Shown here one piece after another: positions 1-64,000 of a stretch of DNA of 64,000 nt. A program made the position numbers and the translations under genes. Position 1 is the first letter of the stretch. Each line of letters starts with the position of its first letter. This stretch comes from Aromatoleum petrolei (GTDB lineage Bacteria; Pseudomonadota; Gammaproteobacteria; Burkholderiales; Rhodocyclaceae), in assembly GCF_017894385.1 (NCBI RefSeq), contig NZ_CP059560.1:248001-312000 (forward strand). Reading direction: 5' to 3'. The notes beneath the pieces were generated by a model. That model had not been told where the DNA came from. It saw only the letters and a program-made list of their open reading frames with translations, and did not search any database.

Positions 1-2
1 CC

Positions 3-311
3 GTGCATTTCACCTTTTCGACGATGAAGATCCCGGTCGGCCACACGGGCCCGCTACACCTGCACACGGACACCGAGGAGATCTTCTTCGTGCTGCGCGG
101 CAAGGTGAAGGTGTTCTGCGAGTCGCCCGAGGGGGAGAGGTGGGAGGCGGTGGTCGGCGAGCGCGACTTGATCTCGGTACCGCCCGGCGTCTATCGCGGC
201 GAACAGAACGTCGGCGACGAGGAGGCGCTGATGTGTGTCATGCTGGGTTCGCCGAGACCGGTTACGCCGACCTACAAGCCGGACGACCCGCTCGCCGCAA
301 TCAAGCGCTGA
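3..311 (+). CDS. Cupin-domain protein, 5' end probably outside the window
   Basis: About 102 residues are visible and the frame is open to the window edge, so the true start may lie upstream; the GTG at position 3 is only the first usable codon. The segment has a cupin motif 1 (HLHTDTEE, with the His-X-His and Glu pattern used for metal binding, then GKVKVF). The second cupin motif, GERDLISVPPGVYRG, has Tyr-Arg where the usual histidine would be, so metal binding may be altered. Cupins of this size include small enzymes and sugar- or metal-binding proteins, so the substrate cannot be told. It is followed 71 nt later by the carbonic anhydrase-like gene on the same strand. Confidence 0.7.
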   Translation: MHFTFSTMKIPVGHTGPLHLHTDTEEIFFVLRGKVKVFCESPEGERWEAVVGERDLISVPPGVYRGEQNVGDEEALMCVMLGSPRPVTPTYKPDDPLAAIKR

Positions 312-382
312 GCGGATCCTGAGCGCGCCGGTCGGCCGAGCGGCGATTCGCGGCACGATTTAGATCGCATCGGAGGTAGAGC

Positions 383-928
383 ATGTCCATCGATTCCTTT
401 CGTGGCATCACGCCCACGCTCGCCGAGGGTATCTTCATCCACGACTCCGCCCAGGTGATCGGCGACGTGCGCCTGGGTCGCGACGTCTCGATCTGGTGCA
501 ATACGGTACTGCGCGGCGACGTCAACAGCATCATCGTCGGCGCCTGCAGCAACGTGCAGGACCTCACCATGTGCCACGTGTCGCACCGAAACGCGGCCAA
601 GCCGGACGGCTCGCCGCTCATCATCGGCAGCCACGTCACGATCGGCCATTCGGTGATCCTGCACGGCTGCACGATCGGCGACGCCTGTTTGATCGGCATG
701 GGCTCGATCGTCATGGACGACGCCGTGATCGGCCCCGAAGTCATCCTCGGCGCCGGCAGCCTGGTGTCGCCAGGAAAGCGCCTCGAAAGCGGCCACCTCT
801 ACGTCGGTCGGCCGGCCGTGCCGGTGCGCCCGCTCACTCCGGAGGAGCGCGTCTTCCTGCGCTACTCGGCCGAGCACTACGTCCGCCTGAAGAACGACTA
901 CCTCGCGCAGCTCCCCCGCGCGCGCTGA
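383..928 (+). CDS. Gamma-carbonic anhydrase-like hexapeptide-repeat protein
   Basis: A 181-residue protein of left-handed beta-helix type, with repeated hexapeptides such as VIGDVRLGRDVSIW and VIGPEVILGAGSLV. His68, His89 and His94 sit where gamma-class enzymes hold their zinc, in CHVSHRN and the GHSVILHGC motif. The family (YrdA/CaiE/PaaY-like) is trimeric and cytosolic; some members hydrate CO2 and some are thioesterases. PaaY is a relative tied to phenylacetate metabolism, but this gene is 10 kb from the paa cluster, so that link is only a guess. The start follows a GGAGG about 7 nt upstream (ggaggtagagc). Length is normal for the family. Confidence 0.85.
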   Translation: MSIDSFRGITPTLAEGIFIHDSAQVIGDVRLGRDVSIWCNTVLRGDVNSIIVGACSNVQDLTMCHVSHRNAAKPDGSPLIIGSHVTIGHSVILHGCTIGDACLIGMGSIVMDDAVIGPEVILGAGSLVSPGKRLESGHLYVGRPAVPVRPLTPEERVFLRYSAEHYVRLKNDYLAQLPRAR

Positions 929-1153
929 ACCTTTCCCGCCCCCCGGCACCTCCCGGGGCGCAACGCAAGTGAACTGCGTCACTTCGGCGCAGTGCACCAC
1001 GTCATCGGCCCCCGCCACCCCACACCCCTAACCTGTGCTCGCACCCTGCGGCCCGAGCGGCCGCGCGGTGTCCGCCAGAAATCCGCGCAGCCCCCGACGG
1101 CGCCACTCTCACAACGCACCGCCGGCCCCTGCGTCACCGTGTGGAGGTGCCCC

Positions 1154-4100
1154 ATGAGATGCCGAAAGAACGTCCGCAAACTGATCGAGGCTCACAATGC
1201 CGCGGCGGACAAATCGAACACCGAGCTCGCCCGCTTCCGCGACGCCGTCGTCGCCCTGGGGGCCGCGCCGAGCGCGCTGCCGCCACCCCACGCGCAGGCG
1301 AACCGCTACGACGACTTCGTCTACGTGCACGAGCAATCGATGGCCGGACACCCGGGCGGCGACCCCGGGCCGCATGCCGCGCACCGCGGCCCCTTGTTCT
1401 TCCCGTGGCATCGCGAATTCCTGCGCCAGTTCGAAAATGCGCTGCGCGACGTGTCGGGCGACCCGACGATCTGCCTGCCGTATTGGGACTTCTCGCGCGA
1501 CCAGGCGCCTGCCGACGCGGGCTATCCCTTCATCGACGATCTCCTCGGCGGCGACGGCACGGGCCCCGGCGGTGAGGTGCAATCGGGCCCGTTCGCGTTC
1601 GCCAACGGCTGGACGCTGCACCTCGGCTCGAGCGACCGCCTGCAGCGCGAATTCGGCGCGAGCACACCCTCGCTGCCCACGACCGCCGCGATCACCGGCG
1701 CGCTCGCGGAGACGACCTACGACAGCCCGCCCTTCGACCTCACCGTCGCTGGCGCGGACAGCTTCCGCAACCTCGTCGAAGGCTGGGTCGGCCCGCAGGC
1801 CGGCCCCAACCTGCACAACCGCGTGCACGTGTGGGTCGGCGGCTCGATGCTGCCGGCGACCTCGCCCAACGATCCGGTATTTTTCCTCAACCACGCCAAG
1901 GAAGACGAGCTGTGGGCGGTGTGGACGCAGAAGTACCCAGCCGTGCCGCACTACCTGCCCGACGACGGCTACGCGATCCCGCCCGCGCAGCATCACCTGA
2001 AACGCCTCAGCGACCAGATGGAGAACCTCGCCGAGTACTTCGGCGCCGGCACGCTGGAGCGCCCGGTCGATCTCCTCGACCACAAGGCGATCACCTGGTA
2101 CGACACGGATCTGCCCGACATCACGCTCGAGTCGGGCCCGGCGCTCGCGTTCAACGACACGCCCGAGGGGCTCACCGTCGCGAAGCACATCCGCTTTCGC
2201 GTGCAGTCGTGCCGGCCGGTGTATTTCGCCGTCACCGGCGCGCCCACCGGAAACTTCTCTGTGTTCGGCGGGCCGAGCTTCACGGTGACGCCGGTGGAGG
2301 CGAACGATTTCGAGATCCTCGAGATCGAGGTACGCTTCCACGGCATCGGGCCCGACGTGCAGGTGAGCGCCGTCGATATCGAGGCTACGGTGATCGACGA
2401 GGAAGGCTATTACGCGGCCGCGCCAAACGACCCCTACGTCGCCGAGACCTTCCACATCGAGCTCGTCGCCAACGACATCGTCACCAGCGACAGCTCCATC
2501 GTGCTGGTGCTCGACCGCTCGGGCAGCATGGCCGAAGCCGCCAACAGCGGCTTCACGCGCAGCGAGCTGATGAAGAGCGCGGTCGGCGTCGTGCACGAGC
2601 TGATGAAGGACGGCGACGAGATCGGCATCGCGCGCTTCGACCATGAGGCCGACGTGCTGCTGCCGATGACGCTGAAGTCCGCCGGACTGGGCACCACCCT
2701 CACCGGGCCGGGGCTGGACCCGCGCGGCGCGACCAGCATCGGCGGCGGCATCCTTGTCGGCAGCGGGCTGATCAACGGCCCCGACGCGACGCACCCGAAC
2801 AAGGCGATGATCGTGCTGACCGACGGCAACGAGAACTTCGACCCGCTGATCGCCGACCTGCCGCCCGGGACGATCAACCAGACGACCTTCGCGATCGGCT
2901 TCGGCCTGCCCGGCGACGTCAGCGACCCGGTGCTGAGCCAGATCTCGGCCAACACCGGCGGCTATCTGCTCGTCACCGGCGACATGACCGACGATGACGA
3001 GCGCTTCACGCTGGCGAAGTTCTTCATCCAGATCCTCAAGGACGCCACGCTCAACCAGCTCGTGCTCGACCCCGAGGGGCAGCTCCTGTGGAACGGCGTC
3101 GCGCAGGAGATCCCCTTCCAGGTCGCGGACTCGGACGTGTCGGTCGACGTCGTCACGCTGTGCCCGATCCCCTTCGCGCTCGACTTCCGCCTCGTCACGC
3201 CGGGCGGTCAGGAGATCACGCCGGCGATGTCGGGCGTCGAGCCCAATGTGCGCTACCGCGTGGGGGACGAGGTTGCGTACTACCGGCTGATGCTGCCGGC
3301 GCTGCCGGGCAACCCGGCCGGCTCGCACCGCGGCACCTGGCGCGCGCTGCTGCGGCTGCAGACGCCCGACGTGATCCTGAAGGGCATCAACACCTCGGCC
3401 GTGGCCGAGTCGGCCGCGCTGCAGGACGGCCTGCGCCGGCTGCGCGAGTTCGCGCGGCGTGCGACACCGTTCAACCTCTCGGTGCATGCCTACTCGAACC
3501 TCTCGCTCGACGCGAGCCTGCGCCAGGACGGCTTCGCGCCGGGCGACGCGCTGCATCTCACCGCGAGCCTGCGTGAATACCGCGTGCCGCTAGCGGGTGA
3601 GGCCACCGTCTGGGCCGACGTCGTCCAGCCCGACGGCAGCCGCGCGATGCTCCCGTTCGCGCGCGGCGCCGACGGCGACTACCACGCCGACTGGCCGACC
3701 TCGCGCCCGGGCGTGTATCGCTTCACGGTGCGCGCCGAGGGGCGCACGAGCGCCAGCGCGCGCTTCACGCGCAGCAAGGTGCTCACCGGTGGCGTGTGGG
3801 CGGGCGGCGACCGGCCCTACGATCCGGTCACGGGTGGCGGCGGCAGCGGTGGCGGCTCGGGCGGCGGTGGTGGCCATGGTGGCGATGGCGACGCCTGCTG
3901 CCGCACGCTGCGCTGCCTGATCGAGCACGTGCTGAAGTCGCCCACGCTCGTCGAGCGCTTCAAGGCGCTGGGCATCGACCTCGACGCGCTGCGCCGCTGC
4001 CTCGAAGCCGCGTGCGGCAGGCGCCCCCCGCCCGACGAAGGCCCGTGCCACAAGCCCGCCGCCGCGCAGGACTGGCGCGCGCTCGTTGCGACGCCCGAAG

Positions 4101-4297
4101 CGCGACGGCTGATCGGCACGCTGCTCGCGTCTGGCCTCGGCGGGCTCGAACCGCTGGAAGCCGCCTCGACGACGCCCGTCACGCGCACGCCCACGCGCGA
4201 GGTCAGCGGCGACAACATGTTCGAGCTGCCGGAGCAGCGGCCGACAGGCGGAGCGCCCGGAGGCTCCGGCGAACCGGGCCGCGGGAAGTCGCGCTAG
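1154..4297 (+). CDS. Tyrosinase fused to a von Willebrand factor A domain
   Basis: A 1047-residue protein. I chose the ATG at 1154 because GGAGG lies 7 nt upstream; the open frame extends further 5' without a site. Residues 1-270 form a type-3 copper tyrosinase: CuA ligands His59, His77 and His86 (PWHREF), CuB ligands His221, His225 (NLHNRVHVW) and His247 (FLNHAKEDELW). The enzyme class oxidises phenols to quinones. Residues about 447-640 form a VWA domain with an intact MIDAS (Asp454-x-Ser456-x-Ser458, Thr527, Asp557 in LTDGNEN). Beta-rich sequence follows, then a glycine-rich linker near 893-912 and a C-terminal tail with a Cys pair and further cysteines. I see no signal peptide or twin-arginine motif. 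The stop codon overlaps that of the convergent lipoprotein gene. The enzyme call is firm; the VWA role and the substrate are unknown. Confidence 0.85.
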   Translation: MRCRKNVRKLIEAHNAAADKSNTELARFRDAVVALGAAPSALPPPHAQANRYDDFVYVHEQSMAGHPGGDPGPHAAHRGPLFFPWHREFLRQFENALRDVSGDPTICLPYWDFSRDQAPADAGYPFIDDLLGGDGTGPGGEVQSGPFAFANGWTLHLGSSDRLQREFGASTPSLPTTAAITGALAETTYDSPPFDLTVAGADSFRNLVEGWVGPQAGPNLHNRVHVWVGGSMLPATSPNDPVFFLNHAKEDELWAVWTQKYPAVPHYLPDDGYAIPPAQHHLKRLSDQMENLAEYFGAGTLERPVDLLDHKAITWYDTDLPDITLESGPALAFNDTPEGLTVAKHIRFRVQSCRPVYFAVTGAPTGNFSVFGGPSFTVTPVEANDFEILEIEVRFHGIGPDVQVSAVDIEATVIDEEGYYAAAPNDPYVAETFHIELVANDIVTSDSSIVLVLDRSGSMAEAANSGFTRSELMKSAVGVVHELMKDGDEIGIARFDHEADVLLPMTLKSAGLGTTLTGPGLDPRGATSIGGGILVGSGLINGPDATHPNKAMIVLTDGNENFDPLIADLPPGTINQTTFAIGFGLPGDVSDPVLSQISANTGGYLLVTGDMTDDDERFTLAKFFIQILKDATLNQLVLDPEGQLLWNGVAQEIPFQVADSDVSVDVVTLCPIPFALDFRLVTPGGQEITPAMSGVEPNVRYRVGDEVAYYRLMLPALPGNPAGSHRGTWRALLRLQTPDVILKGINTSAVAESAALQDGLRRLREFARRATPFNLSVHAYSNLSLDASLRQDGFAPGDALHLTASLREYRVPLAGEATVWADVVQPDGSRAMLPFARGADGDYHADWPTSRPGVYRFTVRAEGRTSASARFTRSKVLTGGVWAGGDRPYDPVTGGGGSGGGSGGGGGHGGDGDACCRTLRCLIEHVLKSPTLVERFKALGIDLDALRRCLEAACGRRPPPDEGPCHKPAAAQDWRALVATPEARRLIGTLLASGLGGLEPLEAASTTPVTRTPTREVSGDNMFELPEQRPTGGAPGGSGEPGRGKSR

Positions 4298-4707
4298 GGC
4301 GCGCAGCCGGCCGGCAGCTGGAAGTAGTAAGCGCGGCCGGCGCTGATGATCGGCCCCACGGTCGTGCAGGTCGAACCGGTGTGCCGCACGGCCGCCACCG
4401 ACTTGATCGCCAGGACCGTGGTGCCGGCGAGCGCGCGACATTCGGGCGCGCTCTTGTCCATCGTGCCGGGCAGCACGCAGCCCGGCACGTTGCGTCCCGC
4501 GCCGTCGACGACATAGATCTCGCCTTCCGCACCGAAGATCAGGGCGCCGATCGCCGACGCGGGCAGCTTCGGCGACGGTGCACCGCCGTCTTCGCCGTAG
4601 GGCGGCCTCATGCCCATCATCTGGCAGCCGGCCAGCGTGGCGAGCAGCGCACCGGCACCGACCACGCGCGCGATTGCCCCAATCGATCCGTTTCTGGTCG
4701 CTCTCAT
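4294..4707 (-). CDS. Small lipoprotein in the FecR/cyclase operon
   Basis: A 137-residue protein beginning with a lipoprotein signal peptide: a basic N-terminus, a hydrophobic stretch, and the lipobox LATLAGC with Cys28 as the acylation site. The mature part contains a 'GEIYVVDGAGRNVPGC' segment, several cysteines and a C-terminal PAGCAP; I do not recognise the family. A GGAGAACG Shine-Dalgarno precedes the ATG at 4707. It starts 19 nt after the stop of the FecR-TPR-barrel gene on the same strand, so it is probably co-transcribed and its product may sit at the same envelope site. Its TAG stop overlaps the TAG of the tyrosinase gene in a shared CTAG. Confidence 0.75.
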   Translation of the reverse strand: MRATRNGSIGAIARVVGAGALLATLAGCQMMGMRPPYGEDGGAPSPKLPASAIGALIFGAEGEIYVVDGAGRNVPGCVLPGTMDKSAPECRALAGTTVLAIKSVAAVRHTGSTCTTVGPIISAGRAYYFQLPAGCAP

Positions 4708-4726
4708 CTCGTTCTCCTGTCGCGGG

Positions 4727-7700
4727 CTAGAAGCGCAGGCTCGCCTGCAGCAGCACCGTGCGCTCCGGGTAGAACAGCGGCACCCTGGGGTTGCCGCTGA
4801 AATCGGTGTTCTGGAATGCCAGATCGCGATCGAAGAGGTTGTGCGCCGCCAAGGACAGGACGGCGCGCCGATCCGCACGCAGCCAGGCGAGGCGGACGTT
4901 CCCGAGCCACGCCGCCTCCGAGCGCGACGCGAGGCCGCCCGCGCCGTCCGCGATCGCGGCGCGCTGGCGCACGCGCACCGCCTCGAACTGCACCGCAAGG
5001 CGCGGCGCGGGCCGCAGCCACAGGCTCAGCGGCACGAGCTCGGTGCGCACGCGGGCGGGCAGCGACGGCGCGTTCGCCGGATCGTCGTCGAGGCGCAGCC
5101 GCTCGAAGTGCCATGCCGCCGCAACCGCCGCCCGCCGGCCCAGCGGCCACTCGACCCAGGCGCGATGCAGGCGTTCGTCCCAGTCCGCACGGCAATCTGC
5201 GGCGCCGCAGCCCAGTCCCGGCACTGCGAGCGTGCGGCGCGACCATTCCAGGCCCGTGCCGCCGCCATCGGCGAAGCGGTGGTCGAGCGCGATCGCGCGG
5301 CGCCGCCAGCGCGTGCCGTCAAGATCGTCGAAGACCTGATTGAAGCCCGCGAACTGCGTCGGCGCGAGCGTCCGATCATGGTACTTGGGCCCCTTCACGC
5401 CGTCGAACGCCGCCGCGCGCAGCGTCGTCGACGGCGTGACGAGGAAGCTCGCGCCGAGCTTGCCACTGGTGCGCTCGACCGATGTCGGCCGTTCCGCATC
5501 GAGCGCGTCATGCGCGACGCCGACGTGGAGGCGCAGCCACGGCCGAAGGCGCAGGTCGAGGTAGGCGAACAGCGCGTCGTACCCGACCGTCTCGCGCTTC
5601 GCCGGCGCGAGCGGCACCGTCAGGGGATCGGGCCCGAACAGGCAGCACAGGCTCGCATCCTGGCGCGTGCGCCGGCGCTCGCGGTAGGCGTCGGCACCGA
5701 CGACCAGGCCTAGGCGGGTGCCGCGCACGCCGTACAGCACGCCCAGCTCCTCGCTGTCGAGACGCGTGCGCAGGTCGAAGTCGGCGCGCTCGAAGGGCAA
5801 CATCGCGGCCCCCTCGAGCCGGTCGAGGCTGCGTTCGCCGACCTGCTGCGCGGCCGCCGTGACGATCAGCTCGCGCTCGACCGCCGGCTGGTGGTGCAGC
5901 GAGACGCGCGCGCCGTCGCGAGTCACACGATGGTCGAGACGCGTCGGCAGCGCCCCCACTCCGGCCAGCAATTGCTCGACGACCTCGCCCCCGCGCCGTT
6001 CGCCGGTCTCGAGCTCGGCGAGCAGCATCGTCGCCGGCGTCGCCACGAGCTGCAATCCGAGCCGCGTGCCGGTCAGCGCGATGTCGCGTCCGGCGCCGAG
6101 CGCCTCGCGGCGATAGTCGAAATGCCCGAGCGAGACCTGCGCGCGCTCGGCGGAGACGGAGCCGAGCACGCTGCCGCCGCGCGTCGCCCGCGTGCCTGCG
6201 AGCAAGGTCGCGGCGAACTGCAGCGGGCCACGCTCGAACAGCGCCGCGGCCTCCTCCGGCGCCAGCGCGCGCGGCGCGTCGACGATCGGCAGCTCGGCGG
6301 CGAAAAACTGCGGCGCCACCGGCAGCTGGCCCAGCGGCAGGCGCAGCTGCGTCTGCAGGAGCTCGCTCACACGCGCGCTCTCGAAGCGCGGCCGCTCGGC
6401 ATGCGCGTCGGCAAGCAGGCGGTGGCCGGCCGGCCCGGCGGGGTCGTCATCGAGCGCGACCAGCGCCGCCGAGCGCAGTGACTCGTCGAAACCGACAGCG
6501 GCGTAGGCCGCACCGAGGCTCGCGCTGCGTGCCGCGCGGTCGATGTCGAGCAGCAACGGCGAGCGCAGCACCACGCGGTTGTCGTTCAACTCGAGCGCAC
6601 GACGGCCGGCGGCGAGCGCGCCGAGCGGATCGTTGTCGCGCAGCAGGCGGAAGGCGTCGAAATGCCAGGGTGTCGGCGAGGCGGGGTCGAGACGGCGTGC
6701 GACCTCGAATTCCTTGCCGGCCAGACCGGCACGGTCTTCCTCGAGCTGGACGCGGCCGAGGTAGCTGCGCAGCTCCGCGTTGCCCGGGTCGAGCAGCACC
6801 GCGATCTCGATGTCGCGGCGGCCCGCGGCCGGTTCGCCCGCGCGCACCCGGGCGAGCCCGCTGCCGAACCACGCGAGCGGATCGGCCGAATCGGCTTCGA
6901 TCGCGGCGGCGAACTCGGCACGGGCCGTCGCCGTCGCGCCGGCGAGAAGCTGCGCGAACCCCAGCAGCGCCCGGGCGCGCGGCAGCCCGGGCGCGCGCGC
7001 CAGCGCCTGCCAGGCCGACGCCCGACCTGCGTCGATGCGCGCGAGCGAGAGCTCGACCTCGGCCCGCCGCGCCCACGCGAAGGGGTTGTCCGGCCCGAGC
7101 TCGCTCGCGCGCCGCGCGGCTTCCAGCGCCGCGTCCATGTCGCCGTGCGCCTGCCAGGCGTAGCTCAGCGCCAGCGCTGCCGCGGGTGAGGCCGCGTCCG
7201 CGGCCCGGGCCCGCTGCGCCGCGGCCAGTGCCGCCGCGCGTTCGTTACGCGCGACGCGGATCAAGGCATCGAGCGCGGCGACGTCGGCCGCGGCGCCCCC
7301 GAGGCGCTCCACGAGGGCGCCCGCCTCATCGACACGACCCAGCGCGAGCAACAGCGCCGCGCGCAGCGTGTCGACCGGCAGCGCATCCGTAGCGGCGGCC
7401 GGCGGTAACGCGGCCAGCGCCTCGCCATGGCGCGCCTCACCCATCAGCTGCTGCGCGCGCGCGACAGCCTCGCGTGGAGACGGCGCGAGCCCCGCCAGCA
7501 CCGCCTCGCCATGCCAGACGATCTGGGGATAGTGGATCGCCCACCGCATCGCGTCGAGCGGCCGCACCGCGATCGCCCTCGGCGGGGCGGCAGGCCCCGC
7601 CTCGATCGCCTCGCCCGCCTGCAACGCGGCCTCGCCGGACGCGTTGCGCGTGCGCACGACGCCGCTCGCGACGACGACCTCGGCGCGCGCGGGCGTGCTC

Positions 7701-8143
7701 GCGACCGTGAACTCGGTGCCCTCGACAAGGGCATTGACGAAGGGCGTGCTGACGCCGAAGCGCTTGCGCAGCCGGGTGACGACGTGAAGAAAACCCGCGA
7801 CGAGACCCAACTCGGTGTCGCGCCCGGTTCCTGCCTGCAGCAGATGCAGCGTCGTGTTCTGGTCGAGCCGCACCAGCGTGCCGTCGGCGAGCACGATCGC
7901 CGCCCGCCCGGGCGCGCGCACCGTTACGATGTCGCCTTCGCACAAGTCATGCGGCGGCGCGATCGGCTGCCACCCGGCCTCCCCGGCCGCACGCCGCTCG
8001 ACCGCCGCCTGCGCCGACATGAGGCGGCCAGCCACGACCTCGCAGTCGGCCGCGGCCGGGCCCGCCGCGCAACCCGCGGCGACCGCCAGCGCTTGCAGCC
8101 ATCGCGCGCCGGAGGCGCGCCAGCCCGGAGGCAAGCTTCGCAT
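4727..8143 (-). CDS. FecR-domain, TPR and outer-membrane beta-barrel protein
   Basis: A 1138-residue envelope protein. The ATG at 8143 is preferred over one at 8170 because GAGGA precedes it. Order of parts: signal peptide (about 1-32, ending AAA-D), a FecR-like domain (about 60-180, with VRLDQNTTLHLLQ and VEGTEFTVAS), TPR-type alpha repeats (about 215-560), then a long region of alternating hydrophobic and polar strands (about 640-1138) rich in R/D/E-flanked beta segments and ending VLLQASLRF, the terminal aromatic typical of outer-membrane barrels. FecR domains usually sense or transmit envelope signals, and TPRs bind partners. I see no plug domain or TonB box, so a TonB-dependent receptor role is not supported. 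It sits between the CHASE2-cyclase and the lipoprotein in one likely operon. Confidence 0.75.
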   Translation of the reverse strand: MRSLPPGWRASGARWLQALAVAAGCAAGPAAADCEVVAGRLMSAQAAVERRAAGEAGWQPIAPPHDLCEGDIVTVRAPGRAAIVLADGTLVRLDQNTTLHLLQAGTGRDTELGLVAGFLHVVTRLRKRFGVSTPFVNALVEGTEFTVASTPARAEVVVASGVVRTRNASGEAALQAGEAIEAGPAAPPRAIAVRPLDAMRWAIHYPQIVWHGEAVLAGLAPSPREAVARAQQLMGEARHGEALAALPPAAATDALPVDTLRAALLLALGRVDEAGALVERLGGAAADVAALDALIRVARNERAAALAAAQRARAADAASPAAALALSYAWQAHGDMDAALEAARRASELGPDNPFAWARRAEVELSLARIDAGRASAWQALARAPGLPRARALLGFAQLLAGATATARAEFAAAIEADSADPLAWFGSGLARVRAGEPAAGRRDIEIAVLLDPGNAELRSYLGRVQLEEDRAGLAGKEFEVARRLDPASPTPWHFDAFRLLRDNDPLGALAAGRRALELNDNRVVLRSPLLLDIDRAARSASLGAAYAAVGFDESLRSAALVALDDDPAGPAGHRLLADAHAERPRFESARVSELLQTQLRLPLGQLPVAPQFFAAELPIVDAPRALAPEEAAALFERGPLQFAATLLAGTRATRGGSVLGSVSAERAQVSLGHFDYRREALGAGRDIALTGTRLGLQLVATPATMLLAELETGERRGGEVVEQLLAGVGALPTRLDHRVTRDGARVSLHHQPAVERELIVTAAAQQVGERSLDRLEGAAMLPFERADFDLRTRLDSEELGVLYGVRGTRLGLVVGADAYRERRRTRQDASLCCLFGPDPLTVPLAPAKRETVGYDALFAYLDLRLRPWLRLHVGVAHDALDAERPTSVERTSGKLGASFLVTPSTTLRAAAFDGVKGPKYHDRTLAPTQFAGFNQVFDDLDGTRWRRRAIALDHRFADGGGTGLEWSRRTLAVPGLGCGAADCRADWDERLHRAWVEWPLGRRAAVAAAWHFERLRLDDDPANAPSLPARVRTELVPLSLWLRPAPRLAVQFEAVRVRQRAAIADGAGGLASRSEAAWLGNVRLAWLRADRRAVLSLAAHNLFDRDLAFQNTDFSGNPRVPLFYPERTVLLQASLRF

Positions 8144-8280
8144 TGTCGAGTCCTCGTTGGGGAGGGGCATGGAAGCGCAACCCGCTGCTCACTGTAGTCA
8201 GGGCCGATGACGACATCAAGAAATGAAACATCCCTTACAGTCGGATGTCCTTGCAGCCGATGCAAAACAGGTATCGCCGG

Positions 8281-10335
8281 CTACTTCCCGGGCAGCACCG
8301 CGACGCCCTGCCAGGCCGGGTCGCGCGGACGCGCCGCGAGCGCGCGACACTGCGCGAGATAGAAGACCGCGGGCCCTGCGTCACCGGCCTCGCGGGCGGC
8401 CGCGAATTGCGCCGCCGCGGCGCCGAATTCGCCCGCCACGAAAGCCTGCAGCCCTGCGCCGAAACGGGCCGCGGCCGGCGCGGGCAACGCCTCGCGCGAC
8501 AACTGCAACAGCTCCATCGCCTGCCCCTTGCCGGCCAGCGCGAAGCGCCCGAGCGACCGCGCCTCGCCCGGCCCGAGACGATCGGCGACCGCGCGCGAAA
8601 CCAGCACCCCGGTGTTCAGGTACTTGTTGGCGCCCTGGATGCGGCTCGCCGTGTTCACGATATCCCCCACCGCGCGCAACTCGTGTCGCCCGGGCGCACC
8701 AACCTCGCCGAAGAAGATCGGCCCGCAGTGCAGGCCCAGGCGGGTCGGCAGCGCGCCGTCCGCGCCGGGGCTCGCGTTCATCGCCCGGTCGAGCTCGAGC
8801 CCCGCGCGGCACGCCGCCGCGACAGCGGGCTCCGGACCGGTCTCGGCGATCCACAGCGACAACACCGAATCGCCCACCATGTCGGCAGCGTAGCCGCCAT
8901 GACTCTCGACGATGGGGATGAAGCGCGCGAGATAGCGGTTCAGCAGATCGCGCGCGGCCTGCGGACTCAGCGACTCGGCGATCGTCGTGTAGGAGACGAT
9001 GTCGCTGCACAGGCACACCGCGATGACGGTCTTGCCCTGCCCCCCGTCGCCGAGCACCGCTGCCAGCCTCTCGATCGCCGCGCGCGGCACGCCCAGCTCC
9101 AGCGCGCGCTCGAGCTCGCCCCGGCGGCGCAGCGCCGCGCGATGCTGGCGCGCGATCCCCAGCGCGCCGACGAGCGCCGGCGAGAACGCGAGCGGCAGCA
9201 CGACCGGCAGCCACAGCCGCGCCGCCGAGAAGGCCCACAAAGCCAGCCCCGCATACACGACGCACACGCCGGCGGTCGCCGCGAGCGCCGCGCGCGGGCG
9301 TGCAAGGCCCCAAGGCAGCGCCAGCAGTGCCGCCTGCGCGGCCAGCAGCGCGAGCGCGGCCCCCTCGCCCGGCCGGCGCAGCCAGCTGCCTTCGAGCAGG
9401 TTGCCGAGCGCGGTCGCGGCGAGCTCGACGCCGCTCACATCGACGCCGTCGGCGGTGCTGAAAGGGGTACGGTAGGCATCGGTCTGGCGCGACTGGTTCG
9501 CCTCCGAATACCCCACCAGCACGGCCTTGCCACCGAAGGTCGCGGTCGCCGCCACGGGATCGGCGAGGAGTTCGAGCGCGCGCCCGTAGGAGATCGTCGT
9601 GACCGTGCCGAGCGGGCCGTACAGGTTCAGCAGGCGACGCGGTTCATCCGGCGACGGATCCTGCGGCGATCCCGCCACGCCCATGCGCGTGGCCAGCACG
9701 AGCGGGAGCGAGGGTCGGTCGCCCACCGTCGGCACCCGCGTCCAGAATTCGAACACCCCGTCGGGCGTCTTCGGCAGCACGAAAGGCGCGCTCGCGCCCG
9801 CCGCCTCGGCGAACAGCGGCAGCGGCGGCACCCTTTGGTCGGCGCTCGCGACGACGCTGCCGTCGGCACCGCGGACGAAGTCGCGCCGGATCGTCTCCGC
9901 CAGCACGACCCGCCCGGCGCGCCGCAGCGCGTCGGCGAGCGCCGCGTCCTCGGCCGGCTCGCGCGCCTGCGCAAACAGCACGTCGAACCCGATCACCCGC
10001 GCACCGCTCGCCGCGAGCCCCGAGATCAGCCGCGCATGCAGCCCGCGTGGCCAGCGCTCGGGCCGCTCCGGCACCCCTAGCGCTTGGGCCGACGCCGCGT
10101 CCATGGCTACAATCACAATGTCTTGTGGTGCGGCGACTGGCCCGCGCAGTCCATACAGGAAGCGCAGACCGAAGCTGCGCTCGAGCTCCGCGAGCGGCGA
10201 CAGCCCCAGCGCGAGCGCGAGCAGCGCCCCCGCCAGTGCCATCCCGAGGGCGCCGCGCCAGGACGGTCGGACGGGGCCGTCCGCCGTGCGCCCCGGACTA
10301 TGAGCTGCTGAACGACGCAACGCGGGATCGTGCAT
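8281..10335 (-). CDS. CHASE2-domain class III nucleotide cyclase
   Basis: 684 residues from the ATG at 10335; no strong Shine-Dalgarno is visible and ATG 10242 is an alternative. Parts: an N-terminal hydrophobic segment (about 30-46), an extracytoplasmic CHASE2 sensor (about 55-320, with IVIVAMD and VIGFDVLF), three membrane segments (about 324-341, 350-370, 374-395), a class III cyclase domain (about 435-610), and a short alanine-rich TPR-like tail. The metal aspartates are Asp445 (CSDIVSYT) and Asp489 (DMVGDSV), and the transition-state Asn561 and Arg565 (GDIVNTASR) are present. Asp485 stands where many adenylate cyclases have a substrate-selecting lysine. It likely makes cAMP or a related nucleotide in response to an envelope signal. 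The start codon overlaps that of the divergent Crp-type gene, and the next gene in the operon is the FecR-TPR protein. Confidence 0.85.
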   Translation of the reverse strand: MHDPALRRSAAHSPGRTADGPVRPSWRGALGMALAGALLALALGLSPLAELERSFGLRFLYGLRGPVAAPQDIVIVAMDAASAQALGVPERPERWPRGLHARLISGLAASGARVIGFDVLFAQAREPAEDAALADALRRAGRVVLAETIRRDFVRGADGSVVASADQRVPPLPLFAEAAGASAPFVLPKTPDGVFEFWTRVPTVGDRPSLPLVLATRMGVAGSPQDPSPDEPRRLLNLYGPLGTVTTISYGRALELLADPVAATATFGGKAVLVGYSEANQSRQTDAYRTPFSTADGVDVSGVELAATALGNLLEGSWLRRPGEGAALALLAAQAALLALPWGLARPRAALAATAGVCVVYAGLALWAFSAARLWLPVVLPLAFSPALVGALGIARQHRAALRRRGELERALELGVPRAAIERLAAVLGDGGQGKTVIAVCLCSDIVSYTTIAESLSPQAARDLLNRYLARFIPIVESHGGYAADMVGDSVLSLWIAETGPEPAVAAACRAGLELDRAMNASPGADGALPTRLGLHCGPIFFGEVGAPGRHELRAVGDIVNTASRIQGANKYLNTGVLVSRAVADRLGPGEARSLGRFALAGKGQAMELLQLSREALPAPAAARFGAGLQAFVAGEFGAAAAQFAAAREAGDAGPAVFYLAQCRALAARPRDPAWQGVAVLPGK

Positions 10336-10987
10336 GACGGCATATCTGGAACAGGTCGAACTCTTCGCCGGCCTCGCCCCGGCCCAGCTCGAGGCGCTCG
10401 CCCGCAGCGCGCAGCCGCGCGTGTTTCCGCGCGGCGCGGTGGTACTCAACGTCGGCGACGAAGCCCGCGGCCTCTTCGTCGTGCAGACAGGCTCGCTGAA
10501 AGCCTACCTGATGGACGAGAACGGCCGCGAGCTGACCCTGTCGATCCACGGCCCGGGCGACTACTTCGGCGAGCTCGCGCTGCTCGACGACGCGCCACGC
10601 TCGGCCTCGGTGATCGCGCTCGAACGCTGCGAACTGCTCCACGTCGCCCGCCCGGCCTTCTTCGCGGTGCTCGACACCAATCCCGACAGCATCCACGTGC
10701 TGCTGCGCAACCTCGTGCGCCGCATCCGCGCGCTCACCGACAACGTGCAGGCGCTCGCGCTCGAAGACGTGTTCGGGCGCCTGCACCGCCTGCTCGAATC
10801 GCTCGCGGTGGCGCAGGGCGAGCAGTGGATCGTCGAGCCGCGCCTCACCCAGCAAGAGATCGCGAACCGTGTCGGCGCCTCGCGCGAGATGGTCAACCGC
10901 ATCGTGCGCGAACTCGTGATCGGCGGCTACCTCGTGCTCGAGCCGCAGCGCATCGTGATCCGGCGCCGCCTGCCGGCGCGCTGGTGA
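10334..10987 (+). CDS. Crp/Fnr-family transcription regulator
   Basis: A 217-residue protein with an N-terminal cyclic-nucleotide-binding beta-roll (about 10-120, phosphate-binding-type PGDYFGELALLDDAPRSASV) and a C-terminal winged helix (about 150-210, LTQQEIANRVGASREMVNRIVREL). The FGELAL...PRSA pattern is that of true cNMP binders, so cAMP or cGMP is a reasonable ligand, unlike FNR types with N-terminal cysteine clusters. It is divergent from the CHASE2-cyclase gene, and the two start codons share the bases of one CATG. No clear ribosome binding site is seen before the ATG. It probably reads the product of the neighbouring cyclase, but this is inference from position. Confidence 0.88.
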   Translation: MTAYLEQVELFAGLAPAQLEALARSAQPRVFPRGAVVLNVGDEARGLFVVQTGSLKAYLMDENGRELTLSIHGPGDYFGELALLDDAPRSASVIALERCELLHVARPAFFAVLDTNPDSIHVLLRNLVRRIRALTDNVQALALEDVFGRLHRLLESLAVAQGEQWIVEPRLTQQEIANRVGASREMVNRIVRELVIGGYLVLEPQRIVIRRRLPARW

Positions 10988-11007
10988 GCGACGCACGCCA
11001 GCCGCCC

Positions 11008-11460
11008 TCACCGCGCCCCCGCCCTGTCGTCGGCCAGACGCAAGCGCCGGCTCAACTCACGCGCGATGTTCATCTGGATCAGCGCGAACTGCTCGACGTC
11101 GCGCTCGTACAACTCGAACAGGTTCGCGGCGAAGATCTCGAGCGCGCGGCAATCCTCCAGCGCCTGCACCGTCGCGCTGCGCGGCGACAGGTCGATGAGC
11201 GCCATCTCGCCGAAGCACGCACCCGGCCCCAGCGTACACAGCACGACCTCGCCCCCGCACGCGTGCCGACGCACCGCGACGCTGCCGGCCTCCAGCACGA
11301 ACATCGACTCGGCGGGTTCGCCCTCACGGAAGACGAAAGCTCCGGCTAGCACCGCGCGCTCCGCACAACGGCCGAGCAGGAAGTCGAGCATGTCCGCGCG
11401 GATGCCGCCGAACAGCGGCATCTGCTGCAACCTCAGGATTCGCTCCGCCCGCCCCTGCAT
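11008..11460 (-). CDS. Stand-alone cyclic-nucleotide-binding domain protein
   Basis: A 150-residue protein that is almost entirely one cNMP-binding domain (GACFGEMALIDLSPRSATVQALED is the phosphate-binding cassette region, broken here only by residue variation). There is no DNA-binding domain after it; the C-terminus is a basic helix (NIARELSRRLRLADDR). It converges on the Crp-type gene with a 20-nt gap. A single-domain cNMP receptor beside a cyclase and a Crp protein suggests a second effector of the same messenger, acting through protein contact rather than DNA. Its target is not visible in the sequence. Confidence 0.8.
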   Translation of the reverse strand: MQGRAERILRLQQMPLFGGIRADMLDFLLGRCAERAVLAGAFVFREGEPAESMFVLEAGSVAVRRHACGGEVVLCTLGPGACFGEMALIDLSPRSATVQALEDCRALEIFAANLFELYERDVEQFALIQMNIARELSRRLRLADDRAGAR

Positions 11461-11730
11461 GACTACCCCCTCGCGCGACCTCGCGGTCGCTCCCGGACCA
11501 GCCCTCCCTGTTCATGTTAGCCCGCCGGAGCCGAACAGGAAGGCAACGGCCGGCGCTGATTGGAGACGCCAGCCTCCCGGATCGCGATCGACCACGGGCG
11601 ACTGCCGATGCGTCAATGCATGAGACGCACGATTCATATCGAGACGAGTCGCGGCAACGTCCACGTGGCTGCATTGGCCCTGCATCGCAAGCGCCCCCAG
11701 CGGGCACGAAGCCGGATTGCCCCCGCTGCG

Positions 11731-13773
11731 TCAGTCCAACAGATAGCGTAGCTCGCCCCGAACGAAACCCGGTCCGCTGAGTTTCCCCAGCCAGTCGAGA
11801 TCCCTCGCCAAGGCTTCGTGGCCCCGCTGTCGCGCGTGAAACACGACCCCACCCTCCCAACGCGGGAAGCCGTAGCCGTTCGTCAGGACGACGTCCACGT
11901 CACCCGGACGCTGTGCGACCCCTTCCGCGAGCAGCAGCGCCGCTTCGTTCATCATCGCCAGCACGGCGCGCCGTCGGATCTCGTGCTCATCGAGCACGCG
12001 TCGCGTGATGCCCCTGGCGGCGCTGGCTTCGTCGATCAGCCGGCGCACCTCCGGATCCACCGTGCGCCGCCCCTCGGGGTCGTAGGCGTAGTAGCCGCCG
12101 CCGGTCTTCCGCCCGAGCCGCCCGGTTTCGCACAGCATGTCGGGGATGCGCACATAGCGATGCGCGGGATCGCGGCTCGCCGCGGTGTTCTGGCGCATCC
12201 GCCACGCGATGTCGAGCCCGGAAAGGTCGGCGACCGCGAACGGCCCCATCGCGAAGCCGAACGCTTCGAGCGCGGCGTCGACCTGCTCGGGGTAGGCCCC
12301 TTCCTCGATCATGAATTCGCACTGCTTGCGATAGGCCGAGTAGATGCGGTTGCCGATGAAGCCGAACGCGTTGCCCGCAAGGACCGGGACCTTGCGCAGG
12401 CGCTTGCCCACGTCGAGCGCGGTGGCGAGGACGTCGGGGGCAGTCGCGGCGCCGCTGACGACTTCGAGCAGCTTCATGACGTGTGCCGGACTGAAGAAAT
12501 GCAGGCCGACGACGTCCTGCGGCCGGGACGTGACGTTCGCGATGGCGTCGAGATCCAGGTAGGACGTGTTCGTCGCGAGAACCGCGCCGGGGCGGGCAAG
12601 ATGGTCGAGGCGGCGGAAGACGTCCTGCTTGACGGCGAGATCCTCGTACACGGCCTCGATGACGAGGTCCGCCGTCGCGACGCGATTCCAGTCGATGCTG
12701 CTCTCGAGGCGCGCGAGCGACGCGTCGGCGCGTGCGGCGTCTAGCCTGCCCGCCTCCACGCGACCTCGGTAATGCTCGGCGATGCGCGCCACGCAGCGTT
12801 CCAGCGCGGCCTGGTCCTGTTCCAGCAGCAGGACATCGTAGCCGCCGTCCAGGGCGGCGATCGCAATGCCCGAGCCCATCGTGCCCGCGCCGATCACGGC
12901 GATGCGGGCGACCGGGCGTGCAGCCACGCCCTTCAGCCGCGGATGTCGTGCCGCCTCGCGTTCGGCGAAGAACTGGTAGCGCAGCGCGTGCGCTTCGCGC
13001 GACAGCCGCAGGCTTTCGAAGGCGGCGCGCTCCCGCGCCAGCGCTTCGTCGATCGGCAGGCTGGCGGCGGAGCTCACCGCTTCGATCGCGGCGACGACGG
13101 CCGGCCGCTTCTTGCCGGCACGCAGCGCGTCGCGACTCGCGGCTTCCACTTCCGCGGGATCCGTGGACGGGAGTGTCACGGTGCGCAGCGGCGATTTCGC
13201 GCCGTTCAAGCGTCGCGCATATGCGATCGCGGCGGCGAGCAGTTCGCCGGTCGCGATTTCATTCACCAGCCCCGCCTTGAACGCCGCCTGGCCGGAGAGA
13301 CGCTCGCCGCTGCAGATCATCCGAATCGCGCGCGGCACGCCGACGATGCGTGGCAGGCGCTGCGTGCCGCCCGCGCCGGGGATGATGCCGAGCGTGACTT
13401 CCGGCAGGCCGACGACCACGCGCGCGGTTGCGACGCGGGCGTCGCAGCCGAGGGCGAGTTCGAAGCCGCCGCCGAGGGCGGCACGGTCGAGCGCGGCAAC
13501 GACAGGCTTGCCGCAGTTTTCGATGGCCGCGATCACCGCGGGCAACTGCGGGTGTTCGAGCGGCTGCCCGAATTCCTTCAGATCCGAGCCGGCGACGAAG
13601 GTGTTGCCGGCGCCGATGATCACGGCCGCCGCGAGCGCGTCGTCGCGGCCGAGCAACTCGATACCGTCGAGCAGCCCCCGGCGGACCGCGGCGGAGCCCG
13701 CATTGATGGGCGGATTGTCGATCACGAGCACGACGACGTCGCCGTGGCGTTCAATGGATACTGCGTCTTTCAA
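11731..13773 (-). CDS. Fused enoyl-CoA hydratase / 3-hydroxyacyl-CoA dehydrogenase
   Basis: A 680-residue bifunctional enzyme. Residues 1-250 are a crotonase fold with oxyanion-hole sequences (VAGSDLKEFG, AALGGGFELALGCD) and a catalytic glutamate region (GLPEVTLGIIPGAGGTQRL). Residues about 285-570 are an NAD-dependent dehydrogenase (VIGAGTMGSGIA, catalytic His in LHFFSPAHVMKLLE), then a second C-terminal dehydrogenase domain. It is the last gene of the paa-transporter series, 79 nt after the LivF gene. In the paa pathway a hydratase (PaaF) and a dehydrogenase (PaaH) act on dehydroadipyl-CoA and 3-hydroxyadipyl-CoA, and separate paaF or paaH genes are absent from the window, so this fusion may do both jobs. 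A general beta-oxidation role is the alternative. Confidence 0.85.
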   Translation of the reverse strand: MKDAVSIERHGDVVVLVIDNPPINAGSAAVRRGLLDGIELLGRDDALAAAVIIGAGNTFVAGSDLKEFGQPLEHPQLPAVIAAIENCGKPVVAALDRAALGGGFELALGCDARVATARVVVGLPEVTLGIIPGAGGTQRLPRIVGVPRAIRMICSGERLSGQAAFKAGLVNEIATGELLAAAIAYARRLNGAKSPLRTVTLPSTDPAEVEAASRDALRAGKKRPAVVAAIEAVSSAASLPIDEALARERAAFESLRLSREAHALRYQFFAEREAARHPRLKGVAARPVARIAVIGAGTMGSGIAIAALDGGYDVLLLEQDQAALERCVARIAEHYRGRVEAGRLDAARADASLARLESSIDWNRVATADLVIEAVYEDLAVKQDVFRRLDHLARPGAVLATNTSYLDLDAIANVTSRPQDVVGLHFFSPAHVMKLLEVVSGAATAPDVLATALDVGKRLRKVPVLAGNAFGFIGNRIYSAYRKQCEFMIEEGAYPEQVDAALEAFGFAMGPFAVADLSGLDIAWRMRQNTAASRDPAHRYVRIPDMLCETGRLGRKTGGGYYAYDPEGRRTVDPEVRRLIDEASAARGITRRVLDEHEIRRRAVLAMMNEAALLLAEGVAQRPGDVDVVLTNGYGFPRWEGGVVFHARQRGHEALARDLDWLGKLSGPGFVRGELRYLLD

Positions 13774-13852
13774 TTTCGTCTCCCTTCTCCCCGGGCGACG
13801 CAGGCCCTCGCTGGAAAAAACATCCTGCGCACCGCCCGGGTCATGGCGGGCA

Positions 13853-15217
13853 TCACATGCCCAGATAGGCCTTCTTCACCTGCTCGTCGTGCAGCAACTC
13901 CGGGCCGGGACCGCTGAGGATGGTGTGGCCGGTCTCGATCACGTAGCCGATGTCGGCGATCGCAAGCGCCGCGTGGGCGTTCTGCTCGACGAGGAAGATC
14001 GTGATGCCCTCGGCCTTCAGGCTCCGGATGACGCGGAAGATCTCCTCGACCAGCAGCGGCGCGAGTCCCATCGAGGGTTCGTCGAGCAGCAGCAGCTTCG
14101 GCCGCCCCATCAGCGCGCGCGCCATCGCCAGCATCTGCTGCTGGCCGCCCGACAGGGTTCCGGCCGGCAGCGCGCGCTTCTCCTTCAGGATCGGGAAGAT
14201 GCCGTACATGCGTTCCAGGTCCTGTTCGATCTCGCGGTCGCGGCGGAAGTAGGCGCCGAGTCGCAAGTTGTCCTCGATGCTCATCGGGCCGAACACCTGC
14301 CGCCCCTCGGGGACCTGGCAGATGCCGGCGCGCACGCGCTTTTCGGGCGCGAGGCGCGTGATGTCCTCGCCCTTGAAGCGCACGACGCCACCGGACGCGG
14401 GCTGTACGCCGGAGATCGTCCGAAGCAGCGTCGTCTTGCCGGCACCGTTCGCGCCGACCAGCGCGACGAGCTGACCCTGCTTCACGTCGAGGTCGATGCC
14501 GTGCAGCGCCTGGATGCGGCCGTAGTGCGAGGTCAGGCCGCGGATTTCGAGGACCGTCTCGCGCACCGGAGCGGGCGCCGGCGCGAAGGCCGCGTTCTCG
14601 CGCCGCCCGCCCAGGCCCACCGGCTCGGGCGCGAGCGCGATGATGCGCGCCTTGAGCGCGTCGAGCTCGCCGCGCGAACGGACGCCGAACAGCGGGTCCT
14701 CATCGGCGGCGAAGGCGTCGTCGATGCGCTCCCAGTCTTCGGGCAGCAGCGCACGGCGCGCGGCCGGGATAACATCCGTTTCCTCGAAGCGCATGTGCTG
14801 GCGCAGATGCTCGGCGAACTCGCGCAGCGCGACGAGGAAGGCTTGCTGCTCATCGCGCTGCCCGTCGCGGAAGGCGGTCGCCAGCGCATGGACGCGATCG
14901 CGATGGACCGGGCCGTCGCGGTGCTCGGCTTCGAGCCGGTCGATGGCGGCTGCAGCCGCCGGATCACGCCGCCGCAGCGCGGGGAACAGGAACTCGTCTT
15001 CCTTGCGGTGGTGGATGCGGTCGATGTAGGCATCCAGGTATTCCAGCAGCTCGGCAGTCGTCGCGGCAGCGGCCTGCGCGTCGCGGTCGGCGGCGATCGC
15101 TTCGGCGAGCGCGTCCAGCGCGCTGGCGACGCGCCACATGCCGCGATGCTCGGCCTGGATGATGTCGATGGCGAGCATCCGTGATTCGATAACTTCCATA
15201 ACTTCCATAACTTCCAT
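13853..15217 (-). CDS. Hemerythrin domain fused to LivF-type ABC ATPase
   Basis: A 454-residue protein; AAGGAGA precedes the ATG at 15217. Residues about 15-190 are a hemerythrin/HHE four-helix domain with likely di-iron ligands His24, His69/His70, Glu73 (HHRKEDEFLFPAL), His99, His141 and Glu145 (HMRFEETDVIPA). An Ala/Pro-rich linker (about 195-221) leads to a full-length LivF ATPase (about 222-454) with Walker A GANGAGKT at 255-262, signature LSGGQQQML and Walker B LLLLDEPSMG. The frame is continuous and I see no ribosome binding site before the ATPase part, so this is a true fusion as written. It lies 11 nt after livG in a LivHMGF set. Hemerythrins bind O2, NO or iron, so uptake could be tied to oxygen or redox state (inference). 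The first nine residues are three copies of Met-Glu-Val. Confidence 0.85.
   Translation of the reverse strand: MEVMEVMEVIESRMLAIDIIQAEHRGMWRVASALDALAEAIAADRDAQAAAATTAELLEYLDAYIDRIHHRKEDEFLFPALRRRDPAAAAAIDRLEAEHRDGPVHRDRVHALATAFRDGQRDEQQAFLVALREFAEHLRQHMRFEETDVIPAARRALLPEDWERIDDAFAADEDPLFGVRSRGELDALKARIIALAPEPVGLGGRRENAAFAPAPAPVRETVLEIRGLTSHYGRIQALHGIDLDVKQGQLVALVGANGAGKTTLLRTISGVQPASGGVVRFKGEDITRLAPEKRVRAGICQVPEGRQVFGPMSIEDNLRLGAYFRRDREIEQDLERMYGIFPILKEKRALPAGTLSGGQQQMLAMARALMGRPKLLLLDEPSMGLAPLLVEEIFRVIRSLKAEGITIFLVEQNAHAALAIADIGYVIETGHTILSGPGPELLHDEQVKKAYLGM
15191..15217 (-). repeat. Three tandem 9-nt repeats at the livF start
   Basis: ATGGAAGTT is repeated three times from the start codon at 15217, giving three Met-Glu-Val units and three in-frame start codons, of which the first has the best-placed AAGGAGA. 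Slippage here would add or remove nine bases without a frameshift. Confidence 0.85.
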
Positions 15218-15228
15218 GGTCGTCTCCT

Positions 15229-15984
15229 TCAGGCCGATGCGCCGAGGTAGGCGGCGATGACGTCGGGGTTCTCGCGGATCTCGGCGGCCGTGCCTTCGGC
15301 GAGCTTCCGGCCGTAGTCGAGCACGAGGATGTGATCCGACAGGTTCATGACGAGCTTCATGTCGTGCTCGACGAGCACGACCGTGACGCCCGAATCGGCG
15401 ACCTTGCGGATGAGCGCCTCGATCTCGCCAGTCTCGGTGTGGTTGAGGCCGGCGGCCGGTTCGTCGAGCAGTAGCAGCTTGGGCTTGGCCGCCAGCGCGC
15501 GCGCGATTTCCAGGCGCTTCAGCGCGCCGTAGGACATCTGGCTCGCCTGCGCGTCGCGGTACTGGCCGACGCCGACGAAGTCCATCAGGCGCGCCGCTTC
15601 TTCCCGGCATTCGGCATCCGCACGCGCCAGCCCGGGCAGCCGGAACAGGCCCGCGAGCAGGCTGGACCCCAGCCGCAGGTGCGCGCCGACCATGACGTTC
15701 TCGATCGCGCTCATGTTCATGCACACCTGCAGGTTCTGGAAGGTGCGGCTCATGCCGCGGCGCGCGAGCCGGTCCGGGCTCACGCCGCCGGCGGGCGCGT
15801 CGTCGAACAGGATCTCGCCACTGGTGGGCGTGTAGATGCCGGTGATGAGGTTGAAGAGCGTCGTCTTGCCGGCGCCGTTGGGGCCGATCACGGCGTGGAT
15901 CGTGCCGGCGCGGACAGTGAAGGACACGTCCTGCACCGCCTTCACGCCGCCGAAGGTCTTGGAGAGATTGCGCACTTCCAGCAT
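15229..15984 (-). CDS. LivG-type ABC transporter ATP-binding protein
   Basis: A 251-residue ATPase of the branched-chain amino acid transporter family. It has Walker A GPNGAGKTTL, signature SYGALKRLEIARAL, Walker B LLLLDEPAAGLNHTE and the H-loop VEHDMKLVM. The ATG at 15984 overlaps the livM TGA by one base (TGATG) and has GGGAGGG upstream, pointing to translational coupling. It acts at the inner face of the cytoplasmic membrane with the LivF-type fusion and the LivH/LivM permeases. Given its place inside the paa cluster, the cargo is more likely phenylacetate or a related aromatic acid than leucine; this is inference from context. Confidence 0.9.
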   Translation of the reverse strand: MLEVRNLSKTFGGVKAVQDVSFTVRAGTIHAVIGPNGAGKTTLFNLITGIYTPTSGEILFDDAPAGGVSPDRLARRGMSRTFQNLQVCMNMSAIENVMVGAHLRLGSSLLAGLFRLPGLARADAECREEAARLMDFVGVGQYRDAQASQMSYGALKRLEIARALAAKPKLLLLDEPAAGLNHTETGEIEALIRKVADSGVTVVLVEHDMKLVMNLSDHILVLDYGRKLAEGTAAEIRENPDVIAAYLGASA

Positions 15985-16922
15985 CACGCGGCCCTCCCGG
16001 CGAATTTGAGGCGCAGCGTCGGCACGATGCCGCGCGGCAGGAAAATCATGGTGAGCATCAGGATCAGGCCGAAGATGACGGTCTCCCAGCCCTCGAAGGC
16101 CGACAGCAACTGCGGCAGCAGCGTCAGCACGACGGCGCCGAGGATGGAGCCGAATACGGACGCCATGCCGCCGAGCACCACCATGGTGATGAGCTCGATG
16201 GAATGGAAGAAGCCCGCGACGCCCGGCGTCAGGAAGCCGACGTAGTGAGCGGTGACGCTGCCCATGACGCTGGCGATGACCGCCGACAGCACAAAAACTC
16301 TCACCTTGAACGAGGGCACGTCGATGCCCGCGACGCGCGCGGCCACTTCCGAGCCGTGGATCGCTTGCAGCGCGCGTCCCGCCGGTGCGTCGATGAGGTT
16401 CAGCGCGCCGCGCGTGACGAACAGCAGCAGCACGGCGACGACGCCGTACCACGCCTGTTCGCCGGCAATCTGGAGGCCGAACAGGCTGAACGCGTCCACC
16501 GGCATGCCGTCCGGCCCACCGGTGAACTCGGTCTCGTTGACGATCACCATCGATAGGATGATGCCCAGCCCCAGCGTCGCCATCGCGAGGTAGTTGCCCT
16601 TGAGCTTGAGGATCGGGCGCGCGACGACGAAGGCCAGCGCCGCGGTCGCGGCCGCGCCGAGTCCCATCGCGAGCGCCGACGGCAGGCCGTAGCGGCTCGT
16701 CAGGATCGCCGACGCGTACGCACCGATGCCGAAGAAGCCGGCGTGGCCCAGGCTGATCTGCCCCGTGTAGCCCACGAGCAGGTTGAGGCCGACGGCGATG
16801 GTGGCGTTGATCGCCATCCGGATCGCCAGGTCGTAGTAATAGGCGTTCGGCAGCGCCAGCGGCAGCACCGCCAGCACGAACGCGAGGAACAGGAATCCGC
16901 GTGTGGTCGGCTTCATGGTCAT
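15984..16922 (-). CDS. LivM-type ABC transporter permease
   Basis: A 312-residue inner-membrane permease with about eight to ten hydrophobic segments and family signatures NLLVGYTGQISLGHAGFFG near residue 50 and LGGMASVFGSILGAVVLT in the C-terminal half. The ATG at 16922 overlaps the livH stop (ATGA), while a second in-frame ATG lies at 16916. LivM pairs with LivH to form the channel for a periplasmic-binding-protein-dependent importer. The hydrophilic N-terminus is short (MTMKPTTRG). Confidence 0.9.
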   Translation of the reverse strand: MTMKPTTRGFLFLAFVLAVLPLALPNAYYYDLAIRMAINATIAVGLNLLVGYTGQISLGHAGFFGIGAYASAILTSRYGLPSALAMGLGAAATAALAFVVARPILKLKGNYLAMATLGLGIILSMVIVNETEFTGGPDGMPVDAFSLFGLQIAGEQAWYGVVAVLLLFVTRGALNLIDAPAGRALQAIHGSEVAARVAGIDVPSFKVRVFVLSAVIASVMGSVTAHYVGFLTPGVAGFFHSIELITMVVLGGMASVFGSILGAVVLTLLPQLLSAFEGWETVIFGLILMLTMIFLPRGIVPTLRLKFAGRAA

Positions 16923-17794
16923 ACCCGGTCGGTGGTCTTCTTGCCGAAGATGCCCTGCGGCAGGAAGAAGAGGATGAGAAGGATCAGCACGAAGGGCATC
17001 GCGTCCTTGTAGGCGGACGAGATGTAGCCGGCCGTCATCGCCTCGACGATGCCCAGCAGCAGGCCGCCGACGATCGCGCCGACGCCGCTCCCGAGCCCGC
17101 CCAGCGCCGCGGCGACGAAGCCCTTGAGGCCCATCATGATTCCCGCGTCGTAGCTGGTGTAGGTCATCGGCGCGACGAGAATGCCGCCGACCGCGCCGAG
17201 CGCCGCGGACAGGCCGAAGGCCAGCAGCAGGACGAAGCGCGTATTGACACCGACCAACTGCGCCGCGAGCTTGTTGCACGAGGTCGCGAGCACCGCCTTG
17301 CCGAGCGTGGTGCGGCCGAAGAAGAGCGCCAGCGCGACGACCACGACGAGGGTGACGCCCATGACCCACAGGCTTTGCGGCATCAGCGTCGCGCCCAGGA
17401 TCGCGATGGGTTCCTCGCCCGAGAAGGCCGGCAGCGCGTGGTTGCCCTTGCCGAGAAACACTTCCACGAGCCCGCGCAGCGTGAGCGAGGCGCCGATCGT
17501 GATGATCACGAGCGTGACGACTTCGGCATTGCCGGCCGGCTCGATCGCGAGCTTCTCGACGATCAGGCCGGCCACGACCGCGACGAGGATCGCGAGCGTG
17601 ATCGCCAGCGGCAGCGGGACGCCGGCCTGCACGAGCAGCGCCGCGGACATTCCGCCGAGCATGATGAATTCGCCCTGGGCGAAGTTGATGACGCCCGAGG
17701 CGCTATAGATGAGGGAAAAGCCGACCGCCGCGAGCGCGTACATCGCGCCGACGGTAAGGCCGGAGAAGAGGAACTGCAGAAGTTCGGACAGCAC
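16919..17794 (-). CDS. LivH-type ABC transporter permease
   Basis: A 291-residue permease with multiple membrane spans and the LivH hallmarks GAMYALAAVGFSLIYSASGVINFAQGEF (residues about 16-44, quoted here only as a landmark in parts: GAMYALAAVG, INFAQGEF) and GLKGFVAAALGGLGS. It partners LivM. The gene begins 90 nt after the binding-protein gene and its stop overlaps the livM start by 4 nt, the usual tight coupling in these operons. Length is standard for the family. Confidence 0.9.
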   Translation of the reverse strand: MLSELLQFLFSGLTVGAMYALAAVGFSLIYSASGVINFAQGEFIMLGGMSAALLVQAGVPLPLAITLAILVAVVAGLIVEKLAIEPAGNAEVVTLVIITIGASLTLRGLVEVFLGKGNHALPAFSGEEPIAILGATLMPQSLWVMGVTLVVVVALALFFGRTTLGKAVLATSCNKLAAQLVGVNTRFVLLLAFGLSAALGAVGGILVAPMTYTSYDAGIMMGLKGFVAAALGGLGSGVGAIVGGLLLGIVEAMTAGYISSAYKDAMPFVLILLILFFLPQGIFGKKTTDRV

Positions 17795-17884
17795 GGAATG
17801 CCTCCTTCGGATGTCGGGACGAACGGATTCCGCCGCCGGGGCGAACCCCGGGGCGTATCGCGCGGCAGGCGGCGGAAGGGAGAC

Positions 17885-19033
17885 TCAGTTCAGCAGCGTC
17901 CAGTCCCCGTTGCGGATCTCCAGCATGCGGAAGGCCGACAGGCTCAGTCCCATGTGGTCGTTCGCCGACAGGTTGAAGGTGCCGCTGGTGGCGACGAGGT
18001 TCGACGTGCTTTCCAGCGCGTCGCGCACCTTGGCCTTGTCGGTCGAACCGGCCCGGCGGATGGCGTCGGCCGCGAGCATCAGCCCGTCGTAGGCGTAGCC
18101 GCCGAAGGTCGAAGGCTCGGCCTTCCAGCGCTCGGCAAAGAGCTTCGCGTAGTCGCTGACGACCTTCTTCTGCGGATCGGTGGCTGGCAGCTTGGCCGCG
18201 ACCGGCAGCGCGGGCGACGGCAGGCGCACGCCTTCGGCGGCGCTGCCGGCGAGCCGGATGTACTCGTCGGACGCGACGCCGTGCGACTGGTACAGCGGCA
18301 GCTTGATGCCCAGCTGCGCGTAGTTCTTCGTCACCACTGCGGGGCCCTGCCCCAGGCCGAACACGAACACCGCCTGCACGCCCGCCACGCCCTTGATCTT
18401 GGTGAGCTGGGCGGTCATGTCGGTGTCCTTGGGACCGTAGGTCTCGTCGGCCACCAGGGTGATGCCGTATTTCGCGGCCACGGCCTGCGACTCCTTGCGC
18501 CCGGACTGGCCGAAGCCGCTGTTCTCCGAGAGCAGCGCGACCTTCGTCAGGCCCGCCTTCTTCATGTCGTCGAAGACGCGCTCCGCGGCCATGCGGTCGG
18601 TGTGCGGCGTCTTGAACATCCACTTCTTCGGCGGCTCGACGATCACGACGGCGCCGGCGAGCGAGATGAAGGGGATCTGCGCACGCTCGACGAGCGGCGC
18701 CATCGCCATCGTCGCACCACTGGTCGTGCCGCCGATGATCAGGTCGACCTTGTCGTTCTCGATCAGGCGCTTGGTGAAGCCGTTGGCCTTGCCCGACTCG
18801 CTGCCGTCGTCGTAATGCACGAGCTCGATCGGCCGGCCGATCAGGCCGCCGTTCTTGTTCAGCGTCTCGACGTACATCTGCAGCGTCTTCAGCTCCGGAT
18901 CGCCGAGGTAGGCGGCGGGACCGGTGACCGAGAGCACGGCGCCGATGCGGATGGGGTCGGCGGCGTAGGCCGTACCGAGCGTGGCGCAGGCGGCCGCGGC
19001 GAGGGTGAACTTGATGAAAGTGCGCTTTTCCAT
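17885..19033 (-). CDS. Periplasmic ligand-binding protein of the LivJ family
   Basis: A 382-residue secreted binding protein. The ATG at 19033 is chosen because AAGGAGA sits upstream and it gives a clean signal peptide (MEKRTFIKFTLAAAACATLG, cleavage after AYA near residue 24). The mature protein begins DPIRIGAVLSVTGPAAYLGD, the standard Peripla_BP_6 opening. It captures the substrate for the LivHMGF-type importer encoded downstream. The nearest enzyme genes are the phenylacetate thiolase and ligase, so an aromatic acid is the likeliest ligand, but binding specificity cannot be read from the sequence. Confidence 0.88.
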   Translation of the reverse strand: MEKRTFIKFTLAAAACATLGTAYAADPIRIGAVLSVTGPAAYLGDPELKTLQMYVETLNKNGGLIGRPIELVHYDDGSESGKANGFTKRLIENDKVDLIIGGTTSGATMAMAPLVERAQIPFISLAGAVVIVEPPKKWMFKTPHTDRMAAERVFDDMKKAGLTKVALLSENSGFGQSGRKESQAVAAKYGITLVADETYGPKDTDMTAQLTKIKGVAGVQAVFVFGLGQGPAVVTKNYAQLGIKLPLYQSHGVASDEYIRLAGSAAEGVRLPSPALPVAAKLPATDPQKKVVSDYAKLFAERWKAEPSTFGGYAYDGLMLAADAIRRAGSTDKAKVRDALESTSNLVATSGTFNLSANDHMGLSLSAFRMLEIRNGDWTLLN

Positions 19034-19141
19034 TGGGGAGTCTCCTTCGGTGTCTTTCTTATCCAGTGGCAATCAGATACCTCCCGTTCGCCCCGAGCCG
19101 GTCGTAGGACGAACGGGAGTCATGTCACGCGCCCAGGCGCC

Positions 19142-20347
<1,206 letters not shown>

Positions 20348-20361
20348 CGTCCCTTCCCTCC

Positions 20362-21681
20362 TCAGGCGGTCACGTTGCGCTTGTCGATCAGGCGCTTGGC
20401 CTTGCCGACCGAGCGGAACAGCGAGCCCGGCTGGGCCATCGTCGTCTTGGTGCTGATGCCGATGTAGGACTTGATGTTGTGCTGCAGCAGCTTGCCGATC
20501 TCCTGCTGGCGCAGCGGGCCGAGGTCGGCGGCTTCGGGCGACAGCTCGACGACGACTTCCATCTTGTCCATGTGGCCGTCGCGGGTCAGCTCGATCTGGT
20601 AGTGCGGCGAGAGCTCCTTCTGCTTCAGGATCAGCTCCTCGATCTGGCTCGGGAACACGTTCACGCCGCGAATGATCAGCATGTCGTCCGAGCGCCCGGT
20701 GATCTTGCCGATGCGGCGCATCGAGCGCGAGGTCGGCGGCAGCAGGCGGGTCAGATCGCGCGTGCGGTAACGGATCACGGGCAGCGCTTCCTTCGACAGC
20801 GACGTGAAGACGAGCTCGCCCTCCTCACCGTCCGGCAGCACTTCGCCGGTCTCGGGGTCGATGATCTCGGGGTAGAAGTGGTCTTCCCAGATCACCGGGC
20901 CGTCCTTGCTCTCGATGCACTCGCTCGCGACGCCCGGGCCCATCACTTCGGACAGGCCGTAGATGTCGACCGCGTCGATGCCGGCGCGGGCCTCGATCTC
21001 ATGGCGCATCGCCTCGGTCCAGGGCTCGGCGCCGAAGATGCCGATCTTGAGCGACGAGTCGGCCGGGTCCAGCCCCTGGCGCACGAACTGCTCGAGGATG
21101 TTGAGCATGTAGGACGGCGTCACCATGATGACCTTCGGCTGGAAGTCCTGGATCAGCTGGACCTGACGCTCGGTCTGGCCGCCGGACATCGGCACCACGG
21201 TGCAGCCGAGGCGCTCGGCACCGTAGTGCGCGCCCATGCCGCCGGTGAAGAGGCCGTAGCCGTAGGAGATATGGACGACATCACCCTTGCGGCCGCCGGC
21301 GGCGTAGATCGAACGCGCGACGAGGTTGGCCCAGTTGTTGATGTCATTCTGCGTGTAGCCGACGACGGTCGGCTTGCCGGTCGTGCCGCTCGAGGCGTGC
21401 ACGCGCACCACTTCCTCACGGGGCACGGCGAAGAGACCGAAGGGATAGTTGTCGCGGAAGTCCTTCTTCACGGTGAAGGGGAATTTCGACAGGTCGGCCA
21501 GCGTCTTCAGGTCCGACGGATGGACGCCGGCCGCCTCGAAGCTGCGGCGGTAGTGCGGCACGTTGTCGTAGGCGTGCTGGACGGTCTTCTTCAGGCGCTC
21601 GAGCTGCAGCGCGCTCAGTTCGTCGCGGCTCGCGGTCTCGATCGGGTCGAAGCCGATGCCATTTTCCATGCGTGCGTTCAT
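20362..21681 (-). CDS. paaK: Phenylacetate-CoA ligase
   Basis: A 439-residue AMP-forming ligase with the P-loop SSGTTGKPTVVGYT, the DIYGLSEVMGPGVASEC active-site region and the C-terminal GVNVFPSQIEELIL segment that carries the PaaK swivelling domain. It activates phenylacetate with ATP and CoA, the entry step of the pathway. AGGAG about 7 nt before the ATG at 21681 supports this start; ATG 21669 is the alternative. Length matches the family. It lies between paaN and paaJ, with a 175-nt gap upstream that holds a small palindromic repeat. Confidence 0.95.
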   Translation of the reverse strand: MNARMENGIGFDPIETASRDELSALQLERLKKTVQHAYDNVPHYRRSFEAAGVHPSDLKTLADLSKFPFTVKKDFRDNYPFGLFAVPREEVVRVHASSGTTGKPTVVGYTQNDINNWANLVARSIYAAGGRKGDVVHISYGYGLFTGGMGAHYGAERLGCTVVPMSGGQTERQVQLIQDFQPKVIMVTPSYMLNILEQFVRQGLDPADSSLKIGIFGAEPWTEAMRHEIEARAGIDAVDIYGLSEVMGPGVASECIESKDGPVIWEDHFYPEIIDPETGEVLPDGEEGELVFTSLSKEALPVIRYRTRDLTRLLPPTSRSMRRIGKITGRSDDMLIIRGVNVFPSQIEELILKQKELSPHYQIELTRDGHMDKMEVVVELSPEAADLGPLRQQEIGKLLQHNIKSYIGISTKTTMAQPGSLFRSVGKAKRLIDKRNVTA

Positions 21682-21786
21682 TCCTGTACTCCTCTCTCTT
21701 GGGGTTGGAACGGCGGCGAACCTTCTGGGCGGGTGCGCTTCACCGTTCTTGATGCTGGGGGATTTCGCTTTCAGCGGACGACAACC

Positions 21787-21811
21787 GCTCCCTCCCCTCG
21801 AAGGGGGAGGA
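21787..21811. repeat. Small palindromic repeat, copy 1
   Basis: GCTCCCTCCCCTCGAAGGGG then GAGGA, with arms CCTCCCC (21791-21797) and GGGGAGG (21804-21810), lies in the 175-nt gap between paaN and paaK. It is nearly identical to the element at 63147-63170, 41 kb away, so this is probably a dispersed intergenic repeat family. Confidence 0.6.
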
Positions 21812-21856
21812 ATGCGATTGCGAGCGGTCGTCTTCGGATATTGGTCGAGCCGGCGA

Positions 21857-23518
21857 TCAGGCCGCGAAGCGGTGCTGGATCACGCGGAAGCGGTTCGCCA
21901 CGAAGGCGCTGTCCGAATAGCTCGCGTTGGCCGACGGATTCGCGCCGGTGCCGTGGTAGTCCGAGAACGCCGCCGACTGGTTCACATAGACGGCGCCGGT
22001 CAGGTTCAGCGACAGCGCCACGCCTGCGCGCTGGGTCGCGGCGATCATCTGCTGCACGAACTCGGGCTTGCTGCTGTAGGCGCCAACCGTGAGCGCGCCA
22101 TGCTCCGTCGTGATGCGCTCGGACAGCGCGAGCGCCGCCGCGGCGTCGGCGGTGCGCACGACGAAGGCGATCGGGCCGAAGCGCTCTTCCATGTAGGCGG
22201 CCTCGTCGGCTGCGTCGCACGTCAGCAGCACCGGCGTGCGCACCGTCGCTTCGGCATACTCCGGATGAGCGACCGGCTTCGACGCCAGCACGACTTCGCC
22301 CCAGCGCGAGGCTTCGTCGAGGCGGCCGAGGGTGTCGGACGACTGGATGCAGCCGAGCACCGCAGCTGCGACGGCGGGGTCCGCCAGCAGCTTGTCGATG
22401 GAACGTCCCAGGTCGGACGCGACCTCGTCGAAGCTCTTGTGGCCCTGGTCGGTGTCGATGCCGTTCGCCGGCACGAGGATCGCCTGCGTCGTCGTGCACA
22501 TCTGGCCCGAGTACAGCGACAGCGTGAAGGCGAGGTTGCGCAGCATGCCCTTGTAGTCGTCGGTCGATTCGATGACGACGTTGTTCACGCCGGCGAGCTC
22601 GGCATACACCTGGGCCTGGCGGCAGTTCTCGATCAGCCAGTTGCCGAAGCTGTTGCTGCCGGTGAAGTCGATCGACTTCACCGCCTTGTGCGTCGCGAGG
22701 AAGCGCGTCAGTTCGCGCGAATCATCGACGGCGAGCAGCACGGCATTGGGGTCCGCACCGGCTTCGGCGAGCACTTCGCGCAGCACGCGCACGGTGATCG
22801 CCGCCGGCAGGATGGCGTTGCGGTGCGGCTTCACGATCACTGGGTTGCCGGTCGCGAGCGCCGCGAACAGGCCCGGATAGGTGTTCCAGGTCGGGAAGGT
22901 GCCGCAGCCGATGACGAGGGCGGTGCCGCGTCCGACGATCTCGTAGCGCTTCTTCATGACCAGCGCCGGGTTCTTGCCCTGCGGCTTTTCCCAGACGGCT
23001 TCCGCGGGAATGGCGGACATCTCGCGCCAGGCGTAGGCGACGGCTTCCAGCGCGCGATCCTGCGCATGCGCGGCACCCGCCTGGAAGGCCATCATCCAGC
23101 CCTGGCCGGTCGTGAACATCACCGCATGGGCGATCTCGAAGCTGCGCTGGTTGAGGCGCACCAGCGCTTCGAGCAGCGCGCCGACGCGACCCTCGGCGCC
23201 GAGGGCCTGCAACGATTCACGCGCGGCCTGCGACGCCTCGATCAGCGCTTCGCCGCTGCAGCGCGGGTAACGGATGTTCATCGGCACGCCGTAGGGCGAG
23301 CGCTCCGCGCCGGCGGTGCCGGTGCAGCCGGGCTGGTCAAGCTGGAAGTCGGTGCCGCAATAGGCGTCGAAAGCCGCGCGACCTTCGGCCATCGCGTTCT
23401 CGCCATACACCTTGGGGCTGGGCATCTCGGAGAACGGGCTCCAGTAGCCGCGTTCGGCTGCGGCCTGGACGGCGCGCTCCAGCATCGCCTGATGGCGAGC
23501 AAACATCGGGTGGGTCAT
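21857..23518 (-). CDS. paaN: PaaN-type aldehyde dehydrogenase of phenylacetate degradation
   Basis: A 553-residue aldehyde dehydrogenase-fold enzyme of the shorter PaaN type. It has SIDFTGSNSFGNWL, a cysteine in LYSGQMCTTTQAILV as candidate nucleophile, and the ending VANRFRVIQHRFAA. Unlike E. coli PaaZ (about 680 residues) it has no C-terminal MaoC-like hydratase domain, so it could supply only the dehydrogenase step after oxepin-CoA ring opening; a separate hydratase would be needed and is not obvious nearby. It is 79 nt downstream of paaE and on the same strand. GAGAGAATTCAG precedes the ATG. Confidence 0.88.
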   Translation of the reverse strand: MTHPMFARHQAMLERAVQAAAERGYWSPFSEMPSPKVYGENAMAEGRAAFDAYCGTDFQLDQPGCTGTAGAERSPYGVPMNIRYPRCSGEALIEASQAARESLQALGAEGRVGALLEALVRLNQRSFEIAHAVMFTTGQGWMMAFQAGAAHAQDRALEAVAYAWREMSAIPAEAVWEKPQGKNPALVMKKRYEIVGRGTALVIGCGTFPTWNTYPGLFAALATGNPVIVKPHRNAILPAAITVRVLREVLAEAGADPNAVLLAVDDSRELTRFLATHKAVKSIDFTGSNSFGNWLIENCRQAQVYAELAGVNNVVIESTDDYKGMLRNLAFTLSLYSGQMCTTTQAILVPANGIDTDQGHKSFDEVASDLGRSIDKLLADPAVAAAVLGCIQSSDTLGRLDEASRWGEVVLASKPVAHPEYAEATVRTPVLLTCDAADEAAYMEERFGPIAFVVRTADAAAALALSERITTEHGALTVGAYSSKPEFVQQMIAATQRAGVALSLNLTGAVYVNQSAAFSDYHGTGANPSANASYSDSAFVANRFRVIQHRFAA

Positions 23519-23597
23519 CTGAATTCTCTCTATAGGGGCTTCGGGGGCGCGGCGCGGCCTCTATTGGGCCGCTGCCGGTGATGCGTCGGGTAAGGCC

Positions 23598-24674
23598 TCA
23601 GGTTTCCTGGTCGAAGTCCAGGACCAGCTTGTCCGTGACCGGATAGCTCTGGCACGACAGACGGAAACCGCGCGCGATCTCGTAGTCCTCGAGCGCGAAG
23701 TTGGTGTCGTGGTCGACCTCGCCGTCGATGACCTTGCAGCGGCAGGTCGAGCACACCCCGCCCTTGCACGAGTACGGCATCTCGATGCCCTGCGCGAGGC
23801 CGGCGTCGAGCACGGAATCGCGGTTCTTCGGCATCGTGAATTGACGCACGCGGCCGTCCTGGATCACGGTAACCTCGCACTCCTCGGCGCCCTTCACGGG
23901 ATGCGCATGCGCCGGGCGCGGACCCTTCGGCAGGCTGGTCGCGAAGAGCTCCATCTTGATGGCGGACTTCTCGATACCGTGCGCCTGCAGCGACGCCGAC
24001 ACCGCTTCCATCATGTCCATCGGTCCGCAGATGAAGGCCATGTCGATGCGCTTCGGGTCGATCCACTTCGCCAGCAGCGCGTCGCAGCGCTCGCGGTCGA
24101 TGCGACCGTTGAAGAGGTCGATGTCCTGCTGCTCGCGGGAGAGCACGTGCACCAGATTCAGGCGCTCGCCGTACTCGTCCTTCAGGTCGGCGAGCTCCTC
24201 GCGGAACATCACGCTCGACGACGAGCGGTTGCCATACACCAGCGTGAAGCGGCTGTCGGGCTCGCCCGCCAGCAGCGTCTTCACCAGCGACAGGATCGGA
24301 GTGATGCCGCTGCCGGCCGCAAAACCGACGTAGCGACGCGCAGTCTGCGCGTCCGGCGCGATGCCGAAGTGGCCGGAAGGCGGCATCACCTGCACGCTCA
24401 CGCCCGGCTTCAGGAAGTCGTTCGCCCAGTTCGAGAACAGGCCGCCATGCACGCGCTTGATCGCCACGCGCAGCTCGCGCTCCCCGGCGCCGGAACAGAT
24501 CGAATACGAGCGACGCACGTCCTCGCCGCCGATCTCGGTGCGCAAGGTCAGGTGCTGGCCGGGCGTGTAGTGGAACGACTCCGCAAGCGAGGGCGGCACG
24601 TCGAAGGTGACGACGATCGCATCGCGGGTCTCGGGGCGCACGCTGGCGACCCGGATATCGTGGAACTTGCTCAT
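23598..24674 (-). CDS. paaE: Phenylacetyl-CoA epoxidase reductase subunit
   Basis: 358 residues from the ATG at 24674. The N-terminal ferredoxin-reductase module has the FAD motif RRSYSICS and NAD-binding GSGITPILSLVKTLL and CGPMDMM. The C-terminal plant-type 2Fe-2S domain has the cysteine series CKGGVCSTC followed by a distant Cys in RLSCQSYP. It passes electrons from NAD(P)H to the di-iron PaaA subunit. The gene follows paaD by 28 nt. Domain order (reductase first, ferredoxin last) and length match PaaE. Confidence 0.94.
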   Translation of the reverse strand: MSKFHDIRVASVRPETRDAIVVTFDVPPSLAESFHYTPGQHLTLRTEIGGEDVRRSYSICSGAGERELRVAIKRVHGGLFSNWANDFLKPGVSVQVMPPSGHFGIAPDAQTARRYVGFAAGSGITPILSLVKTLLAGEPDSRFTLVYGNRSSSSVMFREELADLKDEYGERLNLVHVLSREQQDIDLFNGRIDRERCDALLAKWIDPKRIDMAFICGPMDMMEAVSASLQAHGIEKSAIKMELFATSLPKGPRPAHAHPVKGAEECEVTVIQDGRVRQFTMPKNRDSVLDAGLAQGIEMPYSCKGGVCSTCRCKVIDGEVDHDTNFALEDYEIARGFRLSCQSYPVTDKLVLDFDQET

Positions 24675-24702
24675 GTCTCTTGCTCCTCTCGGAGTGCCTT
24701 TC

Positions 24703-25236
24703 TCAGTGGCACTTGAAGTAGTCGAACGGCTCGCGGCAGTCGAGGCAGCGATGAAGCGCCTTGCACGGGGTCGAACCATGGCGGCTGATAGGCTCGGTGT
24801 GCGTCGAGCCGCAGTGCGGACATGCGGCGGGCGCGTCCTCGGCGATGCGCCGGCGCAGCCCGCTGATGTCGATCACCTGGCGTCCGTCGGCGCGGCGGGC
24901 CGGGGGCGCGATCCCGTATTCGCTCAACTTCCGGCGGCCCTCGCTGCTCAGCCAGTCCGTGGTCCAGGCCGGAGCGATGCGGCTCTGCAACCGCACCCGC
25001 TCCACCCCCCGCTCGCGCAGCGCCTCCTCGATGGAGCGGCCGATCACCTCGGTCGCCGGACATCCCGAATAGGTCGGCGTGATCACCACCTCGCACACCG
25101 CCCCGGCTGGATCGTCGTGCCAGTTCACCTCCCTCACGATCCCCAGATCGACGATGGAAATGACCGGGATTTCGGGATCGGGCACATCGGCCAGCCAGCC
25201 CCACACCCTCTCGCTGCGTTCGCGCAAGTTGCCCAT
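24703..25236 (-). CDS. paaD: PaaD, Fe-S/metal maturation-type subunit of the epoxidase
   Basis: A 177-residue MIP18/DUF59-family protein, with VPDPEIPVISIVDLGIVREV and TYSGCPATEVI in the first half and a zinc-ribbon-like C-terminus (CPHCGSTHTE...HRCLDCREPFDYFKCH). The family is needed for epoxidase maturation rather than catalysis. The ATG at 25236 has TGAGG upstream and starts 22 nt after paaC; two GTG codons lie a few triplets earlier. Length is normal for PaaD. Confidence 0.92.
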   Translation of the reverse strand: MGNLRERSERVWGWLADVPDPEIPVISIVDLGIVREVNWHDDPAGAVCEVVITPTYSGCPATEVIGRSIEEALRERGVERVRLQSRIAPAWTTDWLSSEGRRKLSEYGIAPPARRADGRQVIDISGLRRRIAEDAPAACPHCGSTHTEPISRHGSTPCKALHRCLDCREPFDYFKCH

Positions 25237-25258
25237 CGCTGCCTCACTCACCACGTTG

Positions 25259-26014
25259 TCACCAGCTTGCGTTGGGATAGGCGCGCTGCAGGAACTGCAT
25301 CTCGGCCAGCAGCAGCCCCAGATGCTCACCATGCCGCCCCTGCTTGCCACCCTTCTGCATCCATTCGCCGGCCGGCACCGTCAGCGTCGCCTCGTCGAAC
25401 ACCTCGCGCACCATCGCCAGCCACGCGTCCTTCAGCGTCGAGGGATCGCAGGCCAGGCCCTGTGCGCCGAGCAACTCCTCGGTCTCGTCGGCCTTGAACA
25501 TCTCGCCGGTGAACATCCACAGCGCGTCGACCGCGTCCTGCATGCGGCGGCGGCTTTCCGCGCTGCCGTCGCCCAGGCGCACCACCAGGTCACTGCTGCG
25601 GCGCAGGTGGTAGGCCACTTCCTTGATCGCCTTGGACGCGATGTCGGCGATGCGGTCGTCGGCCGAGCGCGTCAGCGCGTCGAGCGTCAGGTGGTGCCAC
25701 ACGTCGAAGAAGAACTGGCGCACCAGCGTGTGGGCGTAGTCGCCGTTCGGCTGCTCGACCAGCAGCAGGTTGGTGAACTCGTGGGCATCGCGGCGGAAGG
25801 CCAGCGCGTCCTCGTCGCGGCCGCGCCCTTCCACCTCGCCGGCGTAGGACAGCCACATCCGCGCCTGGCCGATCAGGTCGAGCGCGGTGTTGGTCAGCGC
25901 CATGTCCTCCTCGAAGGCCGGGCCCTTGCCGCACCACTCGGAAAGGCGCTGCGACAGCACCAGCGCGTTGTCGCCGAGGCGCATCAGATAAACGGACTTG
26001 TCATCGAGCAGCAT
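25259..26014 (-). CDS. paaC: Phenylacetyl-CoA epoxidase structural subunit C
   Basis: A 251-residue ferritin-like helical protein with YLMRLGDNALVLSQRLSEW at the start and EDMALTNTALDLIGQARMW, diagnostic of PaaC. It pairs with PaaA in the epoxidase core and is structural, lacking a competent di-iron site. The ending AEMQFLQRAYPNASW is also typical. It sits 21 nt after paaB. Confidence 0.95.
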   Translation of the reverse strand: MLLDDKSVYLMRLGDNALVLSQRLSEWCGKGPAFEEDMALTNTALDLIGQARMWLSYAGEVEGRGRDEDALAFRRDAHEFTNLLLVEQPNGDYAHTLVRQFFFDVWHHLTLDALTRSADDRIADIASKAIKEVAYHLRRSSDLVVRLGDGSAESRRRMQDAVDALWMFTGEMFKADETEELLGAQGLACDPSTLKDAWLAMVREVFDEATLTVPAGEWMQKGGKQGRHGEHLGLLLAEMQFLQRAYPNASW

Positions 26015-26035
26015 GTCTGTCTCCCGATCCTGTCA

Positions 26036-26317
26036 TCACATGTGCTTCACTTCTTCCGGAACCGGGAAGAAGGTCGGGTGGCGGTAGATCTTGTTGTTCG
26101 CGGGCTCGAACAGCGCTTCCTTGTCAGCCGGGCTGCTCGCCGTCACTTCAGCGGCAGGCACGACCCAGATCGACAGGCCTTCGTTGCGGCGCGTGTAGAC
26201 GTCGCGCGCGTTGTTGATCGCCATCTCCGCATCCGGTGCGTGCAGGCTGCCGACGTGCTTGTGGGCGAGGCCATGCTGGCTGCGGATGAACACTTCCCAA
26301 AGGGGCCATTCCTTCAT
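26036..26317 (-). CDS. paaB: Phenylacetyl-CoA epoxidase subunit B
   Basis: A 93-residue small subunit with the family pattern WPLWEVFIRSQHGLAHKHVG and ARDVYTRRNEGLSIWVVPA. PaaB bridges PaaAC heterodimers in the multicomponent oxygenase. It lies 25 nt after paaA and 21 nt before paaC. Confidence 0.95.
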   Translation of the reverse strand: MKEWPLWEVFIRSQHGLAHKHVGSLHAPDAEMAINNARDVYTRRNEGLSIWVVPAAEVTASSPADKEALFEPANNKIYRHPTFFPVPEEVKHM

Positions 26318-26342
26318 TTCTCTTCTCCTCTCAATCTCGCTA

Positions 26343-27344
26343 TCAGGCGGCCTTGGCGGTCGCGACCTGTCTTTCGGATTTCTTCTCGGCGTGCGCGAGC
26401 AGCGCGTCGCGGAACCACTTCCCGTCGTCCCAGGCCTTCACGCGGGTGCGCAGGCGGTCGCGGTTGCAGGGGCCGTTGCCGGCGACGACCTGGCGGAACT
26501 CCTCCCAGTCGATCGCGCCGAAGTCGTAGTGGCCGGTGTCCTCGTTCCATTTCAGTTCGGGATCGGGGATCGTCAGGCCCAGGTACTCGGCCTGCGGCAC
26601 GGTCTGGTCGACGAACTTCTGGCGCAGCTCGTCGTTCGACAGGATCTTGATCTTCCACTGCATCGACTGCGCGCTATGCACGGACTCGCCATCGGACGGC
26701 CCGAACATCATCAGCGCCGGCCACCACCAGCGGTTCAGCGCGTCCTGCGCCATCGCCTTCTGCTCCGGCGTGCCCTTGGCCATCGCCATCACGAGGTCGT
26801 AGCCCTGGCGCTGGTGAAAGGACTCCTCCTTGCACACGCGCACCATCGCCCTCGAGTACGGGCCGTAGGAGCAGCGGCACAGCGGGATCTGGTTCATGAT
26901 CGCCGCGCCGTCGACCAGCCAGCCGATCGTGCCGATGTCGGCCCAGTTGGTGGTCGGGTAGTTGAAGATGCTGGAATATTTCACCTTGCCCGACAGCAGG
27001 TCCGCATAAACCTGGTCGCGCGTGACGCCGAGCGTCTCGGCGGCGCTGTAGAGATAGAGCCCGTGGCCCGCCTCGTCCTGGATCTTCGCCAGCAGGATCG
27101 CCTTGCGCTTCAGCGACGGCGCGCGCGTCACCCAGTTGCCCTCGGGAAGCTGGCCGACGATTTCCGAGTGCGCGTGCTGCGAGATCTGGCGGATCAGGGT
27201 GCGGCGGTAGCCCTCCGGCATCCAGTCCTTGGCCTCGATCTTGATGCCGGCGTCGATCTTCTCCTGGAAGGCGCGCTCCTCGGCCGACATCTCGTCGAGC
27301 CCCTGCACGCGCTTCATCCCCGTGTCCACCATCTGGGCGTACAT
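26343..27344 (-). CDS. paaA: Phenylacetyl-CoA epoxidase catalytic subunit A
   Basis: 333 residues from the ATG at 27344, preceded by GAGGAGGAACAGC. This is the di-iron subunit that forms the ring-1,2-epoxide of phenylacetyl-CoA with O2. The iron-binding helices are visible as [14 protein letters not shown] and [15 protein letters not shown] (two ExxH motifs), and [20 protein letters not shown] is a PaaA hallmark. It is the first gene of the long minus-strand series, so the promoter should lie in the 540 nt upstream. Confidence 0.96.
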
Positions 27345-27387
27345 GCTGTTCCTCCTCTGTCCGGGTTCGTGCATCCGTCTTACGACG

Positions 27388-27399
27388 TGATACATATCA
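27388..27399. promoter_or_regulatory. Candidate operator palindrome upstream of paaA
   Basis: TGATACATATCA is a perfect palindrome (TGATA-CA-TATCA) whose near edge is 44 nt upstream of the paaA start codon. The rest of 27345-27884 shows no gene; it also holds an imperfect inverted repeat (GGTCGGAA at 27469-27476, TTCCCGACC at 27487-27495). Place and symmetry fit a repressor site, but no known PaaR-like consensus was recognised. Confidence 0.3.
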
Positions 27400-27884
27400 T
27401 CGCGCTTCGCTTGTCCTTACTGACTCATGACAGTCGCGCGTTGGAACGAATCCTAAGGGAGTGTCCCGGGTCGGAATGTCGGCGTGTTCCCGACCTCTTG
27501 TAGGAATTTTCTGATTGCGTGCCGCGGAAGGACGGTAGGCGCGGAACGCCTTATGCAGCAAGCAAACGATGCTCGCACACAAGTGCTCGTGATACAGACA
27601 CGTTCACCTTGAGAAGCATCTTTTGGATCAGAAGACGCAATAGCCGACGACGCCATCCCGACTCCCCGGACGAGGGAGCCGAGCGTGGGCCACGGGCGGC
27701 CGGGCGTTACCCCGGCTGCTATGTCCGCATTACTGTGTCGGGCGATATCTTCCGACCATACGCTGGCGAGTAATGCGCACCTTCACACCTGCGGCGCTAC
27801 GCGCGGGGCAGGCGCCCGTGGAAACGTGATTTTGCGCCGATCGTGGCGAGGATGGGGCGACGACCAGATCGGTATCTCGACGGG

Positions 27885-28235
27885 CTACAGGGACAGGAGC
27901 CACTCGATCAGGTTCTCGATATCTTCGCGCGGGGCCGTGAGGATCTTGTGGCTCTCCTCGTGTCCATCCGGAAACTTCACCTGGCGTCCGGACGTGAGAT
28001 GGTGGAGCAGCGAAGCCTGCGCGTCCTCCTTCTCCCGGTACTTCGCCGCGACCTCGCGATAGGCCGGCCCATCCTTGCGCTTGTCGATGGCGTGGCACTT
28101 GAAACAGGAGTTCTGGCGCGCGAAGGTTTGGGCTGCGGCCGCATCCATAGCGCGGGCCGACCCCGACGCGACGACCAGGGAGGCTGCCGCGACGGCGGCG
28201 AGAATCCTCCTTCCGGGGGGACGTGAATCAATCAT
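27885..28235 (-). CDS. Small monoheme c-type cytochrome
   Basis: A 116-residue exported protein with a signal peptide to about residue 29 (ending ASGSARA) and one haem-binding motif, CFKCH at 44-48, as in class I cytochromes c. After the haem motif there is no methionine at all in the protein; a histidine-rich stretch (KFPDGHEESHKIL) sits where the usual Met-bearing loop would be, so the sixth ligand is probably not Met. It lies 37 nt downstream of the diheme cytochrome gene and likely shares its transcript. It should shuttle electrons in the periplasm; its partner is not evident. Confidence 0.85.
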   Translation of the reverse strand: MIDSRPPGRRILAAVAAASLVVASGSARAMDAAAAQTFARQNSCFKCHAIDKRKDGPAYREVAAKYREKEDAQASLLHHLTSGRQVKFPDGHEESHKILTAPREDIENLIEWLLSL

Positions 28236-28272
28236 TCAGGCCAACAGTGAAAGCCGCCGGCAAATGCCGCCG

Positions 28273-28854
28273 CTACTTCTTGTATTGATCCTGGCTCGCG
28301 AAGAAATGCGCAACCGCGGCCAGTTCGTCGGCCGTCAGCCCCCGGAACGCATCGTCCATGAGGAAGACGAACTTGCGCTTGCCCGACACGAACGCCTTCG
28401 TTTGCTCGATCAGGTAGTCGAGATCCTGGCCAGCCATCAGCGGCGCATCGTGATCGGACTGGCGGCCGGCATCCGGGTGGCACTCGGAACAACGCTTGTT
28501 GTGAATGCCCTGTCCTTGCGCGACCTTCTGCGAATCGACCGCCTGGGCTGGGCGCTGCCCGGTGCTCTGGGCGTAGAACTGCGCCACAGCCGCAATGTTC
28601 GCCGCCGACCACGTCTTCGGCACGTGGTTCGCGACGCCGGTGGCACGATCGCCATTAGCGAGGCCGGCAATTTCCTGCTCCAGGTAGTCCGCCAGCTGGC
28701 CGTTGAGGTGCGGCGTCTTCGGCGCCCCGCTGACCCCTGCCGGTCCGTGGCATTCCGCACACGGCGTGGTCAAGGATTGAACATCGGGCGTCGCGGCAAA
28801 TACCGTGCTAGTGAACAGGGCACTGAACGCGACAGCAACGATGTGGGTGCGCAT
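28273..28854 (-). CDS. Diheme cytochrome c (c4-like)
   Basis: A 193-residue periplasmic protein with a signal peptide (cleavage near AVFA/A, residue 20-21) and two haem sites, CAECH at 32-36 and CSECH at 122-126, each followed by an all-helical cytochrome domain, as in cytochrome c4. The first domain has no methionine between residues 37 and 100; the second has Met in VFLMDDAF. GGAAGGTCC precedes the ATG. It probably delivers electrons to a terminal oxidase. Encoded just upstream of the monoheme cytochrome and 238 nt from the aldehyde dehydrogenase gene, on the same strand as both. Confidence 0.87.
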   Translation of the reverse strand: MRTHIVAVAFSALFTSTVFAATPDVQSLTTPCAECHGPAGVSGAPKTPHLNGQLADYLEQEIAGLANGDRATGVANHVPKTWSAANIAAVAQFYAQSTGQRPAQAVDSQKVAQGQGIHNKRCSECHPDAGRQSDHDAPLMAGQDLDYLIEQTKAFVSGKRKFVFLMDDAFRGLTADELAAVAHFFASQDQYKK

Positions 28855-29092
28855 GGACCTTCCTTCCGGGTTCGCAGTTGTATGGACGCGGAAGAGTATA
28901 AGCGATAGTCGTTGGCAGCCTGGGATCGCACGCGGCTCGGTTCGGGGAGAAGCGCACCCGCTCCTGCCCAGAGAGCCGTGCTCATTATCCCAGCCCGACG
29001 ATGGGCGACGAGTTGCAGGAAGCAGTCGAACGCTCGCGGGGCAGTGCGGGCCGCCGTCATCGGACGGCAGCCCCCGGGGAAGCTTTCGACGA

Positions 29093-30517
29093 TCAGGCTT
29101 TCATGATCTTAAGCGTCTGGATCGACGTGTATTCCTCCAGGCCGTAACGACCGAACTCGACACCCAGCCCCGACTGCTTCACGCCGCCGAAAGGTGCGTC
29201 GGGCTGAACCGCGCCGTGTTCGTTGATCCACGCCGTGCCGCACTCCAGTTGCAGCGCGAGCTCGGCGGCTTTCTTGCGGTCGTTCGACCACACCGAGCCA
29301 CCGAGGCCGTTTTCGTTGTCATTGGCGCGGGTCAGCACCGCATCGACGTCCGAGTAGCGGATCACCGGCAGCACCGGCCCGAACTGCTCTTCATCGACGA
29401 CGCGCATGCCGTCCTTCGCATCGGCGATCACCGTCGGCTCGTAGAAATAGCCCTTCCCGGGTCGCGCCTTGCCGCCCGACAGGATCCGCGCACCGTTCGC
29501 GCGTGCGTCCTCGACCAATTCGTGCACGAAGTCGAGCTGGGCCTTGTTCTGCACCGGGCCGAGCTGCGTGCCTTCGACCAGACCGTCGCCGACGACCGTA
29601 TCGCGTGCAAGACGCGCGAGCTCCTCGACGACTTCGTCGTAGATGGAGTCATGCACGTACAGGCGCTTGAGGCAGGCGCAGGTCTGACCGTTATTGTGGA
29701 AACCGACGCCGAAGAGCTTGGGCGCAACCGCCTTCGGATCGACATCGGGCAGCACGATTCCCGCGTCGTTGCCACCGAGCTCCAGCGTGAGCCGCTTCAG
29801 GTTGCCCGCGGCGTTCTGCATGATGGTCTTGCCGGTCGGCGTGGAGCCGGTGAACACGATCTTGTTGATGTCGGGATGCTTGGCGATCGCCGAGCCGACC
29901 CCGCTCTCGCCGGTGACGATATTGAGCACGCCCGGCGGCAGGATACGGTTGGCGAGCTCGGCGAAGCGCAGCGTGGCAGTGGGTGTCAGGCCAGACGGTT
30001 TCATGACGACCGTGTTGCCCGCGCGCAGCGCCGGGATCACGTGCCAGATGGCGATCATCAGCGGCCAGTTCCACGGGGTGATCGACGCGACCACGCCCAG
30101 CGGCTTGCGATGGACTTCGATACGGGCGATGTCATCGTCCTGGATCACTTCGACCGGCAGATCCAGATCAGCGGTGACGTGCGTCCAGGCGATGGAACCC
30201 CCGACCTCCATGCCCGCGCCCACGCCGTTCAGGCCCCCGAGCGGCTTGCCACTCTCCTTGGTGACCAACTCCATCAGGGTTGGCATGTCCTCCTCGATCG
30301 CAGCGCCCAAGGCATGCAGCAAGTCCTTGCGACGCGCGTCCGGCGTGCGGCTCCAGTCATGAAACGCGGCACGTGCGGCTGCGACCGCCTGGTCCACGTG
30401 CCCGGCATTTCCGGCCTGCACGCACGCGAAGGCCTCGCCTGTCGCGGGATTGATGACCTCGAAGGTGCTGTCGGCCTTCACGGGCTGGCCGTTGATGATC
30501 ATGTCGAAAACTTGCAT
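29093..30517 (-). CDS. NAD(P)-dependent aldehyde dehydrogenase
   Basis: A 474-residue enzyme of the aldehyde dehydrogenase superfamily. It shows the oxyanion-fold SITPWNWPLMIAIWHV, the cofactor loop FTGSTPTGK, the catalytic glutamate in LELGGND and the nucleophilic cysteine in NNGQTCACLKR. AGGAGACACG precedes the ATG. The substrate is not fixed by sequence; the mix of features fits succinate-semialdehyde- or aliphatic/aromatic aldehyde-type enzymes. The neighbouring cytochromes and two-component system suggest a regulated alcohol or aldehyde oxidation unit, without direct proof. Confidence 0.88.
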   Translation of the reverse strand: MQVFDMIINGQPVKADSTFEVINPATGEAFACVQAGNAGHVDQAVAAARAAFHDWSRTPDARRKDLLHALGAAIEEDMPTLMELVTKESGKPLGGLNGVGAGMEVGGSIAWTHVTADLDLPVEVIQDDDIARIEVHRKPLGVVASITPWNWPLMIAIWHVIPALRAGNTVVMKPSGLTPTATLRFAELANRILPPGVLNIVTGESGVGSAIAKHPDINKIVFTGSTPTGKTIMQNAAGNLKRLTLELGGNDAGIVLPDVDPKAVAPKLFGVGFHNNGQTCACLKRLYVHDSIYDEVVEELARLARDTVVGDGLVEGTQLGPVQNKAQLDFVHELVEDARANGARILSGGKARPGKGYFYEPTVIADAKDGMRVVDEEQFGPVLPVIRYSDVDAVLTRANDNENGLGGSVWSNDRKKAAELALQLECGTAWINEHGAVQPDAPFGGVKQSGLGVEFGRYGLEEYTSIQTLKIMKA

Positions 30518-30593
30518 CGTGTCTCCTCTTGTCGATATGAGCGCGACTCGCCCCGCCCTTCATGGCAGGACGAGGCGGACGCTGAAACGACAA

Positions 30594-30623
30594 GCTAACG
30601 GGACGAGGCGCTGCCCCGTTAGC
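30594..30623. promoter_or_regulatory. Perfect 9-bp inverted repeat upstream of the aldehyde dehydrogenase
   Basis: GCTAACGGG at 30594-30602 and CCCGTTAGC at 30615-30623 form a perfect stem with a 12-nt spacer, 77-106 nt upstream of the aldehyde dehydrogenase start and in the 318-nt gap before the response regulator stop. It could be an activator site or a stem-loop; no U-tract follows on either strand. A second weaker repeat (GGCAGC...GCTGCC) lies just beyond, at about 30630-30653. Nothing else was seen in 30518-30835. Confidence 0.4.
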
Positions 30624-30835
30624 CCAATTCGGCAGCGCGAACTTCGCTGCTGCCATTGCGGCTGCACGGCGCCGGCGCGCGAGGACAGGACGAGCTGCGA
30701 CGAGCCGGTGCCGACCGCCGCAGCGAGCGAGAGCCGGTCTGGGCGCTGTCGTGCTTCGAAGCTTGTGCCGCCGTCACGGCTTCCGAGCGTCAGGCCATCG
30801 GATTCGGCAACGAAGTGAAGTGTGCGCCTCGGGAC

Positions 30836-31468
30836 TCAATCCAGCAGGCCGTTGCGCATCGCGTACTGCACGAGCTCCGCATTGCTCGCGAGTCCGAGCT
30901 TCTCGAGGATGCGGACGCGGTAGGTGCTCACGGTCTTCACCGACAGGCACATCTGCACACCCACGTCAGTCAGCGACATCCCACGCACGATCTTCATCAT
31001 CACCTGCATCTCGCGCGCGGTGAGCTTCTCGTGCGGTGCGCCTTCGCGCGCCCGATCCATCTGCATCAGAAGGTTGGCAGCGCTACGGGGCGAGACGTAG
31101 CGCCCTCCCCCCACCACGTGCCGAATCGCGGTCAACAACTCCTGCGGCTCGACGTCCTTCGACAGGTAGGCGTTCGCACGCGCCCGAAGCGCAAGCACCG
31201 CGTACTGCTCCTCCGGATACATCGACAGCATGATGACGGGCAGTTCGGGACGCTCGGCGCGGATCGATTCGAGCGTGTCGAGGCCGCTGCGTCCCGCCAT
31301 GTTGATATCCATCAGCACGACGTCGAATTTTCCGCTGCGTATCTTCGCGAGCGCACCCGCCCCGTCGCTCGCCTCGTCCGCGACGTGGATGTCCGCCTCG
31401 TCCGAGAGCATCCGCCTCAGGCCGGAGCGGAAAATCGTATGATCATCAACGATCAGAAGTTCGATCAT
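30836..31468 (-). CDS. LuxR/NarL-family response regulator
   Basis: A 210-residue regulator: receiver domain with the acidic pair Asp8-Asp9, phospho-acceptor Asp54 (VVLMDINMAG), a Ser in MLSMYPEEQY and Lys in YLSKDVEPQE, followed by a LuxR helix-turn-helix (about 148-205, LTAREMQVMMKIVRGMSLTD and VKTVSTYRVRILEKLG). The ATG at 31468 lies within the end of the kinase gene, giving a 23-nt overlap. It likely controls genes nearby, such as the aldehyde dehydrogenase and cytochromes, but no target site was proven. Confidence 0.93.
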   Translation of the reverse strand: MIELLIVDDHTIFRSGLRRMLSDEADIHVADEASDGAGALAKIRSGKFDVVLMDINMAGRSGLDTLESIRAERPELPVIMLSMYPEEQYAVLALRARANAYLSKDVEPQELLTAIRHVVGGGRYVSPRSAANLLMQMDRAREGAPHEKLTAREMQVMMKIVRGMSLTDVGVQMCLSVKTVSTYRVRILEKLGLASNAELVQYAMRNGLLD

Positions 31469-32573
31469 TGCTCCGTCGTCCCATATAACCCGGCACTGCC
31501 AAAAGCACGACTGTTCCCCCTCCGGCGCGCGCATGCACGTACAGCGAACCGCCAATATTGCGCGCGCGTTCGGCCATGCTCAACATTCCGATCGACCCCT
31601 CGCGCATCGAAGGCCGATCGATCCCCTTCCCATCGTCGCGGACCTGCATCTCGAAGCGCCCGTCCCGGCTGCGCACCCGCACTTCCACCGTTTCCGCCTG
31701 CGCGTGGCGCCCGATATTCGTCAATGCCTCCTGGAACACGCGGAAGCACTGCGTCGCGGCTTCCGCCGAGAGCTCAGGTTCCCCGCCTTCCACGGTGAAT
31801 CCGACCAGGACCTCGTTGCGCCGCCCGAAGGCCTGCAACTCGCTGCGGATCGCCGCTACCAAGCCAAGCGTGTCGAGCATCCGCGGGCGAAGTTCGTCGG
31901 AAATCTGGCGCGCGGTGTCGATGGTGTCCTGGATCAGCGGCAGAAGCTCCTCGGTGATCTCGTGGATTTCTGCCAATGCGGGGTCGGTCGAGCGGCGCTG
32001 GATGCGGAAGACATCGAGCTTGATCGAACTGAGCATCCCGCCCAGCACGTCATGCACCTCGCGCGCCAGTTGCCCGCGCAACTCTTCCCTCGATCTGTTC
32101 AGATAGGACGCCAGCTCCCTCAACCGTCGGCGCGACCGGTGCAGGTCGAGGTCCCGTCGCACGCGGTCGCTGACATCGATCACGACCCCTGCCAGTGCCG
32201 GCCGCCCATGATAGTCAACCCGCGAACCATGGACCTCGATATGCACGACATGCCCGTCCCGGTGTCGGCAGCGGGTGAAATAGCGGATTGACGGCACACC
32301 CTCATACACACGCAGCCGGTAGTACTCCATCGCCTCGCCCACGAAGTCCGGCAGAACGAGTTCGCGAATCGACGTGCCGACGAATTCTTCCTGCGTATAG
32401 CCGAACATCGCAGCGAAGGTCGAGTTCACGTACTGGAAGCGTTCATCGAACACCAGGTACACACCCGCGAGCGACTGCTCGATGATGCCCTGAAAGGGAA
32501 TGTCGCGGAATTCGATCTCGGGGCGATCGGGGAGCGCCGAAGGAGTGTCCGTGGGAGGCGTGGGGTGGTCCAT
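31446..32573 (-). CDS. PAS-domain histidine kinase (HisKA_3 type)
   Basis: A 375-residue soluble sensor kinase. Residues about 25-140 are a PAS domain (GIIEQSLAGVYLVFDERFQY, FGYTQEEFVG) with its PAC tail. Residues about 160-230 hold the dimerisation/phosphorylation helix with His174 in REVHDVLGGMLSS, and the C-terminus is an HATPase_c domain (EALTNIGRHAQA, DDGKGID, GSIGMLSMAERARNIGG). No membrane segment is visible, so it probably senses an internal signal. It is the cognate kinase of the overlapping response regulator. The upstream region has only a weak ribosome binding site. Confidence 0.92.
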   Translation of the reverse strand: MDHPTPPTDTPSALPDRPEIEFRDIPFQGIIEQSLAGVYLVFDERFQYVNSTFAAMFGYTQEEFVGTSIRELVLPDFVGEAMEYYRLRVYEGVPSIRYFTRCRHRDGHVVHIEVHGSRVDYHGRPALAGVVIDVSDRVRRDLDLHRSRRRLRELASYLNRSREELRGQLAREVHDVLGGMLSSIKLDVFRIQRRSTDPALAEIHEITEELLPLIQDTIDTARQISDELRPRMLDTLGLVAAIRSELQAFGRRNEVLVGFTVEGGEPELSAEAATQCFRVFQEALTNIGRHAQAETVEVRVRSRDGRFEMQVRDDGKGIDRPSMREGSIGMLSMAERARNIGGSLYVHARAGGGTVVLLAVPGYMGRRSNDRTSDR

Positions 32574-32686
32574 GGGTTATCCAAACATTTCCTGCGGACG
32601 GACGTCAATGGATCCATGCACCAAGCCCAGGGCTTCCGCAGCTAGCCACTCATTATTCTTGGTCTTCATGAATCGCCCCTGGTTTC

Positions 32687-32782
32687 CTAGACGGTCTCGT
32701 TCTTCAAAAAATGCTGCCGCTCGAACTCTACCGGCGAGAACTGATCGGTGAAACCGCGGCGTCGTTGCGGCTTGTAGATCAT
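32687..32782 (-). pseudogene. C-terminal remnant of an IS3-family transposase
   Basis: About 31 codons read MIYKPQRRRGFTDQFSPVEF then ERQHFLKNETV and a stop, closely resembling the end of IS3-family OrfB proteins (YNPKRRHG...LSPVEFE). Nothing upstream in the same or other frames continues the transposase, so only the tail survives. The 450-nt gap 32574-33023 between the histidine kinase and the sigma-54 activator holds this remnant and no other gene. Confidence 0.6.
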
Positions 32783-33023
32783 GCGTGTGGATGTAGGTGA
32801 TGTCGTGCTGGAGATGCGGACGAAAACTTGGACTATTGAGGAGATCATCCATGAATTCGTCCGCACCTCCCAGGGGGCAAAATTCGACTCACGCGGACAT
32901 CCTGCCACCATCCGGCGCCATCGGCCGGAGCGGGGGGCGAACGCAGCCGCTGCGAGAGCGTGCGCCCCGTAGCGTCTTACACGCCCGGATGGGTCCAGCC
33001 TACGCCGCTTCACTCCCCGTCAT

Positions 33024-34385
33024 CTACTTGCCCTCGTCAGCCAGCGCGCGCAAGCGTCGATACAACGTGCGCTCGCTAAGCCCGAGCTTCTGCGCGAGCT
33101 CCTGGCGATTGCCGCGGTGCGCCTTCAGCGCACCCATCAACAGCTCCCGCTCAATCTTTCGAATATCGATGCTCCCCCGGTCGCCCCCGGTTTCTCCCCG
33201 GGAAGTGACAGGCAGGTGGTCTCGTGACCGAGACTCGCCCATCCCTCGGAACTCGGCGGGAAGATCCTCGGGTTCGACCCGCTTGCCGTCGCACATCAGG
33301 CTCGCGCGCTCGAGCACGTTGCGAAGCTCGCGAACGTTGCCGGGAAACGGATAGGTGGAGAGTAGTTCCATTGCGGCATCGGACACCGTGACGCCCTGCT
33401 GCGGTGCCACCCGCTCGAGCAGCGACGTAACGAGGAGCGGCAGATCCTCGGGTCGTTCGCGCAGGGGCGGCACGTGGATCGGAAAGGTGTTGATGCGGTA
33501 ATAGAGATCCTGCCGGAAACGTCCGTCGCGGATCATTTCCTGCAGGGGGCGGTGCGTTGCCGACACCAGCCGGATGTCGGCGTGCTGCAACTCGGTGGAG
33601 CCGACGCGGCGATAGGTTCCGGTCTCCAGCAGGCGAAGCAGCTTCACCTGCATGCTCAGCGGGATGTCGCCGACTTCGTCGAGAAAGAGCGTGCCGCCGC
33701 TGGCCGCCTCGACGAGCCCGGCCTTTCGCGAGACGGCTCCCGTGAAGGCCCCGCGTTCGTGGCCGAAGAGCTCGCTCTCGAAGAGCGTCTCCGTCAGGCC
33801 CGAGCAGTCGACGACAACGAAGGGATGTTCTGCCCTGCGACTCGCCTCGTGGACCGCAGCGGCGACGAGTTCCTTCCCGGTACCCGATTCCCCTTGCAGG
33901 AGGACGCTGGCATTCGAAGGAGCCACGCGGGCGACGAGCTCCAGCATGCGCTGGAAAGCTGGGCTGCGCCCGATCAGGCCGGAGCGGCCCGAGACGCCGC
34001 GGGCGACATGCAGCGGCTCTGTCTTCTCGACGAACCAGACGATCTCGCCGCTCGCATCGCGCAGCGGCGACAGCTCGATGTTCACGTACTCCTCGCCACG
34101 CGAAGTGTGATGCAGGTGCAGCACGCGCTCCCGATGCCCCGACGCAAGACTCATCGCGAGCGGGCAGGATTCGCCCGCCTGCTCGCACGGGACGGTGTAG
34201 TGGTGGGACACCTCGTAGCAGCGCCGCCCCACGACTTGCCGGCGATCGGGAAACGCCTCGCGGTAGGCGGCGTTCGCGGCCGCGATCCGGTAATTCCGGT
34301 CGAACACGATATGCGGCTCGGACAGACTCTCCAGAAAGGAGACCAGCTCCGGCAGGGGACGCACAGCATGTGGCATGACTGCCAT
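33024..34385 (-). CDS. PAS-containing sigma-54-dependent activator
   Basis: A 453-residue regulator. Residues about 10-125 form a PAS domain with three cysteines and histidines ([20 protein letters not shown], then CPLAMS). The AAA+ domain (about 135-370) has Walker A GESGTGKE at 165-172 and the sigma-54-contacting GAFTGA at 212-217. The C-terminal Fis-type helix-turn-helix is [20 protein letters not shown]. It activates sigma-54 RNA polymerase from a distal site. It is divergent from cydPAB, whose upstream region has a possible -24/-12 promoter, so cytochrome bd is an obvious candidate target. ATG 34376 is an alternative start. Confidence 0.93.
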
Positions 34386-34467
34386 CCTGACAGCTTCTAG
34401 ATCGGCTTAGTCTGCCGTTATGGCAGCACCGAGGTCAACCTAATCCTGCCGCCCCCACGGCAAATCC

Positions 34468-34481
34468 TTGATCCACATCAA
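34468..34481. promoter_or_regulatory. Perfect FNR/ANR-type box upstream of cyd
   Basis: TTGATCCACATCAA matches the FNR/ANR consensus TTGAT-N4-ATCAA exactly and is extended by flanking CC/GG to an 18-nt dyad (34466-34483). It ends 74 nt before the cydP start codon and 82 nt from the divergent sigma-54 activator start. ANR/FNR control of cytochrome bd at low oxygen is well established in proteobacteria, so this is the likely oxygen switch here. Confidence 0.75.
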
Positions 34482-34502
34482 GGTATGGCTCGTTTTACCT
34501 TC

Positions 34503-34518
34503 TGGCACGTTTCTTGGT
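34503..34518 (+). promoter_or_regulatory. Possible sigma-54 promoter before cydP
   Basis: TGGCACGTTTCTTGGT resembles the -24/-12 consensus TGGCACG-N4-TTGCW: the -24 part is exact, but the -12 part has TTGGT, so the strongly conserved C is replaced. It points toward cydPABX, with the divergent gene encoding a sigma-54 activator. The mismatch keeps this tentative; an FNR-dependent sigma-70 promoter would serve as well. Confidence 0.35.
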
Positions 34519-34555
34519 TTCTACCATTCCAAATGGACATGGAGAAACCGATGTC

Positions 34556-34771
34556 ATGACTCCAGAAGACCGCGGCCTGCGCCGCGAACTCGTTCTTGTC
34601 ATTGCCCTGAAACTCGCATTGCTGACCGCGCTGTGGTGGTTCGCCCTGCGCGACGTACAGGTCGAGGTCGATCCGCCGGCCGCCGCGGCCCGGTTCATCG
34701 CTCCGCACCCTGCGGACAGCGCGGATGCCCTCCGCACACCCCAACCGCCTGGAGATAAACATGCTCAGTGA
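34556..34771 (+). CDS. cydP: CydP-like small cytochrome oxidase subunit
   Basis: A 71-residue protein from the ATG at 34556 (GGAGAAACC upstream; an in-frame ATG at 34514 lacks one). It has a basic start ([12 protein letters not shown]), one membrane span ([20 protein letters not shown]) and a periplasmic tail with APHPAD. This matches the small CydP-type proteins found directly before cydA in beta- and gammaproteobacteria. Its 3' end overlaps cydA by 11 nt, which suggests coupled translation. Its exact role in the oxidase is not well defined. Confidence 0.75.
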
Positions 34772-36392
34772 GCAACTGGTCGACCTGTCGCGCCTGCAGT
34801 TCGCGGCGACAGCGATGTACCACTTCCTCTTCGTGCCGCTCACCCTCGGCATGGTCTGGATGCTGGTCATCATGGAGAGCGTGTATGTCATGACCGGGAA
34901 GGTCATCTACAAGGACATGACGCGTTTCTGGGGCAAGCTCTTCGGCATCAATTTCGCCCTCGGCGTGACGACCGGTATCACCCTGGAATTCCAGTTCGGC
35001 ACGAACTGGGCCTACTACTCGCATTACGTCGGCGACATCTTCGGCGCGCCGCTCGCGATCGAGGGCCTGATGGCGTTCTTTCTCGAGTCCACCTTCATCG
35101 GGCTCTTCTTCTTCGGCTGGGACCGCCTCCCGCGCCGCCAGCACCTGCTGGTGACGATCCTGATGGCCGTCGGCACGAACCTCTCCGCGCTGTGGATCCT
35201 GATTGCCAACGGGTGGATGCAGAACCCGGTCGGCGCCGAATTCAACTTTCAGACGATGCGCATGGAACTGACCGATTTCTGGGCCGTTTTCTTCAACCCT
35301 GTGGCCCAGGGCAAGTTCGTCCATACCGTTTCGGCGGGCTATGTCACGGGCGCGATGTTCGTGCTGTCGATCTCGGCCTGGTATCTCCTGCGCGGGCGTG
35401 ACGTCGAGTTCGCGAAACGCAGCTTCCGCATCGCCGCGGCGTTCGGGTTCGCGTCCGTGTGCTCCGTGATCGTGCTGGGCGACGAATCCGGCTATTCGAT
35501 CGGTGAGGCGCAGCAGACCAAGCTCGCGGCGATGGAGGCGATGTGGGACACCGAGCCGGCGCCTGCGAGCTTCAATCTCATCGCGCTTCCGAATGAAGCG
35601 CAATTGAAGAACGACTTCGCCATTCACATTCCCTGGGTGATGGGCCTCATCGGAACCCGCTCGCTCGACAAGGAATTGCCGGGACTGAAGCAGATCCTGG
35701 CACACAACCGGGAACGGGTGGTCACGGGCATCGAGGCGGTGAAACTGCTCGAGCACCTGCGTAAGACGCCCGGCGACCCGAACGCGCGGGCAGCCTTCGA
35801 CAAGGTGAAGCAGGACCTGGGTTTCGGCCTGTTGCTGCGCAAGTACGTATCCTCGATGGATCAGGTCACGCCCGAACTTATCGACCGTGCAGCACGCGAC
35901 ACGCTGCCGAAGGTGACCCCGCTGTTCTGGACCTTCCGCGTGATGGTCGCGCTCGGCTTCGCGATGCTGGTGCTCTTCGGCCTCGCGCTGTGGCACTCGG
36001 TGAAGGGCGATTTCGCCGAACGCCGGGGCCTCCTGAGATGGGCGCTGATCTTCCTGCCCGTGCCCTGGCTCGCGTGCGAGATGGGGTGGTTCGTGGCGGA
36101 GTACGGCCGGCAGCCCTGGACGATCTTCGGCGTGCTGCCCACGCACCTATCGGTATCGACCCTGACGGTGGAGAGCCTGTACGGCTCGCTGGCCGGCTTT
36201 GTCGGCTTCTACACGCTGCTGCTCGTCGTCGAGATGTACCTGATGGTGAAGTTCGCGCGCATGGGACCCAGCAGCTTGGGGACCGGCCGCTATTACGGCG
36301 AATCCGAACGTTCCACCGACGAAGGACCGCTCTCGCCGGCGGTGATCCCTGCACCGATTGCAGACAAAGCCCCAATCAAAGCCCCCCAGTGA
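34761..36392 (+). CDS. cydA: Cytochrome bd ubiquinol oxidase subunit I
   Basis: A 543-residue membrane protein carrying the quinol site and all three haems. The ligands are visible: His21 ([10 protein letters not shown]), His188 ([11 protein letters not shown]) and Met441 ([15 protein letters not shown]). The Q-loop (about 250-380) keeps the quinol-binding Lys254 and Glu259 ([10 protein letters not shown]) and is of the long type found in E. coli CydA. GGAGATAAAC precedes the ATG. It reduces O2 to water with very high oxygen affinity. The end ([17 protein letters not shown]) is a flexible tail. Confidence 0.97.
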
Positions 36393-36402
36393 GGAGACAG
36401 AA

Positions 36403-37542
36403 ATGCTTGACTACGAAACGCTGAAAGTCATCTGGTGGCTGCTCGTCGGGGTCCTGCTCGTCGGATTCGCGATCATGGACGGCCACGACATGGGCGTCGG
36501 CACGCTGCTCCCGTTCGTCGGACGGTCCGACGAGGAACGCCGCGTCATCATCAACACCGTCGGGCCGCACTGGGACGGCAATCAGGTGTGGTTCATCACG
36601 GGAGGGGGCGCGATCTTCGCGGCGTGGCCGCTGGTCTATGCGAGTGCCTTCTCCGGATTCTACTGGGCGATGCTGGCTGTCCTGTGGGCGCTCTTTTTCC
36701 GTCCCGTGGGCTTCGACTACCGGAGCAAGATCGACAACGCCGTGTGGCGCAAAACCTGGGACTGGGGGCTGTTCGTCGGCGGTGCCGTCCCGCCGCTGAT
36801 CTTCGGAGTGGCTTTCGGCAACCTGCTGCAGGGCGTGCCGTTCCACTTCGACGACCATCTGGTGCCCTACTACACGGGGTCGTTCTGGGGCTTGCTGAAC
36901 CCCTTCGCGCTGCTCGCAGGCATCGTCAGCACGGCGATGATCACCTTCCACGGCGCAATCTACCTCGCCTACCGTACCGAGGGGGACATCGAGCGCCGAT
37001 CGCGCCGCGCCGCAATCGTGTTCGGCATCCTGATGCTCGTCGCCTTCAGCGCGGCGGGGGTATGGGTCGCAAGAGGCAGCTTCGGCTACGCCATCACCTC
37101 GGTCATCGATCCGTCCGCTCTGCCCGACCCGCTGGCGAAAACCGTGACGGCTCAGGCGGGCGCGTGGCTCGACAACTACCAACGCGCTCCCGCGACGCTG
37201 ATCGTGCCCGTACTCGCCTACGTCGCGGGGGTCGCGGCGCTCGTCCTGGTCGCTCGGGGACGCCACCTTGCTGCATTCGTCGCGTCATCCCTCGCCATTG
37301 TGGGCGTCATCGGGACCGCCGGCGTCTCGATGTTCCCGTTCGTGATGCCGTCATCGACGATGCCTAACGCGAGCCTCACGGTGTGGGACGCGGTCTCGAG
37401 CCAACGCACCCTCGGCATCATGCTGGTCGCAACGCTGATCTTCATGCCGATCATCATCGCCTACACCAGTTGGGCCTACAAGGTGATGTCGGGCAAGGTC
37501 ACCGCCGCGTATATCCGCGAACACGAACATTCGGCGTACTGA
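36403..37542 (+). CDS. cydB: Cytochrome bd ubiquinol oxidase subunit II
   Basis: A 379-residue membrane protein with about eight to nine spans and the CydB opening MLDYETLKVIWWLLVGVLLV, then GFAIMDGHDMGVGTLLPFVG and HWDGNQVWFITGGGA. It pairs with CydA to stabilise the haem b595/d site. It begins 10 nt after cydA with GAGGAGACAG as ribosome binding site, and is full length. Confidence 0.97.
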   Translation: MLDYETLKVIWWLLVGVLLVGFAIMDGHDMGVGTLLPFVGRSDEERRVIINTVGPHWDGNQVWFITGGGAIFAAWPLVYASAFSGFYWAMLAVLWALFFRPVGFDYRSKIDNAVWRKTWDWGLFVGGAVPPLIFGVAFGNLLQGVPFHFDDHLVPYYTGSFWGLLNPFALLAGIVSTAMITFHGAIYLAYRTEGDIERRSRRAAIVFGILMLVAFSAAGVWVARGSFGYAITSVIDPSALPDPLAKTVTAQAGAWLDNYQRAPATLIVPVLAYVAGVAALVLVARGRHLAAFVASSLAIVGVIGTAGVSMFPFVMPSSTMPNASLTVWDAVSSQRTLGIMLVATLIFMPIIIAYTSWAYKVMSGKVTAAYIREHEHSAY

Positions 37543-37569
37543 TCCGCCGCAACCGACAGGAGAACGACC

Positions 37570-37704
37570 ATGTGGTATTTCGCTTGGGTGCTGGGAATCG
37601 GGTTCGCGGTTCTGCTCGCGATCCTCAATGCGATGTGGGGCGAGAACGAGGAAGCACGCAGCGTTTCGCGCCGGCCCGCATTGCCCGAGGGCGAGGAGAA
37701 CTGA
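37570..37704 (+). CDS. cydX: CydX small subunit of cytochrome bd
   Basis: A 44-residue protein, MWYFAWVLGIGFAVLLAILN followed by AMWGENEEAR and a polar tail. One N-terminal membrane span starting MWYFAW is the hallmark of CydX, which is needed for oxidase stability and activity. AGGAGAACGACC precedes the ATG. It lies 27 nt after cydB and 3 nt before the YbgE-like gene. Confidence 0.92.
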   Translation: MWYFAWVLGIGFAVLLAILNAMWGENEEARSVSRRPALPEGEEN

Positions 37705-37707
37705 ATC

Positions 37708-38010
37708 ATGAGCGCGAGCGGCCATGGTGACCGGTCGGCCAAGCAGGCCGTTCACTCGGGCATGAATTTTCCCGCATTGCTCGCCGCCATTCTCATCATG
37801 CTTTTCATCACCGCGTGGCCCGGAGCGCTCACTACTGCCAAGGGAACGGCCGATCATTGGGCCGCCGCGGCGCTCTTCTGGGCCATGAGCGCCGGATTCG
37901 TTTCGGGCGTGGGATTCACCCCGCGCGCCGCAGCGTGGCGCCTGCTGTTTTCCGCACCCGCCTGCCTCGCGGGCATCGCCCTCGCCGCGGCACTCCTGCT
38001 GCGGTACTGA
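37708..38010 (+). CDS. YbgE-like cyd operon protein
   Basis: A 100-residue protein with three hydrophobic segments (MNFPALLAAILIMLFITAWP, AAAALFWAMSAGFVSGVGF, LLFSAPACLAGIALAAALLL). Size, topology and place right after cydX match the YbgE family of cytochrome bd operons, whose function is not settled. It starts 3 nt after the cydX stop with GGCGAGGAGAAC upstream. Confidence 0.75.
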   Translation: MSASGHGDRSAKQAVHSGMNFPALLAAILIMLFITAWPGALTTAKGTADHWAAAALFWAMSAGFVSGVGFTPRAAAWRLLFSAPACLAGIALAAALLLRY

Positions 38011-38122
38011 GGCGAGGGTGTTGCGAGTCTCGCCCGAACTTTTGTATATTAGCATGCGCTTATATTTTGACTGCGTCTCCGCCCGCACGGAACGCGGACT
38101 CAACCCCCTCAAGGAGTGGAAC

Positions 38123-38524
38123 GTGTATTCAGTAACTGTTGAAGACAATCCGCAGATCATCGTGACGAGCGGCAAGCACGAAATCCGCTATGCCGTGAAC
38201 GGATCGGATATGAATCCGCTGGAAGCTTTCTATGCGACGCTCGCAGGCTGTGCGGCCGTGTATGCGAAAAAAGCATGCAAGGAACTCGGCGTTTCGGCCG
38301 CCGGCATCCACATCGAGAGCCGTCCCTTCGCAGGGCCGAGAGGGCCGCTCACGCTGCACAAGTTCAAGACCGAAGTCAGCTTTCCGGAGGGCTTTTCGGA
38401 CGAACAGCGTGCAAGGGTGCTCGATTCCATTGCGCATTGCGCCGTCAAGGAGATCGTGTCGGCGGGCGCCGAAGTGGAATTCGCCGTGATCGAAACACAG
38501 GGGGCAGCCGCAGTGGCGACGTGA
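38123..38524 (+). CDS. OsmC/Ohr-family protein
   Basis: A 133-residue protein. I prefer the GTG at 38123 because AAGGAG lies 6 nt upstream and the fold begins there; an upstream ATG frame from 38018 lacks a site. The OsmC pattern is clear: MNPLEAFYATLAGCAAVYAK with the first redox cysteine and IAHCAVKEIV with the second. The pair in this family reduces peroxides; some members have other roles. The 112-nt gap after the YbgE-like gene contains an AT-rich stretch (ttttgtatattag) that may be its own promoter. Confidence 0.82.
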   Translation: MYSVTVEDNPQIIVTSGKHEIRYAVNGSDMNPLEAFYATLAGCAAVYAKKACKELGVSAAGIHIESRPFAGPRGPLTLHKFKTEVSFPEGFSDEQRARVLDSIAHCAVKEIVSAGAEVEFAVIETQGAAAVAT

Positions 38525-38541
38525 ATCGAAAGCGCCCGAGG

Positions 38542-38575
38542 CGGCTACGTGTGATCAGCGCGACAAGCGTAGCCG
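38542..38575 (+). terminator. Stem-loop after the osmC-type gene
   Basis: CGGCTACG (38542-38549) and CGTAGCCG (38568-38575) form an 8-bp stem with an 18-nt loop, 17 nt after the stop codon. A G-run rather than a U-run follows, so it may terminate by Rho or only protect the mRNA end. The remaining 38576-38863 shows no supported gene. Confidence 0.35.
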
Positions 38576-38863
38576 GGGGGACTAGCAGCATGCGGACATG
38601 CCCCTTGTCGAAGGTCCTTCCCCGGGTTGTATCCCCTTCCGCAGGAGGTGCCCGCCATGAGTCGCGAACCCGCTGTGCGAAATTAGTTGTCCGCACCACG
38701 CGCCCGTTGCAGATGCATGGCGGCGGCAGCATGAGGCTTCATGAAGTCACGCAGATCTCGCGCAGGCCCTTCAGTCGGCATCGCCCTGCTCCGGTCCGTG
38801 TTCGTCGACGACAATCAGACTCCCCGTCACCGCACGGCACACCATCCTAGCCCCCCATAGCGC

Positions 38864-40657
38864 TTACTCGAACAAGTCCTCGATGCCCCGAATCGCCGTG
38901 TCGCCGGTCATCGTCACCTTGGTCCAGACCTCCGCCTGAGTGAGCAGCTGGTCGGCGTAGAAGCCGGCAGTGGCGATCTTGTTGCGATAGAAGCGCTGGT
39001 CGCCCTCCTCCTTGTCGAGGTAGCCAGCCGCGGCCAGTGCAGCCCTGCCCATCATCCAGCCGCCGCAGACGACGACGGCGAGATTGAGGTAGGGAACGGC
39101 CGCGGTCAGCACGGCGGAGGCATTCGACCTGGCGTTGCCCAGCACCCACTCGGTGGCGTCGGACCATGCCTGCGTGGCGGCCAGTAGATGCCGGCCGATG
39201 ACGCGCAGTTCCGGGCGGGCGGACGCCAGCAGGTCCTTGGCCGTGCCGCGCACCTCGCCGAAGACGACCTTGGCGGTGGCGCCCTGGTCGCGCATCAGCT
39301 TGCGGAAGATCAGGTCATTGGCCTGGATGCCGGTGGTGCCCTCGTAGATCGTCGTGATGCGGGAGTCGCGCCAGTGCTGCGCGGCGCCCGTCTCCTCGAT
39401 GAAACCCATGCCGCCATGCACCTGGATGCCGAGCGAGGTCACCTCGACCGCCATCTCCGTGCCACCGGCCTTGACCACGGGAATCAGCAGTTCGGCCAGG
39501 AACAGGTCGCACTTCTTCTGCTCCGGGTCGGTGCCGGCGTGGGCCCGGTCGAGCAGGCCGGCGGTGAAGTAGGTGACGGCGCGGCAGGCTTCGACGCGCG
39601 ACTTCATCAGCATCAGCATGCGGCGCACGTCCGGATGCTTGTCGATGCTGACGAGCGCCTCGCCGGTTACCGCATCGCGGCCCTGCTTGCGTTCGCGGGC
39701 ATAGCCGAGGGCTTGCTGGTAGGCACGCTCGCCGAGGGCAACGCCCTGCAGGCCGACGCCCATGCGGGCCTCGTTCATCATGATGAACATGTACTCGAGG
39801 CCGCGGTTCGCCTCGCCGAGCAGATAGCCGACGGCGCCTCCGTTATCCCCGAAGGCCATGACGCAGGTCGGGCTGGCGTGGATGCCGAGCTTGTGCTCGA
39901 TTGACACGCAGTAGGCGTCGTTGCGCTCGCCGAGCGAACCGTCGGCATTGACCAGGAACTTCGGCACCAGGAGGAGCGAGATGCCCTTCACGCCGGCGGG
40001 GGCGTCCGGCAGACGGGCGAGGACGAGATGGACGATGTTGTCCGTCATGTCGTGGTCGCCGTAGGTTATGAAGATCTTCTGGCCGAAGACGCGGTAGCTG
40101 CCGTCGGCCTGCGGCTCGGCGCGGCTGCGGATCAGGGCCAGGTCGGAACCGGCGTTGGGCTCGGTCAGGTTCATCGTGCCGGTCCACTCGCCGGAGATCA
40201 TCTTCTCCAGGTAGGTGGCCTTCAGCTCGTCGCTGGCGCAGGTCAGCAGCGCGGCGACGGCGCCGCCGGTCAACATCGGGCCGAGCGAGAACGAGAGGTT
40301 CGCGGACGCCGCCATTTCCTTCACCGCGATGCCGAAGGTCTCCGGCAGGCCCTGCCCGCCGTACTGCGCCGGCGAGGCCAGGCCGTTCCAGCCGGCCTCG
40401 CAGAAGGCCTTGTAGGCTTCCTTCCAGCCGTCGGCGGTGACCACGCCGTCCGGCCCGAGCTTGCAGCCCTGCATGTCGCCGCTGCGGTTGAGCGGCGCCA
40501 GCACGCCACTGGCGAACTTGGCCGCCTCCTCGAGGACGGCGTCCGCCATGTCGGGCGTTGCTTCCTCAAAGCCGGGCAGCGCTGCGATGCCGTCGAGACC
40601 GACGAGCTCGTCCATCGCGAAGCGCATGTCTTTCACGGGGGCGATGTAATCGCTCAT
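38864..40657 (-). CDS. Acyl-CoA dehydrogenase (about 600-residue type)
   Basis: A 597-residue FAD enzyme of the long acyl-CoA dehydrogenase group with a C-terminal extension. It has GTMNLTEPNAGSDLALIRS, KIFITYGDHDMT, NEARMGVGLQG and the catalytic glutamate in TTIYEGTTGIQANDL. It carries out the first step of beta-oxidation, passing electrons to ETF. It is the third gene in a likely operon after fadN-type and thiolase genes (31-nt gap), so straight-chain fatty acids are the probable substrate class. Confidence 0.92.
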   Translation of the reverse strand: MSDYIAPVKDMRFAMDELVGLDGIAALPGFEEATPDMADAVLEEAAKFASGVLAPLNRSGDMQGCKLGPDGVVTADGWKEAYKAFCEAGWNGLASPAQYGGQGLPETFGIAVKEMAASANLSFSLGPMLTGGAVAALLTCASDELKATYLEKMISGEWTGTMNLTEPNAGSDLALIRSRAEPQADGSYRVFGQKIFITYGDHDMTDNIVHLVLARLPDAPAGVKGISLLLVPKFLVNADGSLGERNDAYCVSIEHKLGIHASPTCVMAFGDNGGAVGYLLGEANRGLEYMFIMMNEARMGVGLQGVALGERAYQQALGYARERKQGRDAVTGEALVSIDKHPDVRRMLMLMKSRVEACRAVTYFTAGLLDRAHAGTDPEQKKCDLFLAELLIPVVKAGGTEMAVEVTSLGIQVHGGMGFIEETGAAQHWRDSRITTIYEGTTGIQANDLIFRKLMRDQGATAKVVFGEVRGTAKDLLASARPELRVIGRHLLAATQAWSDATEWVLGNARSNASAVLTAAVPYLNLAVVVCGGWMMGRAALAAAGYLDKEEGDQRFYRNKIATAGFYADQLLTQAEVWTKVTMTGDTAIRGIEDLFE

Positions 40658-40688
40658 AGTAGTGTTCCCTCTCTCTGTCGTTATCTAT

Positions 40689-41885
40689 TCAGATGCTTTC
40701 GAAGATGCCGGCGGCACCCATGCCGGTGCCGATGCACATGCTGACCATCCCGTACTTACCGCCGGTACGGCGCATGCCGTGCAGTAGCGTCGCGGTACGG
40801 ATGGCGCCGGTGGCCCCCAGCGGGTGGCCGAGCGCGATCGCGCCACCCAGCGGGTTGATCTTCGACGGATCGAGGTCGAGCTCCTTCATCACGGCGAGCG
40901 CCTGCGCGGCGAAGGCTTCGTTCAGTTCGATCCAGTCGAGGTCTTCCTTGCGGATGCCGGCCTGCTGCAGCACCTTCGGGATCGCGACGATCGGGCCCAC
41001 GCCCATGATCTCCGGCGCCACGCCGCCGACGGCAAAGCCGGCGAAGCGGGCGAGCGGCGTCAGGTTGTGCTCCTTCAGGACCTTCTCCGAAACCAGCATC
41101 ACGGCGCCCGCGCCGTCGGACATCTGCGAGGCGTTGCCCGCCGTGACCGAGCCCTTGGCATGGAAGACCGGGCGCAGCTTGGCGAGCTTCTCGACGGAAA
41201 TGTCCGACCGTGCGCCTTCGTCGTCGGTCGGCGTGCGATCGCGCTGGCGGACTTCGCCGGTCGCGAGATCGGGCTTGTAGTCGCGCACCGTGAAGGGGGA
41301 GGTCTCGGCCTTGAAATGGCCGGCGGCAATCGCCGCGCAGGCCTTGCGGTGGGACGCCTCGGCGAAGGCATCCTGCGCCTCGCGGCTGATTCCCCACTGC
41401 TGCGCGACCTTCTCGGCGGTCAGGCCCATGCCGTAGGCGATGCCGATGTTCTCGTCGGAGAAGAAGGCCGGGTTGGGCATCACCTTGTTGCCCATGATGT
41501 TGGACATCGCGGTCATCGACTCGGTACCGGCGGCGATCATCACGTCGGCGAGGCCGAGACGGATCTGGTTGGCGGCATCCGCCACGGCCTGCAGGCCGGA
41601 GGAGCAGAAGCGGTTGATCGTGATGCCCGGGACGGTATTCGGCAGGCCGGCGAGCAGCGCGCCGATACGGGCGATGTTCATGCCCTGCTCGGCTTCGGGG
41701 ATGGCGCAGCCGACGATGACGTCGCCGATGCGGGCCGGATCCACGCCCGGCGCTTGCGCGACCACCGAGCGGATGGCGTGGGCCAGCATGTCGTCCGGGC
41801 GGGCGTTCCTGAACATGCCATTGCGCTTCGCGACCGGCAGGCGGGTCGCGGCGACGATGTAGGCTTCCTGAATCTGTTTGCTCAT
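40689..41885 (-). CDS. Acetyl-CoA acyltransferase (3-ketoacyl-CoA thiolase)
   Basis: A 398-residue thiolase with Cys in NRFCSSGLQAVADAAN, the NEAFAAQALAVMKELDLD segment, the GHPLGATGA loop and the second cysteine in CIGTGMGAAG. It resembles FadA/FadI-type thiolases of beta-oxidation more than PaaJ, lacking the paaJ-like insert. The start is 22 nt after the multifunctional enzyme, in the same operon. Confidence 0.92.
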   Translation of the reverse strand: MSKQIQEAYIVAATRLPVAKRNGMFRNARPDDMLAHAIRSVVAQAPGVDPARIGDVIVGCAIPEAEQGMNIARIGALLAGLPNTVPGITINRFCSSGLQAVADAANQIRLGLADVMIAAGTESMTAMSNIMGNKVMPNPAFFSDENIGIAYGMGLTAEKVAQQWGISREAQDAFAEASHRKACAAIAAGHFKAETSPFTVRDYKPDLATGEVRQRDRTPTDDEGARSDISVEKLAKLRPVFHAKGSVTAGNASQMSDGAGAVMLVSEKVLKEHNLTPLARFAGFAVGGVAPEIMGVGPIVAIPKVLQQAGIRKEDLDWIELNEAFAAQALAVMKELDLDPSKINPLGGAIALGHPLGATGAIRTATLLHGMRRTGGKYGMVSMCIGTGMGAAGIFESI

Positions 41886-41907
41886 TTGGGTATTCCTCGT
41901 CGGCCGA

Positions 41908-44304
41908 TCAGTTGCGGAGCGGCTTGCCGGTTTCGAGCATGTGCTGGATCCGGGCCTGGGTTTGGGGGTTCTTCAGCAGCTCGACGAACAGCCGGCGCTC
42001 GACCGCGAGCAGCCAGGCCTCGTCGACCAGGCTGCCGGCATCGACCTCGCCGCCGCACAGCGCGACCGCCGCAGCGCGGGCGACCTGGTAGTCGTAGGCG
42101 GAAATCATCCCGCCGTCGCGCATGTTCACCAGCGTCATCTCCAGCGTCGCGATACCGCCGCGACCGGCGACCGGCACGGCCCGTGCCGAGGCGCGGGGCG
42201 CGTAGCCGGATTCGGCCAGCGCACGCGCTTCGCGGAGCGCGACGTAGAGCAGCTCGTCCGGGTGGAACAGCACGGTGTCGGTCGTGCGGGCGAAGCCGTA
42301 GTCCACCGCCTCCGCGGCGCTCTTCGAGACCTTGGCCGTGGCGATGTTCATGAACACCGGTTGCAGGAGGGCCATCAGCTCGGCCGGGGTCGCGGTCCGC
42401 CCCGCCCATTCCGCCGCCTGCAGCGCGAATTCCTTGCAGCCGCCGCCCGCCGGAATCAGGCCGACACCGGCCTCGACCAGGCCCATGTAGCTTTCCAGCG
42501 CCAGCACGCGGCGCGTCGCCTGCATGGCGAACTCGCAGCCGCCGCCGAGGGCCATGCCCTGGACCGCTGCCACCACCGGCACCGCCGCGTACTTCAGCGT
42601 CTGGCCGGCCTGCTGGAAGGCGGCGACGTAACCGTCGAGCTTGGCGAAATCGCCGGCCGCGCATGCCTCCGCCACCTGGGCCAGGTTGGCGCCGACCGCG
42701 AACGGCGGATGGTGCCAGATGACCAGACCGGCGAGGCTGTGCTCGGCCTGGCGGACGGCCGCGACCACGCCTTCCACCACTTCGGAGCCGATGGCGTGCA
42801 TCTTGGACTTGAAGGAGAGGATGCCGATGCCGGCATCGACCGCCGGCAGGCGCCACAGGCGGACGCCGTCGTTCTCGAACAGCGTCTCGCCGGATTGCTC
42901 GGGCGACCGGGAGCCGTCGCCGAGGACGGCCTCGGGGAAGAGCTGGCGCTGGTAGACAGGGAGCTCCGAACGCGGCACATAGGCCTTGCGGCGCGGCGAC
43001 CACGAGCCCTCCGGCGTATGCACGCCGTCACGCCCGTCCAGCACCCAGGCCGGCAGCGGCGCGTCGCTCATCGTATGGCCGGCGGCAATGTCGGCGGCGA
43101 TGGCCCGGGCAATGTCCGCCCACCCGGCGGATTGCCAGGTTTCGAACGGCCCCTGCGCCCAGCCGAAGCCCCAGCGCATCGCGAGGTCCAGATCGCGGGC
43201 ATTGTCGGCGACCGATTCGAGCTGCACGGCCGCATAGTGGAAGACGTCGCGGAAGATCGCCCACAGGAATCGCGCCTGCGGATCCTTCGAAGCGCGCAGC
43301 GCGGCGAAGCGGCTGGCCGGGTTCTTGTCCTTCAGGATGCCCGCCACGTCGGCGCTCAGTTCGCCGGTCGAGGGGCGGTAATCCTGCAGACCGACATCGA
43401 GCACGTGGATGTCCTTGCCGACCTTGCGGAAGATGCCGCCCTTGGTCTTCTGGCCCAGAGCGCCCTTCTCGATCAATTGCTCCAGCCAGGCCGGGGCGTT
43501 GAAGTGCGCATGCCACGGGTCGTCGGGCAGCGTGTTGTGCATGGTGCGCACGACGTGGGCCAGGGTATCCAGGCCGACGACGTCCGCGGTGCGGTAGGTG
43601 GCGCTCTTCGGACGGCCGATCTTCGGCCCGGTGAGGGCGTCCACAACGTCGAAGCCGAGCTCGAAGCGCTGGGTGTGGTGCATCACCGCCAGGATCGAGA
43701 AGACGCCGATGCGGTTGGCGACGAAGTTGGGCGTGTCGAGGGCGCGGATCACGCCCTTGCCGAGGCGCGAAGTCAGCCAGGTTTCCAGCGCGTCGAGCGT
43801 GCCCGCATCCGTCGTGCGCGTCGCGATGATCTCCACGAGGCGCATGTAGCGCGGCGGGTTGAAGAAGTGGATGCCGCAGAAGCGCGGACGAACGTCCGCC
43901 GGCAGCGCCTGCGACAGCGCGTCGATCGACAGGCCGGAGGTGTTGGAGGCGACGATGGCAGCGGGCGAGAGGTGCGGCGCGATCTTGCCGTAAAGCTCGT
44001 TCTTCCAGTCCATGCGCTCGGCGATCGCCTCGATGATCAGGTCGCAGCCGGCGAGCTCGCCGAGATGCTCGTCGTAGTTGGCCGCCGAGATCAGCTTCAG
44101 CGCCGCCTTGTTGGCGATCGGCGCCGGCTCGAGCTTCTTCAGGCCGTCGATGGCCTTCCTAACGATGCCGTTCTTGTCGCCTTCCCTGGCGGGAAGGTCG
44201 AAGAGGACGACCGGCACGCCGGCATTGGCGAGGTGGGCCGCGATCTGCGCCCCCATGACGCCGGCGCCGAGCACGGCGGTTTTCTTGACTTGCAGTCTGT
44301 TCAC
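41908..44304 (-). CDS. FadN-type 3-hydroxyacyl-CoA dehydrogenase/enoyl-CoA hydratase
   Basis: A 798-residue enzyme. I set the start at the GTG 44304 because GGAGACC lies just upstream and the NAD motif follows at once. Dehydrogenase parts come first (AVLGAGVMGAQIAAHLANAG, catalytic His in GIHFFNPPRYM) and the crotonase domain last (about 480-690, QGMALGGGCEFAMQA, LVEAGVGLIPAGGG). This order is that of FadN-like proteins, the reverse of FadB/FadJ and of the fusion at 11731-13773. It performs hydration and dehydrogenation of enoyl-CoA in the operon with thiolase and acyl-CoA dehydrogenase. Confidence 0.92.
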   Translation of the reverse strand: MNRLQVKKTAVLGAGVMGAQIAAHLANAGVPVVLFDLPAREGDKNGIVRKAIDGLKKLEPAPIANKAALKLISAANYDEHLGELAGCDLIIEAIAERMDWKNELYGKIAPHLSPAAIVASNTSGLSIDALSQALPADVRPRFCGIHFFNPPRYMRLVEIIATRTTDAGTLDALETWLTSRLGKGVIRALDTPNFVANRIGVFSILAVMHHTQRFELGFDVVDALTGPKIGRPKSATYRTADVVGLDTLAHVVRTMHNTLPDDPWHAHFNAPAWLEQLIEKGALGQKTKGGIFRKVGKDIHVLDVGLQDYRPSTGELSADVAGILKDKNPASRFAALRASKDPQARFLWAIFRDVFHYAAVQLESVADNARDLDLAMRWGFGWAQGPFETWQSAGWADIARAIAADIAAGHTMSDAPLPAWVLDGRDGVHTPEGSWSPRRKAYVPRSELPVYQRQLFPEAVLGDGSRSPEQSGETLFENDGVRLWRLPAVDAGIGILSFKSKMHAIGSEVVEGVVAAVRQAEHSLAGLVIWHHPPFAVGANLAQVAEACAAGDFAKLDGYVAAFQQAGQTLKYAAVPVVAAVQGMALGGGCEFAMQATRRVLALESYMGLVEAGVGLIPAGGGCKEFALQAAEWAGRTATPAELMALLQPVFMNIATAKVSKSAAEAVDYGFARTTDTVLFHPDELLYVALREARALAESGYAPRASARAVPVAGRGGIATLEMTLVNMRDGGMISAYDYQVARAAAVALCGGEVDAGSLVDEAWLLAVERRLFVELLKNPQTQARIQHMLETGKPLRN

Positions 44305-44332
44305 GCGATGGTCTCCTGGTTTGCGAGGGCCG

Positions 44333-44452
44333 TCAGGCGGCCAGCTGTTCGCGGATGAATTTCTTGTTGATCTTGCCGACGCTGCTGCGCTCCAGCGTGG
44401 ATTCGGCGGGCAAGAGCGGGGTCTCCGGATAATTGGAATCGCCTGACGACAT
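44333..44452 (-). pseudogene. C-terminal remnant of an acyl-CoA ligase
   Basis: The minus strand just upstream of the multifunctional gene reads LPAESTLERSSVGKINKKFI then REQLAA and a stop. SVGKINKKFIREQ is the C-terminal catalytic-lysine motif of AMP-forming acyl-CoA ligases (typically SVGKIDKK). Only about 30-39 codons remain, and beyond an in-frame ATG at 44452 no ligase sequence is seen. A fatty-acid ligase likely stood here at the head of the operon and was deleted. Confidence 0.65.
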
Positions 44453-44644
44453 GCGATTTGCGCCTTAACCAGGCTTCCCGCATCGACAGAATATTGCTGT
44501 GTCGAACCAGGCGCCGGGCGATCCAATCCAACCAATCTTTGGATTTCACTGGCGATTCTATGAACGATCCGTTGTGATGCCGATCACCGCTTACGCCTAA
44601 AAACTTGCATAATCGGCCAATATCGTGATGCGACGCACAACGCC

Positions 44645-45649
44645 ATGACCCCGACCGAAATCTCTGCCGGCACGGTACCGATGTCCTTCGTCCTGAATCT
44701 GCTGGGCGGCACGCCGCCCGATGCACAGGCGGAAGCGCTGGCGCGGGCGGGGATCGCTCCGGTCCTGCTCGAGGCGGAAACGGCCAGGGTGACCACCGAA
44801 CAGTTCGCCACCCTCTACCGGCAACTGGCCCGCCAGCTGGACGACGAATTGCCGGGCATGTTCTCCCGCCCCGTGCGCTCGGGCTCGTTGAAGTTTCTCT
44901 GCCTGAGCCTGATGGACTCTGCGACGCTGCAGACCGCCCTGTTCCGCTTCACCCGCTTCTTCCATCTGGTCCTGGACGACTTCGGCATCGAGCTTTCTCG
45001 CCAGGGCGAGCTCATCCGGATGGCCCTGATACCGCAGGCGCCTCAGGCGGCGGCCAATACCTTCGGGCAGGAGATCATGCTCAAGCTGATCCACGGCGTG
45101 GCCTCGTGGCTCACCGGCCACCGCATGACGCTGGCGCGCGTCGACTGCAGTTATCCACGCCCGAGCCACGCATCGGAATACGGTTTTCTCTATCCGGGCC
45201 CGGTGTCTTTCGAGCAACCGGTATCAGCGCTCTACTTCGAGGCCTCCCAGCTGGCGACCCCGATCCGTCAGGATCGACGGTCGCTCGCCCAGTTCCTCGC
45301 CCGGGCCCCCGGCGACTGGATGTTCGTGGCCTTCGAGAAGCACCCGACCAGCCAGAAGGTCCGCGAGCACTTACGCCCGCGTCTCAGCCATCCGATCACC
45401 GCCGCCCAGACCGCCAGCGCCCTGCACCTGTCCTTGCGCACCCTGACCCGCCGGCTGGCAGCGGAAGGCACCACCTTCCAGGCGATCAAGGACGAACTCC
45501 GCCGCGATGCGGCGATTCAACTGCTGACGAAGACCGATACCCCGATCGCCGTCATCGGCCAGGAAATCGGCTTCGAGGACCCCAACACCTTCCATCGCGC
45601 GTTCCGGAAATGGACCGGCAGCACGCCGGGCGCCTATCGCCCGAAGTGA
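44645..45649 (+). CDS. AraC-family transcription regulator
   Basis: A 334-residue protein with an N-terminal ligand domain of the Arabinose_bd type (LLGGTPPDAQAEALARAGI, SYPRPSHASEYGFLYPGPVS) and a C-terminal AraC helix-turn-helix pair (about 235-330: HPITAAQTASALHLSLRTLT, then IGQEIGFEDPNTFHRAFRKW). It is divergent from the beta-oxidation operon, with a 190-nt gap now partly filled by ligase remnant; regulators of this type often control fatty-acid or hydrocarbon genes. Its stop codon coincides with the first bases of an IS3-like terminal repeat, so the very end may have been set by insertion. Confidence 0.9.
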   Translation: MTPTEISAGTVPMSFVLNLLGGTPPDAQAEALARAGIAPVLLEAETARVTTEQFATLYRQLARQLDDELPGMFSRPVRSGSLKFLCLSLMDSATLQTALFRFTRFFHLVLDDFGIELSRQGELIRMALIPQAPQAAANTFGQEIMLKLIHGVASWLTGHRMTLARVDCSYPRPSHASEYGFLYPGPVSFEQPVSALYFEASQLATPIRQDRRSLAQFLARAPGDWMFVAFEKHPTSQKVREHLRPRLSHPITAAQTASALHLSLRTLTRRLAAEGTTFQAIKDELRRDAAIQLLTKTDTPIAVIGQEIGFEDPNTFHRAFRKWTGSTPGAYRPK

Positions 45650-45958
45650 ATCGCACGGGTTTCGCGAAGGCCGTTTTGTTTGAGTCAGGCAGCAATCGCC
45701 TGCTCAGTTCGACTGCGGTCATAGTTTGCCGCGGCTTCAGCAGGCCGAATGTACCCGATCGGCTCAAGCAACCGATGGAGGTTGAACCATTAGACCCATT
45801 CGAGCGTGGCCAACGCGACCGCTTCAACGCTTTTCCAGGGACCGCGCCGGTGGATGATCTCCGCCTTGTACAGTCCATTGATGGTCTCGGCCAGCGCATT
45901 GTCGTAGCTGCCGACCGACCGCTCGACGCCCTCTTCGGCCATTCGCTCGCTGTAGCGG
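45647..45958 (-). mobile_element. Remnant of an IS3-family insertion sequence
   Basis: Read on the minus strand, 45685-45958 encodes AEEGVERSVGSYDNALAETI, NGLYKAEIIHRRGPWKSVEA and then LLEPIGYIRPAEAAANYD, the C-terminal third of an IS3-family OrfB. A TAA replaces a codon in the middle (after LATLEWV), so it is dead. The terminal sequence TGAATCGCACGGGTTTCGCG at 45647-45666 looks like the element's inverted repeat. The left part of the element, including OrfA and the other end, is gone. 45959-46154 shows no gene. Confidence 0.7.
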
Positions 45959-46154
45959 AATTAGGCGCAGCCAATGGGGCGATTCAAAGCAAAGGGGTGG
46001 CCCTTGCTGGATTGGAAGATTCGGTGAGGCTCGCGCCGTTGCAACGAATTGCGCGAACGGCGCCCGATGCGCGACCTGGGCGTGAATGCAATTCCGGACG
46101 GAAGCGCGCGGAATCCGGCGTGAGGAATGGCCGGGTTCTGCATCTACCCTCGCC

Positions 46155-47462
46155 TCACCGCACCTGCTCGAACTGCTCGCGCAGGCTCTCCACGGTGTCG
46201 CGCTCGCCGCGCACGTGGAAGAACGCGCCCTCGTCCTCCGCGCGCTCCTCCAGCACTTCGCAGTTCGCGTAGATGTCCTTGCGCCATTGCTGCGCGGACC
46301 AGGGAAGGAACAATTCGGCGGCGACCAGATCCTGCTGGAAGAACGCGACGATCTTCTGCCGCAGCTTCGCGACCTCGTCGGGGCGACGGGCGCTCATTAC
46401 GACGCAGTCGGGATACTGCGCCCGCAGGGCTGCTTCGCATTCCGCTTGCGCGTCGGCATCGCCGACGTGGTCAATCTTGTTGAAGACGCGCAGGCGCGGC
46501 AGGACGTCGGCGCCGATCTCCTCGAGCACGTGGTCCGTGACCTCCAGCTGGCGCTGGAATCCCGGATCGCTGGCGTCGATGACGTGGAGCAGCAGCGATG
46601 CGTCCAGCGCTTCGTCGAGCGTCGATTTGAACGACGCGACGAGCCCGTGCGGCAGGTTCTTGATGAAACCGACGGTGTCGCTGACGAGCACCCGCGGCAC
46701 GCTTTCCGGGTAGAGAACGCGCACGGTGGTGTCGAGCGTCGCGAAGAGCTTGTTGGCGACGAGCACTTCGCTGCCGGTGAGCGCCCGCATCAAGGTGGAC
46801 TTGCCGGCGTTCGTGTAGCCGACCAGCGCAACCCCGGCGAGGCTCTGGCGCCCCTGCCGTCGCGCACGCTGCGTCTTGCGCTCGACCTCCATCGCGTCGA
46901 TTTCCTCTTGCAGCTCGGCGATGCGGTCGCGCACTTTGCGCCGATCGAGCTCGGTGTGCGACTCGCCGGCCCCACGGCCGCCGGTGCCGCTGCGCTGGCG
47001 CCCTTGGGGCCCGGCGAGCTTCGCCGCTTCGCGCAGGCGCGGCGCCATGTAACCGAGGCGCGCGATCTCGACCTGTGCGCGGGCGGCGCGCGAGCGCGCG
47101 TTGCGATGGAAGATTTCGAGGATGACCATGGTGCGGTCCATCACCTCGCAGCCCACCTCGACTTCGAGGTTGCGCGCCTGCGACGGCGAGATCTCGTGAT
47201 CGACCAGGATCGCGTCGATCTCGTGAGCGCTGCTGCCATCGACGTACTCGCGGATCTCCTGCCGCTTGCCGACGCCGAGGTAGCCGTTCGTGTCGAAGCC
47301 GGAACGCTTCTGGACGAAGGTGTGGACGACGGTCAGCCCCAATGTCTTTGCGAGTTCGCGCAGCTCGGTCAGCGACGCCTCGAACTCGACGTCGCTCACA
47401 TTCGGCAGTTGTACGGCCGCGACGACGGCGTATCGGGGGGTTTCCTGGACTTCCCTTTGCAT
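46155..47462 (-). CDS. hflX: GTPase HflX
   Basis: 435 residues from the ATG at 47462; an upstream in-frame ATG at 47504 has no ribosome binding site. The N-terminal HflX domain (SDVEFEASLTELRELAKTLG, GVGKRQEI, DHEISPSQARNLE) is followed by a coiled-coil stretch (HTELDRRKVRDRIAELQEEI) and a G domain with G1 VGYTNAGKSTL, G3 DTVGFIKNLP and G4 FNKIDHV. HflX splits stalled or hibernating ribosomes. Gene is alone here, facing the IS remnant; it usually lies next to hfq, which is not in the window. Confidence 0.95.
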   Translation of the reverse strand: MQREVQETPRYAVVAAVQLPNVSDVEFEASLTELRELAKTLGLTVVHTFVQKRSGFDTNGYLGVGKRQEIREYVDGSSAHEIDAILVDHEISPSQARNLEVEVGCEVMDRTMVILEIFHRNARSRAARAQVEIARLGYMAPRLREAAKLAGPQGRQRSGTGGRGAGESHTELDRRKVRDRIAELQEEIDAMEVERKTQRARRQGRQSLAGVALVGYTNAGKSTLMRALTGSEVLVANKLFATLDTTVRVLYPESVPRVLVSDTVGFIKNLPHGLVASFKSTLDEALDASLLLHVIDASDPGFQRQLEVTDHVLEEIGADVLPRLRVFNKIDHVGDADAQAECEAALRAQYPDCVVMSARRPDEVAKLRQKIVAFFQQDLVAAELFLPWSAQQWRKDIYANCEVLEERAEDEGAFFHVRGERDTVESLREQFEQVR

Positions 47463-47724
47463 TTGGAGATGCGTCCCTTGAGTGAGCAAGACCGGATAGT
47501 ACACGTGGGCACGCCCGGCCCGTCGAACTCCCGTGTCTCGCCGGCCAACTCGGTGCCGGTGTTATCCCCGAACCTGATCACTCGCTAAATCGCGCTTCGG
47601 ATGACCCCAAAGGACGTATCCTTGCGACCTTCCCGATTCGGTCGAACTCCGCAGTGCGGTTCCGCGTGCGCGTTCCTTTCCCTATCCGCCCGCAACTGGA
47701 ATCCCATACCGGAGCCTCATTCCC

Positions 47725-49659
47725 ATGATCACCCTCAAGGACGTCACCCTCCGCCGCGGCGCCAAGGTGCTGCTCGACAGCACCTCCGTCACGCTCAATC
47801 CCGGCGAGAAGGTCGGCCTGGTCGGGCGCAACGGGGCCGGTAAATCCTCGCTGTTCGGCCTGCTCAACGGTACGCTGCATGAAGACGCAGGCGACTTTCA
47901 CATGCCCGCGGCCTGGCGCATGGCGCAGGTCGCGCAGGACATGCCGGAAACCAGTCAGTCTGCCACCGACTTCGTGATCGAGGGCGATACGGCCCTGCTC
48001 GCCGCGCAGCAGGAAGTGGCGGCCGCCGAGGCCAGCGACGACGGCGAACGCATGGCCTACGCTTACATGGCGCTGCACGACGCAGGCGCGCACGACGCGC
48101 AGGCCCGTTCCCAGGCGTTGATCCTCGGGCTCGGCTTCAAGACCACCGAACTGTGCAACCCGGTGAACAGCTTCTCCGGTGGCTGGCGCATGCGCCTGCA
48201 ACTGGCGCGCGCACTGATGTGCCCGTCCGACCTGCTGCTCCTCGACGAACCGACCAACCACCTCGACCTCGACGCGCTGGTCTGGCTCGAAGCGTGGCTC
48301 AAGCGCTACGCGGGCACCCTGGTCGTCATCAGCCACGACCGCGAATTCCTCGACGCCATCACCGACGTCACGGTGCACATCGACAACCACAAGCTGACGC
48401 GCTACGGCGGCAACTACTCCACTTTCGAGGACACCCGCGCCCTGCAGCTGGAGTTGCAGCAGAACGCCTACGCCAAGCAGCAGGACAAGATCGCCCACCT
48501 GCAGAAATTCATCGCCCGCTTCAAGGCCAAGGCCAGCAAGGCCAAGCAGGCCCAGAGCCGGGTCAAGGCGCTGGATCGCATGGACAAGCTCGCGCCCGTG
48601 CTCGCGAGCGCCGACTTCACCTTCGAGTTCAAGGAACCGCAGAACCTGCCCAACCCGATGCTGGCGATGGAAGACGCGTGCTTCGGCTATCCGGCGCCGG
48701 AAGGCTCCCCGACCGGAACGCCGCCGACGGTGATCGTGCGGGGTGTGAACAAATCCGTGATGGCGGGCGAACGTATCGGCATCCTCGGCGCCAACGGCCG
48801 CGGCAAATCCACGCTGGTGAAGACCATCGCCCGCGACCTCGCCCCGACCAGCGGCGTCGTCACCGAAGGCAAGGGGCTGCGCATCGGCTATTTCGCGCAG
48901 CAGGAACTGGACGTGCTGCGCCCCGAGGACAATCCGCTCGAACACATGGTGCGCATGGCCCGCGAAGGCCTGCCGGCGGGCCAGAGCGGTCGCGAGCAGG
49001 ATCTGCGCACTTTCCTGGGCACCTTCAACTTCAGCGGCGACATGGTGCAGCAGCCGGTCGGCACCATGAGCGGCGGCGAAAAGGCTCGCCTCGTGCTGTG
49101 CATGCTCGTGTGGCAGCGCCCCAACCTGCTGCTGCTGGACGAACCGACCAACCACCTCGATCTCGCCACCCGTGAAGCCCTGGCGATGGCGCTCAACGAA
49201 TTCGAGGGCACGGTGATGCTGGTCTCCCACGATCGGGCCTTGCTGCGCTCGGTGTGCGACGAGTTCTGGCTGGTGGCCCGCGGCGGCGTCGAACCCTTTG
49301 ACGGCGACCTCGACGATTACCAGCAATACCTGCTCGACGAAGCCCGCCGCGCCCGCGAAGAGCTTAAAGCCTCGCTCAAGAGCCCGAAGCACGAGCCAGT
49401 GCCTGCGCCGGTTGCCGTCAACCGCATCAGCCCCGAGAAGCTCAAGAACCTCAAACGCGACTTGGGCAAGCTGGAGCAGACGATCCTGGAAGTCCAGGCG
49501 CGCAAGCACGCCACCGAAGCCCGGCTCGCCGGCTCACCATCGGTGCAGCAAATTGCCGAACTGGGAAAAGAGCTGCAGCAAATCGAAGAAACCCTGAACG
49601 CCCATGAGGACAGCTGGCTGCAGCTTTCGGAGGAGATCGAAGCGGCAAGCGGGGGTTGA
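47725..49659 (+). CDS. ABC-F family ATPase (YheS/Uup-like)
   Basis: A 644-residue cytosolic protein with two ABC ATPase domains and no membrane segments. Domain 1 has GRNGAGKSS near 35-43, signature FSGGWRMRLQLARAL and LLLDEPTNHLDLDAL. A charged linker (about 245-300, KFIARFKAKASKAKQAQSRV) separates it from domain 2 (GANGRGKST near 354, MSGGEKARLVL, LLLDEPTNHLD). A C-terminal coiled coil covers about 565-640. ABC-F proteins act on ribosomes to relieve translation stalls or resist drugs. YheS is the closest type by layout; Uup is the alternative. Confidence 0.92.
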   Translation: MITLKDVTLRRGAKVLLDSTSVTLNPGEKVGLVGRNGAGKSSLFGLLNGTLHEDAGDFHMPAAWRMAQVAQDMPETSQSATDFVIEGDTALLAAQQEVAAAEASDDGERMAYAYMALHDAGAHDAQARSQALILGLGFKTTELCNPVNSFSGGWRMRLQLARALMCPSDLLLLDEPTNHLDLDALVWLEAWLKRYAGTLVVISHDREFLDAITDVTVHIDNHKLTRYGGNYSTFEDTRALQLELQQNAYAKQQDKIAHLQKFIARFKAKASKAKQAQSRVKALDRMDKLAPVLASADFTFEFKEPQNLPNPMLAMEDACFGYPAPEGSPTGTPPTVIVRGVNKSVMAGERIGILGANGRGKSTLVKTIARDLAPTSGVVTEGKGLRIGYFAQQELDVLRPEDNPLEHMVRMAREGLPAGQSGREQDLRTFLGTFNFSGDMVQQPVGTMSGGEKARLVLCMLVWQRPNLLLLDEPTNHLDLATREALAMALNEFEGTVMLVSHDRALLRSVCDEFWLVARGGVEPFDGDLDDYQQYLLDEARRAREELKASLKSPKHEPVPAPVAVNRISPEKLKNLKRDLGKLEQTILEVQARKHATEARLAGSPSVQQIAELGKELQQIEETLNAHEDSWLQLSEEIEAASGG

Positions 49660-49679
49660 CCTCCCTACCTTCGCACTGA

Positions 49680-50183
49680 TCAGCGGGGCTTGCGGAAATC
49701 GTCCTCGAGCCACGCATTCGCGCTCGCCATCGTCAGCTTGAACCCCGCATCCACGCGCAACCGCGCGAGTTCTTCGCCCGCAGCGTCGTAGGCGCCCAGC
49801 AAGGCGTGGGGGTCATATTCGTCGGGAACGATGTCGAGTGTGACGATGACCGGGCCGAACTCGGTGTTCAAGGTGAGCTTTTTGTGAAGCGTTGCATGCA
49901 GCTGTTGCTCGTGGCGGCGCAGGACTTCCGAGGCGGTCTTGACCAGTGTATTGAAGGCAGCGGCGTCGAGGGGCTTGGGATTTTTCTTGTCACGCCCCAT
50001 GGTCCAGGGCCCGACCAGCGCGGGCTCCGGCTCGCCATCCTTGATCATTTCGACCGCCCAACCCTCATCGTCGATGTTCTTGATGACGCGGGCCGTCCAG
50101 CCGTCGTCGCACCACAGGCGGGGCTCTTTTACCTGAGCCGCAGCGTCTTCCACCGGGGCTTCATTCATTGCATTCGAGGTCAT
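49680..50183 (-). CDS. Conserved-looking protein of unknown function
   Basis: A 167-residue protein I do not recognise. It is acidic and soluble, with no signal peptide, membrane span or cysteine cluster. Visible parts are RLWCDDGWTARVIKNIDDEG, LVGPWTMGRDKKNPKPLD and the even beta-alpha pattern of FGPVIVTLDIVPDEYDPHAL. Codon use and third-position GC match the neighbours, and it converges on the ABC-F gene with a 20-nt gap, so it is likely a real gene. ATG 50168 is an alternative start. Confidence 0.65.
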   Translation of the reverse strand: MTSNAMNEAPVEDAAAQVKEPRLWCDDGWTARVIKNIDDEGWAVEMIKDGEPEPALVGPWTMGRDKKNPKPLDAAAFNTLVKTASEVLRRHEQQLHATLHKKLTLNTEFGPVIVTLDIVPDEYDPHALLGAYDAAGEELARLRVDAGFKLTMASANAWLEDDFRKPR

Positions 50184-50304
50184 GGACGGATTTTACGTTA
50201 CGACGCGAATCGCGGTTGGACGCAGCAAGGGTGTAACCTGACCAGTTTCGCCCGCACTGTGGCGGGTGTGCGAAGTCGAAGCCGCACTGGAGCAGATTGA
50301 AGAC

Positions 50305-51171
50305 ATGAGAACGCCAAGCAGAATCGAGCCGCTGGTGACCGACGGCCTCGTCGACCGCGTCACGCGTCAGTTGATGAGCGGCAAGGAGGCGATGGTCTTC
50401 GTTGTCGAGTGCGGCGACGAAGTGCGTTGCGCGAAGGTCTACAAGGAGGCCAACAAGCGCGCCTTCCGCCAGGCGGTCGACTACACCGAAGGCCGCAAGG
50501 TGAAGAACAGCCGGCAGGCGCGCGCGATGGCAAAGGGTTCGCGCTATGGGCGGCAGGAGCAGGAGGCCGCCTGGCAGAGCGCCGAAGTCGATGCGCTGTA
50601 TCGACTCGCCGCGGCCGGCGTGCGCGTGCCGACGCCGTACAATTTCCACGAGGGCGTGCTGCTGATGGAACTGGTGGCCGATGCGCACGGGGAACCGGCG
50701 CCGCGGCTCAACGACATCGTGATGAGCGAAGACGACGCGCGGCGGCATCACGCGTTTCTCGTGCGGCAGGTGGTGCGCATGCTGTGTGCCGGCATCGTTC
50801 ACGGCGATCTGTCGGAATACAACATCCTGGTCGATGCGGACGGGCCGGTGATCATCGACCTGCCCCAGGCCATCGACGCGGCGGCCAACAACAACGCCAG
50901 CCGCATGCTGGAGCGGGACGTCGACAACCTCGCCGCCTATTTCGGCCAATTCGCGCCCGAGCTTCTGGTGACCGATTACGGCAAGGAAATCTGGTCGCTC
51001 TACGAGTCCGGTGCGCTGCAGCCCGACAGCGAATTGACCGGGCATTTCAAGCGTGACGAGAAGCCCGCGGACCTCGATGAAGTGATGCAGGTCATCGAAG
51101 CGGCGAGGGTCGAGGATGCCGCACGGCGCGCGCGCATGGCGGGCGACGATGCGTCATCTGGCCCGTTTTGA
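50305..51171 (+). CDS. RIO1-type serine/threonine kinase
   Basis: 288 residues from the ATG at 50305 (a GTG at 50266 is in frame). It has the RIO P-loop SGKEAMVFVVE, the catalytic loop HGDLSEYNILVD with the proton-accepting Asp and Asn, and the metal-binding IIDLPQAID, all intact. Bacterial RIO kinases are poorly characterised; archaeal and eukaryotic relatives act in ribosome maturation. It is near HflX and an ABC-F factor, both ribosome-linked, though strands differ. The C-terminal helix region is charged (EVMQVIEAARVEDAARRARM). Confidence 0.88.
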   Translation: MRTPSRIEPLVTDGLVDRVTRQLMSGKEAMVFVVECGDEVRCAKVYKEANKRAFRQAVDYTEGRKVKNSRQARAMAKGSRYGRQEQEAAWQSAEVDALYRLAAAGVRVPTPYNFHEGVLLMELVADAHGEPAPRLNDIVMSEDDARRHHAFLVRQVVRMLCAGIVHGDLSEYNILVDADGPVIIDLPQAIDAAANNNASRMLERDVDNLAAYFGQFAPELLVTDYGKEIWSLYESGALQPDSELTGHFKRDEKPADLDEVMQVIEAARVEDAARRARMAGDDASSGPF

Positions 51172-51350
51172 ATTGACGGCGCTCCGGATTTTTCCACTCC
51201 CGACCGGCACCGAAACGGGGACGGGGTCATGATGCCAGCACCGGGCAAAGCGGCAATTTCTCTGCCAAAGCGGCTGTGCGTCATTTTAGCTGTCTAACGG
51301 CGGCACACTGAGTGCGGCGGCCACCGGAATTGCGATGCAAATTGGTCGGA

Positions 51351-51367
51351 GGCTGGATTATCCAGCC
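51351..51367. repeat. Short perfect inverted repeat in a gene-free gap
   Basis: GGCTGGAT-T-ATCCAGCC is a 17-nt perfect dyad in the 390-nt gap 51172-51561 between the RIO kinase and the YcaC-type gene. A smaller stem, CCACC-TGAC-GGTGG, is at 51518-51531. Both may mark mRNA ends of the two convergent genes. I see no gene in this gap. Confidence 0.35.
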
Positions 51368-51561
51368 ACGGGACGAGGAGGGTGAGCGGAAAAATCACCG
51401 ACTGCGTCAGCAGGTACTGCTTGTCGCGTTTCGGAGGCGTGACCGCGGCTGGCGGCACTGTCATCAAACTCTCGTTTCGGTTACAGGCACGCGTTTTTGC
51501 AGAACGTGCGGCACTTACCACCTGACGGTGGCCCGTACCGCACGCGATGCGGCGCCGATTC

Positions 51562-52188
51562 TTACTTCGAGGCCTTGAGTGTGTTGTAACTGGTGATCAG
51601 GTTGCGATAGTCCGGGATATGGTTCGAGAACAACGCGCCCAACCCCTCGATGTCGTTGCGCCAGTCACGGTGCAACTCGCAGGCGACCCCGAACCAGGTC
51701 ATCAACTGCGCACCGGCGGCCGACATGCGGTCCCAGGCGGAGTGACGCGTCACGTCGTTGAAGGTGCCGGACGCATCGGTCACCACAAAGACCTCATAGC
51801 CCTCCTCCATGGCCGACAGCGCGGGAAACGCGACGCAGACTTCCGTCACCACGCCGGCGATGATCAGCTGCTTCTTGCCGGTGGCCTTCACCGCCTGCAC
51901 GAAGTCGGCGTTGTCCCAGGCGTTGATCTGGCCGGGCCGGGCGATGTAGGGCGCCTCCGGGAACGTTTCCTTGAGCTCGGGCACGAGCGGGCCGTTGGGG
52001 CCGTCCTCGAAACTCGTGGTCAGGATCGTCGGCAAGCGGAAGTACTTCGCCAGATCGGCCAGCGCCAGCACGTTGTTCTTGAACTTGTCGGGTTCGATGT
52101 CGCGCACCAGAGACAGCAGGCCGGCCTGGTGGTCGACCAGCAAGACCGCCGCGTCGTTCTTGTCGAGGCGTACATAGGGGGTGCTCAT
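51562..52188 (-). CDS. ycaC: YcaC-type isochorismatase-family hydrolase
   Basis: A 208-residue cysteine-hydrolase fold protein that follows the E. coli YcaC pattern from end to end (PYVRLDKNDAAVLLVDHQAG, IIAGVVTEVCVAFPALSAME, CELHRDWRNDIEGLGALFSN). Asp19 and Cys118 are the expected catalytic residues. The substrate of YcaC is unknown. It starts 112 nt after the pirin gene and probably shares its transcript, under the divergent LysR regulator. Confidence 0.9.
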   Translation of the reverse strand: MSTPYVRLDKNDAAVLLVDHQAGLLSLVRDIEPDKFKNNVLALADLAKYFRLPTILTTSFEDGPNGPLVPELKETFPEAPYIARPGQINAWDNADFVQAVKATGKKQLIIAGVVTEVCVAFPALSAMEEGYEVFVVTDASGTFNDVTRHSAWDRMSAAGAQLMTWFGVACELHRDWRNDIEGLGALFSNHIPDYRNLITSYNTLKASK

Positions 52189-52300
52189 ATTTATGCTCCT
52201 TTCTCTCTCAGGGGAATCGACCGCCCCGCTCCGGCCGCAATGATCGGCAAGAGGGGGCGGCACGGGTTGGCGCGCGGCGAGGTCGCCACGCGCCGATTCG

Positions 52301-53230
52301 TCAGCACCGCGTTTCCGCAGCGCTTGGGTTGCCCCTCGCATCCGGGACATCTTGCACGTCGGTCGGGCGCGAAATCACGCCGAAGCGGTCCGCGTTGAAG
52401 TCGGCGACAGCCTGAGCGATCTCCGACTCGTCATTCATCACGAAGGGGCCGTGCCCGACAATCGGTTCGTCTATGGGCTCGCCGCTCAGCAGCAACAACA
52501 CCGCGTCTGTGTTCGCTTCGACGAATGCATCGACGCCGGTCCTGTCTAGCACCGCCATCTGTGCTGCGCGCACGACCGCGCTGCCATTGACGAGCACCGA
52601 GCCACGCAGCACGACCAGCGCCGCCGTCCATCCCGCAGGCACGGGCAGCTCGACCGCACGGCCCTCGCTGATGCGCAGGTCCCAAACGTTCAGCGGCGTG
52701 AACGTTCTCGCCGGGCCGCGTCGACCTTCGAACTCGCCGGCGATAATCCGCGCGGAGCCCGCACCAGCGGCAAGATCGACCACCGGAATCTGATCATCCA
52801 GGATCGCCTGATAGCTCGGCGCGCTCATCTTTGAGCGGGACGGCAGGTTCACCCACAACTGCACCATTTCGAGCTCGCCGCCGCTGCGCGAAAATGCTTC
52901 GCCGTGATACTCCTCGTGCAGGATGCCTGCCCCCGCCGTCATCCACTGCACGTCGCCCGGTCCGATCACGCCGCCCTCGCCGGTCGAATCGCGATGCGCG
53001 ACTTCGCCCTTGTAGACGATGGTCACCGTCTCGAAGCCGCGATGCGGATGCTGACCCACGCCTCGCGCGCGTTCGGTCGCATCGAATCGGGCGGGACCGG
53101 CGTAATCGAGCAACAGGAAGGGGCTCAGCTGCTTGCCGTGACTTTGGTAATTGAACAGCGAGCGCACCGGAAAACCGTCCCCGACCCAATGGGCGCGCGG
53201 TGCGGCATAGAGCCCCAATACTCGTTTCAT
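52301..53230 (-). CDS. Pirin-family bicupin protein
   Basis: 309 residues from the ATG at 53230, with GGAGATCACG upstream. The metal site of pirin is present: HPHRGFETVTIVYKGEVAHR (two His in HPH) and ILHEEYHGEAF later in cupin 1. Some bacterial pirins act as quercetinases or regulate pyruvate dehydrogenase; the role here is unknown. It lies in an operon with ycaC and is divergent from a LysR regulator of the kind that often controls pirin genes in response to redox-active compounds. Confidence 0.9.
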   Translation of the reverse strand: MKRVLGLYAAPRAHWVGDGFPVRSLFNYQSHGKQLSPFLLLDYAGPARFDATERARGVGQHPHRGFETVTIVYKGEVAHRDSTGEGGVIGPGDVQWMTAGAGILHEEYHGEAFSRSGGELEMVQLWVNLPSRSKMSAPSYQAILDDQIPVVDLAAGAGSARIIAGEFEGRRGPARTFTPLNVWDLRISEGRAVELPVPAGWTAALVVLRGSVLVNGSAVVRAAQMAVLDRTGVDAFVEANTDAVLLLLSGEPIDEPIVGHGPFVMNDESEIAQAVADFNADRFGVISRPTDVQDVPDARGNPSAAETRC

Positions 53231-53299
53231 CGTGATCTCCTCGGAATGTGTTGCGGGACGCGATGGAGTCACTATATGGAAGCATCAATTGAAGTAAAA

Positions 53300-53324
53300 G
53301 ACAGTAAAAATTGCATTAACTGTC
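53300..53324. promoter_or_regulatory. Candidate LysR operator between pirin and regulator genes
   Basis: GACAGT (53300-53305) and ACTGTC (53319-53324) are perfect inverted arms 13 nt apart in an AT-rich stretch of the 144-nt divergent region. Spacing and position suit a LysR-type dimer site. Both promoters should lie near it. Confidence 0.45.
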
Positions 53325-53374
53325 CTATTTTTGGAACAATCATGCCATCCCAACTGTGAGGAATCGATCGGGCC

Positions 53375-54280
53375 ATGGATGACCTTAACGACCTCTACTT
53401 CTACGCTCACGTCGTCGAACACGGTGGCTTCACTGCCGCCGGCCGCGCGCTGGGATTGCCGAAATCGAAACTCAGCCGCCGTATTGCGCTGCTGGAGGAG
53501 CGCTTGGGCGTGCGCCTGATCCAACGCTCTACGCGGCAGTTCTCGATCACCGAGGTCGGCCGTACCTACTATGAGCACTGCCGCGCCATGCTGGTCGAGG
53601 CCGAAGCGGCACGGGCGGCGATCGAGATGAGCCGTGCGGAGCCTCGCGGCGTCGTCCGCTTGAGCTGCCCTATAGCAATCCTGCACACTCATGTCGGCCG
53701 CATGCTCGCGGTGTTCATGGCGGACAATCCACAGGTCACGGTTCATCTGGAGGCGACCAACCGGCCCGTATCGCCGGTCAGCGAAGGTATCGATCTCGCC
53801 ATCCGTGTGCGGCCACCGCCGTTGCCCGACAGCGAGCTCGTGCTGCGCGTGCTTTCCGATCGCGGCCAGTGTCTGGTTGCCGGCCCCGGCCTGCTCGCAG
53901 CGCGCGACAGACCGGTCGGCCCCGCCGATCTGGCGGACTTCCCAAGTCTGTCCCTGGGGCCGCCGCAGGACGAGCACATCTGGACCCTCTTCGGCCCCCA
54001 AGGCGCTCGTGCGGAAATTCGTCATCAACCGCGGCTGATCACCAGCGACATGGTCGCGCTGCGCCGGGCCGCGCTGGCCGGCGTCGGCGTCGTGCAACTG
54101 CCCACGTTGATGGTTTGCGACGAGTTGGCGCACGGCACGCTCGTGCGCGTGCTGCCCGACTGGGCTCCCCGCCGGGAGATCATCCACGTAGTGTATCCGT
54201 CGCGCAGGGGATTGCTGCCCTCGGTCAGGGCGCTTATCGACCACCTCGCCGCGAGCTTCGCCGCGCTCGACGAAGACTGA
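53375..54280 (+). CDS. LysR-family transcription regulator
   Basis: A 301-residue protein: N-terminal winged helix (LYFYAHVVEHGGFTAAGRAL, KSKLSRRIALLEERLGVRLI, QRSTRQFSITEVG) and a C-terminal co-inducer domain (SEGIDLAIRVRPPPLPDSEL). It is of the GcvA/DmlR-like group that controls divergent neighbours. The divergent genes are pirin and ycaC. ATG 53375 has GAGG about 12 nt upstream. Full length. Confidence 0.92.
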   Translation: MDDLNDLYFYAHVVEHGGFTAAGRALGLPKSKLSRRIALLEERLGVRLIQRSTRQFSITEVGRTYYEHCRAMLVEAEAARAAIEMSRAEPRGVVRLSCPIAILHTHVGRMLAVFMADNPQVTVHLEATNRPVSPVSEGIDLAIRVRPPPLPDSELVLRVLSDRGQCLVAGPGLLAARDRPVGPADLADFPSLSLGPPQDEHIWTLFGPQGARAEIRHQPRLITSDMVALRRAALAGVGVVQLPTLMVCDELAHGTLVRVLPDWAPRREIIHVVYPSRRGLLPSVRALIDHLAASFAALDED

Positions 54281-54599
54281 AGGGAAAAGGGGATCGCTGG
54301 GCATGTTTGCAGGACATCGCCAGAGCGCAGCGCGGCCGGGCGCGCGCACCGGCTGCTGCACGGCGGATCTGCGCACGCACTTCGGCGCTCAGAAGTGCCA
54401 CTCCGCGTGAAAGGTGGGAGTGCGAGTGGTGACGCTGAGCATTCTGTTAGGGCTTCTAAGAGTTGAAGAAGCCGGAAAGCTGCTTGGCGGCCTGAGCTGC
54501 CGATGGTCTCTGTCGCGGCCACGGGCAGCAACGGGTCGGTCAGCTGTCGTAGGTCCGAAAATCGGTCTCTACGTCCGCTTCGAAGTTCGCCCTACAGCC

Positions 54600-54641
54600 G
54601 GATCCGACCCTTATGGAAAGATTTCCATAAGGGTCGGATCC
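54600..54641. repeat. Perfect 42-nt palindrome with 2-nt centre
   Basis: The arm GGATCCGACCCTTATGGAAA (54600-54619) is repeated in exact reverse complement at 54622-54641 with GA between. Symmetry breaks at once on both sides. NrfD-type coding sequence starts at 54642, directly at the palindrome edge, which suggests that the palindrome is a rearrangement scar or a fusion of two element ends. As RNA it would form a 20-bp hairpin. The rest of 54281-54599 shows no gene. Confidence 0.9.
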
Positions 54642-55256
54642 TTCACCTCGATCTACTTCATGCTCACGGCGGCCTTGTCCGGGGCGGCGATGATCGTGCT
54701 CACCACCTACATGGCCTACGGGTTTCGCCGCGCATCGATGCCCGCCACCCTGCGCGGACTGGCCGAGGGCGCCGAGCTGCCCAAGGTCTTCGCCACCCTG
54801 ATCGGCATTGCCCTGCTGATGATCCTCACCCGCTTCTGGACCGGTCTGTGGAGCAACCTCGACGGCCTTGAAGGTTTCGGCGCGCTGGTACGTCAGCCGG
54901 CGTTCCTGGCCGAGGTCGCCGTCGGTCTCGTGCTCCCCTTCATCATCTTGCTCAACCCCGCCACGCAGCGCAGCATGTCCTGGCAGCTTCTGTCAGCGGT
55001 CCTGGTGCTCGCGGCGATGTTGATCAACCGCTACGAGTTCATCATCGGCGGCCAGTTGGTGCCAATGTTCAAGGGGCAATGGACTAACAGCCTGATCACG
55101 TACACGCCCTCGGCGACCGAATGGGCCATGCTGATGCTGGGCTTCGGCATCGCGCTCTCCGGTTATGCCCTCGGCGAGCGTCTGTTCCGGCTCCATGCGG
55201 TACCCGCGTCGGCGGCCCTGGAACCTCAGCTGGAGCCGCGACTGGCTGCAGAGTGA
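54642..55256 (+). pseudogene. 5'-truncated NrfD/PsrC-type membrane subunit
   Basis: From FTSIYFMLTAALSGAAMIVL onward about 204 codons encode five or six membrane spans with signatures of the C-terminal half of NrfD-family quinol-interacting subunits (LLILTRFW-like MILTRFWTGLW, LNPATQRSMSW, LINRYEFIIGGQLVPMFKGQ). Full-length members are near 300-400 residues, so the N-terminal half is missing; homology stops exactly at the palindrome. An in-frame ATG at 54660 could still allow a 198-residue product. Such subunits anchor molybdenum oxidoreductases, and the next gene is a TorD-type chaperone for that enzyme class, so a molybdoenzyme operon has lost its front part. Confidence 0.7.
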
Positions 55257-55310
55257 ACGTCAACCGCGGCCTGGCAGATCACGCCGGACCGCAATTTTTT
55301 CGGATCTGCA

Positions 55311-56114
55311 ATGAATGACGATGTTCGCGCGGAGCTTTGGATCACCTTGGCCCGCGCCCTCATGCTGCCCCGTGATCCGGCCCTGCTGCCGGCGCTGCGC
55401 GACGCTCTGCCGGAAAGCCTCGTCGCCTTGTTGCCGGACGCCATCGACGCCGACGTGGCGGCAGCACTCGACTTGCTGACGAAGGGCTTCGGTCGCTTCG
55501 CCGATAGCCAGGCCCTGCTCGTACACTACAGCCGGTGCTTCCTGTCGCCGCCCATCCGCGTGCCGCTGAATCTTGGCCTCTACCTGGACGGCCTGCCGGG
55601 CGGTGCCGCCTTCGAGTCCCTTCAGCACTGGATGCTGGCGTATGGTGTCGTCCGCTGCGCGGATTTTCCCGAGCAGGCGGACCATCTCGGCTGCGTGCTG
55701 GAATTGCTGGCGATCATCGAGGATGCGGGCGACGTGCCCCGTGCGGCGGACTTTGCCCATGCTTTCCTGCTACCAACCCTGCCCCGCCTGGAGGAGCGTT
55801 TCGCAGCCGACGAGGATGGCGAGATCCGTGAATCCCCCTACCGGACAGTGCTGGCGCTGCTGCAGACGGCCTTGCGCGCCACACATCCGGTCCCGGCGAC
55901 GATGGCCGAACGCCGTGCGAAGTACCGCCAGAGACCGATCGGCGACGGCTGGCGGCGGTGCGGCCGCTGCGGCGCCCCGATCGCCACCGAGAAGGAGCTC
56001 GCAGTGATCGAAGCGGCCCTGCTGCGGCAGGATCTGCCCGTGGCACACCTCGACCTGTGCCCCGATTGCCGCGATGCCGCACGCGGCTGGACGAAGAGAT
56101 CGGTCTGCGGCTGA
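55311..56114 (+). CDS. TorD-type molybdoenzyme chaperone with a zinc-ribbon-like tail
   Basis: A 267-residue protein. Residues about 1-200 are the all-helical TorD/DmsD/NarJ fold (LWITLARALMLPRDPALLPA, VHYSRCFLSPPIRVPLNLGL, PEQADHLGCVLELLAIIEDA). Residues about 215-262 add a tail with CGRCGAP and CPDCRDA, two CxxC pairs that could bind zinc. TorD proteins insert the cofactor and guard export of molybdenum reductases or oxidases; none is encoded nearby, so its client has been lost or lies elsewhere. It begins 54 nt after the truncated NrfD gene. ArxC/ArxD-like or Psr/Ttr-like origins are possible. Confidence 0.78.
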   Translation: MNDDVRAELWITLARALMLPRDPALLPALRDALPESLVALLPDAIDADVAAALDLLTKGFGRFADSQALLVHYSRCFLSPPIRVPLNLGLYLDGLPGGAAFESLQHWMLAYGVVRCADFPEQADHLGCVLELLAIIEDAGDVPRAADFAHAFLLPTLPRLEERFAADEDGEIRESPYRTVLALLQTALRATHPVPATMAERRAKYRQRPIGDGWRRCGRCGAPIATEKELAVIEAALLRQDLPVAHLDLCPDCRDAARGWTKRSVCG

Positions 56115-56454
56115 ACGCGTCGCCGACCATCTGTTCGCCGCACGTCGCCCAATTCGCGGCAAACCGGGCACGTCTGCGCGGGCGACTGCGAGACACAATG
56201 ACGGTCGCAGCGCTGCTTCGACAGTGCAAGCAGCACCTTGGGCGGTTGCTCCGGGCGCGCGTCGAAGCTCGTGTCCGCATCGAGCACGCGTGGCTGACAC
56301 ACCTCGATGCGCCGCGCCGGCACGGATATGTCGATCCGCTCGGATCCGAAACGGGCCGCGAGTCGCTCGACCACGCCGCAGTCAGCGTGCGCAGCGTCAC
56401 CGACGACGACGCGCGCGGCGCCTTGCGGAATCCCTGCCACGACTTGCGCACCAT

Positions 56455-56966
56455 GCTACCGCATTGCTCATCACGGGCGAGTCCGGCGTCGGCAAGGAAC
56501 ACGTTGCGCAGTTGTTTCACCGTTATGCGACCGACAAGTCGGCACCGTTTGTCGCGGTCAATTGCGCCGCTATACCCGAAACCTTGTTCGAAGCCGAGCT
56601 GTTCAGCTACGAGCGCGGGGCGTTTACCGGCGCGGTGAAGGCGAAGCGCGGATATTTCGAGCAGGCCCAGGGGGCACCCTGTTGCTGGACGAGACCGGCG
56701 AGATGCCGCCGCACACGCAGGTAAAGCTGTTGCGAGTGCTGCAGGAGCGGAAATTGCGCAGACTCGGGGCCGAAGTCTCCGTCGAGGTGGATTTGCGTCT
56801 CGTGTGTGCCACGCATCAGGACCTGAAAGCGATGGTAGATGCCGGAACGTTCCGGGAAGACCTCTATTACCGCATTCACGTCATACATCTGCGCATTCCG
56901 CCCTTGCGGGAGCGCCCGGAAGACACTCTGGGAGAAGATGCGCCGACTTGGAATACAAGCGCATGA
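56455..56966 (+). pseudogene. Broken sigma-54 activator fragment
   Basis: The AAA+ core of a sigma-54 activator is readable in two frames: ATALLITGESGVGKEHVAQL through GAFTGAVKAKRGYFEQAQ, then, after a one-base loss in a G5 run at 56670-56674, GTLLLDETGEMPPHTQVKLL through [20 protein letters not shown]. Homology ends near 56924 and a stop comes at 56966. The N-terminal sensor domain and the C-terminal DNA-binding part are missing. Surroundings 56115-56454 and 56967-57130 hold no supported gene, although the minus strand near 56300-56440 resembles part of a HisF/HisA-type barrel. Confidence 0.8.
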
Positions 56967-57130
56967 CGAGCCGTAGCGTCCATGCGATCTTGGCGCATTC
57001 CGCGGCCGACTTCCTGGTCAGGCTCGATCAACCTCAAGTGATCGACATGAACATGTCCCGCACCTCGCGCCGAACATTGAGCTCGTCGGGTCTTCGAGAG
57101 GGGAGTCGAGATCCCCGCAATGCGGTTTGT

Positions 57131-58051
57131 TCAGGCGGTCAACGCCCGCAACCGCTCCGCCCCCTCATCCTGAAAATAGTCCAGCAGCGCCACCAGCGCG
57201 GGGGTCGGCGGGCGGCCCTCGTGCACCAGCACGTTCCACTCGCGCATCACGGGCGTTCCGATCACGTTGAGGCGCACCAGGCGTCCGGCGGCGAGTTCCA
57301 TCGCGAAACATTGGTGCGACAGGAAGGCGATACCCATGCCGGCCATCGCAGCCTGCTTTAGCGTCTCGTTGCTGCCCATCTCGTCGGCACGCACGGCACG
57401 CACGCCGTGCGCGCGCAGGAAGCGTTCGAGGTTGGCGCGCGTGCCCGAGCCCTGCTCGCGCAATAGCAGGCGCTCGCCGGCAAGCGCGCTGGGCGTCACG
57501 CGTGGGCGCCCGGCGAGCGGGTGATCGGGCGCGGCGACGAAGGACAGCGGATGCGGCGCGAACGGGATGCGGCGCAGCGGCAGTCCGCTCGGTGGCTCGC
57601 CGGTGATCGCGATATCGGCGCGCTGCTCGCGTAGCATGCGATGAACCGTCTCGCGGTTTGCCACCGTGAGACGGAAGCCGACGTCAGGGAAGCGCTGCCC
57701 GAATTCGGCCAGCAGATAGGGGACGAAGTACTCCGCGGTCGTGATCGCGGCGACCTCTATGGTGCCGGCGGGCACGTCGCGCTGCGCCTTCAACTGCACT
57801 TCGGCCAGTTCCAGCGCGTCGAGCACCGCACGGGCCTGGCGTACCAGGATCTCACCGGCGGCGGTGAGGAACACCTGTCGCCGGCCATCGACGAGCACCT
57901 CGCCGATGATCTCCTCTAGTTCCTTCAACTGCATGGACACCGCGGGCTGCGTCACATGCAACAGGTGCGCAGCCGACGTGAAGCTTCCGGAGTCGGCCAC
58001 CGCCACCAGCGCGCGCAGCTGGCGCAGTGTCAGTCGTTGCGCGAGCCTCAT
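57131..58051 (-). CDS. cbbR: CbbR, LysR-type regulator of the Calvin cycle operon
   Basis: A 306-residue LysR protein. Its start, LRQLRALVAVADSGSFTSAA then LHVTQPAVSMQLKELEE, and the effector domain (EYFVPYLLAEFGQRFPDVGF, VANRETVHRMLREQRADIAI) are typical of CbbR. It is divergent from cbbL with a 109-nt gap carrying an inverted repeat. CbbR activates cbb genes and is tuned by metabolites such as phosphoenolpyruvate or NADPH. Full length. Confidence 0.92.
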   Translation of the reverse strand: MRLAQRLTLRQLRALVAVADSGSFTSAAHLLHVTQPAVSMQLKELEEIIGEVLVDGRRQVFLTAAGEILVRQARAVLDALELAEVQLKAQRDVPAGTIEVAAITTAEYFVPYLLAEFGQRFPDVGFRLTVANRETVHRMLREQRADIAITGEPPSGLPLRRIPFAPHPLSFVAAPDHPLAGRPRVTPSALAGERLLLREQGSGTRANLERFLRAHGVRAVRADEMGSNETLKQAAMAGMGIAFLSHQCFAMELAAGRLVRLNVIGTPVMREWNVLVHEGRPPTPALVALLDYFQDEGAERLRALTA

Positions 58052-58064
58052 CAGCTTTCCTTAT

Positions 58065-58092
58065 CTCAAATCGGGAGATTATTCGATTTGAG
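58065..58092. promoter_or_regulatory. Inverted repeat in the cbbR-cbbL control region
   Basis: CTCAAATCG (58065-58073) and CGATTTGAG (58084-58092) are perfect 9-bp arms 10 nt apart. An inner ATCTC-N7-GAGAT dyad overlaps the left arm. The site is 14 nt from the cbbR start and 69 nt from cbbL, the expected place for CbbR recognition sites that repress cbbR and activate cbbL. Confidence 0.6.
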
Positions 58093-58148
58093 CTTATTAC
58101 TGCATGGCCATATTGTCCATCTCACGACAAGGGATTTGAGCCGCGTGA

Positions 58149-59627
<1,479 letters not shown>

Positions 59628-59651
59628 GCCCCCCATCCCCGGAGACAAGAC

Positions 59652-60077
59652 ATGAGAATCACCCAAGGCGCCTTTTCCTTCCTGCCCGACCTCAGCGACC
59701 GCCAGATCGCCGCGCAGATCGACTACTGCCTCGCCCAGGGGTGGGCGGTGAGCGTCGAATACACCGACGACCCGCACCCGCGCAACACCTACTGGGCGAT
59801 GTGGGGCCACCCGATGTTCGACCTGCGCGACGCCGCGGGCGTGATGGGCGAGCTCTCCGAATGCCGCGCGGTGCACGGCGGCGAGTACATCCGCATCAAC
59901 GCCTTCGACTCGACGCACGGGTGGGAGACGGTGCGCATGTCCTTCATCGTCAATCGCCCGCCCGTCGAACCCGGTTTCCGCCTCGTGCGCCAGGAAGGCG
60001 AGGGCCGCGTCGTGCGCTACACGCTCGAGAGCTACGCCGTCGCGCGCGCGCCGGAGGGCCAGCGCTACACCGCCTGA
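59652..60077 (+). CDS. cbbS: RuBisCO small subunit, red-type
   Basis: A 141-residue small subunit: [20 protein letters not shown], the conserved [20 protein letters not shown] and, at the end, [16 protein letters not shown]. The C-terminal extension (to RYTA) forms the beta-hairpins typical of red-type small subunits that line the central pore. It begins 24 nt after cbbL. Confidence 0.96.
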
Positions 60078-60158
60078 ACCACGCAGGAACGCGCCGCATC
60101 GACGGCGCGCCGCGCCCCCGCCCCAGGAACCCCGAGTCCACGCGAGGAGACACGCACG

Positions 60159-61148
60159 ATGAACGCCGTCGACCGGCAGGCCCCGGACCTACCAGAGAAC
60201 ATGCCGGAAACGGTGGACCTCGCCGCCGAGTACCGCGAGGCGGGCGTCGCCGAGGTGCTCGACGGCCTCGACCGCGAGCTGGTCGGGCTCGTGCCCGTGA
60301 AGCGCCGTGTGCGCGAGATCGCCGCCTTGCTGCTGGTCGACCGCGCGCGGCGCAGGATCGGCCTCGCGACCGAGCCGCCGTCGCTGCACATGAGCTTCAC
60401 CGGCAACCCCGGCACCGGCAAGACCACCGTCGCACTGCGCATCGCCCAGATCCTGCAGTGCCTCGGCTATGTGCGGCGCGGCCACGTCGTCGCGGTGACG
60501 CGCGACGATCTCGTCGGCCAGTACATCGGCCACACCGCACCGAAGACGAAGGAAGTGCTCAAGCGCGCGATGGGCGGCGTGTTGTTCATCGACGAAGCCT
60601 ACTACCTGTACCGGCCCGAGAACGAGAAGGACTACGGCCAGGAGGCGATCGAGATCCTGCTGCAGGTGATGGAGAACCAGCGCGACGACCTCGTGGTCGT
60701 GCTCGCCGGCTACGCGGACCGCATGGAGCGCTTCTTCGAGTCGAACCCGGGGCTGAAGTCGCGCATTGCGCACCACATCGACTTCCCCGATTACACCAAC
60801 GGCGAGCTCGCGGATATCGCCGAGAAGCTGCTCGCGCAGTGGAACTACCGCTTCGACGTCGGCGCGCGACACGCCTTCGACGAATACATCGCGCGGCGTC
60901 GCGCCAAGCCGCACTTCGCCAATGCGCGCAGCGTGCGCAACGCCCTCGACCGCATGCGGCTACGCCAGGCCCTGCGCCTGTTCGAGGCCGGCGCCACGGT
61001 CGACGCGGCAGCGCTCACCACCCTCACTGAGGCCGACGTCCGTGCGAGCAGCCATTTCCACACCCCCGCACGGACCGCCAACACCCCCGACCTGGCCCCT
61101 GCCGACGAGCTCGACCCCGAGCGCGCCGCGGACCGCATCGACTACTGA
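60159..61148 (+). CDS. cbbX: CbbX, AAA+ RuBisCO activase of the red type
   Basis: A 329-residue AAA+ protein with Walker A GNPGTGKT at 82-89, the pore-loop [11 protein letters not shown], Walker [14 protein letters not shown] and the arginine-finger region [20 protein letters not shown]. It remodels red-type RuBisCO inhibited by sugar phosphates, pulling on the CbbL C-terminus. It has the standard place after cbbS (81-nt gap). The last 30 residues ([14 protein letters not shown]) are a variable acidic tail. Confidence 0.95.
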
Positions 61149-61166
61149 TCGCCACGGGAGTCCGCC

Positions 61167-62240
61167 ATGTTCGACATCGAACGCACCACCCTCACCGAAT
61201 ACCTCATCGCGCAGCGCCGCCGCCATCCCGGAGCGACCGGCGAATTCAACGCGCTGATCCTGCAGCTCGCGCAGGCCTGCAAGGCCATCTCGCGCGCGGT
61301 CGCACACGGCGCGCTGGGCGGCGTGCTCGGCTCGCTCGACAGCGAGAACGTGCAGGGTGAGACGCAGAAAACGCTGGACGTGCTGGCCGACCGCATCTTC
61401 CTGCGCGCAACCCACTGGGGCGGCGAGCTCGCCGGCATGGTTTCCGAGGAGAACGACGCACCGATCGCGTTGCCCCCGGGCGGCGCGCGTGGCAAGTACC
61501 TGCTGGTGTTCGATCCGCTCGACGGCTCCTCCAACATCGACGTGAATGTCGCAGTCGGCTCGATCTTTTCGATCCTGCGCGCACCGCTGCCGGGCACCGA
61601 CGCCCAACCCGAGGACTTTCTGCAGCCGGGCACCGAGCAGGTCGCGGCCGGCTACGCGATCTACGGCCCCTCGACCATGCTGGTGCTGACGGTCGGCAAC
61701 GGCGTTGCGGGCTTCACCTTCGACCCGATCCTCGGCGAGTTCTTCCTGACCCATCCGGAACTGCGCATTCCGGAGCGGACGCGCGAGTTCGCGATCAATG
61801 CGTCGAACGCCCGTTTCTGGGAGCCACCGGTGCGTCGCTATGTCGACGAGTGCCTTGCCGGGCGCAGCGGGCCGCGCGATGCCGACTTCAACATGCGCTG
61901 GATCGCCTCGCTGGTGGCCGAGACGCACCGCATCCTGATGCGTGGCGGCGTGTTCCTCTACCCGCGCGACCGCAAGGATCCCGCCAAGCCCGGCCGGCTG
62001 CGCCTGCTCTACGAATGCAATCCGATCGGGATGATCGTCGAACAGGCCGGCGGGCGGGCCTCGACCGGCGAACGACCGGTGCTGGAGGTGCAGCCCGAGC
62101 GCCTGCACCAGCGCATCGGCTTCGTCTTCGGCTCGCGCGAGGAGGTCGCGCGCATCGAGCGCTACCACCGCGAGCCGGCCCCGTCCGATCCCGGCGAGCC
62201 GCCCTTGTTCCACACGCGCAGCCTGTTCCGGCAGAACTGA
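61167..62240 (+). CDS. cbbF: Class I fructose-1,6-bisphosphatase
   Basis: A 357-residue phosphatase of class I. Metal-binding segments include MVSEENDAPI and the FDPLDGSSNIDVNVAVGSIF motif; GTEQVAAGYAIYGPSTMLVL and the substrate-binding LYECNPIGMIVEQAGG follow. It regenerates fructose 6-phosphate in the Calvin cycle. It starts 18 nt after cbbX and 25 nt before the phosphoribulokinase gene. Confidence 0.94.
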   Translation: MFDIERTTLTEYLIAQRRRHPGATGEFNALILQLAQACKAISRAVAHGALGGVLGSLDSENVQGETQKTLDVLADRIFLRATHWGGELAGMVSEENDAPIALPPGGARGKYLLVFDPLDGSSNIDVNVAVGSIFSILRAPLPGTDAQPEDFLQPGTEQVAAGYAIYGPSTMLVLTVGNGVAGFTFDPILGEFFLTHPELRIPERTREFAINASNARFWEPPVRRYVDECLAGRSGPRDADFNMRWIASLVAETHRILMRGGVFLYPRDRKDPAKPGRLRLLYECNPIGMIVEQAGGRASTGERPVLEVQPERLHQRIGFVFGSREEVARIERYHREPAPSDPGEPPLFHTRSLFRQN

Positions 62241-62265
62241 TTTCTCATCGCCACAGGGGGACGAC

Positions 62266-63141
62266 ATGTCCGAACGCCATCCCATCGTCGCCATCACCGG
62301 TTCATCCGGGGCCGGCACCAGCACCGTGCAGCGCACCTTCGAGGAAATTTTCCGGCGCGAGGGGGTCAGCGCCGCGGTCGTCGAGGGCGACAGCTTCCAT
62401 GCCTTCGACCGCGCCGAAATGCGCAAGCGCCTGGCCGAACTCGAAGGGGTTCCGAACAACCACTTCAGCCACTTCGGCGAGGAGGCCAACCTGTTCGCGG
62501 AACTCGAAGAACTCTTTCGCAGCTACGCCGAAACGGGGCGCGGGCTGCGCCGCAAGTACCTGCACAGCGCCGAGGAGGCCGAGCCCTACCGCCAGCCGCC
62601 GGGCACCTTCACGGCGTGGGAGGAGATTCCGGCCGGCAGTGACCTGCTGTTCTACGAAGGCCTGCACGGTGCGGTCGTGACCGAAGCCGTCGACGTCGCG
62701 AAGCACCCCGATCTGCTAATCGGCGTCGTGCCAGTGGTCAATCTCGAATGGATCCAGAAGCTGCACCGCGACAAGAGCACGCGCGGCTACTCGACCGAAG
62801 CCGTCACCGACACCATCCTGCGCCGCATGCACGACTACGTGCATTACATCACCCCGCAGTTCGCGCGCACCCACGTGAATTTCCAACGCGTGCCGATGGT
62901 GGACACTTCCAACCCCTTCATCGCGCGGGCCGTGCCCACCGCCGACGAGAGCATGGTCGTGATCCGCTTCGCCAACCCCAAGGGCATCGACTTCCCCTAC
63001 CTGCAGAACATGATCCACGGAAGCTTCATGAGCCGCGCCAACACCATCGTCGTGCCCGGCGGAAAGATGGAACTGGCGATGCAACTGATCTTCACTCCCT
63101 TCATCTGGCGCCTCATCGAGCGCCGCAAAAAGGTGCTGTGA
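62266..63141 (+). CDS. cbbP: Phosphoribulokinase
   Basis: A 291-residue kinase of the bacterial class I (proteobacterial) type with the P-loop [17 protein letters not shown], the Asp/His/Arg substrate region [12 protein letters not shown] and [12 protein letters not shown], and the effector-site stretch [17 protein letters not shown]-like ([20 protein letters not shown]). It makes ribulose 1,5-bisphosphate from ribulose 5-phosphate and ATP. Its presence next to RuBisCO confirms a working Calvin cycle operon. Confidence 0.95.
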
Positions 63142-63146
63142 AGCCT

Positions 63147-63170
63147 GCTCCCTCCCCTTCAAGGGGAGGA
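63147..63170. repeat. Small palindromic repeat, copy 2
   Basis: GCTCCCTCCCCTTCAAGGGG followed by AGGA: arms CCTCCCCTT (63151-63159) and AAGGGGAGG (63161-63169) are perfect with a 1-nt centre. It lies in the 93-nt gap between prk and the transketolase gene. A close variant occurs at 21787-21811. Confidence 0.65.
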
Positions 63171-63234
63171 GCGACGGTGCCGCCGCCAATCGCCCTGATC
63201 TGCTCAATCCGACCGACCTTATCTGGAGATCCGC

Positions 63235-64000
63235 CCGTGAACATGAGACTCGAATCGCCGGCCCTCGATTCGACCGCGCTCGACCGGCAATGCGCCCACG
63301 CACTGCGTTTTCTCGCGATCGACGCCGTCGAGCAGGCCAACTCCGGCCACCCCGGCATGCCCATGGGCATGGCGGAGATCGCGGTCGCGCTGTGGCGCCG
63401 CCACCTGCGGCACGACCCGGCGGCCCCGAACTGGCCCGACCGCGACCGCTTCGTGCTCTCGAACGGCCACGGCTCGATGCTGCTCTATGCGCTTCTGCAT
63501 CTCACCGGCTACGACCTGCCGCTCGACGAACTCAAGCGCTTCCGCCAGCTCCACTCGAAGACCCCCGGCCACCCCGAACACGGCCTCACGCCCGGCGTCG
63601 AGACCACCACCGGCCCGCTCGGCCAGGGTTTCGCCAACGCGGTCGGCATGGCCTTCGCCGAGCGACAACTCGCGCGCGAGTTCAACCGCCCGGAGCAGGC
63701 TATCGTCGACCACCGCACCTGGGTCTTCCTCGGCGACGGATGCCTGATGGAAGGCGTGAGCCACGAGGCCGCTTCCTTCGCCGGCGGGCAACGGCTTTCC
63801 AAGCTCATCGCGTTGTGGGACGACAACCGCATCTCGATCGACGGCGACGTCACCGGCTGGTTCACCGACGACACACCGGCACGTTTCCGCGCCTACGGCT
63901 GGAACGTCATCGAGCGCATCGACGGGCACGACGTCGAGGCCGTCGAACGCGCGATCCGCGAAGCCCTCGCGAACGCCGAGAACGACATGGGCCCGACCCT
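63235..64000 (+). CDS. cbbT: Transketolase, 3' end beyond the window
   Basis: 255 codons are present and the frame is open at the window end. I prefer the GTG at 63235, with GGAG 8 nt upstream; ATG 63241 is two codons later. The thiamine-diphosphate enzyme is recognised by [20 protein letters not shown], then [45 protein letters not shown] and the diphosphate-binding LGDGCLMEG...[10 protein letters not shown] pattern. It performs the two-carbon transfers of the Calvin cycle. Confidence 0.95.

Follow-up and report, generated by a model that had tools for sequence, protein, structure and literature searches.

The window, that is, the whole stretch of 64,000 nucleotides from Aromatoleum petrolei analysed here, contains a gene in which a hemerythrin-type (HHE) domain is fused to the N-terminal side of a LivF-type ABC transporter ATPase. 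The fusion is widespread, keeps an invariant set of predicted iron ligands, is under purifying selection in both of its parts, belongs to a transporter operon and is tied to phenylacetate genes. By analogy with hemerythrin-domain enzymes we infer, at a probability of roughly 0.45, that the HHE domain gates an arylacetate importer in response to redox, O2, NO or iron.

The gene is read on the minus strand, from 15217 down to 13853, as one open frame of 454 amino acids plus stop (Table 1). Pfam places the Hemerythrin family (PF01814) on residues 16-153 (E 2.2e-18; 67.4 bits against a curated cut-off of 25.3, which establishes family membership) and ABC_tran (PF00005) on residues 238-382 (E 3.2e-31). 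An earlier note on this DNA had described a single uninterrupted frame for a hemerythrin and a complete LivF ATPase, which is confirmed by the open reading frame, Pfam and NCBIfam alike. The top NCBIfam model for the ATPase part is that of E. coli LivF (PRK11614, residues 220-453). Since the score of 270.7 bits does not reach the equivalog cut-off of 441, the ATPase should be regarded as LivF-like rather than as E. coli LivF. Its ABC motifs are intact in 82 of 82 aligned rows (Walker A K261, signature S356, Walker B D379/E380) and residues 218-454 align to the LivF structure 1ji0 (E 6.7e-75). The ATPase domain and the LivKHMG operon are shared with LivF of known HAAT systems (1ji0, 1g6h); the difference lies in the HHE part, which is covered by none of the 49 solved sequences listed at E 1e-30.

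Table 1 Features of the fusion gene and its surroundings in the window, followed by two reverse-order fusions numbered within their own loci
Feature	Positions	Strand	Evidence
HHE-LivF fusion gene	13853..15217	-	Open frame; Pfam/NCBIfam; at least 109 distinct loci of same architecture
LivF-type ABC ATPase domain, residues 223-454	13856..14551	-	Pfam, NCBIfam, invariant ABC motifs
Linker, residues 204-222	14552..14608	-	Length 15-29 aa in 82 rows, mode 19
Hemerythrin/HHE domain with conserved C-terminal DPLFG...GLG part, residues 16-203	14609..15172	-	PF01814; alignments A1, A3, A4
H141-xxx-E145, predicted ligands (YtfE H204 and E208)	14783..14797	-	82/82 rows; YtfE alignment
H99, predicted ligand (YtfE H160)	14921..14923	-	82/82 rows; YtfE alignment
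H69-xxx-E73, predicted ligands (YtfE H129 and E133)	14999..15013	-	82/82 rows (preselected); YtfE alignment
H24, predicted iron ligand (YtfE H84 by spacing)	15146..15148	-	82/82 rows
AAGGAG, Shine-Dalgarno-like, 6 nt before first ATG, overlapping livG stop	15224..15229	-	Sequence
LivG-type ATPase gene	15229..15984	-	ORF frame
LivM-type permease gene	15984..16922	-	ORF frame
LivH-type permease gene	16919..17794	-	ORF frame
LivK-type substrate-binding protein gene	17885..19033	-	ORF frame
Thiolase gene	19142..20347	-	ORF frame
PaaK, phenylacetate-CoA ligase	20362..21681	-	TIGR02155, 744 bits (cut-off 646)
PaaN	21857..23518	-	TIGR02288, 895 bits (cut-off 579)
Phenylacetyl-CoA epoxidase genes	23598..27347	-	PaaE and PaaA over cut-off (TIGR02160, TIGR02156)
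LivF-HHE reverse-order fusion, L210	95-1417		Adjoins LigA/LigB genes
LivF-HHE reverse-order fusion, L211 (G716)	9738-11132		

The fusion gene starts 11 nt past the livG stop and has a good ribosome-binding site. At its start (window 15191-15217) the sequence ATGGAAGTT stands three times in tandem, and these copies supply extra candidate start codons; a single copy is present in two genomes of the same genus (G007 and G008). The earlier note had pointed to an assembly artefact at 14560-14600 and to separate translation of the two halves as ways in which the fusion might prove unreal. The source genome is a 5.4-Mb single contig, and the join is no assembly artefact at that place, because the same architecture is found in at least 109 distinct loci. 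A Shine-Dalgarno-like motif with an in-frame start codon occurs in the linker region of only 1 of the 82 aligned rows, which makes separate translation unlikely. Nothing was found in favour of either possibility, and we consider both hardly credible.

The search for the same fusion in Rhodocyclales and beyond, as the earlier note had proposed, was positive. Pooling yielded 120 fusion loci, which reduce to at least 109 when identical LivF sequences are merged, in Beta- and Gammaproteobacteria (the 91-locus set used below includes some near-duplicates). Full-length fusion relatives are present in 4 of 61 close genomes, the own genome included; besides the latter, at least three were found in the class sample (369 genomes) and at least nine in the order sample (399 genomes). 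The family sample of 297 genomes gave 35 fusion loci in 34 genomes and 8 unfused loci of the same clade. When named genomes were scanned with the HHE profile, the 80 best of 578 relatives were retained, and 79 of them proved to be fusions: 68 from Betaproteobacteria, 5 from Gammaproteobacteria and 6 unlabelled at class level. Their genera are Dechloromonas (13), Azonexus (6), Rhodoferax (6), Zoogloea (5), Castellaniella (4), Polaromonas (3) and others, with 35 of the 79 bearing no genus label. A scan of viral sequences for the HHE part returned 31 pattern matches and 0 relatives.

Two candidates were rejected as fusions. L167, the remaining one of the 80 best relatives, was left out; it is an alphaproteobacterial contig on which an HHE-containing frame lies near HAAT-type genes, within about 10 kb (1266-10585), in a different arrangement. 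L277 has an upstream frame without an HHE domain and is counted among the 8 unfused loci. A second fusion copy in G008 (L061, 8176-9520 on contig C1) is broken by frameshifts; its coordinates recur on contig C5, the two contigs giving identical matches.

Conservation of the predicted di-iron site was assessed on alignment A4, of which the 82 rows (81 distinct, given one identical pair) comprise 70 of the 73 complete fusions, taken from the 79, and 12 other sequences; L158 was left out as short and L103 and L133 as duplicates. H24, H69, E73, H99, H141 and E145 are invariant in all 82 rows. H70 is kept in 81 and replaced by R in one, so that, where the earlier note had left the choice between H69 and H70, H69 is the likelier ligand; the other five residues are as it had named them. 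For the named-genome loci H69, H70 and E73 were preselected by the scan pattern HH[PAR]KE[DE]x[FYH]LF; in the set found without that pattern the six ligands are invariant in 14 of 14. Distant HHE domains are 33-47% identical to that of the window.

At E 0.01 the PDB relatives of the HHE profile are YtfE, NMB1532 and FBXL5. In a weak match to YtfE (E about 0.001 for the stretch, 1.5e-6 for the whole sequence), H69, E73, H99, H141 and E145 align onto H129, E133, H160, H204 and E208. Together with H84 these are the crystallographic di-iron ligands of YtfE (PMC9268430); five of the six are thus matched by alignment, and H24 takes the place of H84 from spacing only. Because the invariant ligand set matches that of YtfE, the HHE domain likely binds iron. 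The canonical hemerythrin motif, H-HxxxE-HxxxH-HxxxxD (PMC9388753), is absent from the domain: residue 103 is P in 73 of 82 rows and H in 1 of 82, and the fourth motif reads HxxxE. With His at position 103 in a single row the site is not that of a canonical O2 carrier, and as it is YtfE-like instead, reversible O2 binding cannot be assumed.

The presence of FBXL5 among the relatives (E 0.002) brings in an iron sensor of the FBXL5/BRUTUS type, which would fold only when loaded with iron and so permit or stop the entry of a substrate that takes many iron enzymes to degrade. Plant HHE domains have been proposed as iron sensors (PMC12022348), and such a sensor would suit aerobic and anaerobic clusters alike. 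The similarity to FBXL5 is weak, however, and we regard this explanation as quite improbable.

Comparison with known systems shows partial likeness to several. The predicted ligands are those of YtfE/RIC and come in the same sequence (4 His and 2 Glu, five of the six aligning), but YtfE/RIC carries an N-terminal ScdA domain (PMC9268430), whereas a Pfam scan found no ScdA domain in the fusion protein, which bears an ATPase instead. DcrH, Bhr-DGC and Bhr-HD-GYP likewise combine a hemerythrin-family domain and a functional domain in one chain, yet theirs have the motif H-HxxxE-HxxxH-HxxxxD, whereas here the third motif lacks the second His and the fourth is HxxxE. Some P1B-5 ATPases have a hemerythrin-type domain of unclear role on a transport ATPase; these are P-type metal pumps, however, with the motif H-HxxxE-HxE-HxxxxD and the domain at the C-terminus (PMC9388753). 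Stand-alone HHE genes, to whose COG3945 our relatives putatively belong, occur in aromatic clusters of Rhodocyclales (PMC6449761), but unfused and in box/ben rather than paa clusters. An ABC ATPase is not among the hemerythrin-domain sensors in the covered parts of a review (PMC9388753). A survey counted 56 architectures of canonical hemerythrins (PMC4919030), and the words 'ABC' and 'transporter' are absent from its main text, as distinct from a supplementary figure. No description of an HHE-LivF fusion was found in the literature covered, mainly titles and the beginnings of abstracts, and for the most part outside subscription journals.

The operon runs LivK, LivH, LivM, LivG and fusion, with the fusion last (the starts of the LivG, LivM and LivK genes were picked by eye). 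Ahead of it on the same strand lie the thiolase gene, which we take to be PaaJ-like, and the genes for PaaK, PaaN and the epoxidase. The setting amid paa and uptake genes is as the earlier note had it: PaaA, PaaE, PaaK and PaaN exceed their NCBIfam cut-offs, and PaaB (69% to a relative), PaaC and PaaD were named by reading and comparison only. Elsewhere in the window (992-4297) a frame of 1101 amino acids presumably resembles a tyrosinase domain with a von Willebrand-type part.

Such a neighbourhood recurs across fusion loci. One or more of PaaA, B, C, K, N and X was seen within the fetched stretch of 66 of 91 loci (49 of the 60 stretches of at least 15 kb). No such gene was seen near the 20 top-scoring unfused LivF loci taken from relatives, 18 of which reach that length; Fisher's test gives p 1.6e-10 with the loci treated as independent. 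The control is the top unfused LivF match of 20 relatives, mostly from the window's family, rather than a random draw, and lower-scoring unfused LivF genes adjoining paa clusters do occur. Within the fetched stretches of the 91 loci partner genes for LivG were seen in 88, LivM in 87, LivH in 84 and LivK in 26. A gene for the PaaX regulator stands just upstream of livH in L104 (over cut-off) and L154 (by Pfam). Judged from these neighbours, the substrate of the transporter would be phenylacetate or a close arylacetate.

Another recurring neighbour is the gene of an AurF-like protein, present in 29 of the 91 loci (Pfam AurF match at E 6.5e-5, below cut-off; no NCBIfam model). In L130 it lies between paaN and livH together with a gene for a BenC-like reductase, an arrangement of Dechloromonas agitata (5160-7346) and relatives. 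In 11 of the 34 fused genomes the AurF-like gene is present while no PaaA exceeds its cut-off, which makes the protein a candidate replacement oxygenase for phenylacetyl-CoA.

The earlier note had further suggested that the hemerythrin part could be a regulator that matches uptake to the O2 needed by PaaA. The di-iron site, the fusion, the constraint on it and the link to paa genes speak for a regulator; the tie to O2 for PaaA is weakened by the wider counts. Over 72 genomes, PaaA above cut-off is found in 17 of 34 fused genomes of the family sample, leaving 17 without it, in 3 of 8 unfused and in 16 of 30 others. For PaaA or the AurF-like protein, whose O2 use is only presumed, the numbers are 28 of 34, 3 of 8 and 17 of 30 (the 30 'other' genomes were hand-picked and 13 belong to the window's genus). 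An aerobic-route marker is present in 66 of 109 fusion loci (PaaA/B/C 8, BoxB 3, AurF-like 36, PaaN 49), although the list (PaaA, B, C, PaaN, AurF-like, BoxB) is loose: PaaA/B/C or BoxB only account for 11 loci and PaaN alone for 19. Six of the 109 have anaerobic pad genes, two of these also BoxB. L251 contains PadG, PadH and PadI (phenylglyoxylate dehydrogenase), Had and Oah, all over NCBIfam cut-offs, and the other five were identified by similarity to it. The markers used were all lacking in 26 of 109 loci, and in 12 of the 74 that span at least 15 kb.

Unfused members of the clade give a mixed picture as well: aerobic-route genes adjoin 2 of 8, and pad or mandelate/arylpyruvate-type genes 4 of 8. 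L066 and L067 both adjoin arylpyruvate-type oxidoreductase genes, and L066 also molybdoenzyme genes, presumably PadBCD. The unfused transporter of G012 has a paaABCDE cluster outside the counted stretch, its end lying about 11.5 kb ahead of livK. The simple rule that the HHE domain is present exactly where the pathway needs O2 was therefore rejected on the fuller counts, with 2 of 8 unfused loci aerobic-route and 6 of 109 fused loci carrying pad genes. Aerobic-only and anaerobic-only loci were also compared by a Fisher test (64:4 fused, 2:4 unfused; p 0.0008), but the result was not relied on: related loci enter it as if independent, and the marker list had been lengthened once the data were known.

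The own genome has a second paaABCDE cluster (L290), where the transporter has an unfused LivF (49% identical); apparently phenylacetate uptake does not need the HHE domain, and the two clusters may serve different conditions. By coordinates, an unfused LivF-like match lies within about 10 kb of PaaA in nine further genomes of the genus (G002, G004, G005, G007, G008, G009, G011, G012 and G014). With paa and pad routes both near fusions, the common factor of the loci appears to be phenylacetate and its CoA ester, not PaaA. The pad genes at six fusion loci are incompatible with a single O2 rule, and a redox, NO or iron signal relevant to either route would fit better than O2 for PaaA.

Both parts of the protein are under purifying selection, the HHE domain being less constrained than LivF: in three Aromatoleum pairs NG86 dN/dS is 0.144-0.180 for the former and 0.040-0.063 for the latter. 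A LivF tree of 52 rows unites all 27 N-terminal fusions in a single clade (100/98), which is distinct from other LivF proteins and in which the unfused L066 and L067 are nested. A larger tree (45 fused, 8 unfused, 3 outgroup) again gives a fusion clade (100/100), in which the 8 unfused members take up to six positions, three of them forced by well-supported branches. This ATPase tree suggests, as its simplest reading, one gain of the fusion followed by several losses. The HHE tree is less uniform: 25 of 27 N-fused domains group together (95/85), and as L169 and L064 fall outside, nearer to stand-alone domains, there may have been more than one origin, or exchange of domains. LivF branches seem longer after HHE loss (for instance 0.27 for the L248/L249 stem), which would suit an ATPase released from constraint.

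The transporter is kept without the HHE domain in 8 of 43 clade loci of the family sample, some of which still adjoin paa genes (L248, L249). Such losses with retention of the transporter, together with the faster change tolerated in the HHE domain, might be expected if the domain served merely in assembly or stability and took no part in signalling. This is unlikely in our opinion, because the six ligands are invariant in 82 of 82 rows in spite of the low identity between distant domains.

HHE domains are joined to importers in other ways too. G751 has, besides the N-terminal fusion, a LivF-HHE protein of opposite order (L210). Among 398 genomes of the order, two contain a full-length, stop-free match to L210, namely G751 and G716. 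In L208 and L209 the gene immediately after livF is a free HHE gene, and in L069 of the own genome such a gene follows a livF remnant. All six ligands are kept in L208, L209, L210, L211 and L069. L210 and L208 adjoin genes for LigA and LigB, an O2-using ring-opening dioxygenase. In the HHE tree the C-fused domains are separate from the N-fused ones, and the L210 domain groups with that of L069 (99/98). L212 (9758-11209) joins HHE to an alpha/beta hydrolase, with Leu replacing H141, directly after a livF-like gene and near DmpG-type and FAA-hydrolase genes. Among 28 stand-alone HHE relatives aligned, 26 have the six ligands and 2 show a gap at H24. As a tentative generalization, these arrangements could reflect a repeatedly evolved device in which aromatic-acid importers are gated by a YtfE-type domain, in either order or next door, in paa, pad and LigAB settings. 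It would include the free relatives in box clusters, and would let facultative degraders switch substrate entry in response to redox, O2, NO or iron, within seconds and without transcription.

The own genome contains 17 Hemerythrin-family matches over cut-off. In L069 (6027-8597; C1 at about 4.59 Mb) the intact free HHE gene comes after what is left of a HAAT operon that has suffered internal deletions. L068 (5257-6690, own genome) and L213 encode a protein with a C-terminal HHE domain, the N-terminal part of which we assume to be universal-stress-protein-like.

The free genes also lend weight to a different role, in which the HHE domain performs chemistry at the membrane: anchored there by LivF, it would protect or supply the pathway's iron enzymes close by, either by scavenging or buffering O2, NO or reactive oxygen or by lending iron. 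Stand-alone HHE genes in benzoate clusters of Rhodocyclales have been guessed to be protective or to act as an oxygen store or scavenger (PMC6449761), and YtfE, which the predicted site matches, is reported as a nitrite reductase and iron donor (PMC9268430). The own genome has a free HHE gene after boxABC and a thiolase gene (L070), and such chemistry would work equally well in aerobic and anaerobic clusters. What it leaves unexplained is why the domain should be fused to an ATPase, and in both orders, when a free domain would do. Transporter subunits are moreover usually scarce, which makes them poor for buffering. We see scavenging or iron lending as a serious rival, though on the unlikely side; a role of the HHE domain that is either regulatory or protective is plausible.

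In the gate that we prefer, a HAAT importer (LivFGHMK-type, high-affinity) would bear on its LivF an N-terminal YtfE-like di-iron HHE domain, the state of which would shift with cell redox, O2, NO or iron supply. Two hemerythrin-domain enzymes have an activity that follows the redox state of the iron (PMC9388753), and by analogy the state of the HHE domain may alter ATP hydrolysis by LivF through the short linker. Uptake would thus be tuned post-translationally at oxic/anoxic shifts, when the cell changes from paa to pad or back to degrade one substrate. The gate may act in either direction, opening or closing in O2.

Should the HHE domain indeed gate the ATPase, it would amount to a switch that acts directly on an ABC importer in response to redox, gas or iron, and hence to a layer of control over aromatic degradation that is absent from the literature found. 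The fusion also offers a handle on the role of HHE proteins in aromatic clusters: with the partner physically attached to the domain, ATPase activity and uptake give a readout of what the domain does.
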